Origin: a virus
Length of the DNA: 47,089 nucleotides
Reading direction: 5' to 3' (one strand)
Virus record (IMG/VR): IMGVR_UViG_3300031702_000010
Coordinates: 1 to 47,089 of that record
The notes under the pieces were generated by a model. The model was not told the origin of the DNA. It saw only the letters and a program-made list of their open reading frames with translations, and ran no database searches. The translations under genes were made by a program, and so were the position numbers. This document shows positions 1 through 47,089 of the stretch, piece after piece (within the stretch, counting starts at the first letter, position 1; each line of letters begins with the position of its first letter).

Positions 1-349
1 AAGCGCCGGCAAACAATTTAAGGGCAGATTTGCCATTGTGTGAATTATACAAAACAATTTCGGCCCGATCCGGTGCGTTATAATCGGCGGGGCCGGTTGG
101 TGCGAATGTTAGCATATGGTCGGCAAAAGGTAATTGTTCAGCCTTGCGCACGGGTTTTTGAATAGCACGAACGGGGGCAAAACCGTGATCTGCTAAAATA
201 TCGATTGCAGCCGCTGTTGAAACAAAACCATACCGTTCCGATGTTTCGGGGCTTGCGTGTTCCGTAAATGCTGCAGGGCAGGATTGCGCCACCTGCTCCA
301 ATGTTAGGGCGTGGGCGTTTGGGTTATGTGTGTGGATAAGGTCAAACAT
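1..349 (-). CDS. DUF932-like protein, 5' part (runs off the window)
   Basis: Open from an ATG at 349 to the left edge, giving at least 116 residues with no stop. The translation begins MFDLIHTHNPNAHALTLEQV and later contains FADHMLTFAP and EIVLYNSHNGKSALKLFAG. The pattern HML-F followed by EIVL-NSH-G-SA-KL-AG is typical of the DUF932 (phage/plasmid-like protein) family, whose role is unknown. Such genes are common on phages and plasmids of alphaproteobacteria. It is the last gene of a leftward module and its start carries the same AGGAAACCGACCA leader as its neighbours. The C-terminal part lies outside the window. The family call comes from motif memory. Confidence 0.72.
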   Translation of the reverse strand, partial: MFDLIHTHNPNAHALTLEQVAQSCPAAFTEHASPETSERYGFVSTAAAIDILADHGFAPVRAIQKPVRKAEQLPFADHMLTFAPTGPADYNAPDRAEIVLYNSHNGKSALKLFAGA

Positions 350-368
350 CTGGTCGGTTTCCTATTCA
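350..368 (-). promoter_or_regulatory. Repeated ribosome-binding leader, copy 1
   Basis: On the minus strand AATAGGAAACCGACCAG stands directly before the ATG of the DUF932-like gene. AGGA is the ribosome-binding core. The same AGGAA(A)CCGACCA block precedes three other genes of this module. Confidence 0.7.
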
Positions 369-432
369 AGTTAAACGCTACAAATTGCAGCCCAATGCCC
401 CCCGATGTTGCAGGGGGGCCAAGGGCTATAAT

Positions 433-618
433 CTATTCAAACCAATCCACCAAAAAATGGTGGTGCTTTTTAGCGTGATCCAACAATTGTTGGGCTTCAC
501 TAGGGGTATATCCAAACTGCGCAGCGGAAGTGCTTAGGGGTTCGCCGTTTTCAATTAGGTTGCGGATTTTTTCGGCGTCATGCGTAGCAATTGGGTCAAT
601 TTGCATTCGATTATTCAT
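433..618 (-). CDS. Small hypothetical protein, 61 aa
   Basis: The 61-residue product MNNRMQIDPIATHDAEKIRN... is mostly helical. It contains AEKIRNLIENGEPLSTSAAQ followed by FGYTPSEAQQLLD, a helix-turn-helix-like spacing, but no family is recognised. Its ATG overlaps the TGA of the 53-residue gene upstream (ATGA), so the two are probably translationally coupled. AAGGGGCCAACCCA precedes the start and may be a diverged form of the leader used by its neighbours. A small DNA-binding protein is possible but not shown. Confidence 0.6.
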   Translation of the reverse strand: MNNRMQIDPIATHDAEKIRNLIENGEPLSTSAAQFGYTPSEAQQLLDHAKKHHHFLVDWFE

Positions 619-776
619 TGGGTTGGCCCCTTTTGTTCTACAATTTCAGCGCCCCACATAAACGGAATGATCAAATCAGCATCCCGCAATGCGGCCCGTG
701 CATCGGCCAAACTTGCATAGCCTTCCCACGTTTGGACAGTCTGGCGGTTTTGAGTAAAATTGATTTTAAAAGTCAT
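615..776 (-). CDS. Small hypothetical protein, 53 aa
   Basis: A short frame from the ATG at 776 gives MTFKINFTQNRQTVQTWEGY and continues through ASLADARAALRDADLIIPFM to a TGA that overlaps the next ATG. The phase agrees with the conserved leader AAGGAACCGACCAA directly before the start, and this supports a real gene despite its length. The sequence (beta strands, then a helix) looks like a small compact domain; no family is recognised. It lies second to third in the leftward module between the 65- and 61-residue genes. Confidence 0.65.
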   Translation of the reverse strand: MTFKINFTQNRQTVQTWEGYASLADARAALRDADLIIPFMWGAEIVEQKGPTQ

Positions 777-793
777 TTGGTCGGTTCCTTTTT
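777..793 (-). promoter_or_regulatory. Repeated ribosome-binding leader, copy 2
   Basis: AAAAGGAACCGACCAA immediately precedes the ATG at 776 on the minus strand. It differs from copies 3 and 4 by one missing A. Confidence 0.7.
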
Positions 794-805
794 TTGGTTT
801 GGGGT

Positions 806-1003
806 TCAGTAATCAAAGCCAACAAAAACGGTCTTGTTCGCCTTGATAAAAATTTCAGCGCCGGTTTCGTAATTGGTGCAGGAATATTCTTTGCCGATCC
901 GGTTGTAGTGATTAATGATGAAAACCCCCTTTGCATCCGGCTTGCGCTTAAAAAATGTTTCGCCGGTTGCTTTCAATTTGTTCAATTTGATTGTGTTGGT
1001 CAT
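806..1003 (-). CDS. Small hypothetical protein, 65 aa
   Basis: The product starts MTNTIKLNKLKATGETFFKR and ends IFIKANKTVFVGFDY. The open frame continues upstream to 1147, but the start at 1003 is chosen because the conserved AAAGGAAACCGACCAA leader abuts it and the upstream part is low-quality sequence containing intergenic motifs. It is a short, beta-rich, lysine-rich protein with no recognised family. It is part of the leftward gp88/DUF932 module. Confidence 0.68.
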   Translation of the reverse strand: MTNTIKLNKLKATGETFFKRKPDAKGVFIINHYNRIGKEYSCTNYETGAEIFIKANKTVFVGFDY

Positions 1004-1021
1004 TTGGTCGGTTTCCTTTGG
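1004..1021 (-). promoter_or_regulatory. Repeated ribosome-binding leader, copy 3
   Basis: On the minus strand CCCAAAGGAAACCGACCAA directly precedes the ATG at 1003. It is identical to copy 4 over AAAGGAAACCGACCAA. Confidence 0.75.
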
Positions 1022-1059
1022 GTTAGGGGGCAAAGCTATCGCCCTGCCCCGTTTTAACC

Positions 1060-1071
1060 TTAGTTGGGTGG
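1060..1071 (+). promoter_or_regulatory. Operator-like half-site in the left module
   Basis: TTAGTTGGGTGG is followed by CGTAGTAA in the gap between the gp88-like gene and the 65-residue gene. It is the same motif as CCACCCAACTAG before the integrase (2632-2643) and resembles the GTGG half-sites around the early and late promoters. This links the left module to the rest of the phage. Confidence 0.45.
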
Positions 1072-1170
1072 CGTAGTAAAGTTCTTTCTTGCGACAGTTA
1101 ACTAAGCCAACCCAAAAAGATCCACCACCACACAAACAAAAAGCCAATTATTTGATATATCAGGGGCATT

Positions 1171-1935
1171 CTATTCTGCAGCCAGTGCATAAGAGCGGCC
1201 AGCGTTTGCAAGGTTGTATGGATTGCAATGCGATGTTGCGGGGCATTCGATCAGATCGGGATTGTTTACAATGAAAGGGCTTGTGCTGGCCTGAATGGAT
1301 TTTCCGCCTTTAAGCTTTAAGCCGATCACAACGGGGCCAGCGGTCAGGTTGATAAGATCTGACTTATCGCCATCGATCACTTTGCGGCCTAGATATTCAG
1401 CGGGAAAGCCACCACGAAACACCACAGTGATCGGTGCGTCTGTTTTCATCGCCGCTTTAACTTGGTTTTGATATGCCGGTGCGGCGCTATAGGAAAACAT
1501 CAGCGGATAGTTTTCAGGGGTCCGGCCAAGCCGTGCAGCCAGCTTAGTGTAGTCGTATAGTAGGGCATCGGGAAACATTTGCGGGATGCCGTGTTTTTCC
1601 CAAGCAATGTCGGAAATGGTATTCAGCCGGAACGCCGCCTTTTTTCCCTGCCGTTCGCATTTGCGGATGAATGCCGCCATCTCTGTTTTGAGCAATTCCA
1701 AAAATCCCGCCTGATCACTGGCCCATAAATCAGATTTAGACTGTCGGGATGTTGCGACGGAATGCATCTGGCCACGTCCGGCGGAAACTAAACAAGGGGC
1801 AGCGCATTGGGCCAGATCCCGTGCGGGGCAGATCTTTGCGTTGGGCATCATGGAAAGCGATGCAATCAAGTATTCCGTGCCGGTTTGCGTTTTCAAGATT
1901 TTGGTGTTGCTGGCTGTTGTGTTCAAAAGTTTCAT
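1171..1935 (-). CDS. gp88-like protein (DUF7227-type), 254 aa
   Basis: The product starts MKLLNTTASNTKILKTQTGT and contains ICPARDLAQCAAPCLVSAGR, then VATSRQSKSD, FRLNTISDIAWE, FPDALLYDYTK and an LMFSYSAAP segment. This order (CP..S..C..ACL..aGRG, then R-K, then RLN-TSDI-WE, then F-D--FYDYTK, then L-FS-S) is the pattern remembered for the gp88 family of phage and plasmid proteins. The function is unknown; conserved cysteines and a C-terminal IECPATSHC could bind a metal. The start at 1935 is fixed by the leader repeat. It is the first gene of the leftward module. Confidence 0.75.
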   Translation of the reverse strand: MKLLNTTASNTKILKTQTGTEYLIASLSMMPNAKICPARDLAQCAAPCLVSAGRGQMHSVATSRQSKSDLWASDQAGFLELLKTEMAAFIRKCERQGKKAAFRLNTISDIAWEKHGIPQMFPDALLYDYTKLAARLGRTPENYPLMFSYSAAPAYQNQVKAAMKTDAPITVVFRGGFPAEYLGRKVIDGDKSDLINLTAGPVVIGLKLKGGKSIQASTSPFIVNNPDLIECPATSHCNPYNLANAGRSYALAAE

Positions 1936-1953
1936 TTGGTCGGTTTCCTTTGG
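1936..1953 (-). promoter_or_regulatory. Repeated ribosome-binding leader, copy 4
   Basis: AAAGGAAACCGACCAA precedes the gp88-like ATG, with CTAACC just upstream as in copy 3. It is the first leader in the transcription order of the module. The rest of 1954-2085 shows no gene and no clear promoter. Confidence 0.75.
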
Positions 1954-2085
1954 TTAGGTTGGACCGGCATTTTTGGGGCTGATAAATTCCCCGCCGGTTG
2001 CCCTATACTTGCAAAGCCGCTTACGTCTGTAAATAGTTAATACCTTTCCTAAACCATTTTAATGATTTAGTTATCTTTGTACTTT

Positions 2086-2102
2086 GTGCGCCAGGGGCGT
2101 GC
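2086..2102 (+). promoter_or_regulatory. GCCAGGG hairpin, copy 1
   Basis: GTGCGCC-AGG-GGCGTGC forms a 7-bp stem in RNA (two G-U pairs) with loop AGG. It contains the GCCAGGGG core also found in hairpins at 5056-5077 and 46835-46855. Those two lie 4 bases after a -10 box. Here no good -10 box is visible, so the promoter link is weaker. Confidence 0.45.
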
Positions 2103-2145
2103 GTATAGGCGGAATACGGTATCACTTAACTATGTGTAAATATGT

Positions 2146-2163
2146 CTTGACGCCCCAGTGAAA
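2146..2163 (+). repeat. 18-bp direct repeat, copy A
   Basis: CTTGACGCCCCAGTGAAA occurs here and again at 2423-2440, exactly, on either side of the 62-residue gene. TTGACG could serve as a -35 box, but no good -10 box lies at the right distance. Arm-type integrase sites or regulator sites are alternatives. Confidence 0.6.
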
Positions 2164-2215
2164 TTCATAAAATGTCATAAAGACACTAATAGGTTGAACC
2201 CCACAAGGAGTCTTC

Positions 2216-2404
2216 GTGCTAATTACATTTGAAATTGCTAAGGAAATCGGAGAGGCCCTATTAGATGCCTCTGAAGAAACTAAAACAAAAGGTGTAGGAC
2301 ATAGCGTCATACTTTTAAATGACTTAGGTATTGCTGTGAGTGTAGAGACAGACGAATTGTTGTATCATGACAGCTACACCGTAGTTGCATCAGTAGTTAT
2401 ATGA
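2216..2404 (+). CDS. Small hypothetical protein, 62 aa
   Basis: The frame starts with GTG at 2216, preceded by AAGGAG with a 5-base spacer, which is a strong ribosome-binding site. The product begins MLITFEIAKEIGEALLDASE and ends YTVVASVVI, an alpha/beta pattern with an acidic middle. No family is recognised. It is the first rightward gene of the early region, upstream of the integrase and flanked by two exact 18-bp repeats. It ends before a rho-independent terminator at 2452. Its position would suit an early regulator, but no DNA-binding motif is seen. Confidence 0.65.
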   Translation: MLITFEIAKEIGEALLDASEETKTKGVGHSVILLNDLGIAVSVETDELLYHDSYTVVASVVI

Positions 2405-2422
2405 TACAATACGACTACATTG

Positions 2423-2440
2423 CTTGACGCCCCAGTGAAA
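2423..2440 (+). repeat. 18-bp direct repeat, copy B
   Basis: Exact second copy of CTTGACGCCCCAGTGAAA, 277 bases after the first. It lies between the 62-residue gene and its terminator. Confidence 0.6.
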
Positions 2441-2451
2441 CAATACCGAAT

Positions 2452-2475
2452 AAAGCTCCTGTTGGGGCTTTTTTC
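2452..2475 (+). terminator. Rho-independent terminator
   Basis: AAAGCTCC-TGTT-GGGGCTTT is an 8-bp stem with a 4-base loop followed by TTT. It closes the short transcript of the 62-residue gene. Confidence 0.8.
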
Positions 2476-2485
2476 GTGCCTAATG

Positions 2486-2538
2486 CCCAACTAACAACAA
2501 AAAAACCCCCACCAAATGAATGGCAGGGGCTAGTTGGG
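2486..2538. repeat. Inverted repeat upstream of the integrase
   Basis: CCCAACTA (2486-2493) and TAGTTGGG (2531-2538) form a perfect 8-bp inverted repeat, with CCCC and GGGG runs inside it. The arms match part of the CCACCCAACTAG motif at 2632. It may be a regulator site or an attenuating structure. Confidence 0.45.
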
Positions 2539-2588
2539 AGGAGGAGCATGGGCAGGAGATACCCACTGATTAATAGTACGAACTTCAG

Positions 2589-2643
2589 TTAATTATTGCA
2601 ACAGTTAATAATATTATTGACATCTACTAAGCCACCCAACTAG
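2589..2643 (+). promoter_or_regulatory. Probable integrase promoter with operator half-site
   Basis: TTAATT (2589-2594), a 17-base spacer and TATTAT (2612-2617) form a plausible sigma70 promoter. CCACCCAACTAG (2632-2643) follows near the expected start of transcription. This placement resembles the CCAC half-sites downstream of TATAAT at 16.6 and 28.6 kb. The -35 box is weak. Confidence 0.45.
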
Positions 2644-2679
2644 TTATGAGCCTTAGAAGCTCATCTAGGAGGATGGAAA

Positions 2680-3780
2680 ATGCAACAGAAGTATGTAGAA
2701 AGACGGGTCCGTGCTAACAGCACTGTTTGGGCAGTAAATCCGCCCAAAAACGTGCGTGAAGCTTTGGAAATCGGCTATGAACAGTATACCGACAGAGAGA
2801 TAGCAGCCCAGAGGTCCAGGGATATTGTTGAGGCCTACCAGTCATACAAGATAGGTTCTAAGAAGCAAGATTACCTCAAAAACAACAGTGTTGGTGGTTT
2901 ACTTACGTCATATAAGAAGACCAACAGTTGGACGAGACTGAAGCCAAACAGCAAACGCACTTACAATCAGATTTTTGATAATGCTATGCACCTTCGGCTG
3001 GGCCAAAGCCCGATGTTCCTGAAGGATATGCTGGCAGCTAACGTGGACGTGTCTCATGCTGAAGCTATCTTTCAGCAGGTAAACAAAGACATCAGCCAGC
3101 ACCGTGCAAACAACGTGTGCAAGGTACTTCGCCGCATCTGGTTTGTAGGTATGCGGCTGGGGATAGTTAAGAGCAACCCCTTCACGAAGATGGGCTTACG
3201 GACCCTGCCAAGCAGAGTGGTCATGTGGGAACCAGAACAGGTAACCCAATTTATCAAGACTGCTGACAGCATGGGGATATGGTCAATGGGTACATTGGCG
3301 TTGCTTTGCTACGACCTGTGCCAGCGGCCAGGTGACATGCGTCAATTGCGGTGGTCCGACTATCAGAATGGTCAGTTTTCATTCACGCAAGAGAAGACAC
3401 AGACCGTTGTGGACATCCCTGCATCACCCCGACTTCTCGAACGGCTTGCTAATCCACCCCGCATTGCAGTGAAAGGCACCATGCCTTTTAAACGCTACAA
3501 CGACCCCACTATCATTATCTATGAACCGACAGGTCAACCCCTCACTCGTTTCTACAACAGAGTGACCGCACGTATCCGTAATGCCGCTGGTTTGCCCTTC
3601 GAGTTGCAGATGAGGGATCTTAGGCGCACCGGAGCCACTGAGATGGCCGAGGCTGGCTGCACTGAAGATGAGTTGCGGTCAGTTACTGGCCACCAAAGCC
3701 GTGATGTCCTGTCTATCTACGTCCGGCCTACCAAACGCCTGGCTCAAGCCGGTATAAACAAGAGGTTTCAAAATGTTTAA
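2680..3780 (+). CDS. int: Tyrosine recombinase (phage integrase), 366 aa
   Basis: It catalyses site-specific recombination between phage and host attachment sites. An N-terminal arm and core-binding region (NNSVGGLLTSYKKTNSWTRL) precedes the catalytic domain. Box I is CQRPGDMRQLRW with the first catalytic Arg. Box II is MRDLRRTGATEM followed by VTGHQSRDVLSIYVRP with the GH and the Tyr nucleophile. The usual His of HxLR is Arg here (RDLR), a substitution seen in some phage integrases. GGAGG stands 7 bases before the ATG. It lies 1.1 kb from the likely attP at 4908-4945, the usual proximity for a temperate module. Confidence 0.93.
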   Translation: MQQKYVERRVRANSTVWAVNPPKNVREALEIGYEQYTDREIAAQRSRDIVEAYQSYKIGSKKQDYLKNNSVGGLLTSYKKTNSWTRLKPNSKRTYNQIFDNAMHLRLGQSPMFLKDMLAANVDVSHAEAIFQQVNKDISQHRANNVCKVLRRIWFVGMRLGIVKSNPFTKMGLRTLPSRVVMWEPEQVTQFIKTADSMGIWSMGTLALLCYDLCQRPGDMRQLRWSDYQNGQFSFTQEKTQTVVDIPASPRLLERLANPPRIAVKGTMPFKRYNDPTIIIYEPTGQPLTRFYNRVTARIRNAAGLPFELQMRDLRRTGATEMAEAGCTEDELRSVTGHQSRDVLSIYVRPTKRLAQAGINKRFQNV

Positions 3781-3916
3781 CTACACAACCGACATACTGG
3801 TTGAGAATGGGGCAATCACGCTGTCTTTCCTTGATCAATACGAAGAAGAAGTATGCCCGTGCATCCGTGACGACTTCTTTGGTGACATCCAAGAAGATGA
3901 CGAGGACATCACATGA
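3773..3916 (+). CDS. Small acidic hypothetical protein, 47 aa
   Basis: A short frame overlaps the last codons of the integrase (ATG within AAAATGTTTAA) and ends in a TGA overlapping the glutaredoxin ATG (ATGA). The product MFNYTTDILVENGAITLSFL ends in an Asp/Glu-rich tail and has a CPC pair. No family is recognised. The tight overlaps on both sides support translation as part of the integrase-glutaredoxin-ThyX run. An excisionase role is unlikely, since the protein is acidic. Confidence 0.55.
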   Translation: MFNYTTDILVENGAITLSFLDQYEEEVCPCIRDDFFGDIQEDDEDIT

Positions 3917-4152
3917 GCTATACAATCATCGGGCAAGCAGGCTGCACATACTGTGACAAGGCGACAGGTATGTTGGACGCCTTGGACCTGCCTTACTTGT
4001 ATTTCAACATCAGCGACAGCCCCTGGCTAAAAACCCTCATAGTAAAGGCTGGGCATAGCACAGTACCCATTATCTTTGACGCACAGGGCAAAGACCTCGG
4101 CGGCTACTCAGACTTACTACTACTTTTAAAAGGCACTACAGATGCAAGTTAA
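3913..4152 (+). CDS. Glutaredoxin-like protein, 79 aa
   Basis: A small cytoplasmic thiol-disulfide carrier. The sequence starts MSYTIIGQAGCTYCDKATGM with the redox motif CTYC near residues 11-14. It has the cis-proline motif STVPIIF and the glutathione-site end GGYSDL. The length is normal for a single glutaredoxin domain. It overlaps the 47-residue gene upstream and ThyX downstream (11 bases). The likely partner is the class II ribonucleotide reductase at 13.4 kb, which needs an external dithiol reductant, though this partnership is inferred from context. Confidence 0.9.
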   Translation: MSYTIIGQAGCTYCDKATGMLDALDLPYLYFNISDSPWLKTLIVKAGHSTVPIIFDAQGKDLGGYSDLLLLLKGTTDAS

Positions 4153-4804
4153 ATTAATGGCATATACCCAACCCGCAGAAGCTATGGATGTAGACATCAG
4201 CGGTGTGCAGGAACTTATCGCCTACTGTGCCAAGGTCAGTAACCCACAGGGTCAGATGAACCTGGAGAGCAGTGATCGTTTGTTGGTCTACCTGATTAAG
4301 CATAAGCACTGGTCACCGTTTGAGATGGCTTCCGCCACGCTTGAGGTGCGAACCACCCGTGATATAGGCCGACAGCTACTACGCCACCGTTCACTGTCCT
4401 ATCAAGAGTTCAGCCAACGCTACAGCAATGTAGAGGATATGGAAAATGCGTTCGTGATCCGGGAGGCTAGGTTGCAGGACACAAATAACCGACAGAACAG
4501 TATTGATACTGATGACCCCAAGTTGTCTGCGGAGTGGCGTATGCGACAGCAGGATGTCATCGACACAGCATCAAGGCATTACAGGTGGGCCATTGATAAC
4601 GGTATTGCCAAGGAACAGGCACGGGTAGTCCTTCCAGAAGGCAACACGGCGTCTACTTTGTATGTCAATGGAACCATTCGTTCTTGGATTCACTACGTCG
4701 AACTACGCTCTGCTAATGGCACACAAAAGGAGCATATGGAATTGGCTGTGGCTGTAGGCAAAGCAATCGCTGAAATCTTCCCTATGATAGAAGATGCTAA
4801 GTGA
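4142..4804 (+). CDS. thyX: Flavin-dependent thymidylate synthase ThyX, 220 aa
   Basis: It makes dTMP from dUMP with methylenetetrahydrofolate, NADPH and FAD. The signature RHRSLSYQEFSQRYS (residues 81-95) is the ThyX motif RHRxxSxxExSxRYS with its central Asn replaced by Gln. A C-terminal ANGTQKEHMELA region matches the dUMP-site Q--E helix. The length of 220 residues is typical. It overlaps glutaredoxin by 11 bases. Together with the reductase and MazG it forms the phage's nucleotide supply set. A large inverted repeat follows it. Confidence 0.95.
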   Translation: MQVKLMAYTQPAEAMDVDISGVQELIAYCAKVSNPQGQMNLESSDRLLVYLIKHKHWSPFEMASATLEVRTTRDIGRQLLRHRSLSYQEFSQRYSNVEDMENAFVIREARLQDTNNRQNSIDTDDPKLSAEWRMRQQDVIDTASRHYRWAIDNGIAKEQARVVLPEGNTASTLYVNGTIRSWIHYVELRSANGTQKEHMELAVAVGKAIAEIFPMIEDAK

Positions 4805-4844
4805 AATAAAGAAAAACTTCCTGAAAAAGGTAGTAAGTGTCCAC

Positions 4845-4884
4845 TTTTGCCAACTCCACCCAATTTTGGGGTAAGTTGGCAAAA
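4845..4884. repeat. Long inverted repeat between thyX and attP
   Basis: TTTTGCCAACT (4845-4855) and AGTTGGCAAAA (4874-4884) are perfect 11-bp arms, with inner ACCC and GGGT that can also pair. It may act as a terminator in both directions, although the T-run on each strand lies in the stem itself. Because it adjoins attP, a recombination role (integrase or excisionase binding) is an alternative. Confidence 0.65.
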
Positions 4885-4907
4885 ATTAGTCAATGCTATC
4901 AGCGTAT

Positions 4908-4945
4908 TGGTTGCGGGAGTAGGATTTGAACCTACGACCTTCAGG
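4908..4945 (-). other. attP: Likely attP core: 3' end of a tRNA-fMet gene
   Basis: Read on the minus strand the segment runs CCTGAAGGTC, then GTAGG-TTCAAAT-CCTAC (T arm), then TCCCGCA-ACCA (acceptor and CCA). The variable loop AGGTC and the 3' end GCAACCA are those of alphaproteobacterial initiator tRNA as remembered. Upstream the match stops, with no anticodon, D arm or 5' acceptor strand, so this is a partial tRNA copy and not a gene. Phages with tyrosine integrases often carry the 3' end of the target tRNA as attP so that integration restores it. Confidence 0.72.
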
Positions 4946-5002
4946 GTCGTGATTTATCTATATATATCATTTACTTAGCAGCTATTACAGTTAGTAACCT
5001 CA

Positions 5003-5052
5003 TAGCTAAGTGGCATAATAAGTGTTGACGAATGGCATATAGTTAGTATCCT
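5003..5052 (+). promoter_or_regulatory. Early promoter region before the primase
   Basis: TAGCTAAGTGG (5003-5013) overlaps an extended -10-like TGGCATAAT (5011-5019). Directly after it, TTGACG (5025-5030), a 16-base spacer and TATCCT (5047-5052) form a second sigma70-type promoter. The first overlaps the recurrent GTGG half-site, so repression at this point is plausible. The transcript from the second would begin inside the hairpin at 5056. Confidence 0.6.
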
Positions 5053-5055
5053 GCG

Positions 5056-5077
5056 GATGTGCCCGCCAGGGTGCATC
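5056..5077 (+). promoter_or_regulatory. GCCAGGG hairpin, copy 2
   Basis: GATGTGCCC (5056-5064), loop GCCA and GGGTGCATC (5069-5077) form a 9-bp RNA stem with two G-U pairs. It begins 4 bases after the -10 box TATCCT, so it would be at the extreme 5' end of the primase-helicase transcript. A 5' stabilising hairpin or an operator are both possible. Confidence 0.6.
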
Positions 5078-5114
5078 TACTAACACCCCACCTAACCCGC
5101 TAGTGGAGATGTAC

Positions 5115-5891
5115 ATGAACCATTCATACAAAGATCAGTTATCAATGGTTCAGTCCATCAAGCTTAATGATGGTGATAACAAAACCATTGACTGCCCATT
5201 CTGCGGTACAGCCAAGAAGTTTACGATTGGTAAGATCGATGGGAAGCTACTGTGGAATTGCTACAGGGCGTCTTGTACGGCAGGAGGTGTGTATTCGGGA
5301 CCACGGACAGCAGAAGAGATCAGGAACTATCTAGCGGGTAAACGAGCATTAACATTAACCCGCAAAACTACACCACTCCCAACAATGACCACTTCAGTAG
5401 ACAACCATCCCGCAGCAGTAGATTACCTCAAATCAGTTAATAGCTACGACGCCTTTAATGAGGGATTATTGAAGGTCCGCTACGCTCCCGCAGATGACCG
5501 TGTAGTTTTCTACACACAGTGCCTTACGGGTGCTGTAGGACGGTCCCTTGGTAAGTCACTAGCTAAGTGGTGGTCTTTTGGTAATACTGCTGGAGGTATA
5601 CATGTTGGTATGGGTTCTACAGCAGTGTTAGTAGAGGATGTCGCTTCCGCCTGTTCTGTAAGTAGACTGCCTGAGTATACTGGGGTTGCTATGCTAGGTA
5701 CAAACATAAGCAAGCCACTCAAGACCTTACTTAATAAATACAGCAAAACTATAATAGTTCTTGACAATGACGCTACTAGTAAGGCAGTCTCGGTATCGCA
5801 TGCTTTAGGTCGGTCATCTACTACTAGAATTACTAAGACTGACCTGAAGTGGCTGAATAGTGAAGAGATAAGAAAGGTACTGACGTTATGA
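5115..5891 (+). CDS. T7-type DNA primase, 258 aa
   Basis: It makes RNA primers for lagging-strand synthesis. The N-terminal zinc ribbon is CPFCGTAKKF...WNCYRASC (two CxxC-like pairs, last spaced C-x4-C). A TOPRIM-like part follows with VLVEDVASACSVSRL (catalytic Glu), AMLGTNIS and IIVLDNDATSKAV (DxD-like). The start at 5115 is chosen because GGAG lies 6 bases upstream; in-frame GTG 5103 and ATG 5109 would leave no room for it. In T7 this domain is fused to the helicase, while here the two are separate genes 0.5 kb apart. Confidence 0.88.
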   Translation: MNHSYKDQLSMVQSIKLNDGDNKTIDCPFCGTAKKFTIGKIDGKLLWNCYRASCTAGGVYSGPRTAEEIRNYLAGKRALTLTRKTTPLPTMTTSVDNHPAAVDYLKSVNSYDAFNEGLLKVRYAPADDRVVFYTQCLTGAVGRSLGKSLAKWWSFGNTAGGIHVGMGSTAVLVEDVASACSVSRLPEYTGVAMLGTNISKPLKTLLNKYSKTIIVLDNDATSKAVSVSHALGRSSTTRITKTDLKWLNSEEIRKVLTL

Positions 5892-6145
5892 ATAATACAA
5901 TACAGCCAGTCCGCTTTGATCAACTGCTTCCTTTTGGGTTGTGTGGAAAAATTGATTTTAATACTTCGGTTACTTCGTGGTTGAATCCTCCCCACGGACC
6001 GCCCATTGCCGCAGAGGAAGACTGCGCTACCAAAACCCCCCTGCAGGAGGCCCTGCATACCAAAACCCTGAAAGTATATCATGAAAGCAAGAGCGATAGT
6101 CATAATCGACTACACCATAGACGGTTCCTTCAAGGAGGCTGCTGA
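5888..6145 (+). CDS. Hypothetical protein, 85 aa (uncertain)
   Basis: The ATG overlaps the primase stop (ATGA), which favours coupled translation. The product begins MNNTIQPVRFDQLLPFGLCG, has no recognisable domain and is rich in Pro, His and Ser. Its last 65 bases overlap the better supported 67-residue gene in another frame. It could be a real accessory gene or a chance frame; the coding quality is poor toward its end. Confidence 0.38.
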   Translation: MNNTIQPVRFDQLLPFGLCGKIDFNTSVTSWLNPPHGPPIAAEEDCATKTPLQEALHTKTLKVYHESKSDSHNRLHHRRFLQGGC

Positions 6146-6284
6146 AGAGCAGTCAAAATTAGAATTAGCCATTGCTGAAATTGTTAAAGACAACAAAAGA
6201 GTAGTGTTCCATCAAGTGGACATGAAAGAACGTAGAGGAGATGTTCCTCCCGATATTACTAAACTCAAGTTTAGGGCCAGTTAA
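6081..6284 (+). CDS. Conserved small hypothetical protein, 67 aa
   Basis: The product MKARAIVIIDYTIDGSFKEA continues with AEEQSKLELAIAEIV and ends in a charged tail DVPPDITKLKFRAS. The strand-helix-strand pattern (RAIVIIDY, then a long helix, then VVFHQVDMKERRG) looks like a small ferredoxin-like fold. It is remembered as a recurrent unknown gene near the primase of marine podoviruses. A terminator follows at 6318. Confidence 0.68.
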   Translation: MKARAIVIIDYTIDGSFKEAAEEQSKLELAIAEIVKDNKRVVFHQVDMKERRGDVPPDITKLKFRAS

Positions 6285-6317
6285 GCCACTGAATTAAATA
6301 CATTATCAAAAATAATT

Positions 6318-6347
6318 AGCCTCTGCTTAATGCGGGGGCTTTTTTTT
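6318..6347 (+). terminator. Rho-independent terminator after the primase cluster
   Basis: AGCCTCTGC-TTAAT-GCGGGGGCT is a 9-bp stem with two G-U pairs and a 5-base loop, followed by seven or more T. Confidence 0.85.
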
Positions 6348-6392
6348 GTCAAAATTAGTTGCTACCCTAACAGTTCTCTATAAGCCGCACTC

Positions 6393-6410
6393 TACTAAGT
6401 GGCGTTAATA
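6393..6410 (+). promoter_or_regulatory. GTGG half-site before the helicase
   Basis: TACTAAGTGG (6393-6402) followed by CGTTAAT lies about 20 bases before the helicase ATG. It matches the half-sites at 5003 and 16579. GTTAAT could be a poor -10 box. Confidence 0.4.
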
Positions 6411-6422
6411 AAGGACTAAAGA

Positions 6423-7640
6423 ATGGACCGAGCATTAATCAAGACTATCCTAAATCATGAGTTTTACGCTGAAAACAAAGTAAAACTACGGAGTTCTATC
6501 TTTTCACAGGACGAAGCTGCACTTTACGAAATCGTGGCATTAGCACATGATAAATATGACCACGACTTAACACCTACAGACATCAACACCATCTGGAAGC
6601 TAGAGAACCCGCTGGCAACTCGTACAATGCGTGAAGACTTTAGCGGTTTAGTTGATGACCTTGCTAGTCACGACGGCCTGTCAGACAGCGTAGCTAAGAC
6701 TGCCATTGAAACCCTATGGCAACGAGAAGTAGGGCGTGACGTTGCTAACCTTGGCATTGCTATGGCTGAAGGTAACCTCGACGCCATGCAGTCCCTGCAG
6801 TCGTTACTTGAGCGTGTTGCAGAAGGTTACATGCCAGACGACTTTGGTGATCCCACAACTGACGATATCCACCAGCTATTGGCCGAGGCCTCCGATGATG
6901 CACGGTGGAAATTTAACATCCAATCCCTGTCGGATCATGTTTATGGCATCGGACCCTCAGAATTTGGTGTTGTGTTTGCTCTACCAGAGACAGGGAAGTC
7001 TGCCTTTGTAGTTAGCTTAATTGCTGGACCAGGTGGTTGGTGTGAGCAAGGTGCAAAGGTTTTGTTCTTGGGTAACGAAGAGGCCACACGTCGCACAAAG
7101 CTTCGTGCAATGTCTTCATGGGCAGGGATGTCTATTGAAGACATGACAGCCACCCCTGAACTAGCTAACACTCGCTACCTTGCTATCCGAGATCGTCTGA
7201 TCATGAAGGACAGCCAAGAATGGGATATGTCTAAGCTAGATGCCTACTGCCGTAAGATTAAGCCTGACGTGCTTGTGATCGATCAACTCGACAAAGTAAT
7301 GTTGGCCGGTAAGCACGACAGCGGACATGAGCGCCTTCGTGAGGTCTACAGACAGGCCCGTGAGTTAGCCAAACGACATGAGTGTGCGCTGATCGGTGTG
7401 AGCCAGGCATCAGACGCAGCCCGCAACCGTACTCGCCTAGACTTCAGCATGATGGAAGGCAGTAAGATCGGTAAAGCTGCGGAGGCTGATCTGATCATTG
7501 GTATCGGTAAGTCCAGCGGTGAAGAGGATGATGGCCCTGACAACACCCGCTACCTGAACGTCAGCAAGAACAAGATCTCTGGATGGCATGGAATGGTTAA
7601 CTGCCAGCTTCTACCGGAGGTGTCCCGCTATGTTAAATAA
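6423..7640 (+). CDS. Replicative DNA helicase, DnaB/T7 gp4 type, 405 aa
   Basis: A hexameric 5'-3' helicase that unwinds the fork with the phage polymerase. An N-terminal region of about 150 residues precedes the RecA-like motor. The Walker A is ALPETGKSAF, Walker B is PDVLVIDQLDKV, followed by LIGVSQASDAARNR and EADLIIGIGKS; a basic NVSKNKISGW region closes it. GLVD and helical N-terminal segments resemble the DnaB N domain more than a primase. It is the partner of the separate primase at 5.1 kb. The ribosome-binding site is weak. Confidence 0.88.
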   Translation: MDRALIKTILNHEFYAENKVKLRSSIFSQDEAALYEIVALAHDKYDHDLTPTDINTIWKLENPLATRTMREDFSGLVDDLASHDGLSDSVAKTAIETLWQREVGRDVANLGIAMAEGNLDAMQSLQSLLERVAEGYMPDDFGDPTTDDIHQLLAEASDDARWKFNIQSLSDHVYGIGPSEFGVVFALPETGKSAFVVSLIAGPGGWCEQGAKVLFLGNEEATRRTKLRAMSSWAGMSIEDMTATPELANTRYLAIRDRLIMKDSQEWDMSKLDAYCRKIKPDVLVIDQLDKVMLAGKHDSGHERLREVYRQARELAKRHECALIGVSQASDAARNRTRLDFSMMEGSKIGKAAEADLIIGIGKSSGEEDDGPDNTRYLNVSKNKISGWHGMVNCQLLPEVSRYVK

Positions 7641-7938
7641 CGAACTTGAGATTGAACGGCTTCGCACTGCCATCCGATATGCCGAGGAATTTGCCTACTA
7701 CGATGACAGCTATAATCAGACAGGCTACAAAACTCTATATAAGCTAGAGACTGCTTTGCTATTTGCAGAACACGGTGGTGAAGGGATCCAAATCCTACAC
7801 GATGAGGTAATTATCGACGGCAAGTTTATCGCCACCCTCTTCAACAAGAGATGGAGGGTAAAGGGTAAAGGGACATGGTATCGCTACGGCAAACCTATGG
7901 ATCTCTTGCACAAACTGCGGGGGTCAGCCGATGCTTAA
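7630..7938 (+). CDS. Hypothetical protein, 102 aa
   Basis: The frame extends upstream into the helicase, but the ATG at 7630 is favoured because CCGGAGG lies just before it. The product starts MLNNELEIERLRTAIRYAEE, a charged helix, and ends with a basic beta-rich part (FNKRWRVKGKGTWYRYGKP). No family is recognised. It overlaps the helicase by 11 bases and the next gene by 8, so it is part of one translational run from helicase to polymerase. Confidence 0.65.
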   Translation: MLNNELEIERLRTAIRYAEEFAYYDDSYNQTGYKTLYKLETALLFAEHGGEGIQILHDEVIIDGKFIATLFNKRWRVKGKGTWYRYGKPMDLLHKLRGSADA

Positions 7939-8089
7939 CGAAACCGACCTCCAAGAATACTACGAAATGCTGGACCGCAAACTGGCTGAAAGAAAGGCCA
8001 CCCAGACTCACTACCATACAGATCGACAGATAGCCCTCCTTCAGGAACTAATCCGTGTTCAACAGCAGATGTTAAGGTTTCACCTATGA
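7931..8089 (+). CDS. Small helical hypothetical protein, 52 aa
   Basis: MLNETDLQEYYEMLDRKLAE continues with RKATQTHYHTDRQIALLQEL and ends VQQQMLRFHL. It is almost entirely helical with heptad-like leucines, suggesting a coiled coil. It overlaps the preceding gene (GATGCTTAA) and the polymerase ATG (ATGA). No function is recognised; the position directly before the polymerase suggests a small replication accessory, but this is inference. Confidence 0.6.
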   Translation: MLNETDLQEYYEMLDRKLAERKATQTHYHTDRQIALLQELIRVQQQMLRFHL

Positions 8090-10233
8090 AGGTTCTGGTC
8101 ATAGACCTCGAAACCACCGTCCAGAAGATCGAAGATAAAACTGACAACAGCCCATTCAATCCAGCAAATCGTTGTGTCTCAGCACATTTCGGTTGGCTGG
8201 GTGCCACTACTGTGGATGCTGTCACCAATCTCGTATTCGGACATAACGAAATGTTACAACCAGACCGCCGTGACAGGCTGGAAGAGGCGTTAGCTGAAGC
8301 TGATGTTATGGTTGCTCACAATGCTAAGTTCGATATCAATTGGCTGACCGAGATGGGCTTCACCATACCGCCTGTGGTCCGCTGTACGATGATCGGAGAA
8401 TACATCCTGGCCAAGGGTCAGCGCCAGCAACTATCCCTGAAGGCTACTGCTGAACGCAGGGATGTTACTCGCAAGAAGTCCGACCTGGTTGATGACCTGT
8501 TTAAAAGTGGCACCGGCTTTGAGGCTATGCCGCTTGCGACTGTCATTGAGTATGCTGAAGCTGACGTTATTGCGTGTGGTGAAATCTACCTCGCACAGGA
8601 AGTGGACTTTTCACAGGAACACAACCAATCCCTGACTACGATTGTAGACCTGATGAACGAGATGCTGATGTTTCTCGTTGAGATTGAATGCAACGGAACC
8701 TACATCGATCTCGACGTTCTTGCTGTGGTGGAAGCGGAGTTTGTTGCTGAGAAGGCAGAGCTAGAGACGGCACTGCGGGAGATCATCGATGATGTGATGG
8801 GCGACACACCAATCAACCTGAACAGCGGTGCTGACATGACAAAGGTTGTCTACAGCCGGTCAGTAAACAATCGTCATCTACATCAGCAAGTATGGAACAT
8901 TGGCCTTAACGCTGATGGCCGTCCTTTATATCCTCCACGGATGTCTGCTGCAGAGTTTGCTAAAGCTGTAAGGTCCACCACAACAGTCCTGCAGCGTACA
9001 ATGGCTGTCTCCTGTCCTGATTGTGAAGGTCACGGCAGCATCCAGAAGTTTAAGTCCATCACCCGCATAAAGCTGGGTAAGAAGTACAAGGTTGTTGGTG
9101 ATCCTTATGTTAATCGGAGCAAGTGTAAGGTCTGCACGGGTGTTGGTGCGTTGTATCAGCCCACGGGTGTTGCTGCAGGGCTAAAGCTAAACCCCGCCGG
9201 TCCATCTGATGCATCTATCAACGGATTTAAGACCGACAAGGTAACAATGGGAAAACTAATGTCCCAAGCCAAAGCCAAGGGAAATCTACAAGCGCAGATC
9301 TTCCTGACTAAGAGTAGTCGCCTAAACGCAGTTAGCACGTATCTTGATAGCTTTGTTAAGGGTGTGCAGATGTGGACACGTCAGGATGGCTTGCTGCACT
9401 CCAACTTTAACCAGTGCGTGACAGCAACAGGACGCCTATCCTCATCCAACCCTAACCTGCAGAACCAACCCAAGCGTGGTTTCCCTGTTCGTAAGTCCAT
9501 CGTCAGCAGGTTCAAAGATGGGTTTATCATGGAGGCCGATTACAGCGGTCTGGAGTTTCGTGTTGCAGGAGAATTGTCACAAGATCCACAGATCATCTTG
9601 GACGTTAAGAATGGTAAGGATGTCCACAAGCAGACTGCTTCCATCATTAATCAACGGCTTCCAGAAACTATTAGCAAAGATGAACGCCAGGGGGCCAAAG
9701 CATACACGTTTGCCCCTCTTTACGGTGGCACTGGTGCAGGTGAACCTCCGCACATAACTAAATACTTCTCTGAGTTCTTTGAGATTTATTCTGGACTGAA
9801 AGATTACCAGAAAGAATTAATGGAGGGGGTCATCTCCACAGGCATTGTTAAGACGCCATCTGGCCGACAATACTACTGGCCGAATGCCCGACGTACAAGA
9901 AATGGTAAGGTCTCTCACGCCACACAGGTGGTCAACTATCCTGTGCAGGGCTTTGCCACCGGCGACATAGTTCCACTGGCCTGTATCCGTGCGCAGAGGC
10001 TCATGAAACCCCTTAAACTAAGGTCTAAACTGATCCTGACTGTGCATGACAGCATCGTTGTAGACTGCGCCCCTGACGAAGTTGAGCAGGTCAAATCGGT
10101 ACTCAAAGAGGCGATGGCCGACATTGGTGACGAGCTAGTCACACGTTGGGATTACACTCCCGTACTGCCATTAGATATTGAAATCAGTATTGGTAAAAAT
10201 TGGCTAGAACAAAGCGAGATTTGTATTGACTAA
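8086..10233 (+). CDS. DNA polymerase, family A, with zinc insertion, 715 aa
   Basis: The replicative polymerase with proofreading. The 3'-5' exonuclease has VIDLETT (Exo I), VAHNAKFDINWL (Exo II) and YAEADVIACG (Exo III). The polymerase part has motif A DYSGLEFR (Asp about 485), motif B RQGAKAYTFAPLYGG and motif C HDS (about 654-656). Between them lies an insertion with CPDCEGHG (Cys 310, 313) and CKVCTGVG (Cys 347, 350), two CxxCxGxG knuckles like those of DnaJ. A partial DnaJ domain in the polymerase is remembered as a mark of HMO-2011-type phages. It overlaps the upstream gene by 4 bases. Confidence 0.95.
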   Translation: MKVLVIDLETTVQKIEDKTDNSPFNPANRCVSAHFGWLGATTVDAVTNLVFGHNEMLQPDRRDRLEEALAEADVMVAHNAKFDINWLTEMGFTIPPVVRCTMIGEYILAKGQRQQLSLKATAERRDVTRKKSDLVDDLFKSGTGFEAMPLATVIEYAEADVIACGEIYLAQEVDFSQEHNQSLTTIVDLMNEMLMFLVEIECNGTYIDLDVLAVVEAEFVAEKAELETALREIIDDVMGDTPINLNSGADMTKVVYSRSVNNRHLHQQVWNIGLNADGRPLYPPRMSAAEFAKAVRSTTTVLQRTMAVSCPDCEGHGSIQKFKSITRIKLGKKYKVVGDPYVNRSKCKVCTGVGALYQPTGVAAGLKLNPAGPSDASINGFKTDKVTMGKLMSQAKAKGNLQAQIFLTKSSRLNAVSTYLDSFVKGVQMWTRQDGLLHSNFNQCVTATGRLSSSNPNLQNQPKRGFPVRKSIVSRFKDGFIMEADYSGLEFRVAGELSQDPQIILDVKNGKDVHKQTASIINQRLPETISKDERQGAKAYTFAPLYGGTGAGEPPHITKYFSEFFEIYSGLKDYQKELMEGVISTGIVKTPSGRQYYWPNARRTRNGKVSHATQVVNYPVQGFATGDIVPLACIRAQRLMKPLKLRSKLILTVHDSIVVDCAPDEVEQVKSVLKEAMADIGDELVTRWDYTPVLPLDIEISIGKNWLEQSEICID

Positions 10234-10255
10234 CGCCACTTAACAATGCCATATT
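10226..10255 (+). promoter_or_regulatory. Possible promoter and half-site before ssb
   Basis: TTGACT (10226-10231) overlaps the polymerase stop; CATATT follows after an 18-base spacer. The spacer contains ACTAACGCCACTTAAC, the recurrent intergenic motif in its GCCAC orientation. The -10 box is weak. Confidence 0.45.
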
Positions 10256-10281
10256 GTAATTCCATAAACAGAGGATCTACT

Positions 10282-11127
10282 ATGAACGATCTCACTACCA
10301 TTGATGCAGAACATCTTGCAAAACTAGACGCCCTTTTGGGTGCGGTCCCAGAATCAGGCGGCTCTGGAATTCGCATGAACGAGCTTAAAATTAACAGCCA
10401 AAGCGAGGACGACAATGATAAGCCCCTTCCACGGGGAAGCTTCTATATCAAAGGCACCGAACAAACGGTGTATGCAGAGAAAGTACATTTCCGTCCGTTG
10501 TCTCACCACTACCAGTGGCAACACTTCTCTGAAGAGACCAAGAAGATGGTCAGCAAGACACGTCTGATCTCCAGCTTTCGTGAAGAAGCCCGTGATACTA
10601 AGGGTACTCTGAAATGTGGTAAGCCGCCATACAAAGAGATTCAGGACATGCCTGAAGAACAGCGTGAGAAGTACAAGGAAATTACTATCTTCCGCCAGGT
10701 ACGTGGTCTTGTGAGTTATGTAGGTAAAACACAAGACGGTACTGACTTTGAGATCTCTAATGAGCCAGTGATCCTTATGCTCAAGGGGTCTAATTACATG
10801 TCGTTTGAAGACGACTATCTGAAAAAGGTTAAGAAGTCTGACAAGCTGTATGATTTTGGCATTGATCTGACTTCATCTCGCCAAAAGAACGGCTCAGTGA
10901 CGTGGTACACGTTTAACTACGCACCTAATTGGTCTGACAAGTTGCCCATCACAAAACCTGTTTACGACACCATGACGCATATCACTGAGATGATTGCCTC
11001 TGAAAACAAGTATGTCGATGAGCAGTACACCAAAGCTATACGGAATGAGGGTGACTATTCTGAGGCCTACGAAGCACTGTCTACTAGCATGGATGCTGAC
11101 TTCGAAAATGATGAAATCCCGTTTTGA
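10282..11127 (+). CDS. ssb: Single-stranded DNA-binding protein, 281 aa
   Basis: It protects ssDNA at the phage fork. The body (residues about 50-240) is a charged beta-rich domain with no simple signature. The C-terminus is an acidic tip, MDADFENDEIPF, very close to the DDDIPF tail by which bacterial SSBs recruit partners. The start at 10282 is preferred over an upstream ATG because AGAGGA precedes it. It sits between polymerase and nuclease genes, the expected place. The fold assignment rests mainly on the tail and context. Confidence 0.78.
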   Translation: MNDLTTIDAEHLAKLDALLGAVPESGGSGIRMNELKINSQSEDDNDKPLPRGSFYIKGTEQTVYAEKVHFRPLSHHYQWQHFSEETKKMVSKTRLISSFREEARDTKGTLKCGKPPYKEIQDMPEEQREKYKEITIFRQVRGLVSYVGKTQDGTDFEISNEPVILMLKGSNYMSFEDDYLKKVKKSDKLYDFGIDLTSSRQKNGSVTWYTFNYAPNWSDKLPITKPVYDTMTHITEMIASENKYVDEQYTKAIRNEGDYSEAYEALSTSMDADFENDEIPF

Positions 11128-11990
11128 GTTTGCAGGACAGAATCCATAAAGTGATGGATAAATTGTCCAACGGCGAAGGCGATGACCTGACTATTGACGA
11201 TGCATGGATTGAGGAAAGCGGAGAGGCGTTTAAGGACGCCCTCCGTCGTCAGTTTACTAAGCGGGATGATACCTTCCGTATGCGGATGTCTAACGTCGGT
11301 AAGCCTTTATGCCAGTTGCAAATGGGTAAGGCGGGTGCAGCTAAATCCCGCAAGGATTATAACTTTATTGGGCGTATGCTTTTAGGCGATGCAACAGAAT
11401 GCATTACGGACGTCATCCTGCAGATTGCGGAGGCTAACATCACAGGCGGTAAGTCTAAGGTCACTCTCGAATTAGGTGATCACAAGATTAATGGTGAGAA
11501 CGATGTTGAGATCGATAATAAGGTCTACGACATCAAATCATCAGCACCGTTTGCTTTCGACACCAAGTGGCGCAAGGGTTACGAAGCTCTCCGTGCAAAG
11601 GATGACTTCGGCTATGTAGCCCAGCTTAATGGTTACGCTGAGGCCGGTAAGATTGGTACAGGTGGCTGGATCGTCACAAACAAGAGTACCGGCGAGATCT
11701 TGGTGATTGAGGCTGAAGACACTGCAGAAGAACGTGCAACTGTCTTAGCTGATATTAAGATGAAGGCAGATGCACTGAAGCAGAACTGGGCATTTCGTAG
11801 ATGCTTTGAACCCCAGGATGATTTCTTTAACAAGAAGTTTACTGACTCAAAGAAGCTACCAATGTCCTGCGTCTTTTGTGACTTCCGTGGTGCATGCTGG
11901 CCTAAAGCAAAGCTGATGAACAAGTCAGGATCTAAGGCTAAGGAGCCGCCAAAGCATTGGTACACCAGGTATGAGGGTGTTGCTCTCTGA
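11124..11990 (+). CDS. PD-(D/E)XK nuclease with Fe-S cysteines (Cas4/RecB type), 288 aa
   Basis: A probable exonuclease for recombination or host DNA breakdown. The catalytic core is GENDVEIDNKVYDIKSSAPF, giving D-(x)n-DIK. One cysteine near the N-terminus (GKPLCQLQMGK) and three near the C-terminus (SCVFCDFRGACWPKA) fit the four-cysteine Fe-S arrangement of Cas4 and AddB nucleases. A QxxGYxxA-like helix (VAQLNGYAEA) follows the core as in RecB-family nucleases. The proposed start is a TTG overlapping the ssb stop; an ATG at 11154 is possible. Confidence 0.8.
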   Translation: MSLQDRIHKVMDKLSNGEGDDLTIDDAWIEESGEAFKDALRRQFTKRDDTFRMRMSNVGKPLCQLQMGKAGAAKSRKDYNFIGRMLLGDATECITDVILQIAEANITGGKSKVTLELGDHKINGENDVEIDNKVYDIKSSAPFAFDTKWRKGYEALRAKDDFGYVAQLNGYAEAGKIGTGGWIVTNKSTGEILVIEAEDTAEERATVLADIKMKADALKQNWAFRRCFEPQDDFFNKKFTDSKKLPMSCVFCDFRGACWPKAKLMNKSGSKAKEPPKHWYTRYEGVAL

Positions 11991-12340
11991 TGGCTATATC
12001 CACTTCGTCTGCAAAGGCTAAGGGTCGGCGGCATCAGCAGTGGGTAAGGGATCAAATATTAGCCAGGTTTCCGTCGTTGGAACTGGATGATGTTAGGTCA
12101 ACTTCGATGGGCGCAGGTGGGGAAGACGTACAACTCTCACCTGCTGCTCGGAAGCTGTTTCCATACTCCGTAGAATGCAAAGCCCTCAAAGGCATCGCTG
12201 TCTACAAATTCATGGAACAGGCCCAGGCCAACTGCCCCAAAGGCGTCCAGCCACTAGCCATAATCAAAGCCGACCGCCAGAAGCCGCTGGCTGTCGTTGA
12301 TGCTGAATATTTCTTCGATTTACTGAAGAGGAAACCTTAA
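11990..12340 (+). CDS. Small PD-(D/E)XK endonuclease, 116 aa
   Basis: A basic N-terminus (STSSAKAKGRRHQQWVRDQI) is followed by RSTSMGAGGEDVQLSPAARK and FPYSVECKALKG. GxGGED--LS--AR---P and ECK form the D...ExK core of small phage resolvase-like endonucleases. The length of 116 residues fits a Holliday junction or branched-DNA nuclease. The ATG overlaps the stop of the preceding nuclease, and its TAA overlaps the next ATG. The exact substrate cannot be read from sequence. Confidence 0.75.
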   Translation: MAISTSSAKAKGRRHQQWVRDQILARFPSLELDDVRSTSMGAGGEDVQLSPAARKLFPYSVECKALKGIAVYKFMEQAQANCPKGVQPLAIIKADRQKPLAVVDAEYFFDLLKRKP

Positions 12341-12645
12341 TGCACCCTGATGACCTAGCACCCAACAGTATGGCAATAGTTATGTCTGCTACTGACAATG
12401 AGAGCATGTACGTCGTTACCCTGAATAACTTCTCCGACGCAATGGATGAGGACTTACGTGAGTACCTCATGGATATCCTAACGGGTATTCGGCTCTACAT
12501 ATCCAACGGCGCACCTATGCTGGCTGGCGTAGGGCGCATGCGCAACGACCTAGCCGATCTAGACGATATATTGGCAACGGAACCTGACTTGATGCAGGAG
12601 ATAGCAGCAAAGTCCATTGCCCTTAAAAAGAAGGGAATGCACTGA
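12340..12645 (+). CDS. Hypothetical protein, 101 aa
   Basis: The product begins MHPDDLAPNSMAIVMSATDN and is acidic and helical (FSDAMDEDLREYLMDILTGI), ending in a basic KSIALKKKGMH. No family is recognised. It is linked by one-base stop/start overlaps to the endonuclease before it and the 84-residue gene after it. Confidence 0.62.
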   Translation: MHPDDLAPNSMAIVMSATDNESMYVVTLNNFSDAMDEDLREYLMDILTGIRLYISNGAPMLAGVGRMRNDLADLDDILATEPDLMQEIAAKSIALKKKGMH

Positions 12646-12899
12646 TGTCCCCTATTCTTGATCGCATAAAAGTGGCCTCTGACGGATTATCCACTTCGTA
12701 CTATTGCATCCCCCCCCATGCGAATGAACTGCGGCATCTCATTTCCCACAAGGGCATGAGCAAGAGCCGTGGTGACATCTTCAAGGCCTGCTACCGGCTG
12801 GGTGAAAAGGAAGGCACTGACACCGCCTATGACCTGAACAAGATGAAATTCTTCATTCAGGATCTGATCGAAATGAACGAGCGTGGAGAGATGCTATGA
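12645..12899 (+). CDS. Hypothetical protein, 84 aa
   Basis: MSPILDRIKVASDGLSTSYY is followed by a helical middle (SKSRGDIFKACYRLGEKEGT) and the C-terminal sequence LIEMNERGEML. The last codons are a near copy of the end of the next gene, and they contain the ribosome-binding site of the following gene. No family is recognised. It overlaps the zinc-ribbon gene by 4 bases. Confidence 0.6.
   Translation: MSPILDRIKVASDGLSTSYYCIPPHANELRHLISHKGMSKSRGDIFKACYRLGEKEGTDTAYDLNKMKFFIQDLIEMNERGEML
12865..12889 (+). repeat. Gene-end repeat, copy 1
   Basis: This 25-base stretch encodes the end of the 84-residue protein (IEMNERGE) and supplies GGAG for the next start. It differs from copy 2 (13053-13077) at one base. 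Confidence 0.7.
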
Positions 12900-13087
12900 A
12901 CTGCTGGCACTGCTCTACAGAGCTAATCTGGGGGGGCGATGACGATAGTGATTCATCTGATGAATACTCAATGGTGACCAACCTGTCTTGTCCTGAATGT
13001 CGCTCCTTTGTTGAGGTTTATTATCCTATTGAATCTCATAAAAAGCCTCATTTGATCGAAATGAACGAACGTGGAGAACTTCTATGA
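12896..13087 (+). CDS. Zinc-ribbon-like protein, 63 aa
   Basis: It opens with MNCWHCSTELIWGG (CxxC) and has LSCPECRSF (CxxC) about 30 residues later, a small zinc ribbon. An Asp/Ser-rich loop (GDDDSDSSDEYS) separates the pairs. The C-terminus LIEMNERGELL repeats that of the preceding protein. No precise role is recognised; small zinc ribbons in phages often bind nucleic acid or protein. It overlaps MazG by 4 bases. Confidence 0.65.
   Translation: MNCWHCSTELIWGGDDDSDSSDEYSMVTNLSCPECRSFVEVYYPIESHKKPHLIEMNERGELL
13053..13077 (+). repeat. Gene-end repeat, copy 2
   Basis: Near-identical copy of 12865-12889 at the end of the zinc-ribbon gene, providing GGAG before the mazG start. It indicates a small duplication of a gene-end plus ribosome-binding unit. 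Confidence 0.7.
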
Positions 13088-13410
13088 TGATGCAAGACTA
13101 CCAAACCCAAGCGGGTAAAACCGCTATCTACTCTGATGCTGATACCATCGTGTACCCCCTCTTAGGCCTCTGCTCAGAGATAGGCGAACTCCAAGGTAAA
13201 TATAAAAAACTGCTGCGAGACAGCAACGGCCTTATCACCCCCGCATTTCGTGAAGCAATGGCCGCAGAGTTGGGTGACGTGCAGTGGTACGTGGCGCTTC
13301 TAGCAACAGATCTTGGGTTCGGGTTGGAAACAGTCGCCCAGATGAATCTGGATAAATTGAACAGCCGAATGGCCCGTGGAGTGATCCAAGGTTCTGGCGA
13401 CAATAGATAA
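13084..13410 (+). CDS. mazG: MazG-like nucleotide pyrophosphohydrolase, 108 aa
   Basis: It hydrolyses nucleoside triphosphates to monophosphates. The metal-binding helices are visible as LLGLCSEIGELQGKYKK (ExxE) and AAELGDVQWYVALLATDLG (ExxD), the standard MazG arrangement in a single four-helix domain. In phages it is thought to modulate nucleotide pools or the alarmone (p)ppGpp. It directly precedes the ribonucleotide reductase and lies in the same run, supporting a nucleotide role. Confidence 0.88.
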   Translation: MMMQDYQTQAGKTAIYSDADTIVYPLLGLCSEIGELQGKYKKLLRDSNGLITPAFREAMAAELGDVQWYVALLATDLGFGLETVAQMNLDKLNSRMARGVIQGSGDNR

Positions 13411-13422
13411 CGGAGACCTATT

Positions 13423-15372
13423 ATGAATAACTATTTACCAACAGACTATCAGGCATTCATCCATACCAGCCGCTATGCACGGTGGTTAGACGACGAAGGT
13501 CGCCGTGAAACTTGGGGCGAAACTGTAGGCCGCTACGTTTCTAATATTGTAGCTCCTGTGATTGAAGACACCGCAGTACAGAACGAGATTGCAGAGGCTA
13601 TCACAGGCCTAGAAGTAATGCCTTCAATGCGCTCTATGATGACCGCAGGTACAGCAGCAAACCGTGATAACACTTGTATGTACAACTGTTCTTACTTGGC
13701 GATTGATGATCCCAAAGCTTTTGATGAAGCTATGTTTATTCTGCTGTGCGGAACAGGCGTAGGCTTCTCATGTGAGCGTCAGTACATTAAGAACCTACCA
13801 GAGGTTCCAGAGACCCTTTATCCTAGCGAAACTACTATCGTGGTTAAGGATTCCAAGGAAGGTTGGGCAAAGGCCTATCGTCTTCTGATCAGCATGCTGT
13901 ATGCAGGCGAAATCCCTAAGTGGGATGTAAGCAATGTACGCCCCGCAGGGGCACGTCTGAAGACATTCGGTGGTCGTGCATCTGGCCCAGCGCCTTTGGT
14001 TGATCTGTTCAACTTTACTATTGATATCTTCAAGAAGGCCGTGGGAAATAAACTGTCTTCCTATGAATGCCACAGCATCATGTGCAAAATTGGTGAAGTA
14101 GTGGTTGTGGGTGGTGTGCGCCGTTCTGCAATGATCAGCCTGTCTAATCTGTCAGATGATCGTATGCGCCATGCAAAGTCAGGAAAATGGTTTGAGACTG
14201 CCCCGCACATGGGTCTAGCAAACAACTCTGTGGCTTATACCGAGAAGCCTGATGCTATGTCATTCTTGCGTGAATGGACTGCACTAGCAGAGAGCGGTTC
14301 TGGTGAGCGGGGTATCTTCAATCGTGAGGCTGCTACTAAGCAAGCCGCTAAAAATGGACGCCGTGATGCTTCCTACGAATGGGGTACAAATCCTTGCAGC
14401 GAGATCATTTTGCGTGGCCCTAAGACCGACAAGAGCGGTAATCCTATTGCAGGAACTGGTGGTCAATTCTGTAACCTTTCGGAGGTCGTCATACGTGCTA
14501 CTGACACTGTAGAATCTCTTAAACGAAAAGTCAGAGTGGCAACCATTTTGGGGACGGTCCAGTCCACCTACACAAAGTTCCCGTACTTGCGAAAGGTGTG
14601 GGCTAAAAACACTTCAGAAGAGCGATTGTTGGGAGTGTCGCTGACAGGTATTATGGATAACACCCTGACCAACGGTAAAGAGGGTGACCTAGCTACTCTT
14701 CTAGAAGATTTGCAGAAGGTTGCTGTCGATACCAACGAGGAATGGGCGGACAAACTAGGCATCGAAGTGTCTGCTGCTATCACTTGCGTCAAACCATCTG
14801 GAACGGTTTCACAGCTTACTGACAGCAGTTCTGGAATACATGCACGTCATAGCCCGTATTATATCCGTACAGTTCGTGGAGACAACAAAGACCCACTAAC
14901 GCAGTTCATGAAAGACCAAGGCGTACCTAGTGAGCCAGAGGTCTACAAGCCTGACCAAACGACTGTGTTCAGCTTTCCGATGAAGGCCCCAAAGGGCGCA
15001 GTTGTTACTGCGGATATGTCAGCTATTGACCAGTTGAACATGTGGCTGATGTACCAGCGCCATTGGTGTGAACATAAGCCGTCGGTTACGGTAAACATCA
15101 AGTCTTCGGAATGGCTGGATGTAGGTGCATTTGTCTACGAGAATTTCGATGAAATGTCGGGTGTATCGTTCCTACCCTTTGATGACCACACCTACCAGCA
15201 AGCTCCTTATCAGCACTGCGGGCGTTCCGAGTACGAGAAAATGCTTTCGTTTATGCCAAAGTCTATCGATTGGACAAAGCTCTCTGCATACGAGACCGAA
15301 GACAACACGTCTGGAAGCCAGACAATGGCCTGCTCAGGTGACTCATGCGAAATCGTAGACCTGACGGCATAA
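13423..15372 (+). CDS. nrdJ: Adenosylcobalamin-dependent ribonucleotide reductase (class II), 649 aa
   Basis: It reduces ribonucleotides to deoxyribonucleotides using B12. The start, TDYQAFIHTSRYARWLDD, resembles the monomeric RTPR type. The active-site loop is WGTNPCSEIILRG (CxE), and CMYNCSYLAI carries a reducing-pair cysteine. GTGVGFSCERQ and KPSGTVSQLTDSSSGIHARH are conserved barrel motifs. A C-terminal pair CSGDSC (C-x4-C) matches the shuttle cysteines of RTPR. Because it has no radical-generating partner, the phage depends on host or environmental B12. A ribosome-binding site GGAG lies before the ATG. Confidence 0.95.
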   Translation: MNNYLPTDYQAFIHTSRYARWLDDEGRRETWGETVGRYVSNIVAPVIEDTAVQNEIAEAITGLEVMPSMRSMMTAGTAANRDNTCMYNCSYLAIDDPKAFDEAMFILLCGTGVGFSCERQYIKNLPEVPETLYPSETTIVVKDSKEGWAKAYRLLISMLYAGEIPKWDVSNVRPAGARLKTFGGRASGPAPLVDLFNFTIDIFKKAVGNKLSSYECHSIMCKIGEVVVVGGVRRSAMISLSNLSDDRMRHAKSGKWFETAPHMGLANNSVAYTEKPDAMSFLREWTALAESGSGERGIFNREAATKQAAKNGRRDASYEWGTNPCSEIILRGPKTDKSGNPIAGTGGQFCNLSEVVIRATDTVESLKRKVRVATILGTVQSTYTKFPYLRKVWAKNTSEERLLGVSLTGIMDNTLTNGKEGDLATLLEDLQKVAVDTNEEWADKLGIEVSAAITCVKPSGTVSQLTDSSSGIHARHSPYYIRTVRGDNKDPLTQFMKDQGVPSEPEVYKPDQTTVFSFPMKAPKGAVVTADMSAIDQLNMWLMYQRHWCEHKPSVTVNIKSSEWLDVGAFVYENFDEMSGVSFLPFDDHTYQQAPYQHCGRSEYEKMLSFMPKSIDWTKLSAYETEDNTSGSQTMACSGDSCEIVDLTA

Positions 15373-15501
15373 GCAGCCTTCTAGAACTGCAGGATGCAGA
15401 GTGTGCGACTGGGGCCTGTCCCGTTCGTTAACATCAATGAGGCTGTCTGAAAGGGCAGTCTCACCCCCATTCAAAAAGCACAGCCTAAATAGGAGCCGAC
15501 A

Positions 15502-15666
15502 ATGCCTGACATTAACGACATTTGGGACGACGACGAAGATGCGAAAATGGCCCGCACTGCAATGGACCCCGCCCGTCGCAGAATTCTTGATGGTAGAGAA
15601 CGCAATCTCGCAAAGCGGGATAGCGAAGATTATAAATTTGAACAAGAGTTTTTCAATCAAGGCTGA
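15502..15666 (+). CDS. Small charged hypothetical protein, 54 aa
   Basis: MPDINDIWDDDEDAKMARTA continues with MDPARRRILDGRERNLAKRD. Acidic at the start, basic in the middle, no family recognised. AGGAGCCGACA immediately before the ATG is the same leader used by the following gene, supporting translation. The 128 bases between nrdJ and this gene hold a possible hairpin (GAGGCTG / CAGTCTC, 15440-15462) but no other gene. Confidence 0.58.
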   Translation: MPDINDIWDDDEDAKMARTAMDPARRRILDGRERNLAKRDSEDYKFEQEFFNQG

Positions 15667-15689
15667 TGCCTTACATAGTAGGAGCCGAC

Positions 15690-15899
15690 ATGAGAAAACT
15701 TATATTTTTAGGATGTGCAGCTTTAGCAGCGGCGCTTTTTGCGGGGTTTTGGTGGTTGTTTTACTGGCTATGGAACACCATTGCCGCTGACATACTTGGC
15801 GCTCCAGAATTGACGTTCTGGCAGTCTGTTGGATTGCTATTTTTGGTTGGATTTTTGGTTGGACTTTTGACTGGCGGTCTCCGAGCCGTGAGAGACTGA
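15690..15899 (+). CDS. Small membrane protein, 69 aa
   Basis: MRKLIFLGCAALAAALFAGF runs into a Trp-rich hydrophobic stretch, then a second segment FWQSVGLLFLVGFLVGLLTG follows. There are two predicted membrane helices with a short basic end. The start at 15690 follows GGAGCCGAC; an upstream in-frame start lacks one. Its size and topology would fit a holin, but it lies in the early region away from the endolysin, so a holin role is not assigned. Confidence 0.65.
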   Translation: MRKLIFLGCAALAAALFAGFWWLFYWLWNTIAADILGAPELTFWQSVGLLFLVGFLVGLLTGGLRAVRD

Positions 15900-15930
15900 G
15901 TTCATGACAACCAATTCTAAGGAGCCTGAA

Positions 15931-16164
15931 ATGTACGATGAGACATACGAGCATGGCTACGACGATTTCTTCAAGGGTGACCTTAAATGCCCTTACCGAG
16001 ACCACCGCCATCGTGAGTGGCAGCGGGGCTTTGATGCAGGATACAACGACAACTTGAGAGGCCGATATGTACAAACTATTCGATCCCAAACTCCACGAAC
16101 AAACCGACGTTCCAGCGAGGGAGGCAGCAAAGGCCTTCTGGCAGGAGCAGGGCTACAAGTGTGA
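15931..16164 (+). CDS. RMF/CrpP-like small protein, 77 aa
   Basis: MYDETYEHGYDDFFKGDLKC continues PYRDHRHREWQRGFDAGYND. The spacing (A/E-xGY-xG--G---CPY-----R--W--G---GY) matches ribosome modulation factor, which dimerises 70S ribosomes in stationary phase, and the related CrpP family. GGAGCCTGAA precedes the ATG. About 33 C-terminal residues overlap the next gene in another frame (98 bases), and this tail is not part of the family. A role in controlling host ribosomes is attractive but is inference. Confidence 0.68.
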   Translation: MYDETYEHGYDDFFKGDLKCPYRDHRHREWQRGFDAGYNDNLRGRYVQTIRSQTPRTNRRSSEGGSKGLLAGAGLQV

Positions 16165-16489
16165 AGACAATGCCGATGAATATGGTGTGGACCTGGTTGT
16201 AAGCAAAGACGGTAAGCGGTTCTATTGCGAGGTCGAAGTTAAGCTGGTGTGGCATGGCTTGGACTTCAAGTGGGATACCGTTCACATCCCTGTCCGCAAG
16301 GCCAAGTTCCTCAACAAGCCCACGATGTTCATGTTGTTTAACCACAGCCTAACCCGTGCAGCTATCATCAACAGGAAGCAGGTTATGGCGTCACCAGTTA
16401 GCAAGGTGGCAAACAACCAAATCGCATTCGGTGAGAAGTTCTTCGATGTACCTGTGTCTGAAGCCGTCTTTGTTCCAACTGTCTGCTAG
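16067..16489 (+). CDS. PD-(D/E)XK endonuclease-like protein, 140 aa
   Basis: The N-terminal helix (AKAFWQEQGYKCE) is followed by EYGVDLVVSKDGKRFYCEVE and VKLVW, giving a D...ExEVK core typical of small restriction-like nucleases. Later parts, HIPVRKAKFLNKPTMFMLFN, fit the alpha/beta fold. It starts inside the RMF-like gene, with GAGAGG nearby. The substrate is unknown; its catalytic pattern is shared with VRR- and Holliday-type enzymes. A tandem hairpin region and terminator follow. Confidence 0.6.
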   Translation: MYKLFDPKLHEQTDVPAREAAKAFWQEQGYKCEDNADEYGVDLVVSKDGKRFYCEVEVKLVWHGLDFKWDTVHIPVRKAKFLNKPTMFMLFNHSLTRAAIINRKQVMASPVSKVANNQIAFGEKFFDVPVSEAVFVPTVC

Positions 16490-16496
16490 GTCCAGC

Positions 16497-16516
16497 TTAT
16501 GACCCTCCAGTCATAA
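16497..16516 (+). promoter_or_regulatory. Hairpin upstream of the phoH terminator
   Basis: TTATGAC-CCTCCA-GTCATAA is a perfect 7-bp stem just after the nuclease stop. GGTCATA at 16544-16550 could pair with it instead, so alternative folds exist. Confidence 0.55.
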
Positions 16517-16517
16517 A

Positions 16518-16557
16518 CAGCCAATATGATCTAAAACTCATAAGGTCATATTGGCTG
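16518..16557 (+). promoter_or_regulatory. 12-bp hairpin overlapping the terminator
   Basis: CAGCCAATATGA (16518-16529) and TCATATTGGCTG (16546-16557) form a perfect 12-bp stem. Its last three bases (CTG) are also the first of the terminator stem, so the two structures compete. Confidence 0.65.
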
Positions 16558-16580
16558 CACTTAAACGGTGCAGTCTTTTT
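16555..16580 (+). terminator. Rho-independent terminator before phoH
   Basis: CTGCAC (16555-16560) and GTGCAG (16568-16573) form the stem, followed by TCTTTTT. It overlaps the -35 region of the phoH promoter and the preceding hairpin. Confidence 0.8.
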
Positions 16581-16623
16581 AGTTAAGTGGTATAATAGAG
16601 GTAGGCAACACGCCACCTACTAA
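16579..16623 (+). promoter_or_regulatory. phoH promoter flanked by paired half-sites
   Basis: TTAGTTAAGTGG (16579-16590), TGGTATAAT (extended -10, TATAAT at 16591-16596) and CCACCTACTAA (16613-16623). The two half-sites are an inverted pair 22 bases apart around the -10 box. The same spacing occurs at 28543-28583. The -35 region is poor, as expected for an extended -10 promoter. Confidence 0.75.
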
Positions 16624-16645
16624 ACCCTTAACAGTCTGGTATTTC

Positions 16646-17362
16646 ATGAGCAAGAATGCAAAACGATACACCCGCCGCACGAAGCGTGAAGACGATACAT
16701 TATCACCTACACCTAAAGTTAAGAAGTCCATAGAACTGGTTCCCAAAACGTACAACCAGAAGATCTACGCAAATGCACTTAACACGGACGACCTTATCTT
16801 TGTGACAGGCTGTGCAGGGACGGGTAAGACTTACATGGCTGCAACCCAGGCTGCTAAGATGTACTACAATGGTCAGATTGAGAAGATCATCCTGTCACGT
16901 CCTAACGTAGCTGCTGACGGCAAAGGTATTGGCTTTTTCAAAGGCACATTGCAGGAAAAGATGGCCCCGTGGGCTGCACCCCTAGTTGATGTGCTGAAGA
17001 AGCATTTGGGGCCTGTTAAGGTAGACATGATGATCAAGGATGAGGATATCATCATTGAGCCATTCTCTACCATGCGAGGTAAGTCATTTGAGAACTCATT
17101 CGTGATCTTAGATGAAGCCCAGAACACTACTTACATAGAGCTAAAGATGTTCCTGACCCGCATCGGTGAAAACACTAAAACTGTAGTAAACGGTGACATA
17201 GCCCAGACGGACCTGGCCGAACACTCAGGGCTTAATCGCATCATCAGGATCACCAAAGCCCAGATGCTGCCTTTCCCTGTGGTTGAAATGACTGTGGACG
17301 ACATTGTGCGGTCAGACATTTGTGCAACCTGGATCAAGGCATTTATGGAGGCTGAAGGATAA
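16646..17362 (+). CDS. phoH: PhoH-like ATPase, 238 aa
   Basis: A P-loop ATPase of the PhoH family, common in marine phages, with RNA-related function proposed but unproven. After a basic N-terminus (KRYTRRTKRED) come Walker A GCAGTGKTYMA (residues 55-65), SRPNVAADGKGIGFFKGTLQ, MRGKSFENSFVILDEAQNTT (Walker B DEAQN) and VVNGDIAQTDL. The length of 238 residues is typical of the phage form without extra domains. It has its own promoter; its stop overlaps the next ATG. The ribosome-binding site is weak. Confidence 0.95.
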   Translation: MSKNAKRYTRRTKREDDTLSPTPKVKKSIELVPKTYNQKIYANALNTDDLIFVTGCAGTGKTYMAATQAAKMYYNGQIEKIILSRPNVAADGKGIGFFKGTLQEKMAPWAAPLVDVLKKHLGPVKVDMMIKDEDIIIEPFSTMRGKSFENSFVILDEAQNTTYIELKMFLTRIGENTKTVVNGDIAQTDLAEHSGLNRIIRITKAQMLPFPVVEMTVDDIVRSDICATWIKAFMEAEG

Positions 17363-17532
17363 TGTTAGCAATAGTAGTATACCTGTGGACCTGTATCTTG
17401 TTAACAATGGTAATGGAGCCAGCAGAAGGTAGTGGCAGCATTAGATGGGCAATAACTCTTGCATTGTGGCCGCTATTAACCGCCGTGTTAATCATGGCAG
17501 AGTTCTTTGATCCACCTTCCTCTGAAGAATAA
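17362..17532 (+). CDS. Small membrane protein, 56 aa
   Basis: MLAIVVYLWTCILLTMVMEP, then a short polar loop AEGSGSIR, then WAITLALWPLLTAVLIMAEF and an acidic end. Two membrane helices are clear. The ATG overlaps the phoH TAA (TAATG), so it is translated with phoH. No family is recognised. Confidence 0.65.
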   Translation: MLAIVVYLWTCILLTMVMEPAEGSGSIRWAITLALWPLLTAVLIMAEFFDPPSSEE

Positions 17533-17565
17533 CAAAAAGCCCCGCAGTGCTTGACTACGAGGCTT
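17533..17565 (-). terminator. Terminator for the leftward structural operon
   Basis: On the minus strand AAGCCTCG and CGGGGCTT form an 8-bp stem with a 13-base loop, followed by TTTTTGTT. It stops transcripts from the internal virion genes. Confidence 0.72.
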
Positions 17566-17586
17566 ACAGATACTATTTAATTCATA

Positions 17587-17611
17587 GAAGCTCTTGGTCG
17601 GGCTTCCTTTT
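17587..17611 (+). terminator. Terminator 1 for the rightward early operon
   Basis: GAAGCTC-TTGGTC-GGGCTTC is a 7-bp stem followed by CTTTT, just past the leftward terminator. Confidence 0.7.
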
Positions 17612-17617
17612 AAGTTA

Positions 17618-17653
17618 GGTCTCTACGGGTGATTCCGTAGGGGCCTTTCTTTT
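17618..17653 (+). terminator. Terminator 2 for the rightward early operon
   Basis: GGTCTCTACGG and CCGTAGGGGCC form an 11-bp stem with two G-U pairs around GTGATT, followed by TTTCTTTT. It ends 3 bases before the stop of the converging virion gene. Confidence 0.85.
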
Positions 17654-17655
17654 GT

Positions 17656-20600
17656 CTACTGTCCGCCACCGCCGAAGAGGTTACCCATCTGCTCTGGTAT
17701 CGATGTTACAGCATCTTTTACTTTACCATACGTGGCCTCCGCAAAAGCAGCCGTATCAACTGCAGCTTCTATTACAGTGTATACTTCCCCTGTCTGAACA
17801 TCCTTTCGAGAGAGAAGACCTGCTTTGACCATTAAATCAATTGTCATGTTGATAGTTTCTGGGCTGACCCTGACCTTACCTATACCTACGGTGTTTCTAC
17901 TAGGCTCTAGGCTTTTCAGAACTTCCAATGCCATTGGGGCATCCGCCACAATCATATCCATTGCGTTTGCATAAGAATTTGTGATGTCCATCTTGTCTGC
18001 AGCTAAGTTAGATAGCGCACGGATCTTCGTACCTGTCTTGTTAAGTGGGCCAACGGTCAGAAAGATTAGCCGGTTAACTGCACCTTGGTAGGCCTGCAAT
18101 TCAGGAGTACCAGAACCGCCCTGTATCGTCTTAGAGTTAAGGGCTGCACCCTGGTCACCCCCTAGCGTCAGTATACGGTCCAGGACTTCTGCAAGATCAG
18201 GATCATCCTTCAATAAGGCCCGACCTGATGCAGCTATATTGGGGTTATTCTCTAGGATCTTCCTGATTTTGGAGGGATTAAACATCCTATCACCAGTGGT
18301 TGTCTCCTGTGAGGTAAACATTAGCTGGCGGAGTTCTTCCAGATACTGCTTCTTTAGTCCCCCAACAATAATAGGGTTGTTGTTAGATTTCTCCAGCAGT
18401 TCTGTTATGTCATCAGCACCTTTGGGACTATTAATAAGCCCCCGCAACGACCCTTCAGGGTTCACCGTAGCAGCATCACCCGTAGAATTAGTGAAGCGAC
18501 GTACCATCTTGGAGAGTGCGTCCTCCTGCATCGCAGTCTGCTGCTCAAGCAACGTGGCAAGAAATTCATCGTTTCCTGCCGAAGAGTTCTGTGCATTCTG
18601 AAGCTTTGCAATAAATCCATCCAACTCTGCAGCAAGTATAGGCATGTTGCCCCGAAGCCTGTCGCTATAACCCCGTACATTTTGTGATATCACCGATACG
18701 TCAATGTTCTGAAGGCCATCCAGTTGGATTTTCTCATAAGTATCTTGAAGGATCTTGCTGACAATGTACTCTTCCATTGCCTCCGAAGTAGCATCTCCCA
18801 CAGTATCATCGATGTCTAGTAATGACTTCAACTGCGCTACATCCCTGCGAGTACCGTTGTCTAGGACTGCTTCAACCTGTGCTTCAGATTGATTGCCTCG
18901 GTTAATAGCCTCGTTTCGTGTGGATTTGAAGGTAGCAGAACTGTCCGCTCCAGGGCCGTCTCTAAGAAGGGGGGCGAAGGTTTTCGTATAGTAGTCTGAA
19001 GCTTCCCTAGCGGCGGCTGCAGCCTCTGGGCTTCCGTTTTCAGCTACATAATCAACCTGCCCATCGATGTTCTTAATAATACCACGAATACGGATGCCTA
19101 CGCCGCCCTCACCTTTGCTAAAGGCGTCTTCAGCCATCTGAGAAAGTTTAGGCCGCACGTCCGCATACAGGACTTTGAAATCCACACCGCCATCAAGTAG
19201 CTCTTCAGCTAACTCTTCTGGAGTGAGGTCAAATGTTCTCACACTAACAGCGCCTAGTGCATCAACAGTTTCTTCTGTGCGTTCTGTTTTATATGCGGAT
19301 CGAATAGTAGCAATCAGGCGGCGATTAAGAACGTCCATGCCCTCTACGCTAAAGGCATTTGAGTCTTTAGTTGCAGCAGCCACAGCCTCGCCAAAGCCAA
19401 TTATATCAAACTCAGCACCCTCAGGGATAGCATCATACAAGTCGTTCTTAGTTGCATTCATGCTTTCAACTTTAGCCATAACGGTCTGGGCTATTTCCGC
19501 CCTACGCTGTGCTGGAAGGGCAGAGACCTCGGAAGGACTGACTTTAGCAATGTCAGAAATAAGTGTCCCGTACTGTGTGTCTGCCAGCACCCTCTGTACC
19601 GCTCCCTCATCGCCTGCAGCTATGGCCACTTGTGTGTCTTCAATCATGCGGGACTGGGCATCTAAACGGGCTGTATTTGTCCCGATAATCTCATCGGCTA
19701 CATTATCAGAAGTGATCCCCTCAGGTAATGCGGCGTCTCTCTTTCCCGTTAGTACAGTATCTATCTGTTGTGGAACTTGCCCTGTTGCTTCTGTAAGCGC
19801 ATTGTTTTCAAGGCCTTTTCCTGCCCGAATACCTGCACTCATCTTTCTAGAAGTAGCCACTGTTCCTGGAGCTAGTTTATCTCCTACCTCCAAGGCAGAA
19901 AATAGATCCATTTTAATGGGGGATATGCTACCGGCGTCGTCTAAGATTATCGTTTGGTTTTCGTTAAGGATACCAATAATTCTTTTACGGGCGTCCTCAA
20001 AGGAAGACTTAGTAGCATTCGCTTCCACCTTCGATAGCTCTCGTATAATGTTTTGAATAGCCCGCTCTCGTTGGGAGATTGGGCTTTCTGCTAACCTGCC
20101 TATCGTCCCGCTTATTCCTACTTCACCTACAAACTTAGCGGTATTGGCTACAGCTTTAACACCAGTACCAAAGAGACCTGCAGCGACCACACTGTCCACC
20201 ATAATGTTAAGTTTAGCCGCTATAACTTGGTCGGCTTGGTCGTCGTTAGGGTTGACTTCGAAAGCCCTGAGAAATGCCGGTGTATCTGAGTCCGTGCCTG
20301 CTACGATACCGGCTTCGCCGCCAATGCCTGCACGAATTGATGCAGGATTTATCTTGGATGTAGGAGTGGCTATTTTAGATAAGGCCTTCGACACAGCGTC
20401 CACTGCGGGCTGACCCACCTTACGCCATGTTTCTGATCCAGAAAGGGGCTTCATAAATGCACCCACAGTCTTTTCAGCCCCAGCAATAACCGCACGACCA
20501 GTAAAGAAGGAAGTAACCAGACCCGCAGTTTCACCTACGACAGCATCTACCGCAGAGCTTCCTGAAGAGCTTCTGGGTATTGTTTGGGCGTACTCAGTTA

Positions 20601-21288
20601 GGTTGGTATCTAAGCCAACTAAGTCTGCGCCTGTGTCAATTAGTGCTGCAGCAGTTTCTATCGTGTTAGTAGAGGCATCCACCACACCGTCTACTAACAG
20701 ACCACCTCTGTTGGTGCCTGCTGGCATATCAGCAATAAGGTCAGGATCAATTGCCTCGGCTGCGTTTGATAGTAAACCATCCGAATATGGGATAGGATTA
20801 CCGGCTATTGTTGGTTTCATTATTTTGTAAGACTTCCCTGACACTGGGTCATCAAACACAAGTCCCCAAGTACTTTCTCTAGTGTTCTCATGAACTGCAT
20901 AGGAATTGTAGATAGCCCATGCGGAATAGTCCTGTCCTTTAGGCGTACCTTCTGTTGTGTCGTCTGAATTACCCACAAGATAGCCCGTGTACATATCAGA
21001 GTTAGGTGGGGAAATATTTAGTTTACTTCCATCTCCCTTTGGGGGAACTAAAGAAGGCCGCTCACCTTCAATGGTGTCGATCTCTTGTTGAGTGAAGCCT
21101 GCGGCCAGACGATCTTCGTTGACCTCATCCTTAGCAGCAGTGTCACTAAAGATCATACTGTCGTAGTCGTTGCGGCGTTCTTCTGAGATCTCAGGGGTAT
21201 CTGGTTCGACAGGGACCATAAACGGATTATCTTTGTCAGAGGGGGCTATAGTAGGTTTACTGACGAGAAAGGGGTTTCCATTTTCCAT
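17656..21288 (-). CDS. Large internal virion protein, 1210 aa
   Basis: A very long, mostly helical, Ala- and Asp-rich protein beginning MENGNPFLVSKPTIAPSDKD with a repeated acidic -NPF- theme. Hydrophobic patches such as VVAAGLFGTGVKAVANTAKF lie near residue 370. No enzyme motif is evident. Its size, order after the 964-residue lysozyme-like protein and place at the end of the structural operon fit the ejected core proteins of T7-like phages (gp16 type). Its ATG overlaps the preceding stop (TAATG). Convergent terminators follow. Confidence 0.75.
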   Translation of the reverse strand: MENGNPFLVSKPTIAPSDKDNPFMVPVEPDTPEISEERRNDYDSMIFSDTAAKDEVNEDRLAAGFTQQEIDTIEGERPSLVPPKGDGSKLNISPPNSDMYTGYLVGNSDDTTEGTPKGQDYSAWAIYNSYAVHENTRESTWGLVFDDPVSGKSYKIMKPTIAGNPIPYSDGLLSNAAEAIDPDLIADMPAGTNRGGLLVDGVVDASTNTIETAAALIDTGADLVGLDTNLTEYAQTIPRSSSGSSAVDAVVGETAGLVTSFFTGRAVIAGAEKTVGAFMKPLSGSETWRKVGQPAVDAVSKALSKIATPTSKINPASIRAGIGGEAGIVAGTDSDTPAFLRAFEVNPNDDQADQVIAAKLNIMVDSVVAAGLFGTGVKAVANTAKFVGEVGISGTIGRLAESPISQRERAIQNIIRELSKVEANATKSSFEDARKRIIGILNENQTIILDDAGSISPIKMDLFSALEVGDKLAPGTVATSRKMSAGIRAGKGLENNALTEATGQVPQQIDTVLTGKRDAALPEGITSDNVADEIIGTNTARLDAQSRMIEDTQVAIAAGDEGAVQRVLADTQYGTLISDIAKVSPSEVSALPAQRRAEIAQTVMAKVESMNATKNDLYDAIPEGAEFDIIGFGEAVAAATKDSNAFSVEGMDVLNRRLIATIRSAYKTERTEETVDALGAVSVRTFDLTPEELAEELLDGGVDFKVLYADVRPKLSQMAEDAFSKGEGGVGIRIRGIIKNIDGQVDYVAENGSPEAAAAAREASDYYTKTFAPLLRDGPGADSSATFKSTRNEAINRGNQSEAQVEAVLDNGTRRDVAQLKSLLDIDDTVGDATSEAMEEYIVSKILQDTYEKIQLDGLQNIDVSVISQNVRGYSDRLRGNMPILAAELDGFIAKLQNAQNSSAGNDEFLATLLEQQTAMQEDALSKMVRRFTNSTGDAATVNPEGSLRGLINSPKGADDITELLEKSNNNPIIVGGLKKQYLEELRQLMFTSQETTTGDRMFNPSKIRKILENNPNIAASGRALLKDDPDLAEVLDRILTLGGDQGAALNSKTIQGGSGTPELQAYQGAVNRLIFLTVGPLNKTGTKIRALSNLAADKMDITNSYANAMDMIVADAPMALEVLKSLEPSRNTVGIGKVRVSPETINMTIDLMVKAGLLSRKDVQTGEVYTVIEAAVDTAAFAEATYGKVKDAVTSIPEQMGNLFGGGGQ

Positions 21289-24182
21289 TAGTTTTCCTCC
21301 GCTGTGCTAGATAACAGCCGGTCGTAAGCTTCCTGTCCGTATGTCTCTATGTAGTATCTCTGTATCTCTGGGCTATCAGGATTTGCTCTCATAAGTGCGT
21401 TTGCTTCCGCAATAGGCATGGTTGCAACATTTCCTGCATCTTCAGGTGCTGCTCCACTGCCACCGGAGAAGAAGGCATAAGCATCAGTTAACTGCAGGTT
21501 GTTACGGTCTGCGACAATCTCACCAAAGGTTCGTGGTGCGGTGATTGGGGAGAAACCATAGTCCCTTTTGAATCCGGTAATAGCAGGGAGGTTAACTAGG
21601 GCATCAGCTTTACCACCGTACCCAGCGGTCTGAAGGTTCATGTATGTTGTAATACCTTTAATGAACGTACCGCCCTGTTTACTTGCTTTAACTGTCTTGA
21701 GCAGGTTTGCGAAGTCTTTGTTAGACAGTGCGTTACCCGTCTGACCCGCCATTGCACCGGCGTTGAATGCCAAGGCCAGGACGGTGGATTCAAACAAGTT
21801 GGTTTTAGCAGCAAGTTTGCCTACAACTCCATTTGCTACGCCGCTTAGGAAGGACGTATCCATGTTGTTTGTTTCAAGAGCCGCTCTAATATCGGCCTCT
21901 GTCGTAACACCATCTGGATTATCTTCCATCAGGCCTTCAACAACAGAAAGTATTGACTTTGTGCCTTCAGCAGCGTTGGTCAACCATACGGCCACGCTAC
22001 CACCAGCATTTAGTAACCGTTCATCTTCGTCCACTAAGTATACAAGTGTCCTAGCCTGGATCAACGACTGAGATAGAGCAACGCCGTAAGCACCTACTTT
22101 TGCTGCCTCTGTTTGTACTTGTGTAGGTATTTTTTCTAGGGCTTTAGTTTGTAGGCCGCTAAGGTTCGTAGCGTTGATAGGCTTACCCGTAGCATCTTTA
22201 TACGTGCCATCCATTGATCTGATTGCAACCCCCCGACTTTTGCCACCATCTTCATCTGTAATAATGACATCCGTAGCGACACCCCCAACACCACCTGCTT
22301 TAATGTAACTCAGTCGGGCATCTTCAATTTCGTACTCACGTAGAAGATTGGTTAGATAACCTACTATTTCTTCACCGCCACCGTTTTGAATTGCAATATT
22401 AAGCTGCTGTCGTGTTGAGTCAGTGCTTTTAGCTGCTGCCATTACTGCAGCATTATCGGCGTTTGCCTCTAGGGCTTCACGAATAGTTACCTCGGAATCC
22501 AGGTGGGTAAAGCTAGTTTCAGGCGCACCCTCTGCAATGGCTGCGTCCTTAATTTCCCTGAGTTCTGCTGGGGTTTTACCAAGAAGCGCACTTGGTTTAA
22601 TCAGTTCAACCCATTCAGGCGCATCTTCACGGGCCGCTAACGCTGCAAGTGCCTGTGCCTGAACGACAGGATTATTGGTTATAGCAGCAAGTGCCTGAAG
22701 TTGGTTATCCGGTAGTTTGTAGATTTCAAAATCAGGGGTAGGAATGCTATTAAGTGCAGCCTGCGCCCTATCTTTTACCTCTTGATAATTGCTAGTGGCT
22801 ATAACAGCGAGTAGCTGATTTTCACCCATAGCAGTTACATCAAGATTAAGGTTTTTCGCATCAATCTCGGCTTGATCTGCATTCTGTTTGGCAGCAATCT
22901 CTGCATCCAACAAATCAATCTTGTCAGGGCTAGCCCCAGATTCCACAGCCATCCGTCTGTAGAACTCCAACTTGTATTTCGAAGCTCCTTCGTAGTTGTC
23001 AGTATCTGCCCAAGAACCTGGCTTTTCTGCTTGAAGATAGGCCCGACGTGCCTGGTCTTCGAGAGGCACTCTTTTATCATCTGGAATGCTAGGGTCCAGT
23101 GCCAATGCGTTAGTAATCTGGTCGCCTGTCATGGCAAGGTACTTATCAATGTCGAATGGCTTACCTTTAGGAGTAATACCAAATGCTTCTTCTGTGCGGT
23201 CAACTGGAGTTACGCTAGATCCGCTCTCTCCTGCGTTAGCAAACTTACTTGCGTAGTCAGCCAAGGATGTACGGTTAGCGGTCTTAACAGACGTGTCGGA
23301 TGGGTTGCTTGCACCGTTAGTCTGTAGATACTTACGCATACCGCCGTTACCACCGAGGTGGGCCATAGCCACAAGGGACGCACGGGTGAGCGTAGTGCCG
23401 TTCATAGTCTGACCAATGTATTTCTCTAGGTTGTTGTTATCGATGAACTTATCTATGTCATCGAAGTGCCAATCAGCGATCTTCTCCTGTTCTTCTTCAG
23501 ACAGGTTCTTGTGACTAGCTGCTGTGTAGTTAGTACCAAACTCATTGTTGTAACCTGCAAGTCGGGCATCACCCATCTGATAAAACCCAGAATGCAGACG
23601 GCCATCTTTTGTGGTATTTGTGGCGTTAGATATGTTGGCACTTTCACCTGTGCGCAGGGCTTCACGTACACCTGATGTGCCTGACATGTCCCGCATCTCT
23701 TGTGCAAATGCGGCATCGTTCTGCGCTTGTGCGGAAGCAGGGATTTCACCACGATTTCTATCGAAGGCTTTAGCACCAGGCGTATAAGTGAAGCGACCGT
23801 CCTGATATGCGGCAGTTAGGTCGGCATTGGTGGCTTCAACACCCAGCGTATTGATCCGCCCAATAATGTCAGAAATGACAGAGGAGTTGGTTGGATCAAG
23901 GCCATTGTTCGAGGCTAGTGTGCGTGCCTGTTCCATAGTTTTCTTCTGTAACTTATCGGCCTCTCTGCGCTCTGCATTCTCAAGCTTAGTAAGCTCACGC
24001 TGGTCCGTCTCTTCTAGAAGAACTCTGCGACGGGTTTCTGCTTTCTCTGCAGCAGCATCGTCCATCCAAGACTTAGCCACAACACTTGCAAACCCATTAA
24101 ACGCAGATCCGAAGTTATCCGATTTAGGCGCATAGCTGATACTGCCATTTGAAACGCCTTTCTGTACATCACGCCAACCCAT
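21288..24182 (-). CDS. Internal virion protein with lysozyme-like domain, 964 aa
   Basis: The start at 24182 follows GGAGACTACCG and gives MGWRDVQKGVSNGSISYAPK. A coiled helical part (about 45-110, ETRRRVLLEETDQRELTKLE) precedes a domain with LHSGFYQMGDARLAGYNNEF (about 200-220) and LVAMAHLGGNGGMRKYLQTN (about 290). This resembles lytic transglycosylase or lysozyme folds used to locally open peptidoglycan at ejection. The rest is helical and acidic. It lies between small virion genes and the 1210-residue protein, as expected of ejection proteins. Confidence 0.72.
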   Translation of the reverse strand: MGWRDVQKGVSNGSISYAPKSDNFGSAFNGFASVVAKSWMDDAAAEKAETRRRVLLEETDQRELTKLENAERREADKLQKKTMEQARTLASNNGLDPTNSSVISDIIGRINTLGVEATNADLTAAYQDGRFTYTPGAKAFDRNRGEIPASAQAQNDAAFAQEMRDMSGTSGVREALRTGESANISNATNTTKDGRLHSGFYQMGDARLAGYNNEFGTNYTAASHKNLSEEEQEKIADWHFDDIDKFIDNNNLEKYIGQTMNGTTLTRASLVAMAHLGGNGGMRKYLQTNGASNPSDTSVKTANRTSLADYASKFANAGESGSSVTPVDRTEEAFGITPKGKPFDIDKYLAMTGDQITNALALDPSIPDDKRVPLEDQARRAYLQAEKPGSWADTDNYEGASKYKLEFYRRMAVESGASPDKIDLLDAEIAAKQNADQAEIDAKNLNLDVTAMGENQLLAVIATSNYQEVKDRAQAALNSIPTPDFEIYKLPDNQLQALAAITNNPVVQAQALAALAAREDAPEWVELIKPSALLGKTPAELREIKDAAIAEGAPETSFTHLDSEVTIREALEANADNAAVMAAAKSTDSTRQQLNIAIQNGGGEEIVGYLTNLLREYEIEDARLSYIKAGGVGGVATDVIITDEDGGKSRGVAIRSMDGTYKDATGKPINATNLSGLQTKALEKIPTQVQTEAAKVGAYGVALSQSLIQARTLVYLVDEDERLLNAGGSVAVWLTNAAEGTKSILSVVEGLMEDNPDGVTTEADIRAALETNNMDTSFLSGVANGVVGKLAAKTNLFESTVLALAFNAGAMAGQTGNALSNKDFANLLKTVKASKQGGTFIKGITTYMNLQTAGYGGKADALVNLPAITGFKRDYGFSPITAPRTFGEIVADRNNLQLTDAYAFFSGGSGAAPEDAGNVATMPIAEANALMRANPDSPEIQRYYIETYGQEAYDRLLSSTAEEN

Positions 24183-24732
24183 CGGTAGTCTCCTCTTCAT
24201 CAGTAATGTCACCAAGCATAGCGGACTGTACGTCATCGCTAGCGGCTATAGTATTGGTTTGACCGCCTATACCCATCAACCCATCTAGTGGCTCTGTGGG
24301 GGCCTCTACAGGCTTCTCAGTGGCATCTTCATTGTCACCATCAATGATGTCTAGGCTCAGACGGAGTGAGGTAGGCGTAATACGAACACGATCTTTGTCA
24401 TCGACGCCCATCTCATGCTTAATACCGCTGTCTGTCGCAATGATGGAGATATACCGTGCGATAGGCCCTGCAATCAGGATAGCTAAATCAATAGCCATCT
24501 TCCCACGACTAATAGCCTGCAGCAGGAGTGTGGCAACTACAGTGGTAACATGTGCGTCTATCTCAAGTAGGGAGAAGATCAGTTCCTGTTGCACAGGCTC
24601 CTTGATCCGCCCTAACATGTAATCCACACCCTCATCGTAATCAACAATGTCAGGTGGGCGATGCCATGCGTAGTTCTTAGTGTCGGAGGTGTAGTTAGCA
24701 CCAGGCGTTGGCATATTAGGAAGCTTGGCCAT
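24169..24732 (-). CDS. Probable virion protein, 187 aa
   Basis: MAKLPNMPTPGANYTSDTKN, then AWHRPPDIVDYDEGVDYMLG, then a hydrophobic helix pair (VTTVVATLLLQAISRGKMAI and LAILIAGPIARYISIIATDS) and an acidic end. GGAGAC stands 7 bases before the ATG. It overlaps its neighbours on both sides. No enzyme motif is seen. A membrane-interacting part of the ejection apparatus is plausible from its hydrophobic helices and neighbours. Confidence 0.62.
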   Translation of the reverse strand: MAKLPNMPTPGANYTSDTKNYAWHRPPDIVDYDEGVDYMLGRIKEPVQQELIFSLLEIDAHVTTVVATLLLQAISRGKMAIDLAILIAGPIARYISIIATDSGIKHEMGVDDKDRVRITPTSLRLSLDIIDGDNEDATEKPVEAPTEPLDGLMGIGGQTNTIAASDDVQSAMLGDITDEEETTDGLA

Positions 24733-24919
24733 CTACCGTCTCCTTCTTAGGTTTGGACTTCTTCTGGGGCGCATCAGCCTCTAGAAAGGATGCCTCCATC
24801 TCGTCAAAGTAATCGGGGCTAAAGAATACCTCCCCACCACGTTCCTCAACGACTGCGGTAGGTAGCTTACCTGCTACGAATGCCTTGACGGACTTCTTAA
24901 CTGCGTCTTCAAACTTCAT
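24716..24919 (-). CDS. Small hypothetical virion-region protein, 67 aa
   Basis: MKFEDAVKKSVKAFVAGKLP is followed by VFFSPDYFDEMEASFLEADA and a Lys-rich end. The ATG overlaps the stop of the 783-residue gene (ATGA) and its 3' end overlaps the next gene by 17 bases. No family is recognised. Confidence 0.62.
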   Translation of the reverse strand: MKFEDAVKKSVKAFVAGKLPTAVVEERGGEVFFSPDYFDEMEASFLEADAPQKKSKPKKETVDGQAS

Positions 24920-27267
24920 TGGAGCATCCCGTAATTAACCATCAGATAACCGCCAACCCCTGCACGAACTGCATCGGGGTGGGTCTCCGCTACTTCTTGA
25001 GCAATAACGCCAGAGGTGGTGTTAACATCCAACTTCAGGGCCTTAGCCTTGTCGTTCCAATCCCATGTATAATAGCGGATGCCCTTCACTGTTTCGGTGT
25101 GCTGGATATTGTCTTTTAGACGCCTATCCGAACTCAGCCATGCAGCGCCTAGTTTAAATATACCGTCCAAAAGACCGTTGCTTTTGGCTGGCTGTGACGC
25201 CTGGGCTTGCATCTGGGCAGCTAGGATAGTGGCATCACGATCAGCTTCGCCATTCCAACCCTTAAAGATGAAGTCCAGCATGTTATCTACACGGTCCCAT
25301 GTACGGTTCAGGGCTTCTGTGGAGATATCCAAGGTGTTCTGTACGTCCGTGGACGCAGCCTCAAACATATTATCCGCATTTTTAACCGTGACTTGCTGAC
25401 GCCATGCAGCATTGGCGGTGTCGATGTTGTATTGCATGCTAGAGTAAAACTGCTGACGACGGTCTTCCATTGCAGCGTTGAACTCAGCGGTGCTGTTGAT
25501 TTCCCCAGCATTAAACTGCTTCATGCTATTGATCTGTTGGCTGTTCTGTAACTCCACCGTGGTGGATAACTGATCATAGAATTTCTCGAAGTCATTTGCG
25601 GTTTCAGCCGTGAACAGACGACTGGAATTTACTGCGGATTGGTCATTAAACAGGGCGTCTACTGATAGCTGCGTGTTGATAATCTCAGCTTGCTGCTCAT
25701 TGTTTAGGTTAGCCATATCCATTTGCAGAAACGACTTAGCATTCTGTACCGCTGCAGCCTGACGGGCATCTAAGTTGGCCATCTCGAAGTTAGACATGAC
25801 GTTGGCTTTGTTGATGATAGACTGCTGCCGGTTATCAAGGTTTTTAATAGTCAGCGTCTGGAAAAATGAGGCTTCGTCTTTAGCAATGCCTAGAGTAGCT
25901 TCCATGATGGCATTCGACATAGCCGCAGTTGCTGCAGTCCCTGTAATGCCAGAGAAGGCCATCGTACGGGAAACCTCACGGGATACGCCTTGCGCCCACG
26001 CAGGGATCTTGGGGTTACCATCGCCGTCTTTGAACTCAGCAGAGATAATATTCATTTGGCCTAAGATCGTGGCCTTGCTGTCCGTGTAGTTACCTTCTCC
26101 TAGCTTCTGGGCGAGTATTTTACCTGAGGCTGTGGAGGTATCAATCAAGGTGGAAATCCCCTGAGAGGCATAATCATTCAGGGATTCACCTAAATCACTA
26201 ATGGAGCCGTCGGCATTCACGCCAGTAGCTGCACCCTGCATATCAATTTGTTCAGCTACAACGGTACTGTTATCAGTGACAGCGCCTACGGCAGCAGCAG
26301 CTACATCAAGGTTGTCTGAAACGGTAGACGCCTCGTAGGAGGTTACATCGGCAGTCGCAAGCGGTGTGGTTGTAGATGCACTTCCTGCAGTGGCCGCAGT
26401 GATATTAGGGGTGTCCCCTAAGGAAAACCGTTCATCCGAACCATCAATATTTGTACCAGAGGCGTCCGCATCGATTACTGGCGTAAGATCTGCCAGTTTA
26501 ATGCCACGACTATCCAGCCAGGCCTGTGGGTCAGCCATCAAACTGGCAATCTGTTCGTCACTCTCAATCATGCCTGCAGCAGAGGCCATCTCCAGAACAC
26601 GCTCTGCGGAGTATAATCCGCCATCGACGCCTTCAAGGCCTGCAGCAGCACCTGTACCCACAGATACCGCATTTGATGCTGCTTCCTTCATAATGGCATC
26701 TGCATCTGCACTATTACCCAAGGCCCGTTGCTCACTAGAGGCACGTTCGTAGCCCGTCATGCCGTCAGGGCCTTGCATGGAAAGGGTGTCGGTGACGGTG
26801 TTGCCATCTTTTGAAATGGTGACCTCGTACGGAAGACCTAGCATGTTGTAGGAGTAGGTTAGGCCTGCTGTACCATCTTTGTTTGTAGCGGTGTACGTTT
26901 GGCGACCATTTACTACAGCGCCCTTATCTTTAGTGGGGTTGATGCCTGTAGCCCAACCCATAACTTTGCCAACTATGGTTAGTGCAGGGCTAACTACCAG
27001 ACCTGCCGCCTGTTTAACCGCAGTTGGCGCAACACCTTTAACTTTAGCCGCTGCCTGTTTAACCGCAGAGTAGTTTACCCTTGTGCCTGCTTCAGCAGCC
27101 CCCGCAGTATTTGCAGCCGAGTTGCCTGTTACTGTGTTGCTTATAGAAGCGATACCACCGACATCGTTATCTGGGTTGGAGTCATTATCGTAGCTGTCAC
27201 CAGAGGCACCAGGACCACCTCCATCAAACATGTCGCCTAGTCCACTATAACCACCAAAAATACTCAT
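24916..27267 (-). CDS. Virion protein with C-terminal S74 chaperone domain, 783 aa
   Basis: The N-terminus is Gly- and Asp-rich (MSIFGGYSGLGDMFDGGGPG); the middle is helical and rich in Asn, Gln and Ala (NLDARQAAAVQNAKSFLQMD), like an internal or tail-needle protein. The end carries SSDRRLKDNIQHTETVKGIR, then TTSGVIAQEVAETHPDAV, the S74 intramolecular chaperone signature (S-D-x-R-x-K and GVIAQE). S74 domains trim themselves after the parent protein has trimerised. It follows the spanin genes with a 4-base overlap. Its exact place in the virion is uncertain. Confidence 0.7.
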   Translation of the reverse strand: MSIFGGYSGLGDMFDGGGPGASGDSYDNDSNPDNDVGGIASISNTVTGNSAANTAGAAEAGTRVNYSAVKQAAAKVKGVAPTAVKQAAGLVVSPALTIVGKVMGWATGINPTKDKGAVVNGRQTYTATNKDGTAGLTYSYNMLGLPYEVTISKDGNTVTDTLSMQGPDGMTGYERASSEQRALGNSADADAIMKEAASNAVSVGTGAAAGLEGVDGGLYSAERVLEMASAAGMIESDEQIASLMADPQAWLDSRGIKLADLTPVIDADASGTNIDGSDERFSLGDTPNITAATAGSASTTTPLATADVTSYEASTVSDNLDVAAAAVGAVTDNSTVVAEQIDMQGAATGVNADGSISDLGESLNDYASQGISTLIDTSTASGKILAQKLGEGNYTDSKATILGQMNIISAEFKDGDGNPKIPAWAQGVSREVSRTMAFSGITGTAATAAMSNAIMEATLGIAKDEASFFQTLTIKNLDNRQQSIINKANVMSNFEMANLDARQAAAVQNAKSFLQMDMANLNNEQQAEIINTQLSVDALFNDQSAVNSSRLFTAETANDFEKFYDQLSTTVELQNSQQINSMKQFNAGEINSTAEFNAAMEDRRQQFYSSMQYNIDTANAAWRQQVTVKNADNMFEAASTDVQNTLDISTEALNRTWDRVDNMLDFIFKGWNGEADRDATILAAQMQAQASQPAKSNGLLDGIFKLGAAWLSSDRRLKDNIQHTETVKGIRYYTWDWNDKAKALKLDVNTTSGVIAQEVAETHPDAVRAGVGGYLMVNYGMLQ

Positions 27268-27515
27268 CTGATTTTATCCCTTCCAATTGCACAGCGCCGA
27301 ACTTTGTCCAGCAGATTTGAATAGTCTGAAAGGGCCTCAGGCAATGCCGTAGCAGTGGAGGGTAGGCTTTCAATTTCATTAGCAAGTTGATTGTTGAAGT
27401 CTTCGTCATACTGCTTGTGTGCAGGACAGTAGACTTCTAGCTTAGTATTATAATCCGTTTGACCGCAGCCGATTAACAAGAGTGTCAGGGCTGACGGGAT
27501 CAGTATCGTCTTCAT
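27264..27515 (-). CDS. o-Spanin-like lipoprotein (Rz1 type), 83 aa
   Basis: MKTILIPSALTLLLIGCGQT is a lipoprotein signal with lipobox LIGC, so the mature protein would be an outer-membrane lipoprotein. The mature part is helical (DYSNLLDKVRRCAIGR). It overlaps the 3' end of the membrane gene 27448-27687 in another frame by 68 bases, the classical nested Rz/Rz1 layout. Together the pair would disrupt the outer membrane at lysis. Confidence 0.8.
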   Translation of the reverse strand: MKTILIPSALTLLLIGCGQTDYNTKLEVYCPAHKQYDEDFNNQLANEIESLPSTATALPEALSDYSNLLDKVRRCAIGRDKIR

Positions 27516-27687
27516 CTGATAACGCCTTGTAAAAGTCTGCTACCTCATTCGAAAGAACGAGGTCATTAGCTAGTTTGTTGGCCTTAGCCTTGTCCTTGCC
27601 CGCCTTACGACCAAAGAGGTATATGAGGGGCATAAGAAGAGCTAAGAGGCCTAGTATGGTTGTCTGAAGCTTGCTGAAGATTCCCAT
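27448..27687 (-). CDS. i-Spanin-like inner membrane protein (Rz type), 79 aa
   Basis: The start at 27687 overlaps the endolysin TGA (TGATGG). MGIFSKLQTTILGLLALLMP leads a single membrane helix (LLALLMPLIYLFG), then a charged helix (KAGKDKAKANKLANDLVLSN). It is short for an i-spanin, but topology, order after the endolysin and the embedded o-spanin support the call. Confidence 0.76.
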   Translation of the reverse strand: MGIFSKLQTTILGLLALLMPLIYLFGRKAGKDKAKANKLANDLVLSNEVADFYKALSDEDDTDPVSPDTLVNRLRSNGL

Positions 27688-28418
27688 CAGCGTTCGCCGT
27701 TTGTGTGGTCCGACCAACGTGCATATGCTGCTAGGGATATCCCGCCAACCGCACATACCAAGAAGATAGTCTTCAGGTTGGTGGAGTATGGAACAAGATC
27801 CTGAAGCCTCTGGGTAATCTCACCTAAGACGGTGGCGACACCAGCAACCCCTGCACCAGTCATAGTACGGCTCTTACGAAGGGATTTAGCAGCCGCAGTG
27901 GCAGGCTTCTGGGCCATCTTGCTGCCACCCTCATCCGAAGGGAGTTTAGTGTCTGAGGAGAATACTGCAGCCTCTGCGGAACGGCGGCGGGTGAGACCTG
28001 TGAGGACAGTCATCTTACCATCTACACGGGCTTTATTCCAACGCAGCAACTGTGCAGGGACTTCCGAGTATAGGCCTCGGTTTAGTTTTTTCAGTAGCGT
28101 GGATGAACGAAAGTTGCCTTCGCCCAAGTTGTACACGAAGCTAGTCAATGCATCGTATTGGGCCTGCGACAGAGGTACATGGACGTAACGCTTAACTACG
28201 GACCCATACTCTTCTATATCAGCTACAAGCCGCTCTTCAGCCTCTTCAACGGACATTGTCGCACCAGAGCGGATACCTTTTGTGGTGCCGTACCCGATAG
28301 TCCACTTACCAGCAGGGCAACGATACGCCGCCACCCGTCCATCTTTGCGGACCTTATGTAGTCCTTCAAAGCGTTTAACTAGGTTTAGTCCATCAGGGGA
28401 AATTGCGGTGGGTTGCAT
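27687..28418 (-). CDS. Endolysin, GH24 lysozyme with C-terminal membrane segment, 243 aa
   Basis: It cleaves peptidoglycan glycan strands at lysis. GLNLVKRFEGLHKVRKDGRV holds the catalytic Glu (about 18), CPAGKWTIGYGTT the C-x5-T part (Cys 34, Thr 40), and ALTSFVYNLGEGNFRSSTLL the conserved second lobe. Unlike most, it continues past the enzyme domain (about residue 155) with a basic linker (SLRKSRTMTGAGVAGVATVL) and a membrane helix TIFLVCAVGGISLAAYARW. No separate holin is evident, so this helix might serve membrane attachment. It is the first gene after the 28.6-kb promoter. Confidence 0.9.
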   Translation of the reverse strand: MQPTAISPDGLNLVKRFEGLHKVRKDGRVAAYRCPAGKWTIGYGTTKGIRSGATMSVEEAEERLVADIEEYGSVVKRYVHVPLSQAQYDALTSFVYNLGEGNFRSSTLLKKLNRGLYSEVPAQLLRWNKARVDGKMTVLTGLTRRRSAEAAVFSSDTKLPSDEGGSKMAQKPATAAAKSLRKSRTMTGAGVAGVATVLGEITQRLQDLVPYSTNLKTIFLVCAVGGISLAAYARWSDHTNGER

Positions 28419-28542
28419 TAGGTTACCTTGTTATTGCGTAAGGGGGGCGAGCCGTTGGACAGTGTGGTCTTTGCATGTATGGAAGCGAACCCAGTCCCGC
28501 AGTATAATATCCGGCTTGTGGGAGGGGTTAATGCACCAGACT

Positions 28543-28596
28543 GTAAGTGGCGTTAGTAGTGGGTTAATTATACCACCTACTAGGTGTCATTAGCAA
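28543..28596 (-). promoter_or_regulatory. Lysis/internal-protein promoter with paired half-sites
   Basis: On the minus strand TGGTATAAT (TATAAT at 28567-28572) is an extended -10, with TTGCTA (28591-28596) as a possible -35 at 18 bases. In plus orientation, GTAAGTGG (28543-28550), 22 bases and CCACCTACTAG (28573-28583) form the same inverted pair as at 16579-16623. It would drive the endolysin, spanins and internal virion proteins. The remainder of 28419-28604 holds no gene. Confidence 0.75.
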
Positions 28597-28604
28597 GGAA
28601 ATAC

Positions 28605-29795
28605 TTACGTGATTTCTTTCAGAACACGGCCTGTCAATTTGAACAAAGCAGCCCGAAAGTATGCCATATTGTAGGCAAACTCATTCTTGCAGGACTGAAC
28701 AAAGTATTGGCCTTCGAGGTACATGCAGCTACCTGCGCAGAGTTGCACCACGGGACAGGCTAAACACTCTGGGCGATCTGAGAAGTGTGTGGCGGTGTCT
28801 AGCTCAATGTTGTCGAAGTCATCAACATGCCCAATCTTGTGCTTGCCTTTAGCACCTGTGTTTTGGCAGGTCTGGACGTTACCTTTGAGGTCAACAGCAA
28901 GCTGATCTGGGCGATCCATACCGCACTTCTGTCCAACAGCCGTAATAGGGCGTTCCTCGTATAGAGATTGGATGAAGCGGTCTGCCTTATGCGTGACACC
29001 TGTGTTCTCACTGGTGGCTAAATAGTAGAACATCTCGTTTGAAAGCTCTGTAAGTTCGTCCTTCTGAATACCACCAGAGCCAAGTAGGGTGCCTGCGTCA
29101 TACACATTTACAACCCCCTCAAGCCCTACCTGAACTGGGAAGTCAAAGTATCCCTGAATCCAGTCTTCAATAGCTTTGAAGTCAAAGTTACCCCGTGTCA
29201 GAACACAGTTGAAAGACATGTTACCTTGCCGCACACGGGCGAGTTCTGTGATCCACTTCATCTTCTCAGGGTCTTGGAAAGGATCGGGACCACGGTTTGC
29301 CACCTGCCCCGGACCATCATGTGAAATGGCGATGCCAATGTCATGCTCAACAATGAAGTCAATCTTCTCTTGATTCAAGACTGATCCGTTAGTGATGATT
29401 GTGACTGAGGCGTTAGGAAACCGCTTCTTGATGGTTGGAACTAGCACTTTAAGTTTGGGCCAGTAAACAAAAGGCTCACCACCCCAGAACTCAAGTTTCT
29501 CAGGCTCACCCTCAATCCATGTATCCAACTGGGCAATGAACTGCTGTGCGTCGTCTAGCTTTGATACATCATCGTTGACGATCTCAAGGCTCTGTAGGCA
29601 GTAGGAGCAAGAGTAGTTACAGGCCAGACCCATTTGAACCTTTAAGACACGGGGTGCTTTGTCTTTATGGCGGGCATGTTTGTCGAATATCCCAAACTTC
29701 TTAGGGGCAGTAGGCAACCCCTCAAGTTTATTTGCGAGATGGTCGTAGTCTAGGGCAATGACGTCTCCGTCTGGGGCTTCAAGATGCAGTTTCAA
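28605..29795 (-). CDS. Radical SAM protein with SPASM domain, 396 aa
   Basis: A probable peptide or protein-modifying radical enzyme. GLACNYSCSYCLQS holds CxxxCxxC (Cys 59, 63, 66) for the SAM-binding Fe-S cluster, followed by FWGGEP (about 105). The SPASM domain is complete: Cys 291, then G-x4-C (Cys 310), then C-x2-C-x5-C-x3-C (344, 347, 353, 357) and Cys 369. This is the pattern of anaerobic sulfatase maturases and RiPP maturases. The start is a TTG overlapping the oxygenase stop, with AGAGGA upstream. It ends an operon with two oxygenases and Cys-tailed small proteins. Confidence 0.94.
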   Translation of the reverse strand: MKLHLEAPDGDVIALDYDHLANKLEGLPTAPKKFGIFDKHARHKDKAPRVLKVQMGLACNYSCSYCLQSLEIVNDDVSKLDDAQQFIAQLDTWIEGEPEKLEFWGGEPFVYWPKLKVLVPTIKKRFPNASVTIITNGSVLNQEKIDFIVEHDIGIAISHDGPGQVANRGPDPFQDPEKMKWITELARVRQGNMSFNCVLTRGNFDFKAIEDWIQGYFDFPVQVGLEGVVNVYDAGTLLGSGGIQKDELTELSNEMFYYLATSENTGVTHKADRFIQSLYEERPITAVGQKCGMDRPDQLAVDLKGNVQTCQNTGAKGKHKIGHVDDFDNIELDTATHFSDRPECLACPVVQLCAGSCMYLEGQYFVQSCKNEFAYNMAYFRAALFKLTGRVLKEIT

Positions 29796-30403
29796 TCGAA
29801 ATGTTCCTCTTGGAATTCGTCAGGAATGTTGAGCCGAAAGTTAGCAACAACCTGAACATGGAGTGAATCACCCCTGTATGGGTGCTGGTTATGAGGTATC
29901 CAAGAAGGGAACAGAACAAGTAAGCCTGCTCTTGGATTGATGGAGTAGCCGGGCCTATCTTCAAAAGGTAGCCGAGCTTGGTCCGCATATCGTGATGGGT
30001 CTTCTAGGACAAAACGTGGATCACCAACTGAGTTGATTGGCTGACCTTCGCCACCGCCAGATAGGAATAGAACGGCGGTGACATCACCTTCACGACTGTC
30101 ACAGTGGGTACTGATGTGTGCGCCCTTTTCAATTAGTAGCGCACGGTTCTCACAGTAATCTAGGTCAAGGAACTCTGCACCTTCAGGGCCAAGGTAATGC
30201 CCTACGCAGTTGCGCATCATGTCCTTCAATTCGTCGTCTAGGAAGTGCCTAACCCGACGCTCTATGGCATTCATCATGACATCCCCAGAAGGGCGATCAG
30301 CCTTGGCGTAAGCTTCCGCAATCAACTCAGGGGCGTCCAATTCATAGAAAGCCACAGTGGTGGGCCATAAGGACACACGGGAGGTATTAACTGAATGCAC
30401 CAT
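29792..30403 (-). CDS. Fe(II)/2-oxoglutarate oxygenase, prolyl-hydroxylase-like, 203 aa
   Basis: The double-stranded beta-helix motifs are HISTHCDSREGDVTAVLFLS (H100-x-D102) and NPRAGLLVLFPSWIPHNQHP (distal His 171). In related proteins an Arg that binds 2-oxoglutarate stands about 11 residues after that His; here the aligned position is His 182, with Arg 177 nearby, so the cofactor site may differ. The fold resembles prolyl 4-hydroxylases and TIGR02466-type proteins. Its ATG overlaps the stop of a peptide with eight prolines and a Cys tail, which is a natural candidate substrate. Confidence 0.85.
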   Translation of the reverse strand: MVHSVNTSRVSLWPTTVAFYELDAPELIAEAYAKADRPSGDVMMNAIERRVRHFLDDELKDMMRNCVGHYLGPEGAEFLDLDYCENRALLIEKGAHISTHCDSREGDVTAVLFLSGGGEGQPINSVGDPRFVLEDPSRYADQARLPFEDRPGYSINPRAGLLVLFPSWIPHNQHPYRGDSLHVQVVANFRLNIPDEFQEEHFD

Positions 30404-30696
30404 CAGCAGTAGCAGGCACAGTTGCAGTTAGCCGGGGGTGGTGGTGGGGGCGGTGGGACGTAGCAGTTGTAGTAGTACCGAGTTCGGGTACGGGTCAACG
30501 ATGTAGGGCTGGTGATATTCCAAACTGCGGAACCGTAGCCTGTGAGGTAGTACCCAGAACCTGTCGTCGTGTTCACATCATTAAACAGCATCGTGGTGCC
30601 TACAGTGGCCCCGTTGGTGGGCTTACCTGTGAGACGTGTCCAGTCTACTTTCCCGTTGTCGTCTATTACGGTTGTTGAGCCTTGTTTATACGCCAT
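30403..30696 (-). CDS. Small virion-like protein with Pro8 and NCNCACYC tail, 97 aa
   Basis: MAYKQGSTTVIDDNGKVDWT is a module shared with two neighbours, resembling short segments of phage tail-fibre proteins. A beta-rich middle (GSGYYLTGYGSAVWNITSP) leads to YYYNCYV, eight prolines and the tail ANCNCACYC, in which four cysteines alternate with single residues. The Cys tail matches that of the 91-residue protein. Codons overlap the gene before (TAATG) and the oxygenase after (TGATG). A substrate for the adjacent modifying enzymes is proposed; no match is claimed. Confidence 0.8.
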   Translation of the reverse strand: MAYKQGSTTVIDDNGKVDWTRLTGKPTNGATVGTTMLFNDVNTTTGSGYYLTGYGSAVWNITSPTSLTRTRTRYYYNCYVPPPPPPPPANCNCACYC

Positions 30697-30923
30697 TAGA
30701 TTGTTGTCCTTGTGTATACGTCTCTGTACGTGGACCCTGTAAATTCAATGCCAGTAAGCGTGTACCCTGTGTAGCTAGGACCAGCCCCCACGGTGACGTA
30801 AGACGCAGAACCGAGAGAAAAGTTTGTGTTGGCGGGGACGAAGGTAGGCACACCAGTGACTTTCGCCATAGGGATGTTGCCAGAAGCGTCGATGACTACG
30901 GTTGACCCAATTTTATAAGCCAT
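30696..30923 (-). CDS. Small virion-like protein without Cys tail, 75 aa
   Basis: MAYKIGSTVVIDASGNIPMA carries the same N-terminal module as its two neighbours, and the rest (GSASYVTVGAGPSYTGYTL) is beta-rich. It ends YRDVYTRTTI, close to YQDVYRVTI of the 91-residue protein, but stops exactly where the Cys tail would begin. The ATG at 30923 overlaps the preceding TGA by one base. It looks like a paralogue lacking the modifiable tail and so a natural comparison for the hypothesis. Confidence 0.8.
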   Translation of the reverse strand: MAYKIGSTVVIDASGNIPMAKVTGVPTFVPANTNFSLGSASYVTVGAGPSYTGYTLTGIEFTGSTYRDVYTRTTI

Positions 30924-31198
30924 CAGCAGTAACACACGCAGTTGCAGTTTGAAGGTGGGGCGGATGTGCAGTTACTTATCGTCACTCGATACACATCTTG
31001 GTAGGAGGTCGAAGTATTAAACTTCATGCCAACGTGGGAGGCGGCTGAATAGACGTTACCCCCACCAACGTAGTAAGTAGAGTTAGCACCCTTTACGAGT
31101 TCTGTGTCTTTGACAGGAATACCTACGTTAGACAGTCTGTCCCACGCAATATTACCACTGTTGTCGATAACTGTCGTTGAGCCTACTTTATAAGCCAT
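30923..31198 (-). CDS. Small virion-like protein with NCNCVCYC tail, 91 aa
   Basis: MAYKVGSTTVIDNSGNIAWD leads the shared module; a beta-rich part (YYVGGGNVYSAASHVGMKFN) ends in YQDVYRVTISNC, then TSAPPSNCNCVCYC. The layout N-C, short linker with prolines, N-C-N-C-x-C-Y-C equals that of the 97-residue protein. GAGG lies upstream of the ATG, which overlaps the oxygenase stop by 11 bases. A small tail component or a maturase substrate is proposed. Confidence 0.8.
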   Translation of the reverse strand: MAYKVGSTTVIDNSGNIAWDRLSNVGIPVKDTELVKGANSTYYVGGGNVYSAASHVGMKFNTSTSYQDVYRVTISNCTSAPPSNCNCVCYC

Positions 31199-31886
31199 TT
31201 TTAATCCTCACTTTCTTCTGTCGGTTAGGGAGGAGCATGTCACATTGTATTGGGATACAGACCCGTTCAGACCCTTGAAAAAAGGTACTGTCGTGAGGCA
31301 CATGGCCTTCAAAAACCACCATTGATCCAACACGGGGAACAACCTGATACCAAGCCCCTGTGTGGAAGTTGGGGTTGAGGTTATTCCAGAGGCGGTTGCC
31401 CTTACCTGATGGATCGTAGAACCTCAAAGCCCCTGAGTGCAGAGGGGTGTCTTCGTAGCCCTCATCAAGGTCCACAACAGGATAATAGGTACACACCAAG
31501 TCGGCTCTCAGGTGGGAGTGTGTGAAGATACCGACGTTCTCTCCGCCAGACCGTTGCTGGTAAAACGTCTCAGCCACCATATCAATGTCGTAGCTATTGA
31601 CGTACCCGTAGGCCGCCAACAGATACTCGTTCACAGACTGGCGCACCATATCAACTAAGCAGGCCACTGTGGGGTGATCCGCCTTATCAGACAGTAAGTT
31701 ATGGCGCACATGACCAAAGTGGTTGGTCTTATTGCCAAGGTTTAGGAGGTTGTCGTCGTCCGTTACTTCGTGAAACTTTGAGTCCTCACGGGCTAAGTTT
31801 CCTAAAGTGTTGTTGAAAGCATCAGCCATATCCCACGTCTTGTGCATTACGAAGTTAGGAAAGATCGCCTGAAGGTTAGATGACAT
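31188..31886 (-). CDS. Fe(II)/2-oxoglutarate oxygenase, TIGR02466-like, 232 aa
   Basis: The iron ligands fit SGGENVGIFTHSHLRADLVC (H-x-H) and GSMVVFEGHVPHDSTFFQGS (distal His), with the Arg of SERVCIPIQCDM ten residues after it as expected for 2-oxoglutarate binding. GALRFYDPSG and YYPVVDLDEG match the core strands. The ATG at 31886 overlaps the stop of the upstream 297-residue gene; an in-frame TTG further up has no better support. It directly precedes the first Cys-tailed protein and so is linked to it by translation. Confidence 0.82.
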   Translation of the reverse strand: MSSNLQAIFPNFVMHKTWDMADAFNNTLGNLAREDSKFHEVTDDDNLLNLGNKTNHFGHVRHNLLSDKADHPTVACLVDMVRQSVNEYLLAAYGYVNSYDIDMVAETFYQQRSGGENVGIFTHSHLRADLVCTYYPVVDLDEGYEDTPLHSGALRFYDPSGKGNRLWNNLNPNFHTGAWYQVVPRVGSMVVFEGHVPHDSTFFQGSERVCIPIQCDMLLPNRQKKVRIKNGL

Positions 31887-32769
31887 CAACAATGATCCGC
31901 CCAATGCCGCTGTAATGGATGGAGTTGAGTTTAATGTTGATTTGGTCCCCTGCTACCAACCCCCAAGCATGTACCATAGCAGTCGCTGATCCATTTTCAC
32001 TCATGGTGATTTGCTTGTGGGGAGCGTAGCCAGTGTGTTCTTTCAAATGAACAATTGTGGTGTGGTTCATATTAGAGTCATCGCCGTTCTCAATAAGCTG
32101 CATGGGAACTTCAATAGACCCGCCTGCTGCCACGGTAAGGCCAGAGGGCGTATCACAACGCCAGTAGAAGCGTTCGTAGTTGGCCCCATCTTTTATAAAG
32201 GACTCTGTGTCGATCATTTGGATGGGGGGAGTGTCTCCAATCATCAACGGAGCATGTTCACCGATCAGAATGATGGACTTGGTATCTGCGAGAGAGCCTG
32301 TGTTGATGGGCATGAACAAGGATGAAAAATCAAGCATGTTCGGATAATGGGCATAGTTGCGAGACGTTGATCCATTTTTGATGTGCCGACTGTCTAGGAA
32401 CCGACTGCGCCATGTATCCAGTTTTCCCGCCACTATGCGGAATTCTAACCGACTGTAATCTGGAGCCTCTTTATGCCCTTGAAGGCCATCAATGTTGAAC
32501 GAGACTGCACCTTGGTACGTGAATAGTACATCGTCGATGCTATACAGATCACCTTGGAACACCGTGTCTACTTGATCACCTGCGGGAGAGTTCCCCGACA
32601 TCAGGTGGGCCTTGAGGACGTTCAACTGCTCTGGGTCGCCGTTGTGTGGCGTTTCACCGTGGTAGGGCTTCATGACGCCAAAGGTGAGTACCGTGTTGGT
32701 GCAGTTGATGATGAGTTTTTCATCAATCGGGGCAGGAAATCCAAACAGCCCTTTTTCAGAGTTAAGCAT
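31876..32769 (-). CDS. Hypothetical virion-region protein, 297 aa
   Basis: The start at 32769 is chosen because AAAGGA lies just before it, giving MLNSEKGLFGFPAPIDEKLI. The protein is beta-rich, with NMNHTTIVHLKEHTGYAPHK near the end and IRVIDVI-like final strands. It has no transmembrane segment and no enzyme signature. It sits between the tail fibre and the oxygenase. A fibre-associated or receptor-binding protein is possible; no family is recognised. Confidence 0.7.
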   Translation of the reverse strand: MLNSEKGLFGFPAPIDEKLIINCTNTVLTFGVMKPYHGETPHNGDPEQLNVLKAHLMSGNSPAGDQVDTVFQGDLYSIDDVLFTYQGAVSFNIDGLQGHKEAPDYSRLEFRIVAGKLDTWRSRFLDSRHIKNGSTSRNYAHYPNMLDFSSLFMPINTGSLADTKSIILIGEHAPLMIGDTPPIQMIDTESFIKDGANYERFYWRCDTPSGLTVAAGGSIEVPMQLIENGDDSNMNHTTIVHLKEHTGYAPHKQITMSENGSATAMVHAWGLVAGDQINIKLNSIHYSGIGRIIVDVI

Positions 32770-32788
32770 TTGTATGGTCCTTTGTGGA

Positions 32789-35635
32789 TTAAGTCTCGCA
32801 AGCGCAGGTGGGGTTCTCACCGCAAGCACATGTGGTTTCTTTAAGGTTAGAGCAGGTACACGCAGTGCTATTTACTCTCTCAGTAAGCTCTTTGATGGCC
32901 TCAATAAGAAGGCCAACCACGTTGCCGTAGGCTACTGATTTCATACCATCTTCATTGTCTAGCACAGCTTCAGGGAGTACGGCCTCTAACTCTTGAGCAA
33001 TGACACCTGTGGATCGTTTGCCATTCATATCAAATGTCACACCACGGAGGGCTTGCACCTTGGTTACTGCATCATCAATGACTTCAATGTTATTCTTCAG
33101 GCGTATGTCAGATGAAGCTGTGATGTCACCAGAAGCAACGATACTGCCAGCTACGGTCAGCGTTCCTGTGAAGGTGTCACTGACGTTACTGCGTAGGTAG
33201 TTTGCAGAAGAAATACCATCTAGCAAATCTGCATTCAAGCCAGATCCTGCTCCGTCTACCGTCTTAATGGCAGTAAGTATTTGAGCAGCAGACTGATCGG
33301 CAGTAGCCCCAGATTCAATTCCGTCCAGCTTTGTACCGTCAGTAGCAACGTCACGTCCGTCTACTGTTCCAGTTACAACTACACTATCAGCAGTCACGTT
33401 ACCCGGAAAACTACTGTTGCCACTAGAATCACAGATTGTAGTAGTATGGCGACCAGCCCATCCAGAGGACCAATTATTAGGGCTGCTGTTTACCTGAAGG
33501 CCACTCTCTGCATTGATGTATACAAACTCAGCTGTTTGGCCCGTGGCCACTGTGTGAGATTCACCTGCGTTGATTACAAACTGTGCGCCTCCATATGCCC
33601 GTATATCTCTGGCGTAAAGAGTAGTACTGGCGTTAAGGTTACCTGTAAGGGTGCCGCCTGAGGCATTGATGATTTCACTACCAAAAAGGTGGCCTTTATT
33701 TGTAAGAGTGCTCAATGTCAGAGGGTGTGGGGCTTCGTGCCCCCCTGCATCGTCACGGTCAGCAAGAACATAGAAGGTGTTACTGTTAGCGTGAACATAG
33801 AAGTCATCCGCACCCGCAGTTGTGTCGTTAAGTTTAACCAAAGGCCCGCTGCCTGAGAGGGTCAAATTACCTGTCATGGTGCCGCCAGCTTTAGGTAGAG
33901 CAGCATTGGCTGTCACACCTTGGGCCGCAGTGGCATAAGCTGTCGTGTCCGTCTGCGCCGCTGTTCCCAGTGTGGAGGGGTCAAATGGTGCAGGTTGGTT
34001 GGTCAGATCGTTAAATGAGCCTGACGTTGCTACGGTAGCCAGTGTGGCGGGGTCAAACGGAGCAGGTTGGTTGCTTAGGTCCGTGTATGAGCCAGAAGCT
34101 GCAACCGTAGACAAGCCAAGGTTTGTTCTAGCTGTTGTGGCGCTAGCAAGGTCAGAGAGGTTGTTTGATTTCAGCAGTGTGCCTGTGGCGTTGGAGGCTG
34201 CTGTAACCGCTGAAGCTGCTGCATTAGTCTCGCTGGTCCCTGCTGCGGTAGCACTGGATGCTGCTGCGGTAGCATTGGAGGCAACTGCCGCCTCTGAAGC
34301 AGATGCGTTCGTAGCTGACGTCCCTGCTGCTGTTTCACTAGCGGCAGCATTAGTAGCGCTGGTTGTGGCGGTTACTGCGGAGGTTGCTGCGTTAGTCTCA
34401 CTGGTTCCTGCCACCACTGAAGAAGCTGCAGAAGCGGTTGCAGATACAGCGGAAGCGGTTGCAGAGGACGCTGCGTTAGTTTCACTAGTGGTTGCGGATG
34501 ACTGTGAAGCTGTGGCGCTTGTCTGTGATGAAGCTGATGCCGTTTCGCTAGCTGCTGCGTTGGTTTCAGATGTCGCTGCAGAGGTTGCAGACGCAGCGGC
34601 AGCGGTGGCACTATTAGCCGCCGAGGATGTGGAACCAAAGGTAGCATCAATATAACCCTTAGTGGCCGCATCCGTTCCTGTTAATGGTGTAGGTAAGCCT
34701 GAAACAGAGTGACCGCCCATCGCAATAGCACCCGACATCGTACCACCGGCTTTAGGAAGCTTAGTCGCAATGCTGTTGGTTACTGTGGTTGAAAAGGAAG
34801 CATCATCACCTAAGGCGGCTGCAATCTCGTTTAGGGTATTAAGTGCATCAGGGGCAGCAGCTATAAGGGCGCTTACCTCTGTATCAACATAGGCTTTGGT
34901 CGCCGCATCAGTACCTAAGACAGGGTTTGCTACATTCTTAATAACCGTGTTGGTTACGTCGATAGTGCCGTTTACCGTCAGGTTGGTGAAGGAACTGTTA
35001 CCAGTAGCAGCAGTTATGTTGCCTGTTACGGCACCTTCAAGTGGGCCTGTGAAACCACCTGTGGCAGACACGGTTGTGAAACCACCTGAGGTAGCGGTCA
35101 TGCCCTGTAGGCCAGTTGTACCTGTTACGACTAACTCTCCGCCTACAGATATATCCCCAGCCGCTGTCACATCACCTGAAAGCCATGCATCCTTAAAGCG
35201 TACTGCCGTGCTACCCACATCAATAGTGTTGGTGGCGCTAGGTATGATCCCCGTACCAGAGGTGACCTGAACCACTTCACGCCATACTGCTGCGTTGTTG
35301 GTGTTACCTACGCAAAAGTAAATACGGCTAGTGGTGGTGTTTTCCCAAAGAGACCCTACAGCGTAGCCTAAACCAATATCATCAGTTGCCTGCGGTGTAG
35401 TGGTGGCTTCCAGGTTGTGCTTCCCGCCAGTCCCGCCGTGAACGACAGGGAGTACACCGGACAGGGATGTGGCTAGATTGACCTTTGGGCCACCGCCCGT
35501 TGAGCCGTCGTGGGAGTGACCTGAAGTGGCGTGAAAAGCCGCCGCAATCTGGTTGAATTCAGCAGTTAGCGGTGGTGCCGTAACCTCCGAACCGTTGATA
35601 ATGTCTGCTGTAGATTGGCGTGTGTAACCGACCAT
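32789..35635 (-). CDS. Tail fibre with Ala/Ser/Thr repeats, S74 chaperone and CxC tail, 948 aa
   Basis: The start at 35635 follows AGGGAG and gives MVGYTRQSTADIINGSEVTA. N-terminal fibre motifs (FHATSGHSHDGSTGGGP, GVLPVVHGGTGG) are followed by a long coiled region of Ala/Ser/Thr repeats (SATAAASSATAAGTSETNAA, about residues 330-490). Beta-rich fibre modules follow. SSDIRLKNNIEVIDDAVTKV and RSTGVIAQELEAVL form the S74 chaperone, which cleaves itself at the first Ser. Unusually, about 25 residues after it hold three CxC pairs (CTC, CAC, CAC), echoing the Cys tails of the downstream small proteins. Confidence 0.88.
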   Translation of the reverse strand: MVGYTRQSTADIINGSEVTAPPLTAEFNQIAAAFHATSGHSHDGSTGGGPKVNLATSLSGVLPVVHGGTGGKHNLEATTTPQATDDIGLGYAVGSLWENTTTSRIYFCVGNTNNAAVWREVVQVTSGTGIIPSATNTIDVGSTAVRFKDAWLSGDVTAAGDISVGGELVVTGTTGLQGMTATSGGFTTVSATGGFTGPLEGAVTGNITAATGNSSFTNLTVNGTIDVTNTVIKNVANPVLGTDAATKAYVDTEVSALIAAAPDALNTLNEIAAALGDDASFSTTVTNSIATKLPKAGGTMSGAIAMGGHSVSGLPTPLTGTDAATKGYIDATFGSTSSAANSATAAAASATSAATSETNAAASETASASSQTSATASQSSATTSETNAASSATASAVSATASAASSVVAGTSETNAATSAVTATTSATNAAASETAAGTSATNASASEAAVASNATAAASSATAAGTSETNAAASAVTAASNATGTLLKSNNLSDLASATTARTNLGLSTVAASGSYTDLSNQPAPFDPATLATVATSGSFNDLTNQPAPFDPSTLGTAAQTDTTAYATAAQGVTANAALPKAGGTMTGNLTLSGSGPLVKLNDTTAGADDFYVHANSNTFYVLADRDDAGGHEAPHPLTLSTLTNKGHLFGSEIINASGGTLTGNLNASTTLYARDIRAYGGAQFVINAGESHTVATGQTAEFVYINAESGLQVNSSPNNWSSGWAGRHTTTICDSSGNSSFPGNVTADSVVVTGTVDGRDVATDGTKLDGIESGATADQSAAQILTAIKTVDGAGSGLNADLLDGISSANYLRSNVSDTFTGTLTVAGSIVASGDITASSDIRLKNNIEVIDDAVTKVQALRGVTFDMNGKRSTGVIAQELEAVLPEAVLDNEDGMKSVAYGNVVGLLIEAIKELTERVNSTACTCSNLKETTCACGENPTCACET

Positions 35636-35636
35636 G

Positions 35637-37307
35637 TTAACGTCTCCCTGCGACGGAAAATTCAAATACGATGCCTTGGATGGAGAAAGGCTTAGTTTGT
35701 CCCACCGTCACAAAGGTAGCTCGAACTGAGTAGCCGCTGCCTTGGATGTCGGAGGTCATTATGGGTTTAGAGGAACCGCCGTAGAGAGTGTTAGCCCCAG
35801 CGTAATTTATGGAACGGCCACCGTAGACAGTGGGGCCTCCTTCGCTTTCTTGCGTATATGTTGATGGTCGTGAAGTATTGTAGTCGCCCCAGTCGTAGGA
35901 AATGGCGAGGTTCATTTCGACGGGGCCTTCAGCACGGATAAACGTATTTACCTTGCGCATTACCTTGCGCTGCTCAGTCTCGCCGAAGTCTAGATAAGGT
36001 GTGGAATACACGGCAACAATGTCGGCTGAGTTGAAGGAGTCACCCCGCTCTTGGCGGTACACTTTACCATCATAGTCGCCATGCAGGACGTACTCTTCAG
36101 TGCCAATGTACTCAGAGGTACAGCAGGAGGCACGAATACCAATAAGCTCACCAAACTCCCAAGTAATGGACCCGCTGCTGTCGGAGAGGCCCCCAATAAT
36201 TCCTGGGCTATCCACAGCACCTGTAGTGTTGTCCCCCACAAAGTAACGGACTTGGGATTTAGACCGTACAACAACACCGTTGAGTGTGGCCATGTCGTTG
36301 TTTTTGATTATATCTACCAGAGTAGCCTGAATAGGTTTAGACACCGTCTCTAATTCAACGTCACCAATACGGCTTGTACCGGCAACAGGGCGTAGGCCAT
36401 CAGGGGCTAGGAACATCAAGTCACCACCAATTTCCATAACGCTATCTGGTGCAACACAGCCTACATTTGAAGTAACCTGGTCCGAAATAAAGCCTGCTGA
36501 GTTATCAGCGGATAGCTTCTTGATGGCGTTGTTACCAAAGAGGAATAGGTTGCCACGAAAGGGTTTGATTTGAACCACATCGAAGCCTGCAAATATCTGG
36601 CCCGCACCGGCAGCAACCGTGAAGTTGTAAGGATCGCCAGGTGCTGAGTGAGATAGTGTGGCCTTGGCGGTATCATCACCAGCAAGGAATAAATGGTTTT
36701 TATAGACCTGAACTAAAGAAGGCGCATTAACACACTGATCACCACCACCTGTGGCGGCACTATGCCCTGCGTCGGATGGCTTAGTTCCTGTACCTGTTGT
36801 AACCAGTTCTTCTGTGTGGGAGCCGCTGAAAATGATAGCAGGATTAACTCCGTCTACGAATACAATGGAGTTGCCCTGACCAAAGTTAAACGTGGCATGT
36901 CGTAGCTTCGTAACGGTGCGTGTACCTATAGTCATGCTACGGGAAATGCTGTGATCCATCGTCCACTTGCGCCAACCAATGTTAGCCGTGAAGTAATAGA
37001 AGCTGTAGGTATTGGCACCTACATCCTTACGGGCGGCAATAACATAAGTCAGGTCTGCCACATCATCTTTGTAGATTGCGACGCCTAAGACCTTACCTTC
37101 AGCACTGCCACTAGTGGTGACCTCAGGATAATTACTGCTGTATTCTTCGAAGCCCTCAACACGACGATACCCGCCATACAAGGAGGGTTCGTAGTTGAGA
37201 AGTCGGGTGGCTGAACCTGGGGCTGAGTCTGATAAGTCGAGATGGTTCTCATTACTATTTAGACCGCCAGAGCAGATCAACTTATGTGATTGGATACGAT
37301 CAGGCAT
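35637..37307 (-). CDS. Tail nozzle (tail tubular protein B-like), 556 aa
   Basis: MPDRIQSHKLICSGGLNSNE and NYEPSLYGGYRRVEGFEEYS begin a large beta-rich protein; SVQYVGGDQCVNAPSLVQVY-like and RPVAGTSRIGDVELETVSKP segments fit a beta-propeller. Size and order after the 229-residue protein match the T7 gp12 type nozzle. The stop TAA lies directly before the fibre start. No enzymatic motif is seen. Confidence 0.78.
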   Translation of the reverse strand: MPDRIQSHKLICSGGLNSNENHLDLSDSAPGSATRLLNYEPSLYGGYRRVEGFEEYSSNYPEVTTSGSAEGKVLGVAIYKDDVADLTYVIAARKDVGANTYSFYYFTANIGWRKWTMDHSISRSMTIGTRTVTKLRHATFNFGQGNSIVFVDGVNPAIIFSGSHTEELVTTGTGTKPSDAGHSAATGGGDQCVNAPSLVQVYKNHLFLAGDDTAKATLSHSAPGDPYNFTVAAGAGQIFAGFDVVQIKPFRGNLFLFGNNAIKKLSADNSAGFISDQVTSNVGCVAPDSVMEIGGDLMFLAPDGLRPVAGTSRIGDVELETVSKPIQATLVDIIKNNDMATLNGVVVRSKSQVRYFVGDNTTGAVDSPGIIGGLSDSSGSITWEFGELIGIRASCCTSEYIGTEEYVLHGDYDGKVYRQERGDSFNSADIVAVYSTPYLDFGETEQRKVMRKVNTFIRAEGPVEMNLAISYDWGDYNTSRPSTYTQESEGGPTVYGGRSINYAGANTLYGGSSKPIMTSDIQGSGYSVRATFVTVGQTKPFSIQGIVFEFSVAGRR

Positions 37308-37996
37308 TAGTATTTAACCCGAGTGTCACGAATACTCTCGTAGCTGTTGATGTACAGCGTCTGTAGGCCTTTTATGCCCTGGCTAAACGCCATAAATGAA
37401 GCCTGAGATGACTCGATATTATCTTTAAACATGTAGAGGTGATACATCGCACCATCGACCAAAACGGTGTCAAAGCTAGAAGGTATCCTAGTTGTGTCAT
37501 CATGGTTGGTGAGATCGGTGTAGTTTAAGTAATAACGGAAGCGCACCGAATAGCCCGCATCAGGGGATGGTGTTACACCAAAGCCGCTACCATGACTGGC
37601 AAAGACCATCTGAGGTGCGGAGCGTCCTGTAGATCCTGAATTGTAGTCCGCATCACGATGAGATTTGTACCATTCGTCACGCTCAATGTGGCGCAGGACT
37701 TGGTAGCTGGTTCCCAGTGTGTCGTTCTTTTGTAACTGAAATGAATTCCAGTCTGAAACCTTGAAGAAGTCAGGCCACGTATATTCTTCCTGACCCGCAA
37801 CCAATACCTGCGTGTGTTCAGAAGCGTTAAAGGGCCACTCAAACTCGGCTTGGTTAATCTTAGCTACAGAAGCCTTAACGGCATCCTTAACAAGAGCATG
37901 CACCCCTCGAACAGATGAGAAGTCTCCTACGGCAATCTCAACCTCGTTGAGGCGGCGTAGAACTAGGTTGCAAAGATCAATATATGAAGTCGGCAT
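37307..37996 (-). CDS. Tail tubular protein A-like (head-tail adaptor), 229 aa
   Basis: MPTSYIDLCNLVLRRLNEVE is the helical start typical of T7 gp11-like adaptors, followed by AEFEWPFNASEHTQVLVAGQ and EEYTWPDFFKVSDWNSFQL. It forms the ring joining the portal to the nozzle. GAGGGG precedes the ATG; its stop overlaps the next ATG. It lies directly after the capsid gene. Confidence 0.83.
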   Translation of the reverse strand: MPTSYIDLCNLVLRRLNEVEIAVGDFSSVRGVHALVKDAVKASVAKINQAEFEWPFNASEHTQVLVAGQEEYTWPDFFKVSDWNSFQLQKNDTLGTSYQVLRHIERDEWYKSHRDADYNSGSTGRSAPQMVFASHGSGFGVTPSPDAGYSVRFRYYLNYTDLTNHDDTTRIPSSFDTVLVDGAMYHLYMFKDNIESSQASFMAFSQGIKGLQTLYINSYESIRDTRVKY

Positions 37997-38018
37997 GAAA
38001 ACCCCTCAAAAGGTAAAC

Positions 38019-38042
38019 TGGGGCCAGCGAAGGCCAGCCCCA
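38019..38042 (-). promoter_or_regulatory. Intergenic hairpin after the capsid gene
   Basis: On the minus strand TGGGGCTGGC and GCTGGCCCCA pair over 10 bp (two G-U) around CTTC. No T-run follows directly, so it may stabilise the capsid mRNA end or pause polymerase; it is not a clear terminator. Confidence 0.6.
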
Positions 38043-38051
38043 ATATTGGAT

Positions 38052-39107
38052 TTAAGCTAGGTTGTAGTTCGTTGTGAACAGGCCTTCTGGGCGCAAAATT
38101 TTCCGGCCATAAAGCTGCATGCCACGGACGATGTCCGAGAACTGAGTTTGCGAACGCAACGTCTCTGTTTTGGCAATCTGATCTGCTACAGCAACTGCAG
38201 AGTCATGACCGGCAACCAGTACGTTGAAGTTCGTTTCGGAACCCGCAGCATCAGAAGTGTCAGCACCAGCACCAACGAATGGTGTGTTGTTGGACTTATA
38301 GACACGGAAGCCACGAATGAGGCCTGGAAGGCGACCATTGCGGATTTCTTCGTCACCACCAAAGTCGGCGTTGATCAACTTGCTATCTGTATCCATCAGA
38401 ATCTCAGCAAAGATAGGATCAACTACGACCCAACGGCCTTCAGTTGCTACGTTGGCTTGGTCCATCTTACGACCAATACGGTTCAGGATAGACAATGGGG
38501 ACGTAATGCCACCAGCGCCGCCGTTACCTGAAATTGGTACAGAAGTAACTTCACCAGCTACACCCAAGTCAGCACCACCAAAGTCAGTGATGTCTAGCTT
38601 GTTGGCTGCAAGGTATTCGTCTGCATCCGCAGCAGCATTAGCTTTTGTGCCAGGAACTGCAGTACGACGAATCCAATCGCCACCAGCGTTCTTTTCCCAG
38701 CCAGACATGTAACCAAGAACGTCCGCATCAAATACGTCACGTAGGTCATAGCCAGCACGGTCAGTTGCAAGATCCATGAAGGATACGTGCGAGTGTGCTT
38801 GCTCAATGTCGTCCAAAGCAAATTGGAAGTAGTTGGCTTGGTCAACGACCATTGTGAAGTCAACATCGGTCAAGTCTTGCGTTGCAAGAGAAGTACCACG
38901 AGCCAGTGTATTAATAGTGATTGTAGGCTCTTTGATGATCTTAACAGAGTCGCCCATGTTAGCGATTTCGCCAGCATAGTCTGTGTTTGTGATATCTTCA
39001 CAAATGGAACTCTTGCGGAAAGCTTTTTGGACTTTCTTAGAGTAGATCACTGGTGAGAAGTTGCCGCTGTTCAGGTTGGTATAACCCGCTGCTTTAGTAA
39101 AAGCCAT
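38052..39107 (-). CDS. Major capsid protein, 351 aa
   Basis: It forms the procapsid shell. The start at 39107 follows AAGGAGACATAAA and gives MAFTKAAGYTNLNSGNFSPV. Motifs typical of podovirus capsids are FRKSSICEDITNTDYAGEIA, GDSVKIIKEPTITINTLARG and LTDVDFTMVVDQANYFQFAL, then WVVVDPIFAEILMDTDSKLI and GFRVYKSNNTPFV. It lies between scaffold and adaptor genes and has its own promoter at 39435. Confidence 0.9.
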   Translation of the reverse strand: MAFTKAAGYTNLNSGNFSPVIYSKKVQKAFRKSSICEDITNTDYAGEIANMGDSVKIIKEPTITINTLARGTSLATQDLTDVDFTMVVDQANYFQFALDDIEQAHSHVSFMDLATDRAGYDLRDVFDADVLGYMSGWEKNAGGDWIRRTAVPGTKANAAADADEYLAANKLDITDFGGADLGVAGEVTSVPISGNGGAGGITSPLSILNRIGRKMDQANVATEGRWVVVDPIFAEILMDTDSKLINADFGGDEEIRNGRLPGLIRGFRVYKSNNTPFVGAGADTSDAAGSETNFNVLVAGHDSAVAVADQIAKTETLRSQTQFSDIVRGMQLYGRKILRPEGLFTTNYNLA

Positions 39108-39558
39108 TTTATGTCTCCTTGTGAAATGGCGGCGCAAAGTGCGCCAGACAGGACACCGAAGAGGACAATTGAGTGGCAGTGTTAATGCGAGGGTGCGTCC
39201 ACAACACAGAAGCTATCTGAGTCGTAGAAGGGCCTCACCGCACTGGTGGACTTATCGTCTGAATTCTTACGGTAGATAGTAAACAGCGACAGAGGTGGTC
39301 CGTGAGGAGGCTCATGCTGTTGGTAGAGAGGTTTCCCTCAGATAGAACAACAATCAGTAGTTATGTTGGTCTATTAAAAGGACACTCGTAGGTGGGGGGG
39401 TTACCAGACAATTCACTTGCTAACTGGTAATGACATTATAGCACACCTCACTAGCTAAGACAATAGTTAGTGTTAGTAGGTGTACCCAGGGGGGCATCCC
39501 CAGGATACATATTGTTTATGTGTCAGTCATCAGCAAAGTGAACAGTTACGACACTTAA
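39108..39558 (-). other. 451-base gap: structured capsid leader
   Basis: It holds the capsid promoter and a leader of about 320 bases. Elements seen on the minus strand are GAGG-GAAA-CCTC (GNRA-type loop, 39327-39338), a 26-codon frame just after it (start near 39314, MSLLTDHLCRCLLSTV...), and GGCGCA-CTT-TGCGCC (39130-39145), which ends just before the ribosome-binding site. No larger gene is seen. Confidence 0.6.
39435..39463 (-). promoter_or_regulatory. Capsid promoter (sigma70, extended -10)
   Basis: On the minus strand TTGTCT (39458-39463), a 17-base spacer and TGCTATAAT (TATAAT at 39435-39440). It contains GTGAGGTG, a variant of the GTGG half-site. Confidence 0.82.
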
Positions 39559-40350
39559 TTAACGTGCGCCACCAGATATGTCGTAGTTGAAAGTCTGGTT
39601 CTGCACTGACGCCAGGATAGCGGGTTCTAGCTCATCGTACTCTTTATCCGACATAGCCTCGACCTGAGACTCAGAGAACTTAGGCACACCGCCTGCGGAT
39701 GGGGCAGGACTTGGCGCACGACCTACCGAAGTTGCTGCAGCCTTTGGACCTGTGGTTTTACCCATGTGTACGTCGTACTTGTACAGATCGATGGCACGGG
39801 AAGCGGCGGTAGCATCGGTATTGTTCTTATACAGATCGTTCTGTGTGGATAGAGGCTGTAGGGCCACCCAGTCATGGAAGTCGCTGCTTTGTTTAATCTT
39901 AGCAAAGTCAGGATGCATTTCTGTTAGCTTTGCTTCAGCTTCTTTTCGGCTGAGTTTTGTCTCAAGCTGTCGCAGCCCTGACATGCGCTTATCGCCTTCT
40001 TCCATTGCCTCGTTGGCACGTTTTCGGGCGATGGTATCCACAATCTTAGCTACGTCAGGGTACTTGTTGGACCATGCTTCTATCTCGTCATCCGTCTTAG
40101 GAAATTTGATCTGGCCTTTAGCCGCCGTATCAAGCTGTGCCTTTATGATAGACATCTCATGATCTTTGTCCGCCATTAACTGCTGATTATGACGCCGCAG
40201 GTCTCCGTACCGTTTTTTGTAGGTTGCATCGTCACTATCTACAGGCGCTGCTGCTACGGCCTCAACTTCTTCTGCTGAAATGCCTGCCGCTACTTCTTCG
40301 CTATAGGTTAGACCGTCTGTCTCGTCGTCTGCTCGTTTGTATTTAGCCAT
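39559..40350 (-). CDS. Scaffolding protein, 263 aa
   Basis: MAKYKRADDETDGLTYSEEV, then an Ala/Glu-rich acidic part and a long coiled coil (YGDLRRHNQQLMADKDHEMS, KRMSGLRQLETKLSRKEAEA). A basic AATSVGRAPSPAPSAGGVPK linker and a C-terminal helix follow, as in scaffolds that bind capsid subunits. It precedes the capsid in transcription order. It is expected to be absent from mature virions. Confidence 0.8.
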   Translation of the reverse strand: MAKYKRADDETDGLTYSEEVAAGISAEEVEAVAAAPVDSDDATYKKRYGDLRRHNQQLMADKDHEMSIIKAQLDTAAKGQIKFPKTDDEIEAWSNKYPDVAKIVDTIARKRANEAMEEGDKRMSGLRQLETKLSRKEAEAKLTEMHPDFAKIKQSSDFHDWVALQPLSTQNDLYKNNTDATAASRAIDLYKYDVHMGKTTGPKAAATSVGRAPSPAPSAGGVPKFSESQVEAMSDKEYDELEPAILASVQNQTFNYDISGGAR

Positions 40351-40391
40351 TATTGCCTCATTAGGGGCCGCAGTTGCGGGTAGCCCAATTG

Positions 40392-41573
40392 TTAACGCAT
40401 GAATGCGATTTGCTGCTTCTTCATCACTGCTGGGGTTTGGGATGTCGGCTCTTTGTCCAACTTGTCTTTTTCCGTTACAGCAGGAATTTCTAGCTCCACA
40501 TTATCGTCCTCTGGTGCGTCCTCTTCGGGTGCTACCTCGTCGTATTCTTCTTCATGGGCGTCTTGAATGAACCCTTCAACGGACATAGACATGAGGCCCA
40601 TTTTAGCTTCGTCCTGCATTTCCATGATGTGTTTGAGGCCGTGCCACTTAACAACATCTGCAGGCAGGACGTATTCATCGACAGAAAGCTTGGCATCAAT
40701 ATCGTCCCGAACATTCTCAGGATTGGACCCAATAGGGATTTCGTTGCCGCTTACTTCGTCGTAGCCCATAAGACCCATGTCACAGACCATTCCGCCGTGT
40801 GCCATCTCTACAAGCTCGTCATCGCCAAGTGCCTTCTGAACAGCATTTCCTGACATTTCCTCTAGTGACGAGAGTTCGCCGTCACCATTAGTGTCAGCCT
40901 TCTTACGATCCAGTTGGAAGTGATTGTCAGCCATTGCTAGGCCCTCCTGTGTGATGATGCCCTTTTGGGCTGTAGCCAGTCCGCCAAGAGCGTAGCCAGC
41001 AGAGGCTAATTTAATATTCTCATCGGGTTCTTCCGCAATAAGCCGCACGTTGTGAGAGAAGTTAGTGTCCTCAACAGGCTCTTGACCGTCTAGGCCGCTG
41101 TAGAACGTGTGATTGCCTATCTTTTTAGGATTAGGTCCATCAAAAGCTGTTCCACGTTCTTTGGTAATTTCTTCATTCTGAAAGAAGGTGCTACCATCTG
41201 AGACGTCTTCACCAAGCATGGCGTAATCAGCAAACTCTGCAACACCACGGTTAATCTGGTCTTCAGTTGCAGGAATGTCTTCAATGCTGCCGTGCTTGCG
41301 TACCGGCTCAAACTGACTGGCGATCAGCACGTCTTCTACGGTGTCACCAAAGCGTCCAGAGGCTAGTCGGTTAAGGATCACACCTCGGACAGCATCACGG
41401 CCTTCTACACCCTCTGTATTGGCCTCTGCTAACACCACACGTTCAATCTTGAGGATGTCGGATTCTTTAAGATCAATGGACGGACGTGATTCAGGTCGTT
41501 TAGGCGGACGTGCTTTAGGACGAGGGGAGGACATCAAGCCGCCGTCTGCGTATTTAGGTTTATTCTTATGCAT
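40392..41573 (-). CDS. SleB-type cell wall hydrolase with EF-hand and head domain, 393 aa
   Basis: IERVVLAEANTEGVEGRDAV, then RGVILNRLASGRFGDTVEDV and a QFEPV motif, match the SleB/CwlJ lytic domain (about residues 40-150, with catalytic Glu in AEAN-EG). NHTFYS closes it. DTNGDGELSSLEEM (about 235) is an EF-hand loop. The C-terminal IGSNPENVRDDIDAKLSVDE, then YVLPADVVKWHGLKHIMEM, is a motif common in phage head proteins. The combination suggests a virion-borne peptidoglycan hydrolase regulated by calcium. It lies next to the portal. Confidence 0.72.
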   Translation of the reverse strand: MHKNKPKYADGGLMSSPRPKARPPKRPESRPSIDLKESDILKIERVVLAEANTEGVEGRDAVRGVILNRLASGRFGDTVEDVLIASQFEPVRKHGSIEDIPATEDQINRGVAEFADYAMLGEDVSDGSTFFQNEEITKERGTAFDGPNPKKIGNHTFYSGLDGQEPVEDTNFSHNVRLIAEEPDENIKLASAGYALGGLATAQKGIITQEGLAMADNHFQLDRKKADTNGDGELSSLEEMSGNAVQKALGDDELVEMAHGGMVCDMGLMGYDEVSGNEIPIGSNPENVRDDIDAKLSVDEYVLPADVVKWHGLKHIMEMQDEAKMGLMSMSVEGFIQDAHEEEYDEVAPEEDAPEDDNVELEIPAVTEKDKLDKEPTSQTPAVMKKQQIAFMR

Positions 41574-41788
41574 TATTCAGCACCTTTGATGACTTCATCT
41601 CTGAGAGTTTTGAACCGGCGAAGTTCTTTAATGCAGCCTTGGATTTCACGGAGGCGGTTTAAGCCTTGCTCCGTTTCGAGTTGCTTGAGGAGGCTGGTTA
41701 TGCGGTGGTCTGCGTAGTCTTGCAGGAGATCCATTTGGGCCTTTGCGTTGACCAACGGGATGAGCAACCTATACTGAAGCTTATCCAT
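41573..41788 (-). CDS. Small coiled-coil protein, 71 aa
   Basis: MDKLQYRLLIPLVNAKAQMD, followed by LLQDYADHRITSLLKQLETE and basic/leucine heptads (LREIQGCIKELRRFKTLRDE). The whole chain is helical. It overlaps the portal stop and the hydrolase start. A portal accessory is possible from position only. Confidence 0.65.
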   Translation of the reverse strand: MDKLQYRLLIPLVNAKAQMDLLQDYADHRITSLLKQLETEQGLNRLREIQGCIKELRRFKTLRDEVIKGAE

Positions 41789-43938
41789 TACTGTGCGGGT
41801 GGCTGTTGAGGTTCAACATTGGCAGATTGTGGTTGGTTACCGCCGTTGTCACCACCACCGCCCCCTGTGAAGGCTGCATCACCAGGCTCAGGGGCGTTAC
41901 TTGGGGCCATTTCCCCACCGTTGGTAGCGGAGATCTCTTCAGGGCCTCCAGCGCCACCTACAGGGACTCCCTTAGGCGGTTCAGGCATTAAGGCCTGTAT
42001 CTCAGCCATCATCTTAGCTTGGATAGTGGCTTCACGTTGGTCGTTGAGTACCTTATCCTCATCAAGGTCCATTGAAGACGCAAGTTCACGCAGGATGTAG
42101 TCGTACTTCACGAAAGGTGCCATCTGTGGGTTAGACGTCATCTGCATGAATTGTAGCAGACGCTGACTACGGATTTCATTCCGCATCAGGCTCTCCGTGC
42201 CACGGGCAACCACGTCCAAGTCTCCGATGAATTCCTTGTCGAAGTTGAACTGCATGTTGAAGGCAAACATGGCCTTCCCAATAGGTGCGAGTAGGTAGTC
42301 ATCGATGTTCCGAACAACAGCTTTGATGTTAGCGGCAGCAGCACCCATAAGCATGGACATACCGGCAGCAGTGCGTCCCACCCCCGTGACGCCTGTGGAG
42401 CCGTGCGTGAATGAGGGGATACCAGTGCTTTCATCAGCAAGCTGACGGGCCTTATCAAACATCATCATCAGTTCTTGAGACACGTTAGGGAACTTAGTCC
42501 CGAAGATTGCCTGACCAGGAGCGCCTGCCTGACGACGAAACACTTTGCCAGGGTACACGGACAAGTCTTGACCAGGTACGAGGTTGGTTTCATCGATCTC
42601 AATCAGGAGATTTCCTGACAGAGCAGCATTGTCTACGCTTAGACGCATGAAGCCGTTAAGCAAAAGCTGAGTGTCTTCCATATTCTCAGCAACACCGATG
42701 CCAAAGAAGCTATACGGGTTAAGCTCGTATGGAACTGCGTGGTAAGGAATGCGGCTTGGCGTGAAGGGGTTCATTACCAGGCGAAGGATTTGCCCATTAC
42801 AGATCCAGATGTTTACCTGAATCTCATCAAAGTCCTTATAGGCCTTAGGGATGTCTATATCAGCCTGCTCGGCGGTAGTACGATCAATCACACCCCAGTA
42901 TTCCAGCACTTCAAAGCGTTCCATATCAGAGTTACCCGTATGGTCCTCAAGTGCATTCTCCCAGTGTTCCTTGATGTAGGATGGCCCCATTTCAACGGCG
43001 GCGTTAATGCTCTCGCTGCGGAAGTGTGGGCGTTTCTTCAAGGCACGTAGCTGTGTGCGACTATGTCGGTGGCGCTGGACGGTGTATTCAGCCTCATCCA
43101 TATTGCGGGCGTCAGGATCAGGGTAAAAGTCCCATACACTTACATATTCAACCTTAGGGATGGTCTCAATAATAGGATCGTAGTTACCTTTGTCATCCCA
43201 GCGTGGGTATTCCTTATCCTGTGCAAAAGGGCCTTTAATAATGCCTTCACCGAACAGGGCGCACTCGAAAGCCATTGACCGGAGATGCTTAGAGGCTTGG
43301 CTCTCATCCAACTGGTCATGCATCTTGCGTTCCATGCGGCGGGCGGCTTCTTTAGCAGGCTCAAACGTAGCAGAACCAGGGCTAACGCCTGCACCCGCAG
43401 CTAGTTCCTCATGCACAGGAGATAGGAGTTCTTTATAAACCCCTAAGTCACGGGCGATGTTAGGACGTGCGATGGTGCGGGGTACTGTGTAGTCAACGCC
43501 AACCCTTTCCTTAATGGACTTAGATGTAATGGCGTTGGGGTCGAAATTAATGGCATCAGCCACGTTATTTGGGTATTTACGGGCCTCAATTCCAACAGGG
43601 AACTTAGAACCAGCGAACAATACGTCCGTCATTTGGGCATACGCCGCCAGAACCTTAGTCTTGGTGATCTTAACGAAGGCCTTAGACTTCTCAGTGTCGG
43701 TAAACTGCACTTCAGGGCCGTAGATACCCCGATAGTTGCGATATGCCATAAGCCATCGGGCTTCATCTGCCTGCCGTGCGGTCTTTGAGCGGGCAAACTG
43801 ACTGGTAATGTAGGCTACAGCCCCAGAATACTTGAGGTTTTCCTCTGCTACGTCAGAACCCTCATCAAGGGCGACTGCAACGTCCATCTCCACTGTCTTT
43901 GTGGAGGTTGAGTTGGTGGGTTTATCCATCAATGCCAT
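41788..43938 (-). CDS. Portal protein, 716 aa
   Basis: The dodecameric ring through which DNA enters. SQFARSKTARQADEARWLMA and YRNYRGIYGP lead; PHRS-like and RIPYHAVPYELNPYSFFGIG, NMEDTQLLLNGFMRLSVDNA and GVTGVGRTAAGMSMLMGAAA (near residue 510) are typical of podovirus portals of the head-tail connector family. The C-terminal tail is rich in Gly, Pro and Gln. It follows the terminase. Confidence 0.9.
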   Translation of the reverse strand: MALMDKPTNSTSTKTVEMDVAVALDEGSDVAEENLKYSGAVAYITSQFARSKTARQADEARWLMAYRNYRGIYGPEVQFTDTEKSKAFVKITKTKVLAAYAQMTDVLFAGSKFPVGIEARKYPNNVADAINFDPNAITSKSIKERVGVDYTVPRTIARPNIARDLGVYKELLSPVHEELAAGAGVSPGSATFEPAKEAARRMERKMHDQLDESQASKHLRSMAFECALFGEGIIKGPFAQDKEYPRWDDKGNYDPIIETIPKVEYVSVWDFYPDPDARNMDEAEYTVQRHRHSRTQLRALKKRPHFRSESINAAVEMGPSYIKEHWENALEDHTGNSDMERFEVLEYWGVIDRTTAEQADIDIPKAYKDFDEIQVNIWICNGQILRLVMNPFTPSRIPYHAVPYELNPYSFFGIGVAENMEDTQLLLNGFMRLSVDNAALSGNLLIEIDETNLVPGQDLSVYPGKVFRRQAGAPGQAIFGTKFPNVSQELMMMFDKARQLADESTGIPSFTHGSTGVTGVGRTAAGMSMLMGAAAANIKAVVRNIDDYLLAPIGKAMFAFNMQFNFDKEFIGDLDVVARGTESLMRNEIRSQRLLQFMQMTSNPQMAPFVKYDYILRELASSMDLDEDKVLNDQREATIQAKMMAEIQALMPEPPKGVPVGGAGGPEEISATNGGEMAPSNAPEPGDAAFTGGGGGDNGGNQPQSANVEPQQPPAQ

Positions 43939-43941
43939 GCT

Positions 43942-45807
43942 TTAGTATCCAAACGTGCTATCTGCGGGTTTGTAGGTGTTAGAGGGAACACCATTGCCCA
44001 TATCGAAGGGGGAAAATGATCGGGGTCTGCTCATCACACCATACCGAACGCTGTCGTAGGTGTGGTCGGAGGCATACCGCTGATCAATGTCGTCAGTGCC
44101 TTTTGGGCAGGAGGGTATTACAGGTAAATCAGCGATAATCTGTCGGCATGTGTTGAAGAATAATATGCCTGGTAGGCCTGTGTCCTCATTAACCTTGAGG
44201 CGCTGATGCAGGATGTTCTTACCGGCTACTCTGGCACCTGCTGTACGGTCTGAAGGACGCCATCTGGTGCCTTGCTTAACCATTTCTTCCGCAATGCTGG
44301 GGCCAAGCTGACCACGGTTATGCCAGCAACTGCTGTCGAGGACGCCGTAAGAGATACGATCCGCTGCATCCGCCTCCTTCACTGCACGACCTAAGTCCAC
44401 GCCTGTGTGTTTGGAGAGATACAGTTCACGGTAAACAACTAAGGTCTCAAAAGCAGGATCAATGGCAAACCAGTGTACTGCGGAGAAGCTGCTGTAGCCG
44501 TAATCACAACTTCGGAACCGTACCCAGTCCTTAGGGATCTCATACGGCTCAATAACATGGGTATTCTGGCGAAACTCTGAGAAGGCGGCACCATCCGCCA
44601 CTGACCAATCACCCTCTAGTAGCTGCCGTCTCTGCATCTCTGGCAGGGATAGTAGGTTGGCCTCGTATTGGCCGTCCTCAGACAGATAGGGATTGTCGTG
44701 TAGGTTGGCAGGGATGAATCGTCTGTAAAATAGTGGTTCACCAGCCTTTGCGTGGGTGTCTGGATAAACTAGCGCCTTGCCAGTCTCCAGATCAGTAGCG
44801 GCGAACTTCTTACCTGCAGGTGCAGGATCAATAAACATCCGCTTAACCCATTGGTGGCCGGGGCCTCCAGGGTTGGTAGTTGCCCGCATGAAGGTAGGCA
44901 AGTTGGGGTCCGTGGTACGCAGTCGAGACCGCATGTAGTTCCAAGCAAACGGTGAGGCATGCTGGGTAAGCTCATCAAAGGCGATATAAGAGAACGCCTG
45001 TCCCTGATAACGTAGAACATCGTCGTCACGTTCAAGATAAGTCATCCAGATACGTGCGCCACTTGGGAACACCCACTGTGACTTCTTCTCCTGCCACTTA
45101 GCACCTGGGTAGGCCTTAGGATAAACCTCCTGAGACTTCCAAATCAGTTCCCGCAATTCATCGTTAGTTCGACGCAGGATAATGCCGTTGAATGCGGATT
45201 CACCAAAGTACCGCATAGGGTCGGCTAGTAGGCCGTAGGTTTTACCGCCACCGGCTGATCCTCCGTAAAGAACCTCACGCTCATTGGCGGCTAGAAATTC
45301 TGTCTGTGGACCAGGGTTAGGTGCAAACACAACCTCGTTAGATTGCTTCTGCTGTTCAACCGCATTGAAGTCCAAACCTTCTGATACAGGGGCCACTTGT
45401 GGAGTGCCTGCAGTCTGTGCCTTAACCCGCATAGTCAGGACACGTTTAGCGTCCGCAGTCTTTCGTTTCAGGGCCGCTATGCGCTTGTCTTCGGGTGTCT
45501 TAGGCTTCCTTGCACGGTTGGCCTTCTTTAGCTCCTTGATCCGCTTGGAGGGAGCCTCTGAACCAGAACCACGATGGGCCTTCCAGATATTCACAATGCC
45601 TTGGTGGCTACAAGATCCAGCTATCTTACTGGTCAACCATTCCGCTACCTTGCGGGTGGAGTGTCCGGCATCTAGACCATCCATCGCCTCTTCAAAGAAG
45701 GGAACCTCATCCATGTTTGGAACGAGGAGTAGGGGATCGTCTGCATCAGCCATGTAGCCATGCGGAATCTTAGACTTGTCGTTGGACCTGACCTTGTTAG
45801 TCCACAT
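43942..45807 (-). CDS. terL: Terminase large subunit with N-terminal HTH extension, 621 aa
   Basis: The packaging motor ATPase and nuclease. Walker A is YGGSAGGGKTYG (residues about 181-192), Walker B FSYIAFDELTQ, coupling RATTNPGGPGHQW, and the nuclease begins RFRSCDYGYSSFSAVHWFA, with further Asp in GVLDSSCWH. The first about 165 residues are extra: HSTRKVAEWLTSKIAGSCSH looks like a helix-turn-helix, then a basic linker KRIKELKKANRARKPKTPED. The start at 45807 overlaps terS by 11 bases; the frame stays open further upstream. Confidence 0.92.
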   Translation of the reverse strand: MWTNKVRSNDKSKIPHGYMADADDPLLLVPNMDEVPFFEEAMDGLDAGHSTRKVAEWLTSKIAGSCSHQGIVNIWKAHRGSGSEAPSKRIKELKKANRARKPKTPEDKRIAALKRKTADAKRVLTMRVKAQTAGTPQVAPVSEGLDFNAVEQQKQSNEVVFAPNPGPQTEFLAANEREVLYGGSAGGGKTYGLLADPMRYFGESAFNGIILRRTNDELRELIWKSQEVYPKAYPGAKWQEKKSQWVFPSGARIWMTYLERDDDVLRYQGQAFSYIAFDELTQHASPFAWNYMRSRLRTTDPNLPTFMRATTNPGGPGHQWVKRMFIDPAPAGKKFAATDLETGKALVYPDTHAKAGEPLFYRRFIPANLHDNPYLSEDGQYEANLLSLPEMQRRQLLEGDWSVADGAAFSEFRQNTHVIEPYEIPKDWVRFRSCDYGYSSFSAVHWFAIDPAFETLVVYRELYLSKHTGVDLGRAVKEADAADRISYGVLDSSCWHNRGQLGPSIAEEMVKQGTRWRPSDRTAGARVAGKNILHQRLKVNEDTGLPGILFFNTCRQIIADLPVIPSCPKGTDDIDQRYASDHTYDSVRYGVMSRPRSFSPFDMGNGVPSNTYKPADSTFGY

Positions 45808-46177
45808 TAAGGTTTTTCGGGGGCAGGATAAACATGCCACCACCTGTGCTGCTTACTTCAATCTGCTCCTTCTTCACCAAACCAGTACGGTCTAGGACTT
45901 CACGGGCAGCAGCAATAGAGTTACGAGCGCCCAGCGCACCAGGGTCTTCTAGGACACCCAAGATACCAAACGTAGCCAGTGGAGCGTTCATCGCCAGCAT
46001 CATAGATGCACGTTCAATGATCTCGTCCTTCAGGGAAGCCACGACGGTTGCTGTAGAGGTCTTGTCCGAATAACCAGCAATACGCATGGCATCACGGATC
46101 TTGCCTTTAGCCTCACCCATCAAAGCATCTAAGAACGCCTCCTGGAGATCAGAAAGAGGAGCTTTGGAAGGTTCCAT
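45797..46177 (-). CDS. terS: Terminase small subunit, 126 aa
   Basis: It recognises the packaging site. LQEAFLDALMGEAKGKIRDA and MRIAGYSDKTSTATVVASLK form an N-terminal HTH, then a helical oligomerisation part (DEIIERASMMLAMNAPLATF). The length and order before terL fit. Its start overlaps the preceding stop. Confidence 0.82.
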   Translation of the reverse strand: MEPSKAPLSDLQEAFLDALMGEAKGKIRDAMRIAGYSDKTSTATVVASLKDEIIERASMMLAMNAPLATFGILGVLEDPGALGARNSIAAAREVLDRTGLVKKEQIEVSSTGGGMFILPPKNLNVD

Positions 46178-46458
46178 CAGGGTGATCCTTTAATATAAAA
46201 TAAAGCAGCCCCAACAGAAGCAGTGAATACGATCCACCACACTCTCTCTAAGAGCCGCATAGTCTGCCCACGACCTGCACTGGTCTCCTCCAAGGTACGA
46301 AGGGTTGCAGTGTGTTGCAGAGAAACAGTCTCAGATGCATCCATACGCCGAAAAATCGTAACAGTACGTTCCTCTAGGCGAGCTAGTGCGATGATAGCCT
46401 CAGATAGCTTATCAAGCTTACCTTCAATGCGATCTAAACGTACTTCATCTGCAGGCAT
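46177..46458 (-). CDS. Coiled-coil protein with C-terminal membrane helix, 93 aa
   Basis: The ATG at 46458 has AGGA 8 bases upstream. MPADEVRLDRIEGKLDKLSE begins a heptad-rich coil (SEAIIALARLEERTVTIFRR), and the end LLERVWWIVFTASVGAALFY is one membrane helix. This resembles tail-anchored proteins seen beside terminases in many marine phages. A holin or spanin-like role cannot be excluded. Confidence 0.68.
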   Translation of the reverse strand: MPADEVRLDRIEGKLDKLSEAIIALARLEERTVTIFRRMDASETVSLQHTATLRTLEETSAGRGQTMRLLERVWWIVFTASVGAALFYIKGSP

Positions 46459-46479
46459 AAGCAGCATCCTAATGTGGGG

Positions 46480-46716
46480 TTACTCCTCCCACTTAGGGGC
46501 AGGAAGGTTAATATAATCAGCGGCTTTTTCTACCGAGGTAGTAGCCAGATCATGTTCAAAGAACTCACCGTAACCTCGGAAGATCAATGCGTCGTTGCTT
46601 GCCTGTGCAGGGGTCACTAGACCTTCCTCAACAAGAAGCTCCAGAACCCTTTCAACAGGGAGTGCTACCCCTGTGTTCTCAAGGATAGCGGCTCTAATGT
46701 AGATGAGGTTTATCAT
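46480..46716 (-). CDS. Hypothetical protein, 78 aa
   Basis: MINLIYIRAAILENTGVALP and VERVLELLVEEGLVTPAQAS are helical, then NDALIFRGYGEFFEHDLATT. AAGGAA precedes the ATG. It is the first gene of the packaging operon, directly after a sigma70 promoter. No family is recognised. Confidence 0.68.
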   Translation of the reverse strand: MINLIYIRAAILENTGVALPVERVLELLVEEGLVTPAQASNDALIFRGYGEFFEHDLATTSVEKAADYINLPAPKWEE

Positions 46717-46746
46717 GCAGTTCCTTGCGGCCCTACCTGTGTCTCT

Positions 46747-46776
46747 ATTGTAACACTGGAGGGCGTACTAAGTCAA
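46747..46776 (-). promoter_or_regulatory. Packaging operon promoter
   Basis: On the minus strand TTGACT (46771-46776), an 18-base spacer and TACAAT (46747-46752). CCACTTAA (46789-46796) lies just upstream, another half-site. Confidence 0.8.
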
Positions 46777-46803
46777 TACTTTGTTACGCCACTTAATTAA
46801 CTA

Positions 46804-46831
46804 TAGACAGACTGGAAAAACAGTGTATAAT
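46804..46831 (+). promoter_or_regulatory. Rightward promoter near the right end
   Basis: TAGACA (46804-46809), a 16-base spacer and TATAAT (46826-46831). It faces away from the packaging promoter and would transcribe through the DUF1127-like gene in antisense. Confidence 0.72.
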
Positions 46832-46834
46832 GTC

Positions 46835-46855
46835 TATGCGGCCAGGGGGCGCATA
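46835..46855 (+). promoter_or_regulatory. GCCAGGG hairpin, copy 3
   Basis: TATGC-G-GCC-AGGG-GGC-GCATA: two stems of 5 and 3 bp with one bulged G. It begins 4 bases after the -10 box, as copy 2 does. Confidence 0.6.
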
Positions 46856-46881
46856 CTACTGCTACTACTCTTAGTTAGTAG

Positions 46882-47034
46882 CTAGTGACTGTAGCTAGTG
46901 GACATTGCACTTCGTATATCACACCTAGATATACCTATGTCTTTAAGTTCATTATCAGTCATACTAATAAGTTCTTTATAGTCTTGCCGTCTCTTATGAC
47001 TTAGCAAGTAACGTGTCCATAATTTCATCCACAT
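46882..47034 (-). CDS. DUF1127 (YjiS-like) small protein, 50 aa
   Basis: MWMKLWTRYLLSHKRRQDYK is basic; ELISMTDNELKDIGISRCDI matches the DUF1127 core EL--LSDRELxDIGxSRxDI. This family of small, Arg-rich proteins is common in alphaproteobacteria, with roles in RNA binding and nutrient adaptation. AAGGAG stands 6 bases before the ATG. It is the rightmost gene, with its own extended -10 promoter. It would be a rare case of the family on a phage, though this was not searched. Confidence 0.8.
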   Translation of the reverse strand: MWMKLWTRYLLSHKRRQDYKELISMTDNELKDIGISRCDIRSAMSTSYSH

Positions 47035-47064
47035 AGCTATCTCCTTATGTCTGTAGCTAGTGAT

Positions 47065-47088
47065 ATTATACCACCACTTAGTTAGTGG
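47065..47088 (-). promoter_or_regulatory. Promoter and overlapping half-sites for the DUF1127 gene
   Basis: TGGTATAAT on the minus strand (TATAAT at 47065-47070) is an extended -10; the -35 would lie at or beyond the window edge. CCACTTAGTTAGTGG (47074-47088) holds two facing half-sites. Confidence 0.65.
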
Positions 47089-47089
47089 C

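Follow-up and report, generated by a model that had tools for sequence, protein, structure and literature searches.

The stretch of DNA analyzed here, referred to as the window, comes from a marine phage and corresponds to a linear virus contig in IMG/VR, 47,089 bases long. By its portal, terminase, capsid, DNA polymerase, primase, helicase and integrase genes and by their order, the phage is assigned to the CRP-3/CRP-235 group of HMO-2011-type podophages. Homologs of the portal, terminase, capsid, DNA polymerase A, primase and helicase genes lie in the order typical of the group, with identities to the CRP phages of 67-75% for the portal, 67-71% for TerL and 58-63% for the DNA polymerase, and the tyrosine integrase is 44-58% identical to those of CRP-235, CRP-3 and CRP-212. 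The HMO-2011-type phages form one of the dominant groups of phages in the sea (PMC9038755). Window positions 1-2400 match the right end of CRP-235 (52.7 kb), and the record, which falls some 6 kb short of its relatives in length and has gene calls based on open reading frames, is by this comparison a permuted and incomplete genome, with several kb absent between the two ends of the window. A tRNA 3' end at about 4913-4952 is shared with CRP-235 and CRP-3, in which it is nearly identical; comparison with CRP-3, which integrates in a host tRNA-Met gene (PMC6918029), identifies it as tRNA-Met. This tRNA end is likely to be the attachment site of the phage, adjoining a primase promoter that bears one of the sites described below. 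A scan of 84,980 bacterial and archaeal genomes for prophages recovered no relatives of the portal protein.

Several other features of the window deserve mention. The gene at 10246-11127, directly after the DNA polymerase, encodes a protein with the C-terminal residues FENDEIPF, which resemble the acidic tail of single-strand DNA-binding (SSB) proteins, and evolves faster than its neighbors (20-47% identity). A small protein encoded at 15904-16164 has a weak match, short of the curated Pfam threshold, to the ribosome modulation factor (RMF, E 3e-4). A phoH cassette (16490-17655) and a radical-SAM/2OG-Fe(II)-oxygenase cassette (28605-32829) each adjoin one of the two paired sites discussed below; neither has a counterpart in the 19 related genomes compared, and no relatives of PhoH were found in viral contigs. 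A second intergenic repeat, AACCGACCAAATG, recurs at about 353, 777, 1003 and 1936, right before several minus-strand genes of the left arm; AACCGACC occurs five times in intergenic and once in coding DNA of the window, and the repeat is also enriched in the related genome G006. It is possibly a shared translation-start leader.

A dispersed, imperfectly palindromic site

The initial annotation had drawn attention to recurrent TTAGTnnGTGG/CCACnnACTAA half-sites, twice paired at the same spacing around an extended -10, and had read them as the operator of a phage repressor or activator. Both pairs are real: GTGG at 16587-16590 faces CCAC at 16613-16616, and GTGG at 28547-28550 faces CCAC at 28573-28576, with exactly 22 bases enclosed in each case, and the enclosed stretch runs into GTGGTATAAT on the plus strand in the first pair and on the minus strand in the second. 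The single sites reported at 1060, 2632, 5003, 6393, 10229, 46789 and 47074 are likewise real, all intergenic and all among the matches of a positional matrix. It is the definition of the unit that had to be amended. The literal word TTAGTnnGTGG occurs at chance level (15 instances with at most one mismatch against 10.8 ± 3.0 expected), whereas the unit is enriched as CCACYTA/TARGTGG around a TAnnTA center. The consensus is GCCACYTAnnTARGTGGC, an imperfect palindrome of which the window copies usually present one strong and one weak half.

Intergenic DNA makes up 6.7% of the window, and a de novo ranking of 6-mers by their intergenic/coding counts placed two pieces of the site at the top, TAACTA (13/17) and CACTTA (12/16). 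The half-site nCACYTA is found 20 times in intergenic against 38 times in coding DNA of the window (p=5e-10). A matrix built from the originally listed window sites had all of its top 15 matches in intergenic DNA, including those at 39554 and 6289 on the minus strand and 39173 on the plus strand, which lay outside the training set. As this matrix was trained on the window itself, we also scanned the window with a matrix derived from other phages only; its top seven matches were all intergenic, as were nine of the top 10 and 12 of the top 15 (p ~2e-11). An equal frequency of the motif in coding and intergenic DNA had been named beforehand as the outcome that would speak against operators; the matrix tests instead reveal a clear bias toward intergenic DNA, which favors them. 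Beyond the sites originally listed, the searches added those at about 6290, 39170 and 39557, and probably also 2129 and 5091. The window holds approximately 14 copies, nearly all at predicted promoters.

The chance level of the literal word, together with the ease with which AT-rich palindromes are overfitted in intergenic DNA, raises the question of whether the motif is an artefact of chance or base composition. A free expectation-maximization search with a loose prior drifted to AT-rich words, an unrestricted palindrome search overfitted, and a restricted one gave mixed motifs; hence, the per-genome palindrome matrices are used only as description and not as proof. Against such an artefact stand the held-out matrix test, the conservation of position in relatives and the dinucleotide shuffles: palindromic TAnnTA cores number 113 in the intergenic DNA of 18 genomes against 58 ± 7.6 in shuffled sequence (z=7.2). 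The sites are real, and we regard an origin by chance as scarcely credible.

Placement of the sites at promoters

We predicted promoters by eye and with a simple consensus. On the left arm, an intergenic minus-strand copy (ACGCCACCCAACTAAGGT, 1057-1074) ranks second with the matrix from other phages, and a plus-strand copy (AAGCCACCCAACTAGTTA, 2629-2646) lies in the predicted promoter region of the integrase gene (2680), upstream of that gene and just 3' of a TTGACA. The minus-strand copy at 4999-5016 (about 5010) adjoins an extended -10 (TGGCATAAT) upstream of the primase gene. A plus-strand copy (AAGCCACTGAATTAAATA, 6283-6300) falls at the end of a small gene terminating at 6284, and a minus-strand one (ACGCCACTTAGTAGAGTG, 6388-6405), which ranks first with the matrix from other phages, lies upstream of the helicase gene (6423). 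The promoter of the SSB-like gene at 10246 holds a plus-strand copy (ACGCCACTTAACAATGCC, 10233-10250) in the spacer between TTGACT and CATATT, a position kept in relatives.

The two pairs have a common layout, with their units 38 bp apart center to center (16582/16620 and 28542/28580) around an extended -10. Upstream of phoH, the first, minus-strand member (16576-16593, about 16587) abuts the extended -10 TATAAT, and the second, on the plus strand (16610-16627), lies 22 bases past the first GTGG. At the promoter of the lysozyme operon, the proximal member (GACACCTAGTAGGTGG, 28571-28590, minus strand) occupies the spacer between TTGCTA and TATAAT, and the distal one (28536-28553, minus strand) lies downstream of the -10. 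Among the structural genes, a minus-strand copy (39162-39179) is found upstream of the capsid gene, and a plus-strand copy (ACGACACTTAATTAACGT, 39548-39565), with comparable sites in CRP-738, CRP-212 and CRP-3, lies at the end of a gene at 39559-40350 upstream of the capsid region. At the right end, a plus-strand copy (ACGCCACTTAATTAACTA, 46786-46803) stands just upstream of the -35 of the late promoter of the terminase operon (TTGACT-18-TACAAT), and another (CCACCACTTAGTTAGTGG, 47071-47088, plus strand, about 47074) abuts the TATAAT of the promoter of a small DUF1127 gene. The sites overlap predicted promoters, a few (about 6290, 39170) being without an evident one, and they occur in both orientations relative to the neighboring genes.

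Since several copies run into a TATAAT, as at GTGGTATAAT, they might be conceived as promoter elements, either extended -10 motifs or promoters of a phage RNA polymerase, rather than operators. This appears quite improbable: the copies stand in both orientations relative to the gene, tend to palindromy and are also placed within spacers and upstream of the -35. The hallmarks of promoters for a single-subunit phage RNA polymerase, namely a fixed orientation and a polymerase gene, are missing, with no RNA polymerase gene among the open reading frames scanned.

A second alternative is that the protein bound is an activator or dual regulator coded by the phage, for which the copies directly upstream of the -35 would be at the position of a class II activator. 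In many loci of the group, the site at the late promoter does abut TTGAC or sit just upstream of it, and for the late promoter activation is a live rival. Taken over the whole set of sites, it is an unlikely account: -35 and -10 boxes close to consensus and separated by 17-18 bp are already present at the late promoters, and a protein could hardly activate by contact from within the spacer or from the -10, the positions of many other sites. We favor repression over activation because a site lies inside the -35/-10 spacer and is conserved there in relatives.

Palindromic sites placed in the spacers of promoters for early, lysis and late genes are best read as operators of a repressor. This bears out the earlier view of the sites as operators, with a single, roughly palindromic unit recurring at early and late promoters alike. 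From the sites, their intergenic bias, promoter position, conservation and lineage-specific bases, all read from sequence, we infer the binding of one sequence-specific regulator, which is probably, with moderate confidence, a phage-coded repressor of lytic genes in the integrated state. Such a repressor would occupy the imperfect palindrome within the -35/-10 spacer, or abutting the -35 or -10, and thereby block the host RNA polymerase. It would keep the primase, helicase, SSB-like, lysis, capsid, terminase and DUF1127 genes off in the integrated phage and would also time them in lytic growth. At phoH and the lysis operon, a site stands on either side of the -10, about 38 bp from its partner, and binding to the two could be cooperative. 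Binding as a dimer is less than certain, as many of the copies in the window are good in one half only.

Conservation and divergence in related phages

In the window, CRP-235, CRP-738 and CRP-3, the promoter that immediately follows the DNA polymerase gene is arranged alike, with the site in its -35/-10 spacer; CRP-212 has a site at the equivalent place, its -35 falling outside the stretch examined. In 19 metagenomic loci, this promoter reads TTGACT (TTGAAT in one), followed by GCCACCTAACTGT or a variant and then by TACAAT or similar, with sites such as GATGCCACCTAACTGTAG. The late-operon promoter carries sites in many loci, as does the promoter of the small DUF1127 gene that immediately precedes this operon. 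Double sites similar to the window pairs, their inner halves separated by about 20-21 bases, occur at the DUF1127 promoters of CRP-235 and of three metagenomic loci (L058, L064 and L089). CRP-1 (locus L207), a more distant HMO-2011-type phage, has an intergenic word of its own, ATAGTTATA/ATATATAG, also found on its DUF1127 promoter, which suggests a system of this kind that uses a different site.

The core CTTAnnTAAG recurs across the phage group, and the outer bases of the site vary by lineage. The outer base of intergenic nCACYTA is A 6, C 11, G 1 and T 2 times in the window, A 2, C 1, G 7 and T 2 times in CRP-3, and A 12, C 2, G 1 and T 1 times in CRP-212; C thus typifies the window and the related genome G005, G typifies CRP-3, and A typifies CRP-212 and G008. 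CRP-235, CRP-3 and CRP-212 share the host strain FZCC0040, and yet their outer bases differ (permutation p=3.5e-4, a value that is too small inasmuch as palindromes can be counted on both strands). A matrix of the window type works on the window, G005, G006 and G002 but fails on CRP-738, where only one of the top 12 matches is intergenic.

These data bear on whether a host transcription factor, whose regulon the phages adopted, might read the sites. The recurrence of the core across the group would fit such a factor, as would the want of a regulator gene among the phage open reading frames scanned. The differing outer bases in three phages of one host strain and the failure of the window-type matrix on CRP-738 speak against it, and we deem it rather unlikely. 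It is this divergence of specificity among phages of a single host strain that argues for a phage-coded regulator.

Candidate regulators and comparable systems

The observation that no repressor gene is recognizable in the window holds: most of its open reading frames were scanned with Pfam, PHROGs or both, and no repressor family emerged. The same scans of selected right-arm open reading frames of the CRP phages also yielded no repressor. The repressor gene may lie within the missing part of the genome. Two small proteins, both conserved in the group and encoded at the right end, which is rich in operator-like sites, are leads, and only leads, for the binding protein. The first is the 50-residue DUF1127 protein (46882-47034, minus strand; Pfam DUF1127, 3.5e-9), a candidate for either the regulator or a main target. 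Its AlphaFold2 model, of modest confidence (pLDDT 72), has helices at residues 2-24, 27-32 and 37-49, which could form a helix-turn-helix. The second is a 78-residue protein encoded by the first gene of the late operon (46480-46716, minus strand), which comes first in that operon in most of the relatives that were examined and shares the conserved start INLIYIRAAI...TG (model pLDDT 73); no known family or fold was found for it. A PDB fold search with both models returned no match better than E ~4.

In about 30 loci of the group, a DUF1127 gene immediately precedes the late operon; its promoter mostly bears an operator-like site, and often another is found close to the ribosome-binding site. 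Elsewhere, the reported roles of DUF1127 proteins are in RNA binding or membrane association (PMC11707872). Comparison by eye of the putative DUF1127 recognition helix with the operator type disclosed no clean code, and the gene families common to operator-matched phages singled out no one gene. We advance only tentatively, as a possibility on the doubtful side, that the DUF1127 protein (or the 78-residue protein) is a miniature helix-turn-helix repressor, autoregulated via the operator on its own promoter and defining immunity groups.

Each of the known systems of dispersed or palindromic operators resembles these sites in part. The lambda CI and Cro proteins act on palindromic operators that overlap promoters and are clustered at two control regions; the window sites are likewise palindromic and promoter-overlapping but are scattered over late structural promoters, and no CI/Cro-type gene was recognized among the window open reading frames scanned. 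The C1 repressor of P1 acts on dispersed, asymmetric operators that overlap many promoters, some as inverted pairs; the window sites share the dispersal, the overlap with promoters and the occasional inverted pairing but differ in the asymmetry and sequence of the P1 operators, and relatives of C1 were sought here only by the Pfam and PHROGs scans.

The Cluster A mycobacteriophages possess dispersed operators/stoperators with a similar but distinct consensus in each lineage (PMC6550527, PMC9283540). The window phage and its relatives resemble L5 and Cluster A in a temperate way of life, which CRP-3 has and the window phage probably shares, in carrying many copies genome-wide at promoters and in short intergenic spaces, and, by the outer-base counts and k-mer tables, in having a related consensus specific to each lineage. 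However, an L5 site spans 13 bp, is asymmetric and binds a monomer, and L5 has more than 20 of them, whereas those of the window are imperfect palindromes centered on TAnnTA and number about 14. The L5 sites stand mostly in one orientation with transcription and mostly away from promoters, while both orientations occur here, mostly at predicted promoters. L5 codes for a helix-turn-helix repressor; Pfam and PHROGs recognized none in the scanned open reading frames of this incomplete record, the missing part of which may carry one. As neither the asymmetric site nor the single orientation is found, we do not classify the window system with the Cluster A stoperators. The words 'repressor' and 'promoter' are absent from two accounts of the HMO-2011-type phages and the CRP-3 group (PMC9038755, PMC6918029), and thus the sites appear undescribed there.

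The sites have the look of an on/off switch of a whole phage group. At least CRP-3 integrates, and the sites bear on how HMO-2011-type phages choose and hold the dormant state. They furnish a DNA bait for the putative repressor, predict promoters for most operons and offer a test for immunity groups, which, among phages of one host, would parallel those of the mycobacteriophages. Were the DUF1127 protein to prove the regulator, this family would gain a role in sequence-specific DNA binding and would define immunity groups in a very abundant group of marine phages.

Follow-up and report, generated by a model that had tools for sequence, protein, structure and literature searches.

The closest described systems are radical SAM/SPASM enzymes that modify side-chains of peptides or proteins. 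In the PapB/PapA ranthipeptide pair the target of the enzyme is the Cys-rich C-terminal part of a protein encoded next to it. PapB joins Cys to Asp by thioethers, which lowers the mass by 2 Da, and it accepts spacings of 0-6 residues (PMC9413430). CteB, the SCIFF maturase, and other enzymes that form thioethers or cyclophanes in RiPPs carry the full SPASM cysteines for two auxiliary clusters, and their substrates are short peptides. The anaerobic sulfatase maturase (anSME) and QhpD modify residues of full-size proteins, although these are host enzymes, not phage fibres. Among phage fibres, T5 pb1 (PMC4690869) and the K1F endosialidase have a C-terminal S74 chaperone that is released by self-cleavage, but no Cys tail or radical enzyme has been described there. 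Phage 2OG oxygenases of phrog_81/PF13759 are usually filed as auxiliary metabolic genes, e.g. as DNA-repair genes in PMC11288001. Searches of the open-licence literature found no paper in which a radical SAM enzyme acts on a phage fibre.

The phage locus described here is probably a fibre-tip maturation cassette, in which a radical SAM enzyme would modify an (N/A/D)-Cys tail, with 2OG oxygenases as frequent but not universal helpers.

The cassette

The window is the whole stretch of DNA analysed, 47,089 bases of a phage described as marine-type. The cassette genes all run leftward and in operon-like order: fibre, 297-aa protein, 2OG oxygenase, three small fibre-like proteins, 2OG oxygenase and radical SAM/SPASM enzyme (Table 1). 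A first-pass annotation had listed these eight genes with stop/start overlaps at most junctions. Each was found again where it had been placed. Most junctions do overlap, by a few bases each, the exact length varying with the start codon chosen (oxygenase B and the radical SAM start overlap by 4 bases); the fibre and 297-aa genes, in contrast, are separated by a 19-base gap.

Table 1. Position and properties of the cassette genes.
Feature	Coordinates	Strand	Properties and evidence
Source DNA	1 to 47,089		IMGVR_UViG_3300031702_000010
Whole cassette	28,605 to 35,665	-
Radical SAM/SPASM enzyme	28605..29795	-	396 aa, TTG start; CxxxCxxC and seven SPASM cysteines
2OG-Fe(II) oxygenase B	29792..30403	-	203 aa; HxD...H; PF13759 above cut-off
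Small fibre-like protein, candidate substrate	30403..30696	-	97 aa; ends PPPPPPPPANCNCACYC; tail pattern
Paralogous small protein	30696..30935	-	79 aa (longest ORF); contains MAYKIGSTVVID; no Cys tail
Small fibre-like protein, candidate substrate	30923..31198	-	91 aa; ends SNCNCVCYC; tail pattern and homology
2OG-Fe(II) oxygenase A	31188..31904	-	up to 238 aa; phrog_81 7e-10
297-aa partner protein	31876..32769	-	beta-rich; C-terminal Ig-like domain; phage-specific family
Tail fibre	32789..35665	-	958 aa; S74 chaperone (PF13884 1.2e-13, fibre PHROGs); C-terminal end with three CxC pairs

The two Cys-tailed small proteins that had been pointed out are confirmed: the pattern NCNCxCxC-stop is observed exactly twice in the window and in none of 100 shuffles (expected 0.00 times). 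The 91-aa protein shows 34% identity over its length to a Cys-tailed protein of another viral locus (L018), which ends NCNCQCYC. The 79-aa copy shares an N-terminal motif with its neighbours and ends RDVYTRTTI at about the point where the tail-bearing copies go on. In the AlphaFold model of the 297-aa protein, the C-terminal ~95 residues mostly have pLDDT 93-98; its best viral fold matches are uncharacterised phage proteins, and a search for its identity among solved structures gave weak Ig-like matches only.

The enzymes

The radical SAM and SPASM identity proposed at first pass is borne out by profile searches (PF04055, 1.1e-09, above cut-off; TIGR04085 above cut-off and matched by 55/55 family members tested). 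The cysteines had been cited at the correct positions (59/63/66 and 291/310/344/347/353/357/369), and none of these ten cluster cysteines varies among the 67 aligned family members. The AlphaFold model has a pLDDT of 94.8. Its closest solved folds are CteB (5why), anSME (4k36), ChlB (9gm3/9gmc), TigE and SuiB; CteB is the best match (E 7e-15) with only ~20% identity, and anSME the next. Since both the fold and the complete SPASM set favour peptide and sulfatase maturases, viperin-like and QueE-like functions were discounted. Phage radical SAM genes of this kind are now labelled 'other' (phrog_1802).

Which maturase does the enzyme resemble? The PapB ranthipeptide model is matched by 55/55 family members tested, and QhpD is the best NCBIfam match of the window enzyme. 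Nevertheless PapB, QhpD and the other maturase models are matched far below their curated equivalog cut-offs (for PapB, 65.8 bits in the window enzyme against 340), so that these matches do not fix the bond type. The locus further differs from PapB/PapA in that the proposed substrate is fibre-like, with (Asn/Ala/Asp)-Cys repeats in place of the CX3D/E motif. No separate RRE-like recognition domain is seen in the enzyme model, where a short pair of N-terminal strands is all that precedes the core. A monophyletic side clade of the enzyme (support 100) is located in chromosomal clusters; in the one member that was Pfam-scanned, a YcaO-nitroreductase fusion is a neighbour and a short Cys-containing peptide adjoins the enzyme.

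Of the two oxygenases claimed, B passes the PF13759 cut-off. Oxygenase A falls just below it (24.3 bits against 27) but matches phrog_81, and iterated profiles seeded from A and B converge on one set, which places both in the same superfamily. Within it the first His is found in 170/170 and the distal His in 169/170 sequences, with the +2 position H in 85, D in 40 and E in 37 (HCD in window B, HSH in window A). An oxygenase was detected at 60 of the 103 enzyme loci among those listed, leaving 43 without, which rules out oxygenases as obligate partners. Where phrog_81/PF13759 oxygenases are usually listed as auxiliary metabolic, the pair in the window lies inside a fibre/radical SAM cassette.

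Pairing of tail and enzyme

Are enzyme and tail found together elsewhere? The first-pass annotation had suggested a gene-neighbourhood survey, and had taken enzymes without nearby Cys-tailed proteins as the finding that would speak against it. The association is strong in both directions. The forward test covered 103 non-redundant enzyme loci among those listed, each with at least 5 kb upstream. An alternating-Cys tail lies nearby on the same strand in 91 of these 103, at least one of them (L102) probably by chance. Under a stricter rule (an ORF that ends in the tail, at most 5 kb upstream) the number is 83/103 listed loci, vs 21 on the opposite strand; before redundancy was removed, CxCxCxC was found on the same strand at 107/133 listed loci and on the opposite strand at 8. 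About 11 of the listed enzyme loci have no tail: one is a decayed remnant, others belong to the chromosomal RiPP-like clade, and a few are left unexplained (L020, L043, L128, L136, L159).

In the reverse test, viral contigs were scanned for NCNCxCxC-stop blind to the enzyme, and matches were counted where an ORF of at least 80 aa ends in the tail and at least 1.5 kb follows downstream. The enzyme is present on the same strand, 1-2457 bp downstream, in 47 of the 47 matches listed; for the short frames that served as control, it is downstream in 3 of the 48 matches listed. On one strand, the 515 kb upstream of the enzyme contain 89 tail ORFs; enzyme-free viral DNA has 3 in 490 kb, both strands counted. 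A chance or wrong-frame origin of the tails is ruled out by the shuffles, the strand bias and the short-frame controls. As in RiPP clusters, a candidate precursor with a conserved modifiable core adjoins the maturase, and the tail is near most of the enzyme loci listed.

The tails consist of CxC runs of 3-9 cysteines with Asn/Asp in between. Residues between cysteines are Asn (61%), Ala (16%) and Asp (12%), and Asn precedes the first Cys in 97/113 tails; the tail is thus rich in Asn and poor in Asp/Glu, the acceptors used by PapB. The bodies that carry it fall into groups unlinked by sequence (sizes 75, 20, 5, 3 and 2, with additional singles), mostly fibre-like. The window has the tail on a pair of small fibre-like proteins; most relatives have it as the C-terminal end of a larger one, 200-700 aa long in many loci. 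Tails that are not at a stop codon directly precede a self-cleaving domain, Hint (PF05203) in Achromobacter phage JWF gp028 and S74, the domain also present in the window fibre, after a poly-(Lys-Cys) stretch in L072 and L074. Self-cleavage there should expose the tail.

Proposed mechanism and alternatives

The radical SAM/SPASM enzyme would recognize the C-terminal Cys tail, spaced mainly by Asn, Ala and Asp, on a fibre or small fibre-like protein, and would install radical-derived links in it. By analogy with PapB, these would most likely be thioethers that join the sulphur of a Cys to a carbon in a side-chain close by. The one or two Fe(II)/2OG oxygenases encoded alongside probably hydroxylate the same tail (at Asn/Asp) or a partner protein, and the 297-aa protein probably serves the tip as a structural partner or in its assembly. 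The fuller picture, for which we put the chances at about even, is of a separate class of phage system: a poly-(Asn-Cys) cap, built by radical chemistry, cross-linked and perhaps hydroxylated, would sit at the far end of the fibres. It would have spread over phages and prophages, chiefly those of alpha- and betaproteobacteria, and have been reused on unrelated fibres, its modified end exposed by Hint/S74 self-cleavage. The original suggestion that the enzymes modify the small proteins or the fibre gains support from the survey, with the oxygenases reduced to frequent helpers; the chemistry may be cross-linking or hydroxylation.

Could the Cys tail instead be a metal- or iron-sulphur-binding tip, where the radical SAM protein helps to build or insert the metal site and makes no cross-link? 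The CxC runs do resemble metal-binding sequences, and in a trimeric fibre many thiols would come together from the three chains. This is unlikely, however, as the closest relatives of the enzyme by profile and fold are side-chain maturases and not metal-cluster assembly proteins, and a plain metal site would need no dedicated enzyme in all 47 of the listed reverse-test cases. The enzymes might also act on another target, e.g. the 297-aa protein, a virion protein or a host component, with tail and enzyme paired simply as passengers of fibre cassettes that are passed on in one piece. Phages often swap linked fibre genes, and the 297-aa family is found near 71 of the 103 enzyme loci among those listed. 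Two observations make this an improbable explanation: no partner is as constant as the tail, even though its distance varies and its carriers include several unrelated proteins, and enzyme-blind tail matches have the enzyme in all testable cases listed.

RiPP-like genetics, together with the chromosomal side clade in YcaO clusters with short peptides, brings up a further reading, that the Cys-tailed proteins are true RiPP precursors whose tail is cleaved and released as a small bioactive peptide, the cluster being cargo of the phage. We give this very little credence. In many loci the tail ends a large fibre-like protein, and where a self-cleaving domain is C-terminal to it, cleavage leaves the tail on the fibre; in addition, no leader-removal, export or protease genes are obvious among the common neighbour families, most of which were identified by inspection only.

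Significance and relatives

If modification of the tail at the fibre tip is correct, phages build their own fibre tips with RiPP-type radical chemistry, and a fibre structure obtained in the absence of the enzyme would not show the tip modification. A testable function would be provided for the large group of phrog_1802 genes, and possibly for some 2OG oxygenases filed under auxiliary metabolism. There would also be a peptide-modifying enzyme family with a short C-terminal target motif found on several protein bodies.

Among phage isolates there are no close DNA relatives of the window (megablast), and its small protein as a protein query gave no match there even at E 0.1. Carrier prophages occur for example in Roseobacteraceae and in Thalassobacter stenotrophicus. 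The enzyme does find matches in phage isolates, in 37 records. Those from Campylobacter and Vibrio are partial, with <30% identity; strong, near-full-length matches are confined to Achromobacter phages JWF and 2-1 (three records).

Gene cassette of the window

The window, 47 kb of viral DNA, carries genes for an integrase, a DnaB-type helicase, a DNA polymerase, a ribonucleotide reductase, a terminase and a portal protein. An S74-chaperone fibre forms the right end of a minus-strand cassette, which continues leftward with a 297-aa protein, the Fe(II)/2OG oxygenase A, three small proteins, oxygenase B and a radical SAM/SPASM protein. The protein families and cysteine positions named in the first-pass annotation are borne out by family searches and an alignment of enzyme relatives. 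The overlaps described there are found, at a few bases, at most cassette junctions, but fibre and 297-aa genes lie 19 bases apart.

The alternating-Cys tail (NCNCxCxC followed by a stop) is found at the DNA level twice in the window, vs none in 100 shuffles. Between the two Cys-tailed small proteins lies a tail-less paralogue; it has the MAYKxGS motif of its neighbours and stops about where these run on into the tail. The fibre ends downstream of its S74 domain with three CxC pairs, which differ in pattern from the NCNC tails.

Coordinates of features in the window and in surveyed loci (L-numbers) coding for enzyme relatives
Source	Feature	Position	Strand
Window	S74-chaperone fibre	35665-32789	minus
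Window	fibre C-terminus, three CxC pairs (ACTCSNLKETTCACGENPTCACET)	32789-32870	minus
Window	middle small protein, tail-less	30696-30935	minus
L005	variant cassette; 78-aa protein ends WNCACACDCACACSK	6272-10011	
L067	second radical SAM protein	6794-7807	
L072	poly-(Lys-Cys) stretch	460-1197	
L074	poly-(Lys-Cys) stretch	942-1736	
L103	chromosomal RiPP-like cluster	4134-9128	

Association of tail and enzyme

A single-protein query found four enzyme relatives in viral contigs; with a three-enzyme alignment (window, viral locus L005 and Achromobacter phage JWF) the number there rises to at least 359, and bacterial genome contigs contribute 159. The loci surveyed are the best 80 of the at least 359 viral and the best 80 of the 159 bacterial relatives, with mechanical gene calls. 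Alternating-Cys C-termini are present in 117 ORFs on the enzyme's strand vs 7 on the opposite strand. Where at least 3 kb upstream was available, CxCxCxC occurs within 5 kb upstream of 107 of 133 enzymes on the same strand, and of 8 on the opposite strand.

Removal of enzymes more than 90% identical, with 5 kb upstream required, left 103 loci, which still share ancestry. The neighbourhood survey proposed in the first-pass annotation places a tail near the enzyme in 91 of these under a loose rule (CxCxC near an ORF end or directly before Hint/S74, within 7.5 kb, same strand), a count that includes at least one probable chance match (L102) and omits the real Hint-type tail of L052. Under a strict rule (tail at the end of an ORF of at least 30 aa, within 5 kb upstream) the number is 83, with 21 on the opposite strand. 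Tail ORFs of at least 60 aa number 89 per 515 kb upstream of the enzyme (one strand) vs 3 per 490 kb in enzyme-less viral loci (both strands).

The association also holds in reverse. An enzyme-blind scan of viral contigs for the tail pattern gave at least 119 matches. Among the matches listed, 47 close an ORF of 80 aa or more and have 1.5 kb or more of sequence beyond the stop; all 47 have the enzyme family downstream on the same strand, vs 3 of 48 matches in control frames below 60 aa, which are mostly chance. Over the long-ORF matches with the enzyme, the distance is 1-2457 bp and 31 distinct tails occur. Because some contigs are common to both sets, forward and reverse tests are not fully independent.

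Tails and their carriers

Tail runs have 3-9 cysteines, separated by Asn (61%), Ala (16%) and Asp (12%) in 114 tails; Asn precedes the first Cys in 97 of 113, and the last Cys is the final residue in 54 of 114. Without the tail, carrier proteins fall into sequence-unlinked groups of 75, 20, 5, 3 and 2, plus four singles. A representative of the main family matches tail fibre PHROGs.

Internal tails lie directly before one of two domains: a Hint-type domain or, where a poly-(Lys-Cys) stretch precedes it, an S74 chaperone. Hint PF05203 follows the tail above cut-off in gp028, the Cys-tailed JWF fibre, and below it in L034; in L119, L137, L145 and L147 a Hint-type domain has weak or motif-only support. 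The Hint family is known to process itself, and its cleavage is accordingly expected to expose the tail. The S74 chaperone of T5 pb1 cleaves itself (PMC4690869), and the tail should therefore become exposed on cleavage. In L072 and L074 the poly-(Lys-Cys) stretches directly before S74 are long, and the radical SAM gene is about 6 kb away.

The enzyme and its probable substrate

All ten cluster cysteines are invariant across 67 aligned sequences. The AlphaFold model is confident (pLDDT 94.8, pTM 0.92) and is closest to the solved folds of CteB (5why), anSME (4k36), ChlB (9gm3/9gmc), TigE (8vpo) and SuiB (5v1q). All 55 members compared match the SPASM model as well as the models of the PapB, nif11, geopeptide and CcpM maturases, and the window enzyme scores under the cut-offs of the listed maturase equivalogs; judged by these matches, the family is thus a separate one within the SPASM maturases. 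The window system fails both the enzyme cut-off and the CX3D motif of the PapB ranthipeptide class, and hence is not a member. In the enzyme tree the window enzyme neighbours a Roseobacteraceae prophage clade (support 81). In L067 and eight other loci, the gene next upstream of the main enzyme codes for a second, shorter radical SAM protein.

Tail and enzyme are associated in both directions, the tail sits C-terminally on unrelated proteins, and the enzyme resembles maturases. On these grounds the tail is the most likely substrate, and the two work like a RiPP precursor and its maturase. What bond would be formed? A thioether is preferred, because PapB joins Cys to Asp/Glu (-2 Da, separations of 0-6 residues tolerated; PMC9413430), but here Asn or Ala would often need to serve as the acceptor. 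The modified tail would end up on the virion, where it might stabilize the tip, cross-link chains in the trimer or contact a receptor. A published description was not found in the open-licence papers searched, which is no proof of novelty.

Partner genes and related cassettes

Iterated profiles started from oxygenase A and from oxygenase B end in a single superfamily, in which the first and distal metal His are near-invariant and the residue between them is H, D or E. Of 103 enzymes, 60 have one or more 2OG oxygenases nearby, and the enzyme tree forces at least 11 gains/losses; by this distribution the oxygenase appears to be a recurrent, not obligate, helper. The 297-aa family is represented in the neighbourhood of 71 of 103 enzymes. 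Its window member best matches uncharacterised phage proteins over the whole length, and the C-terminal ~95 residues give a confident Ig-like sandwich model.

The window gene order recurs in the Roseobacteraceae prophages, such as the one in Thalassovita autumnalis (L090): S74 fibre, 297-aa homologue, oxygenase A, MAYK...NCNCNCRC protein, oxygenase B, radical SAM. The L005 cassette also has GNAT-like and Asp-hydroxylase-like 2OG proteins, both by inspection, the latter without a Pfam hit. Contigs L138 and L143 are binned as Akkermansia/Bacteroidetes and their cassette enzymes group with Comamonadaceae; the labels may reflect misbinning.

Loci without a tail

Tail-less enzyme loci include a degraded prophage remnant (L098) and five that are unexplained (L020, L043, L128, L136 and L159). 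A further tail-less group is chromosomal (Variovorax, Ramlibacter and a gammaproteobacterial MAG) and monophyletic in the enzyme tree (support 100). In Variovorax L103, a YcaO-nitroreductase fusion (PF02624, PF00881; Pfam) is in the neighbourhood and a short Cys-containing peptide adjoins the enzyme, the layout of a RiPP-like cluster; L105 and L107 have similar short peptides in the equivalent position. The Variovorax/Ramlibacter cluster, with its related radical SAM enzyme, is also seen in L101, L102, L105, L107 and L108, and also includes an ATP-grasp-like protein (by inspection); the Pfam assignment of the fusion is from L103.
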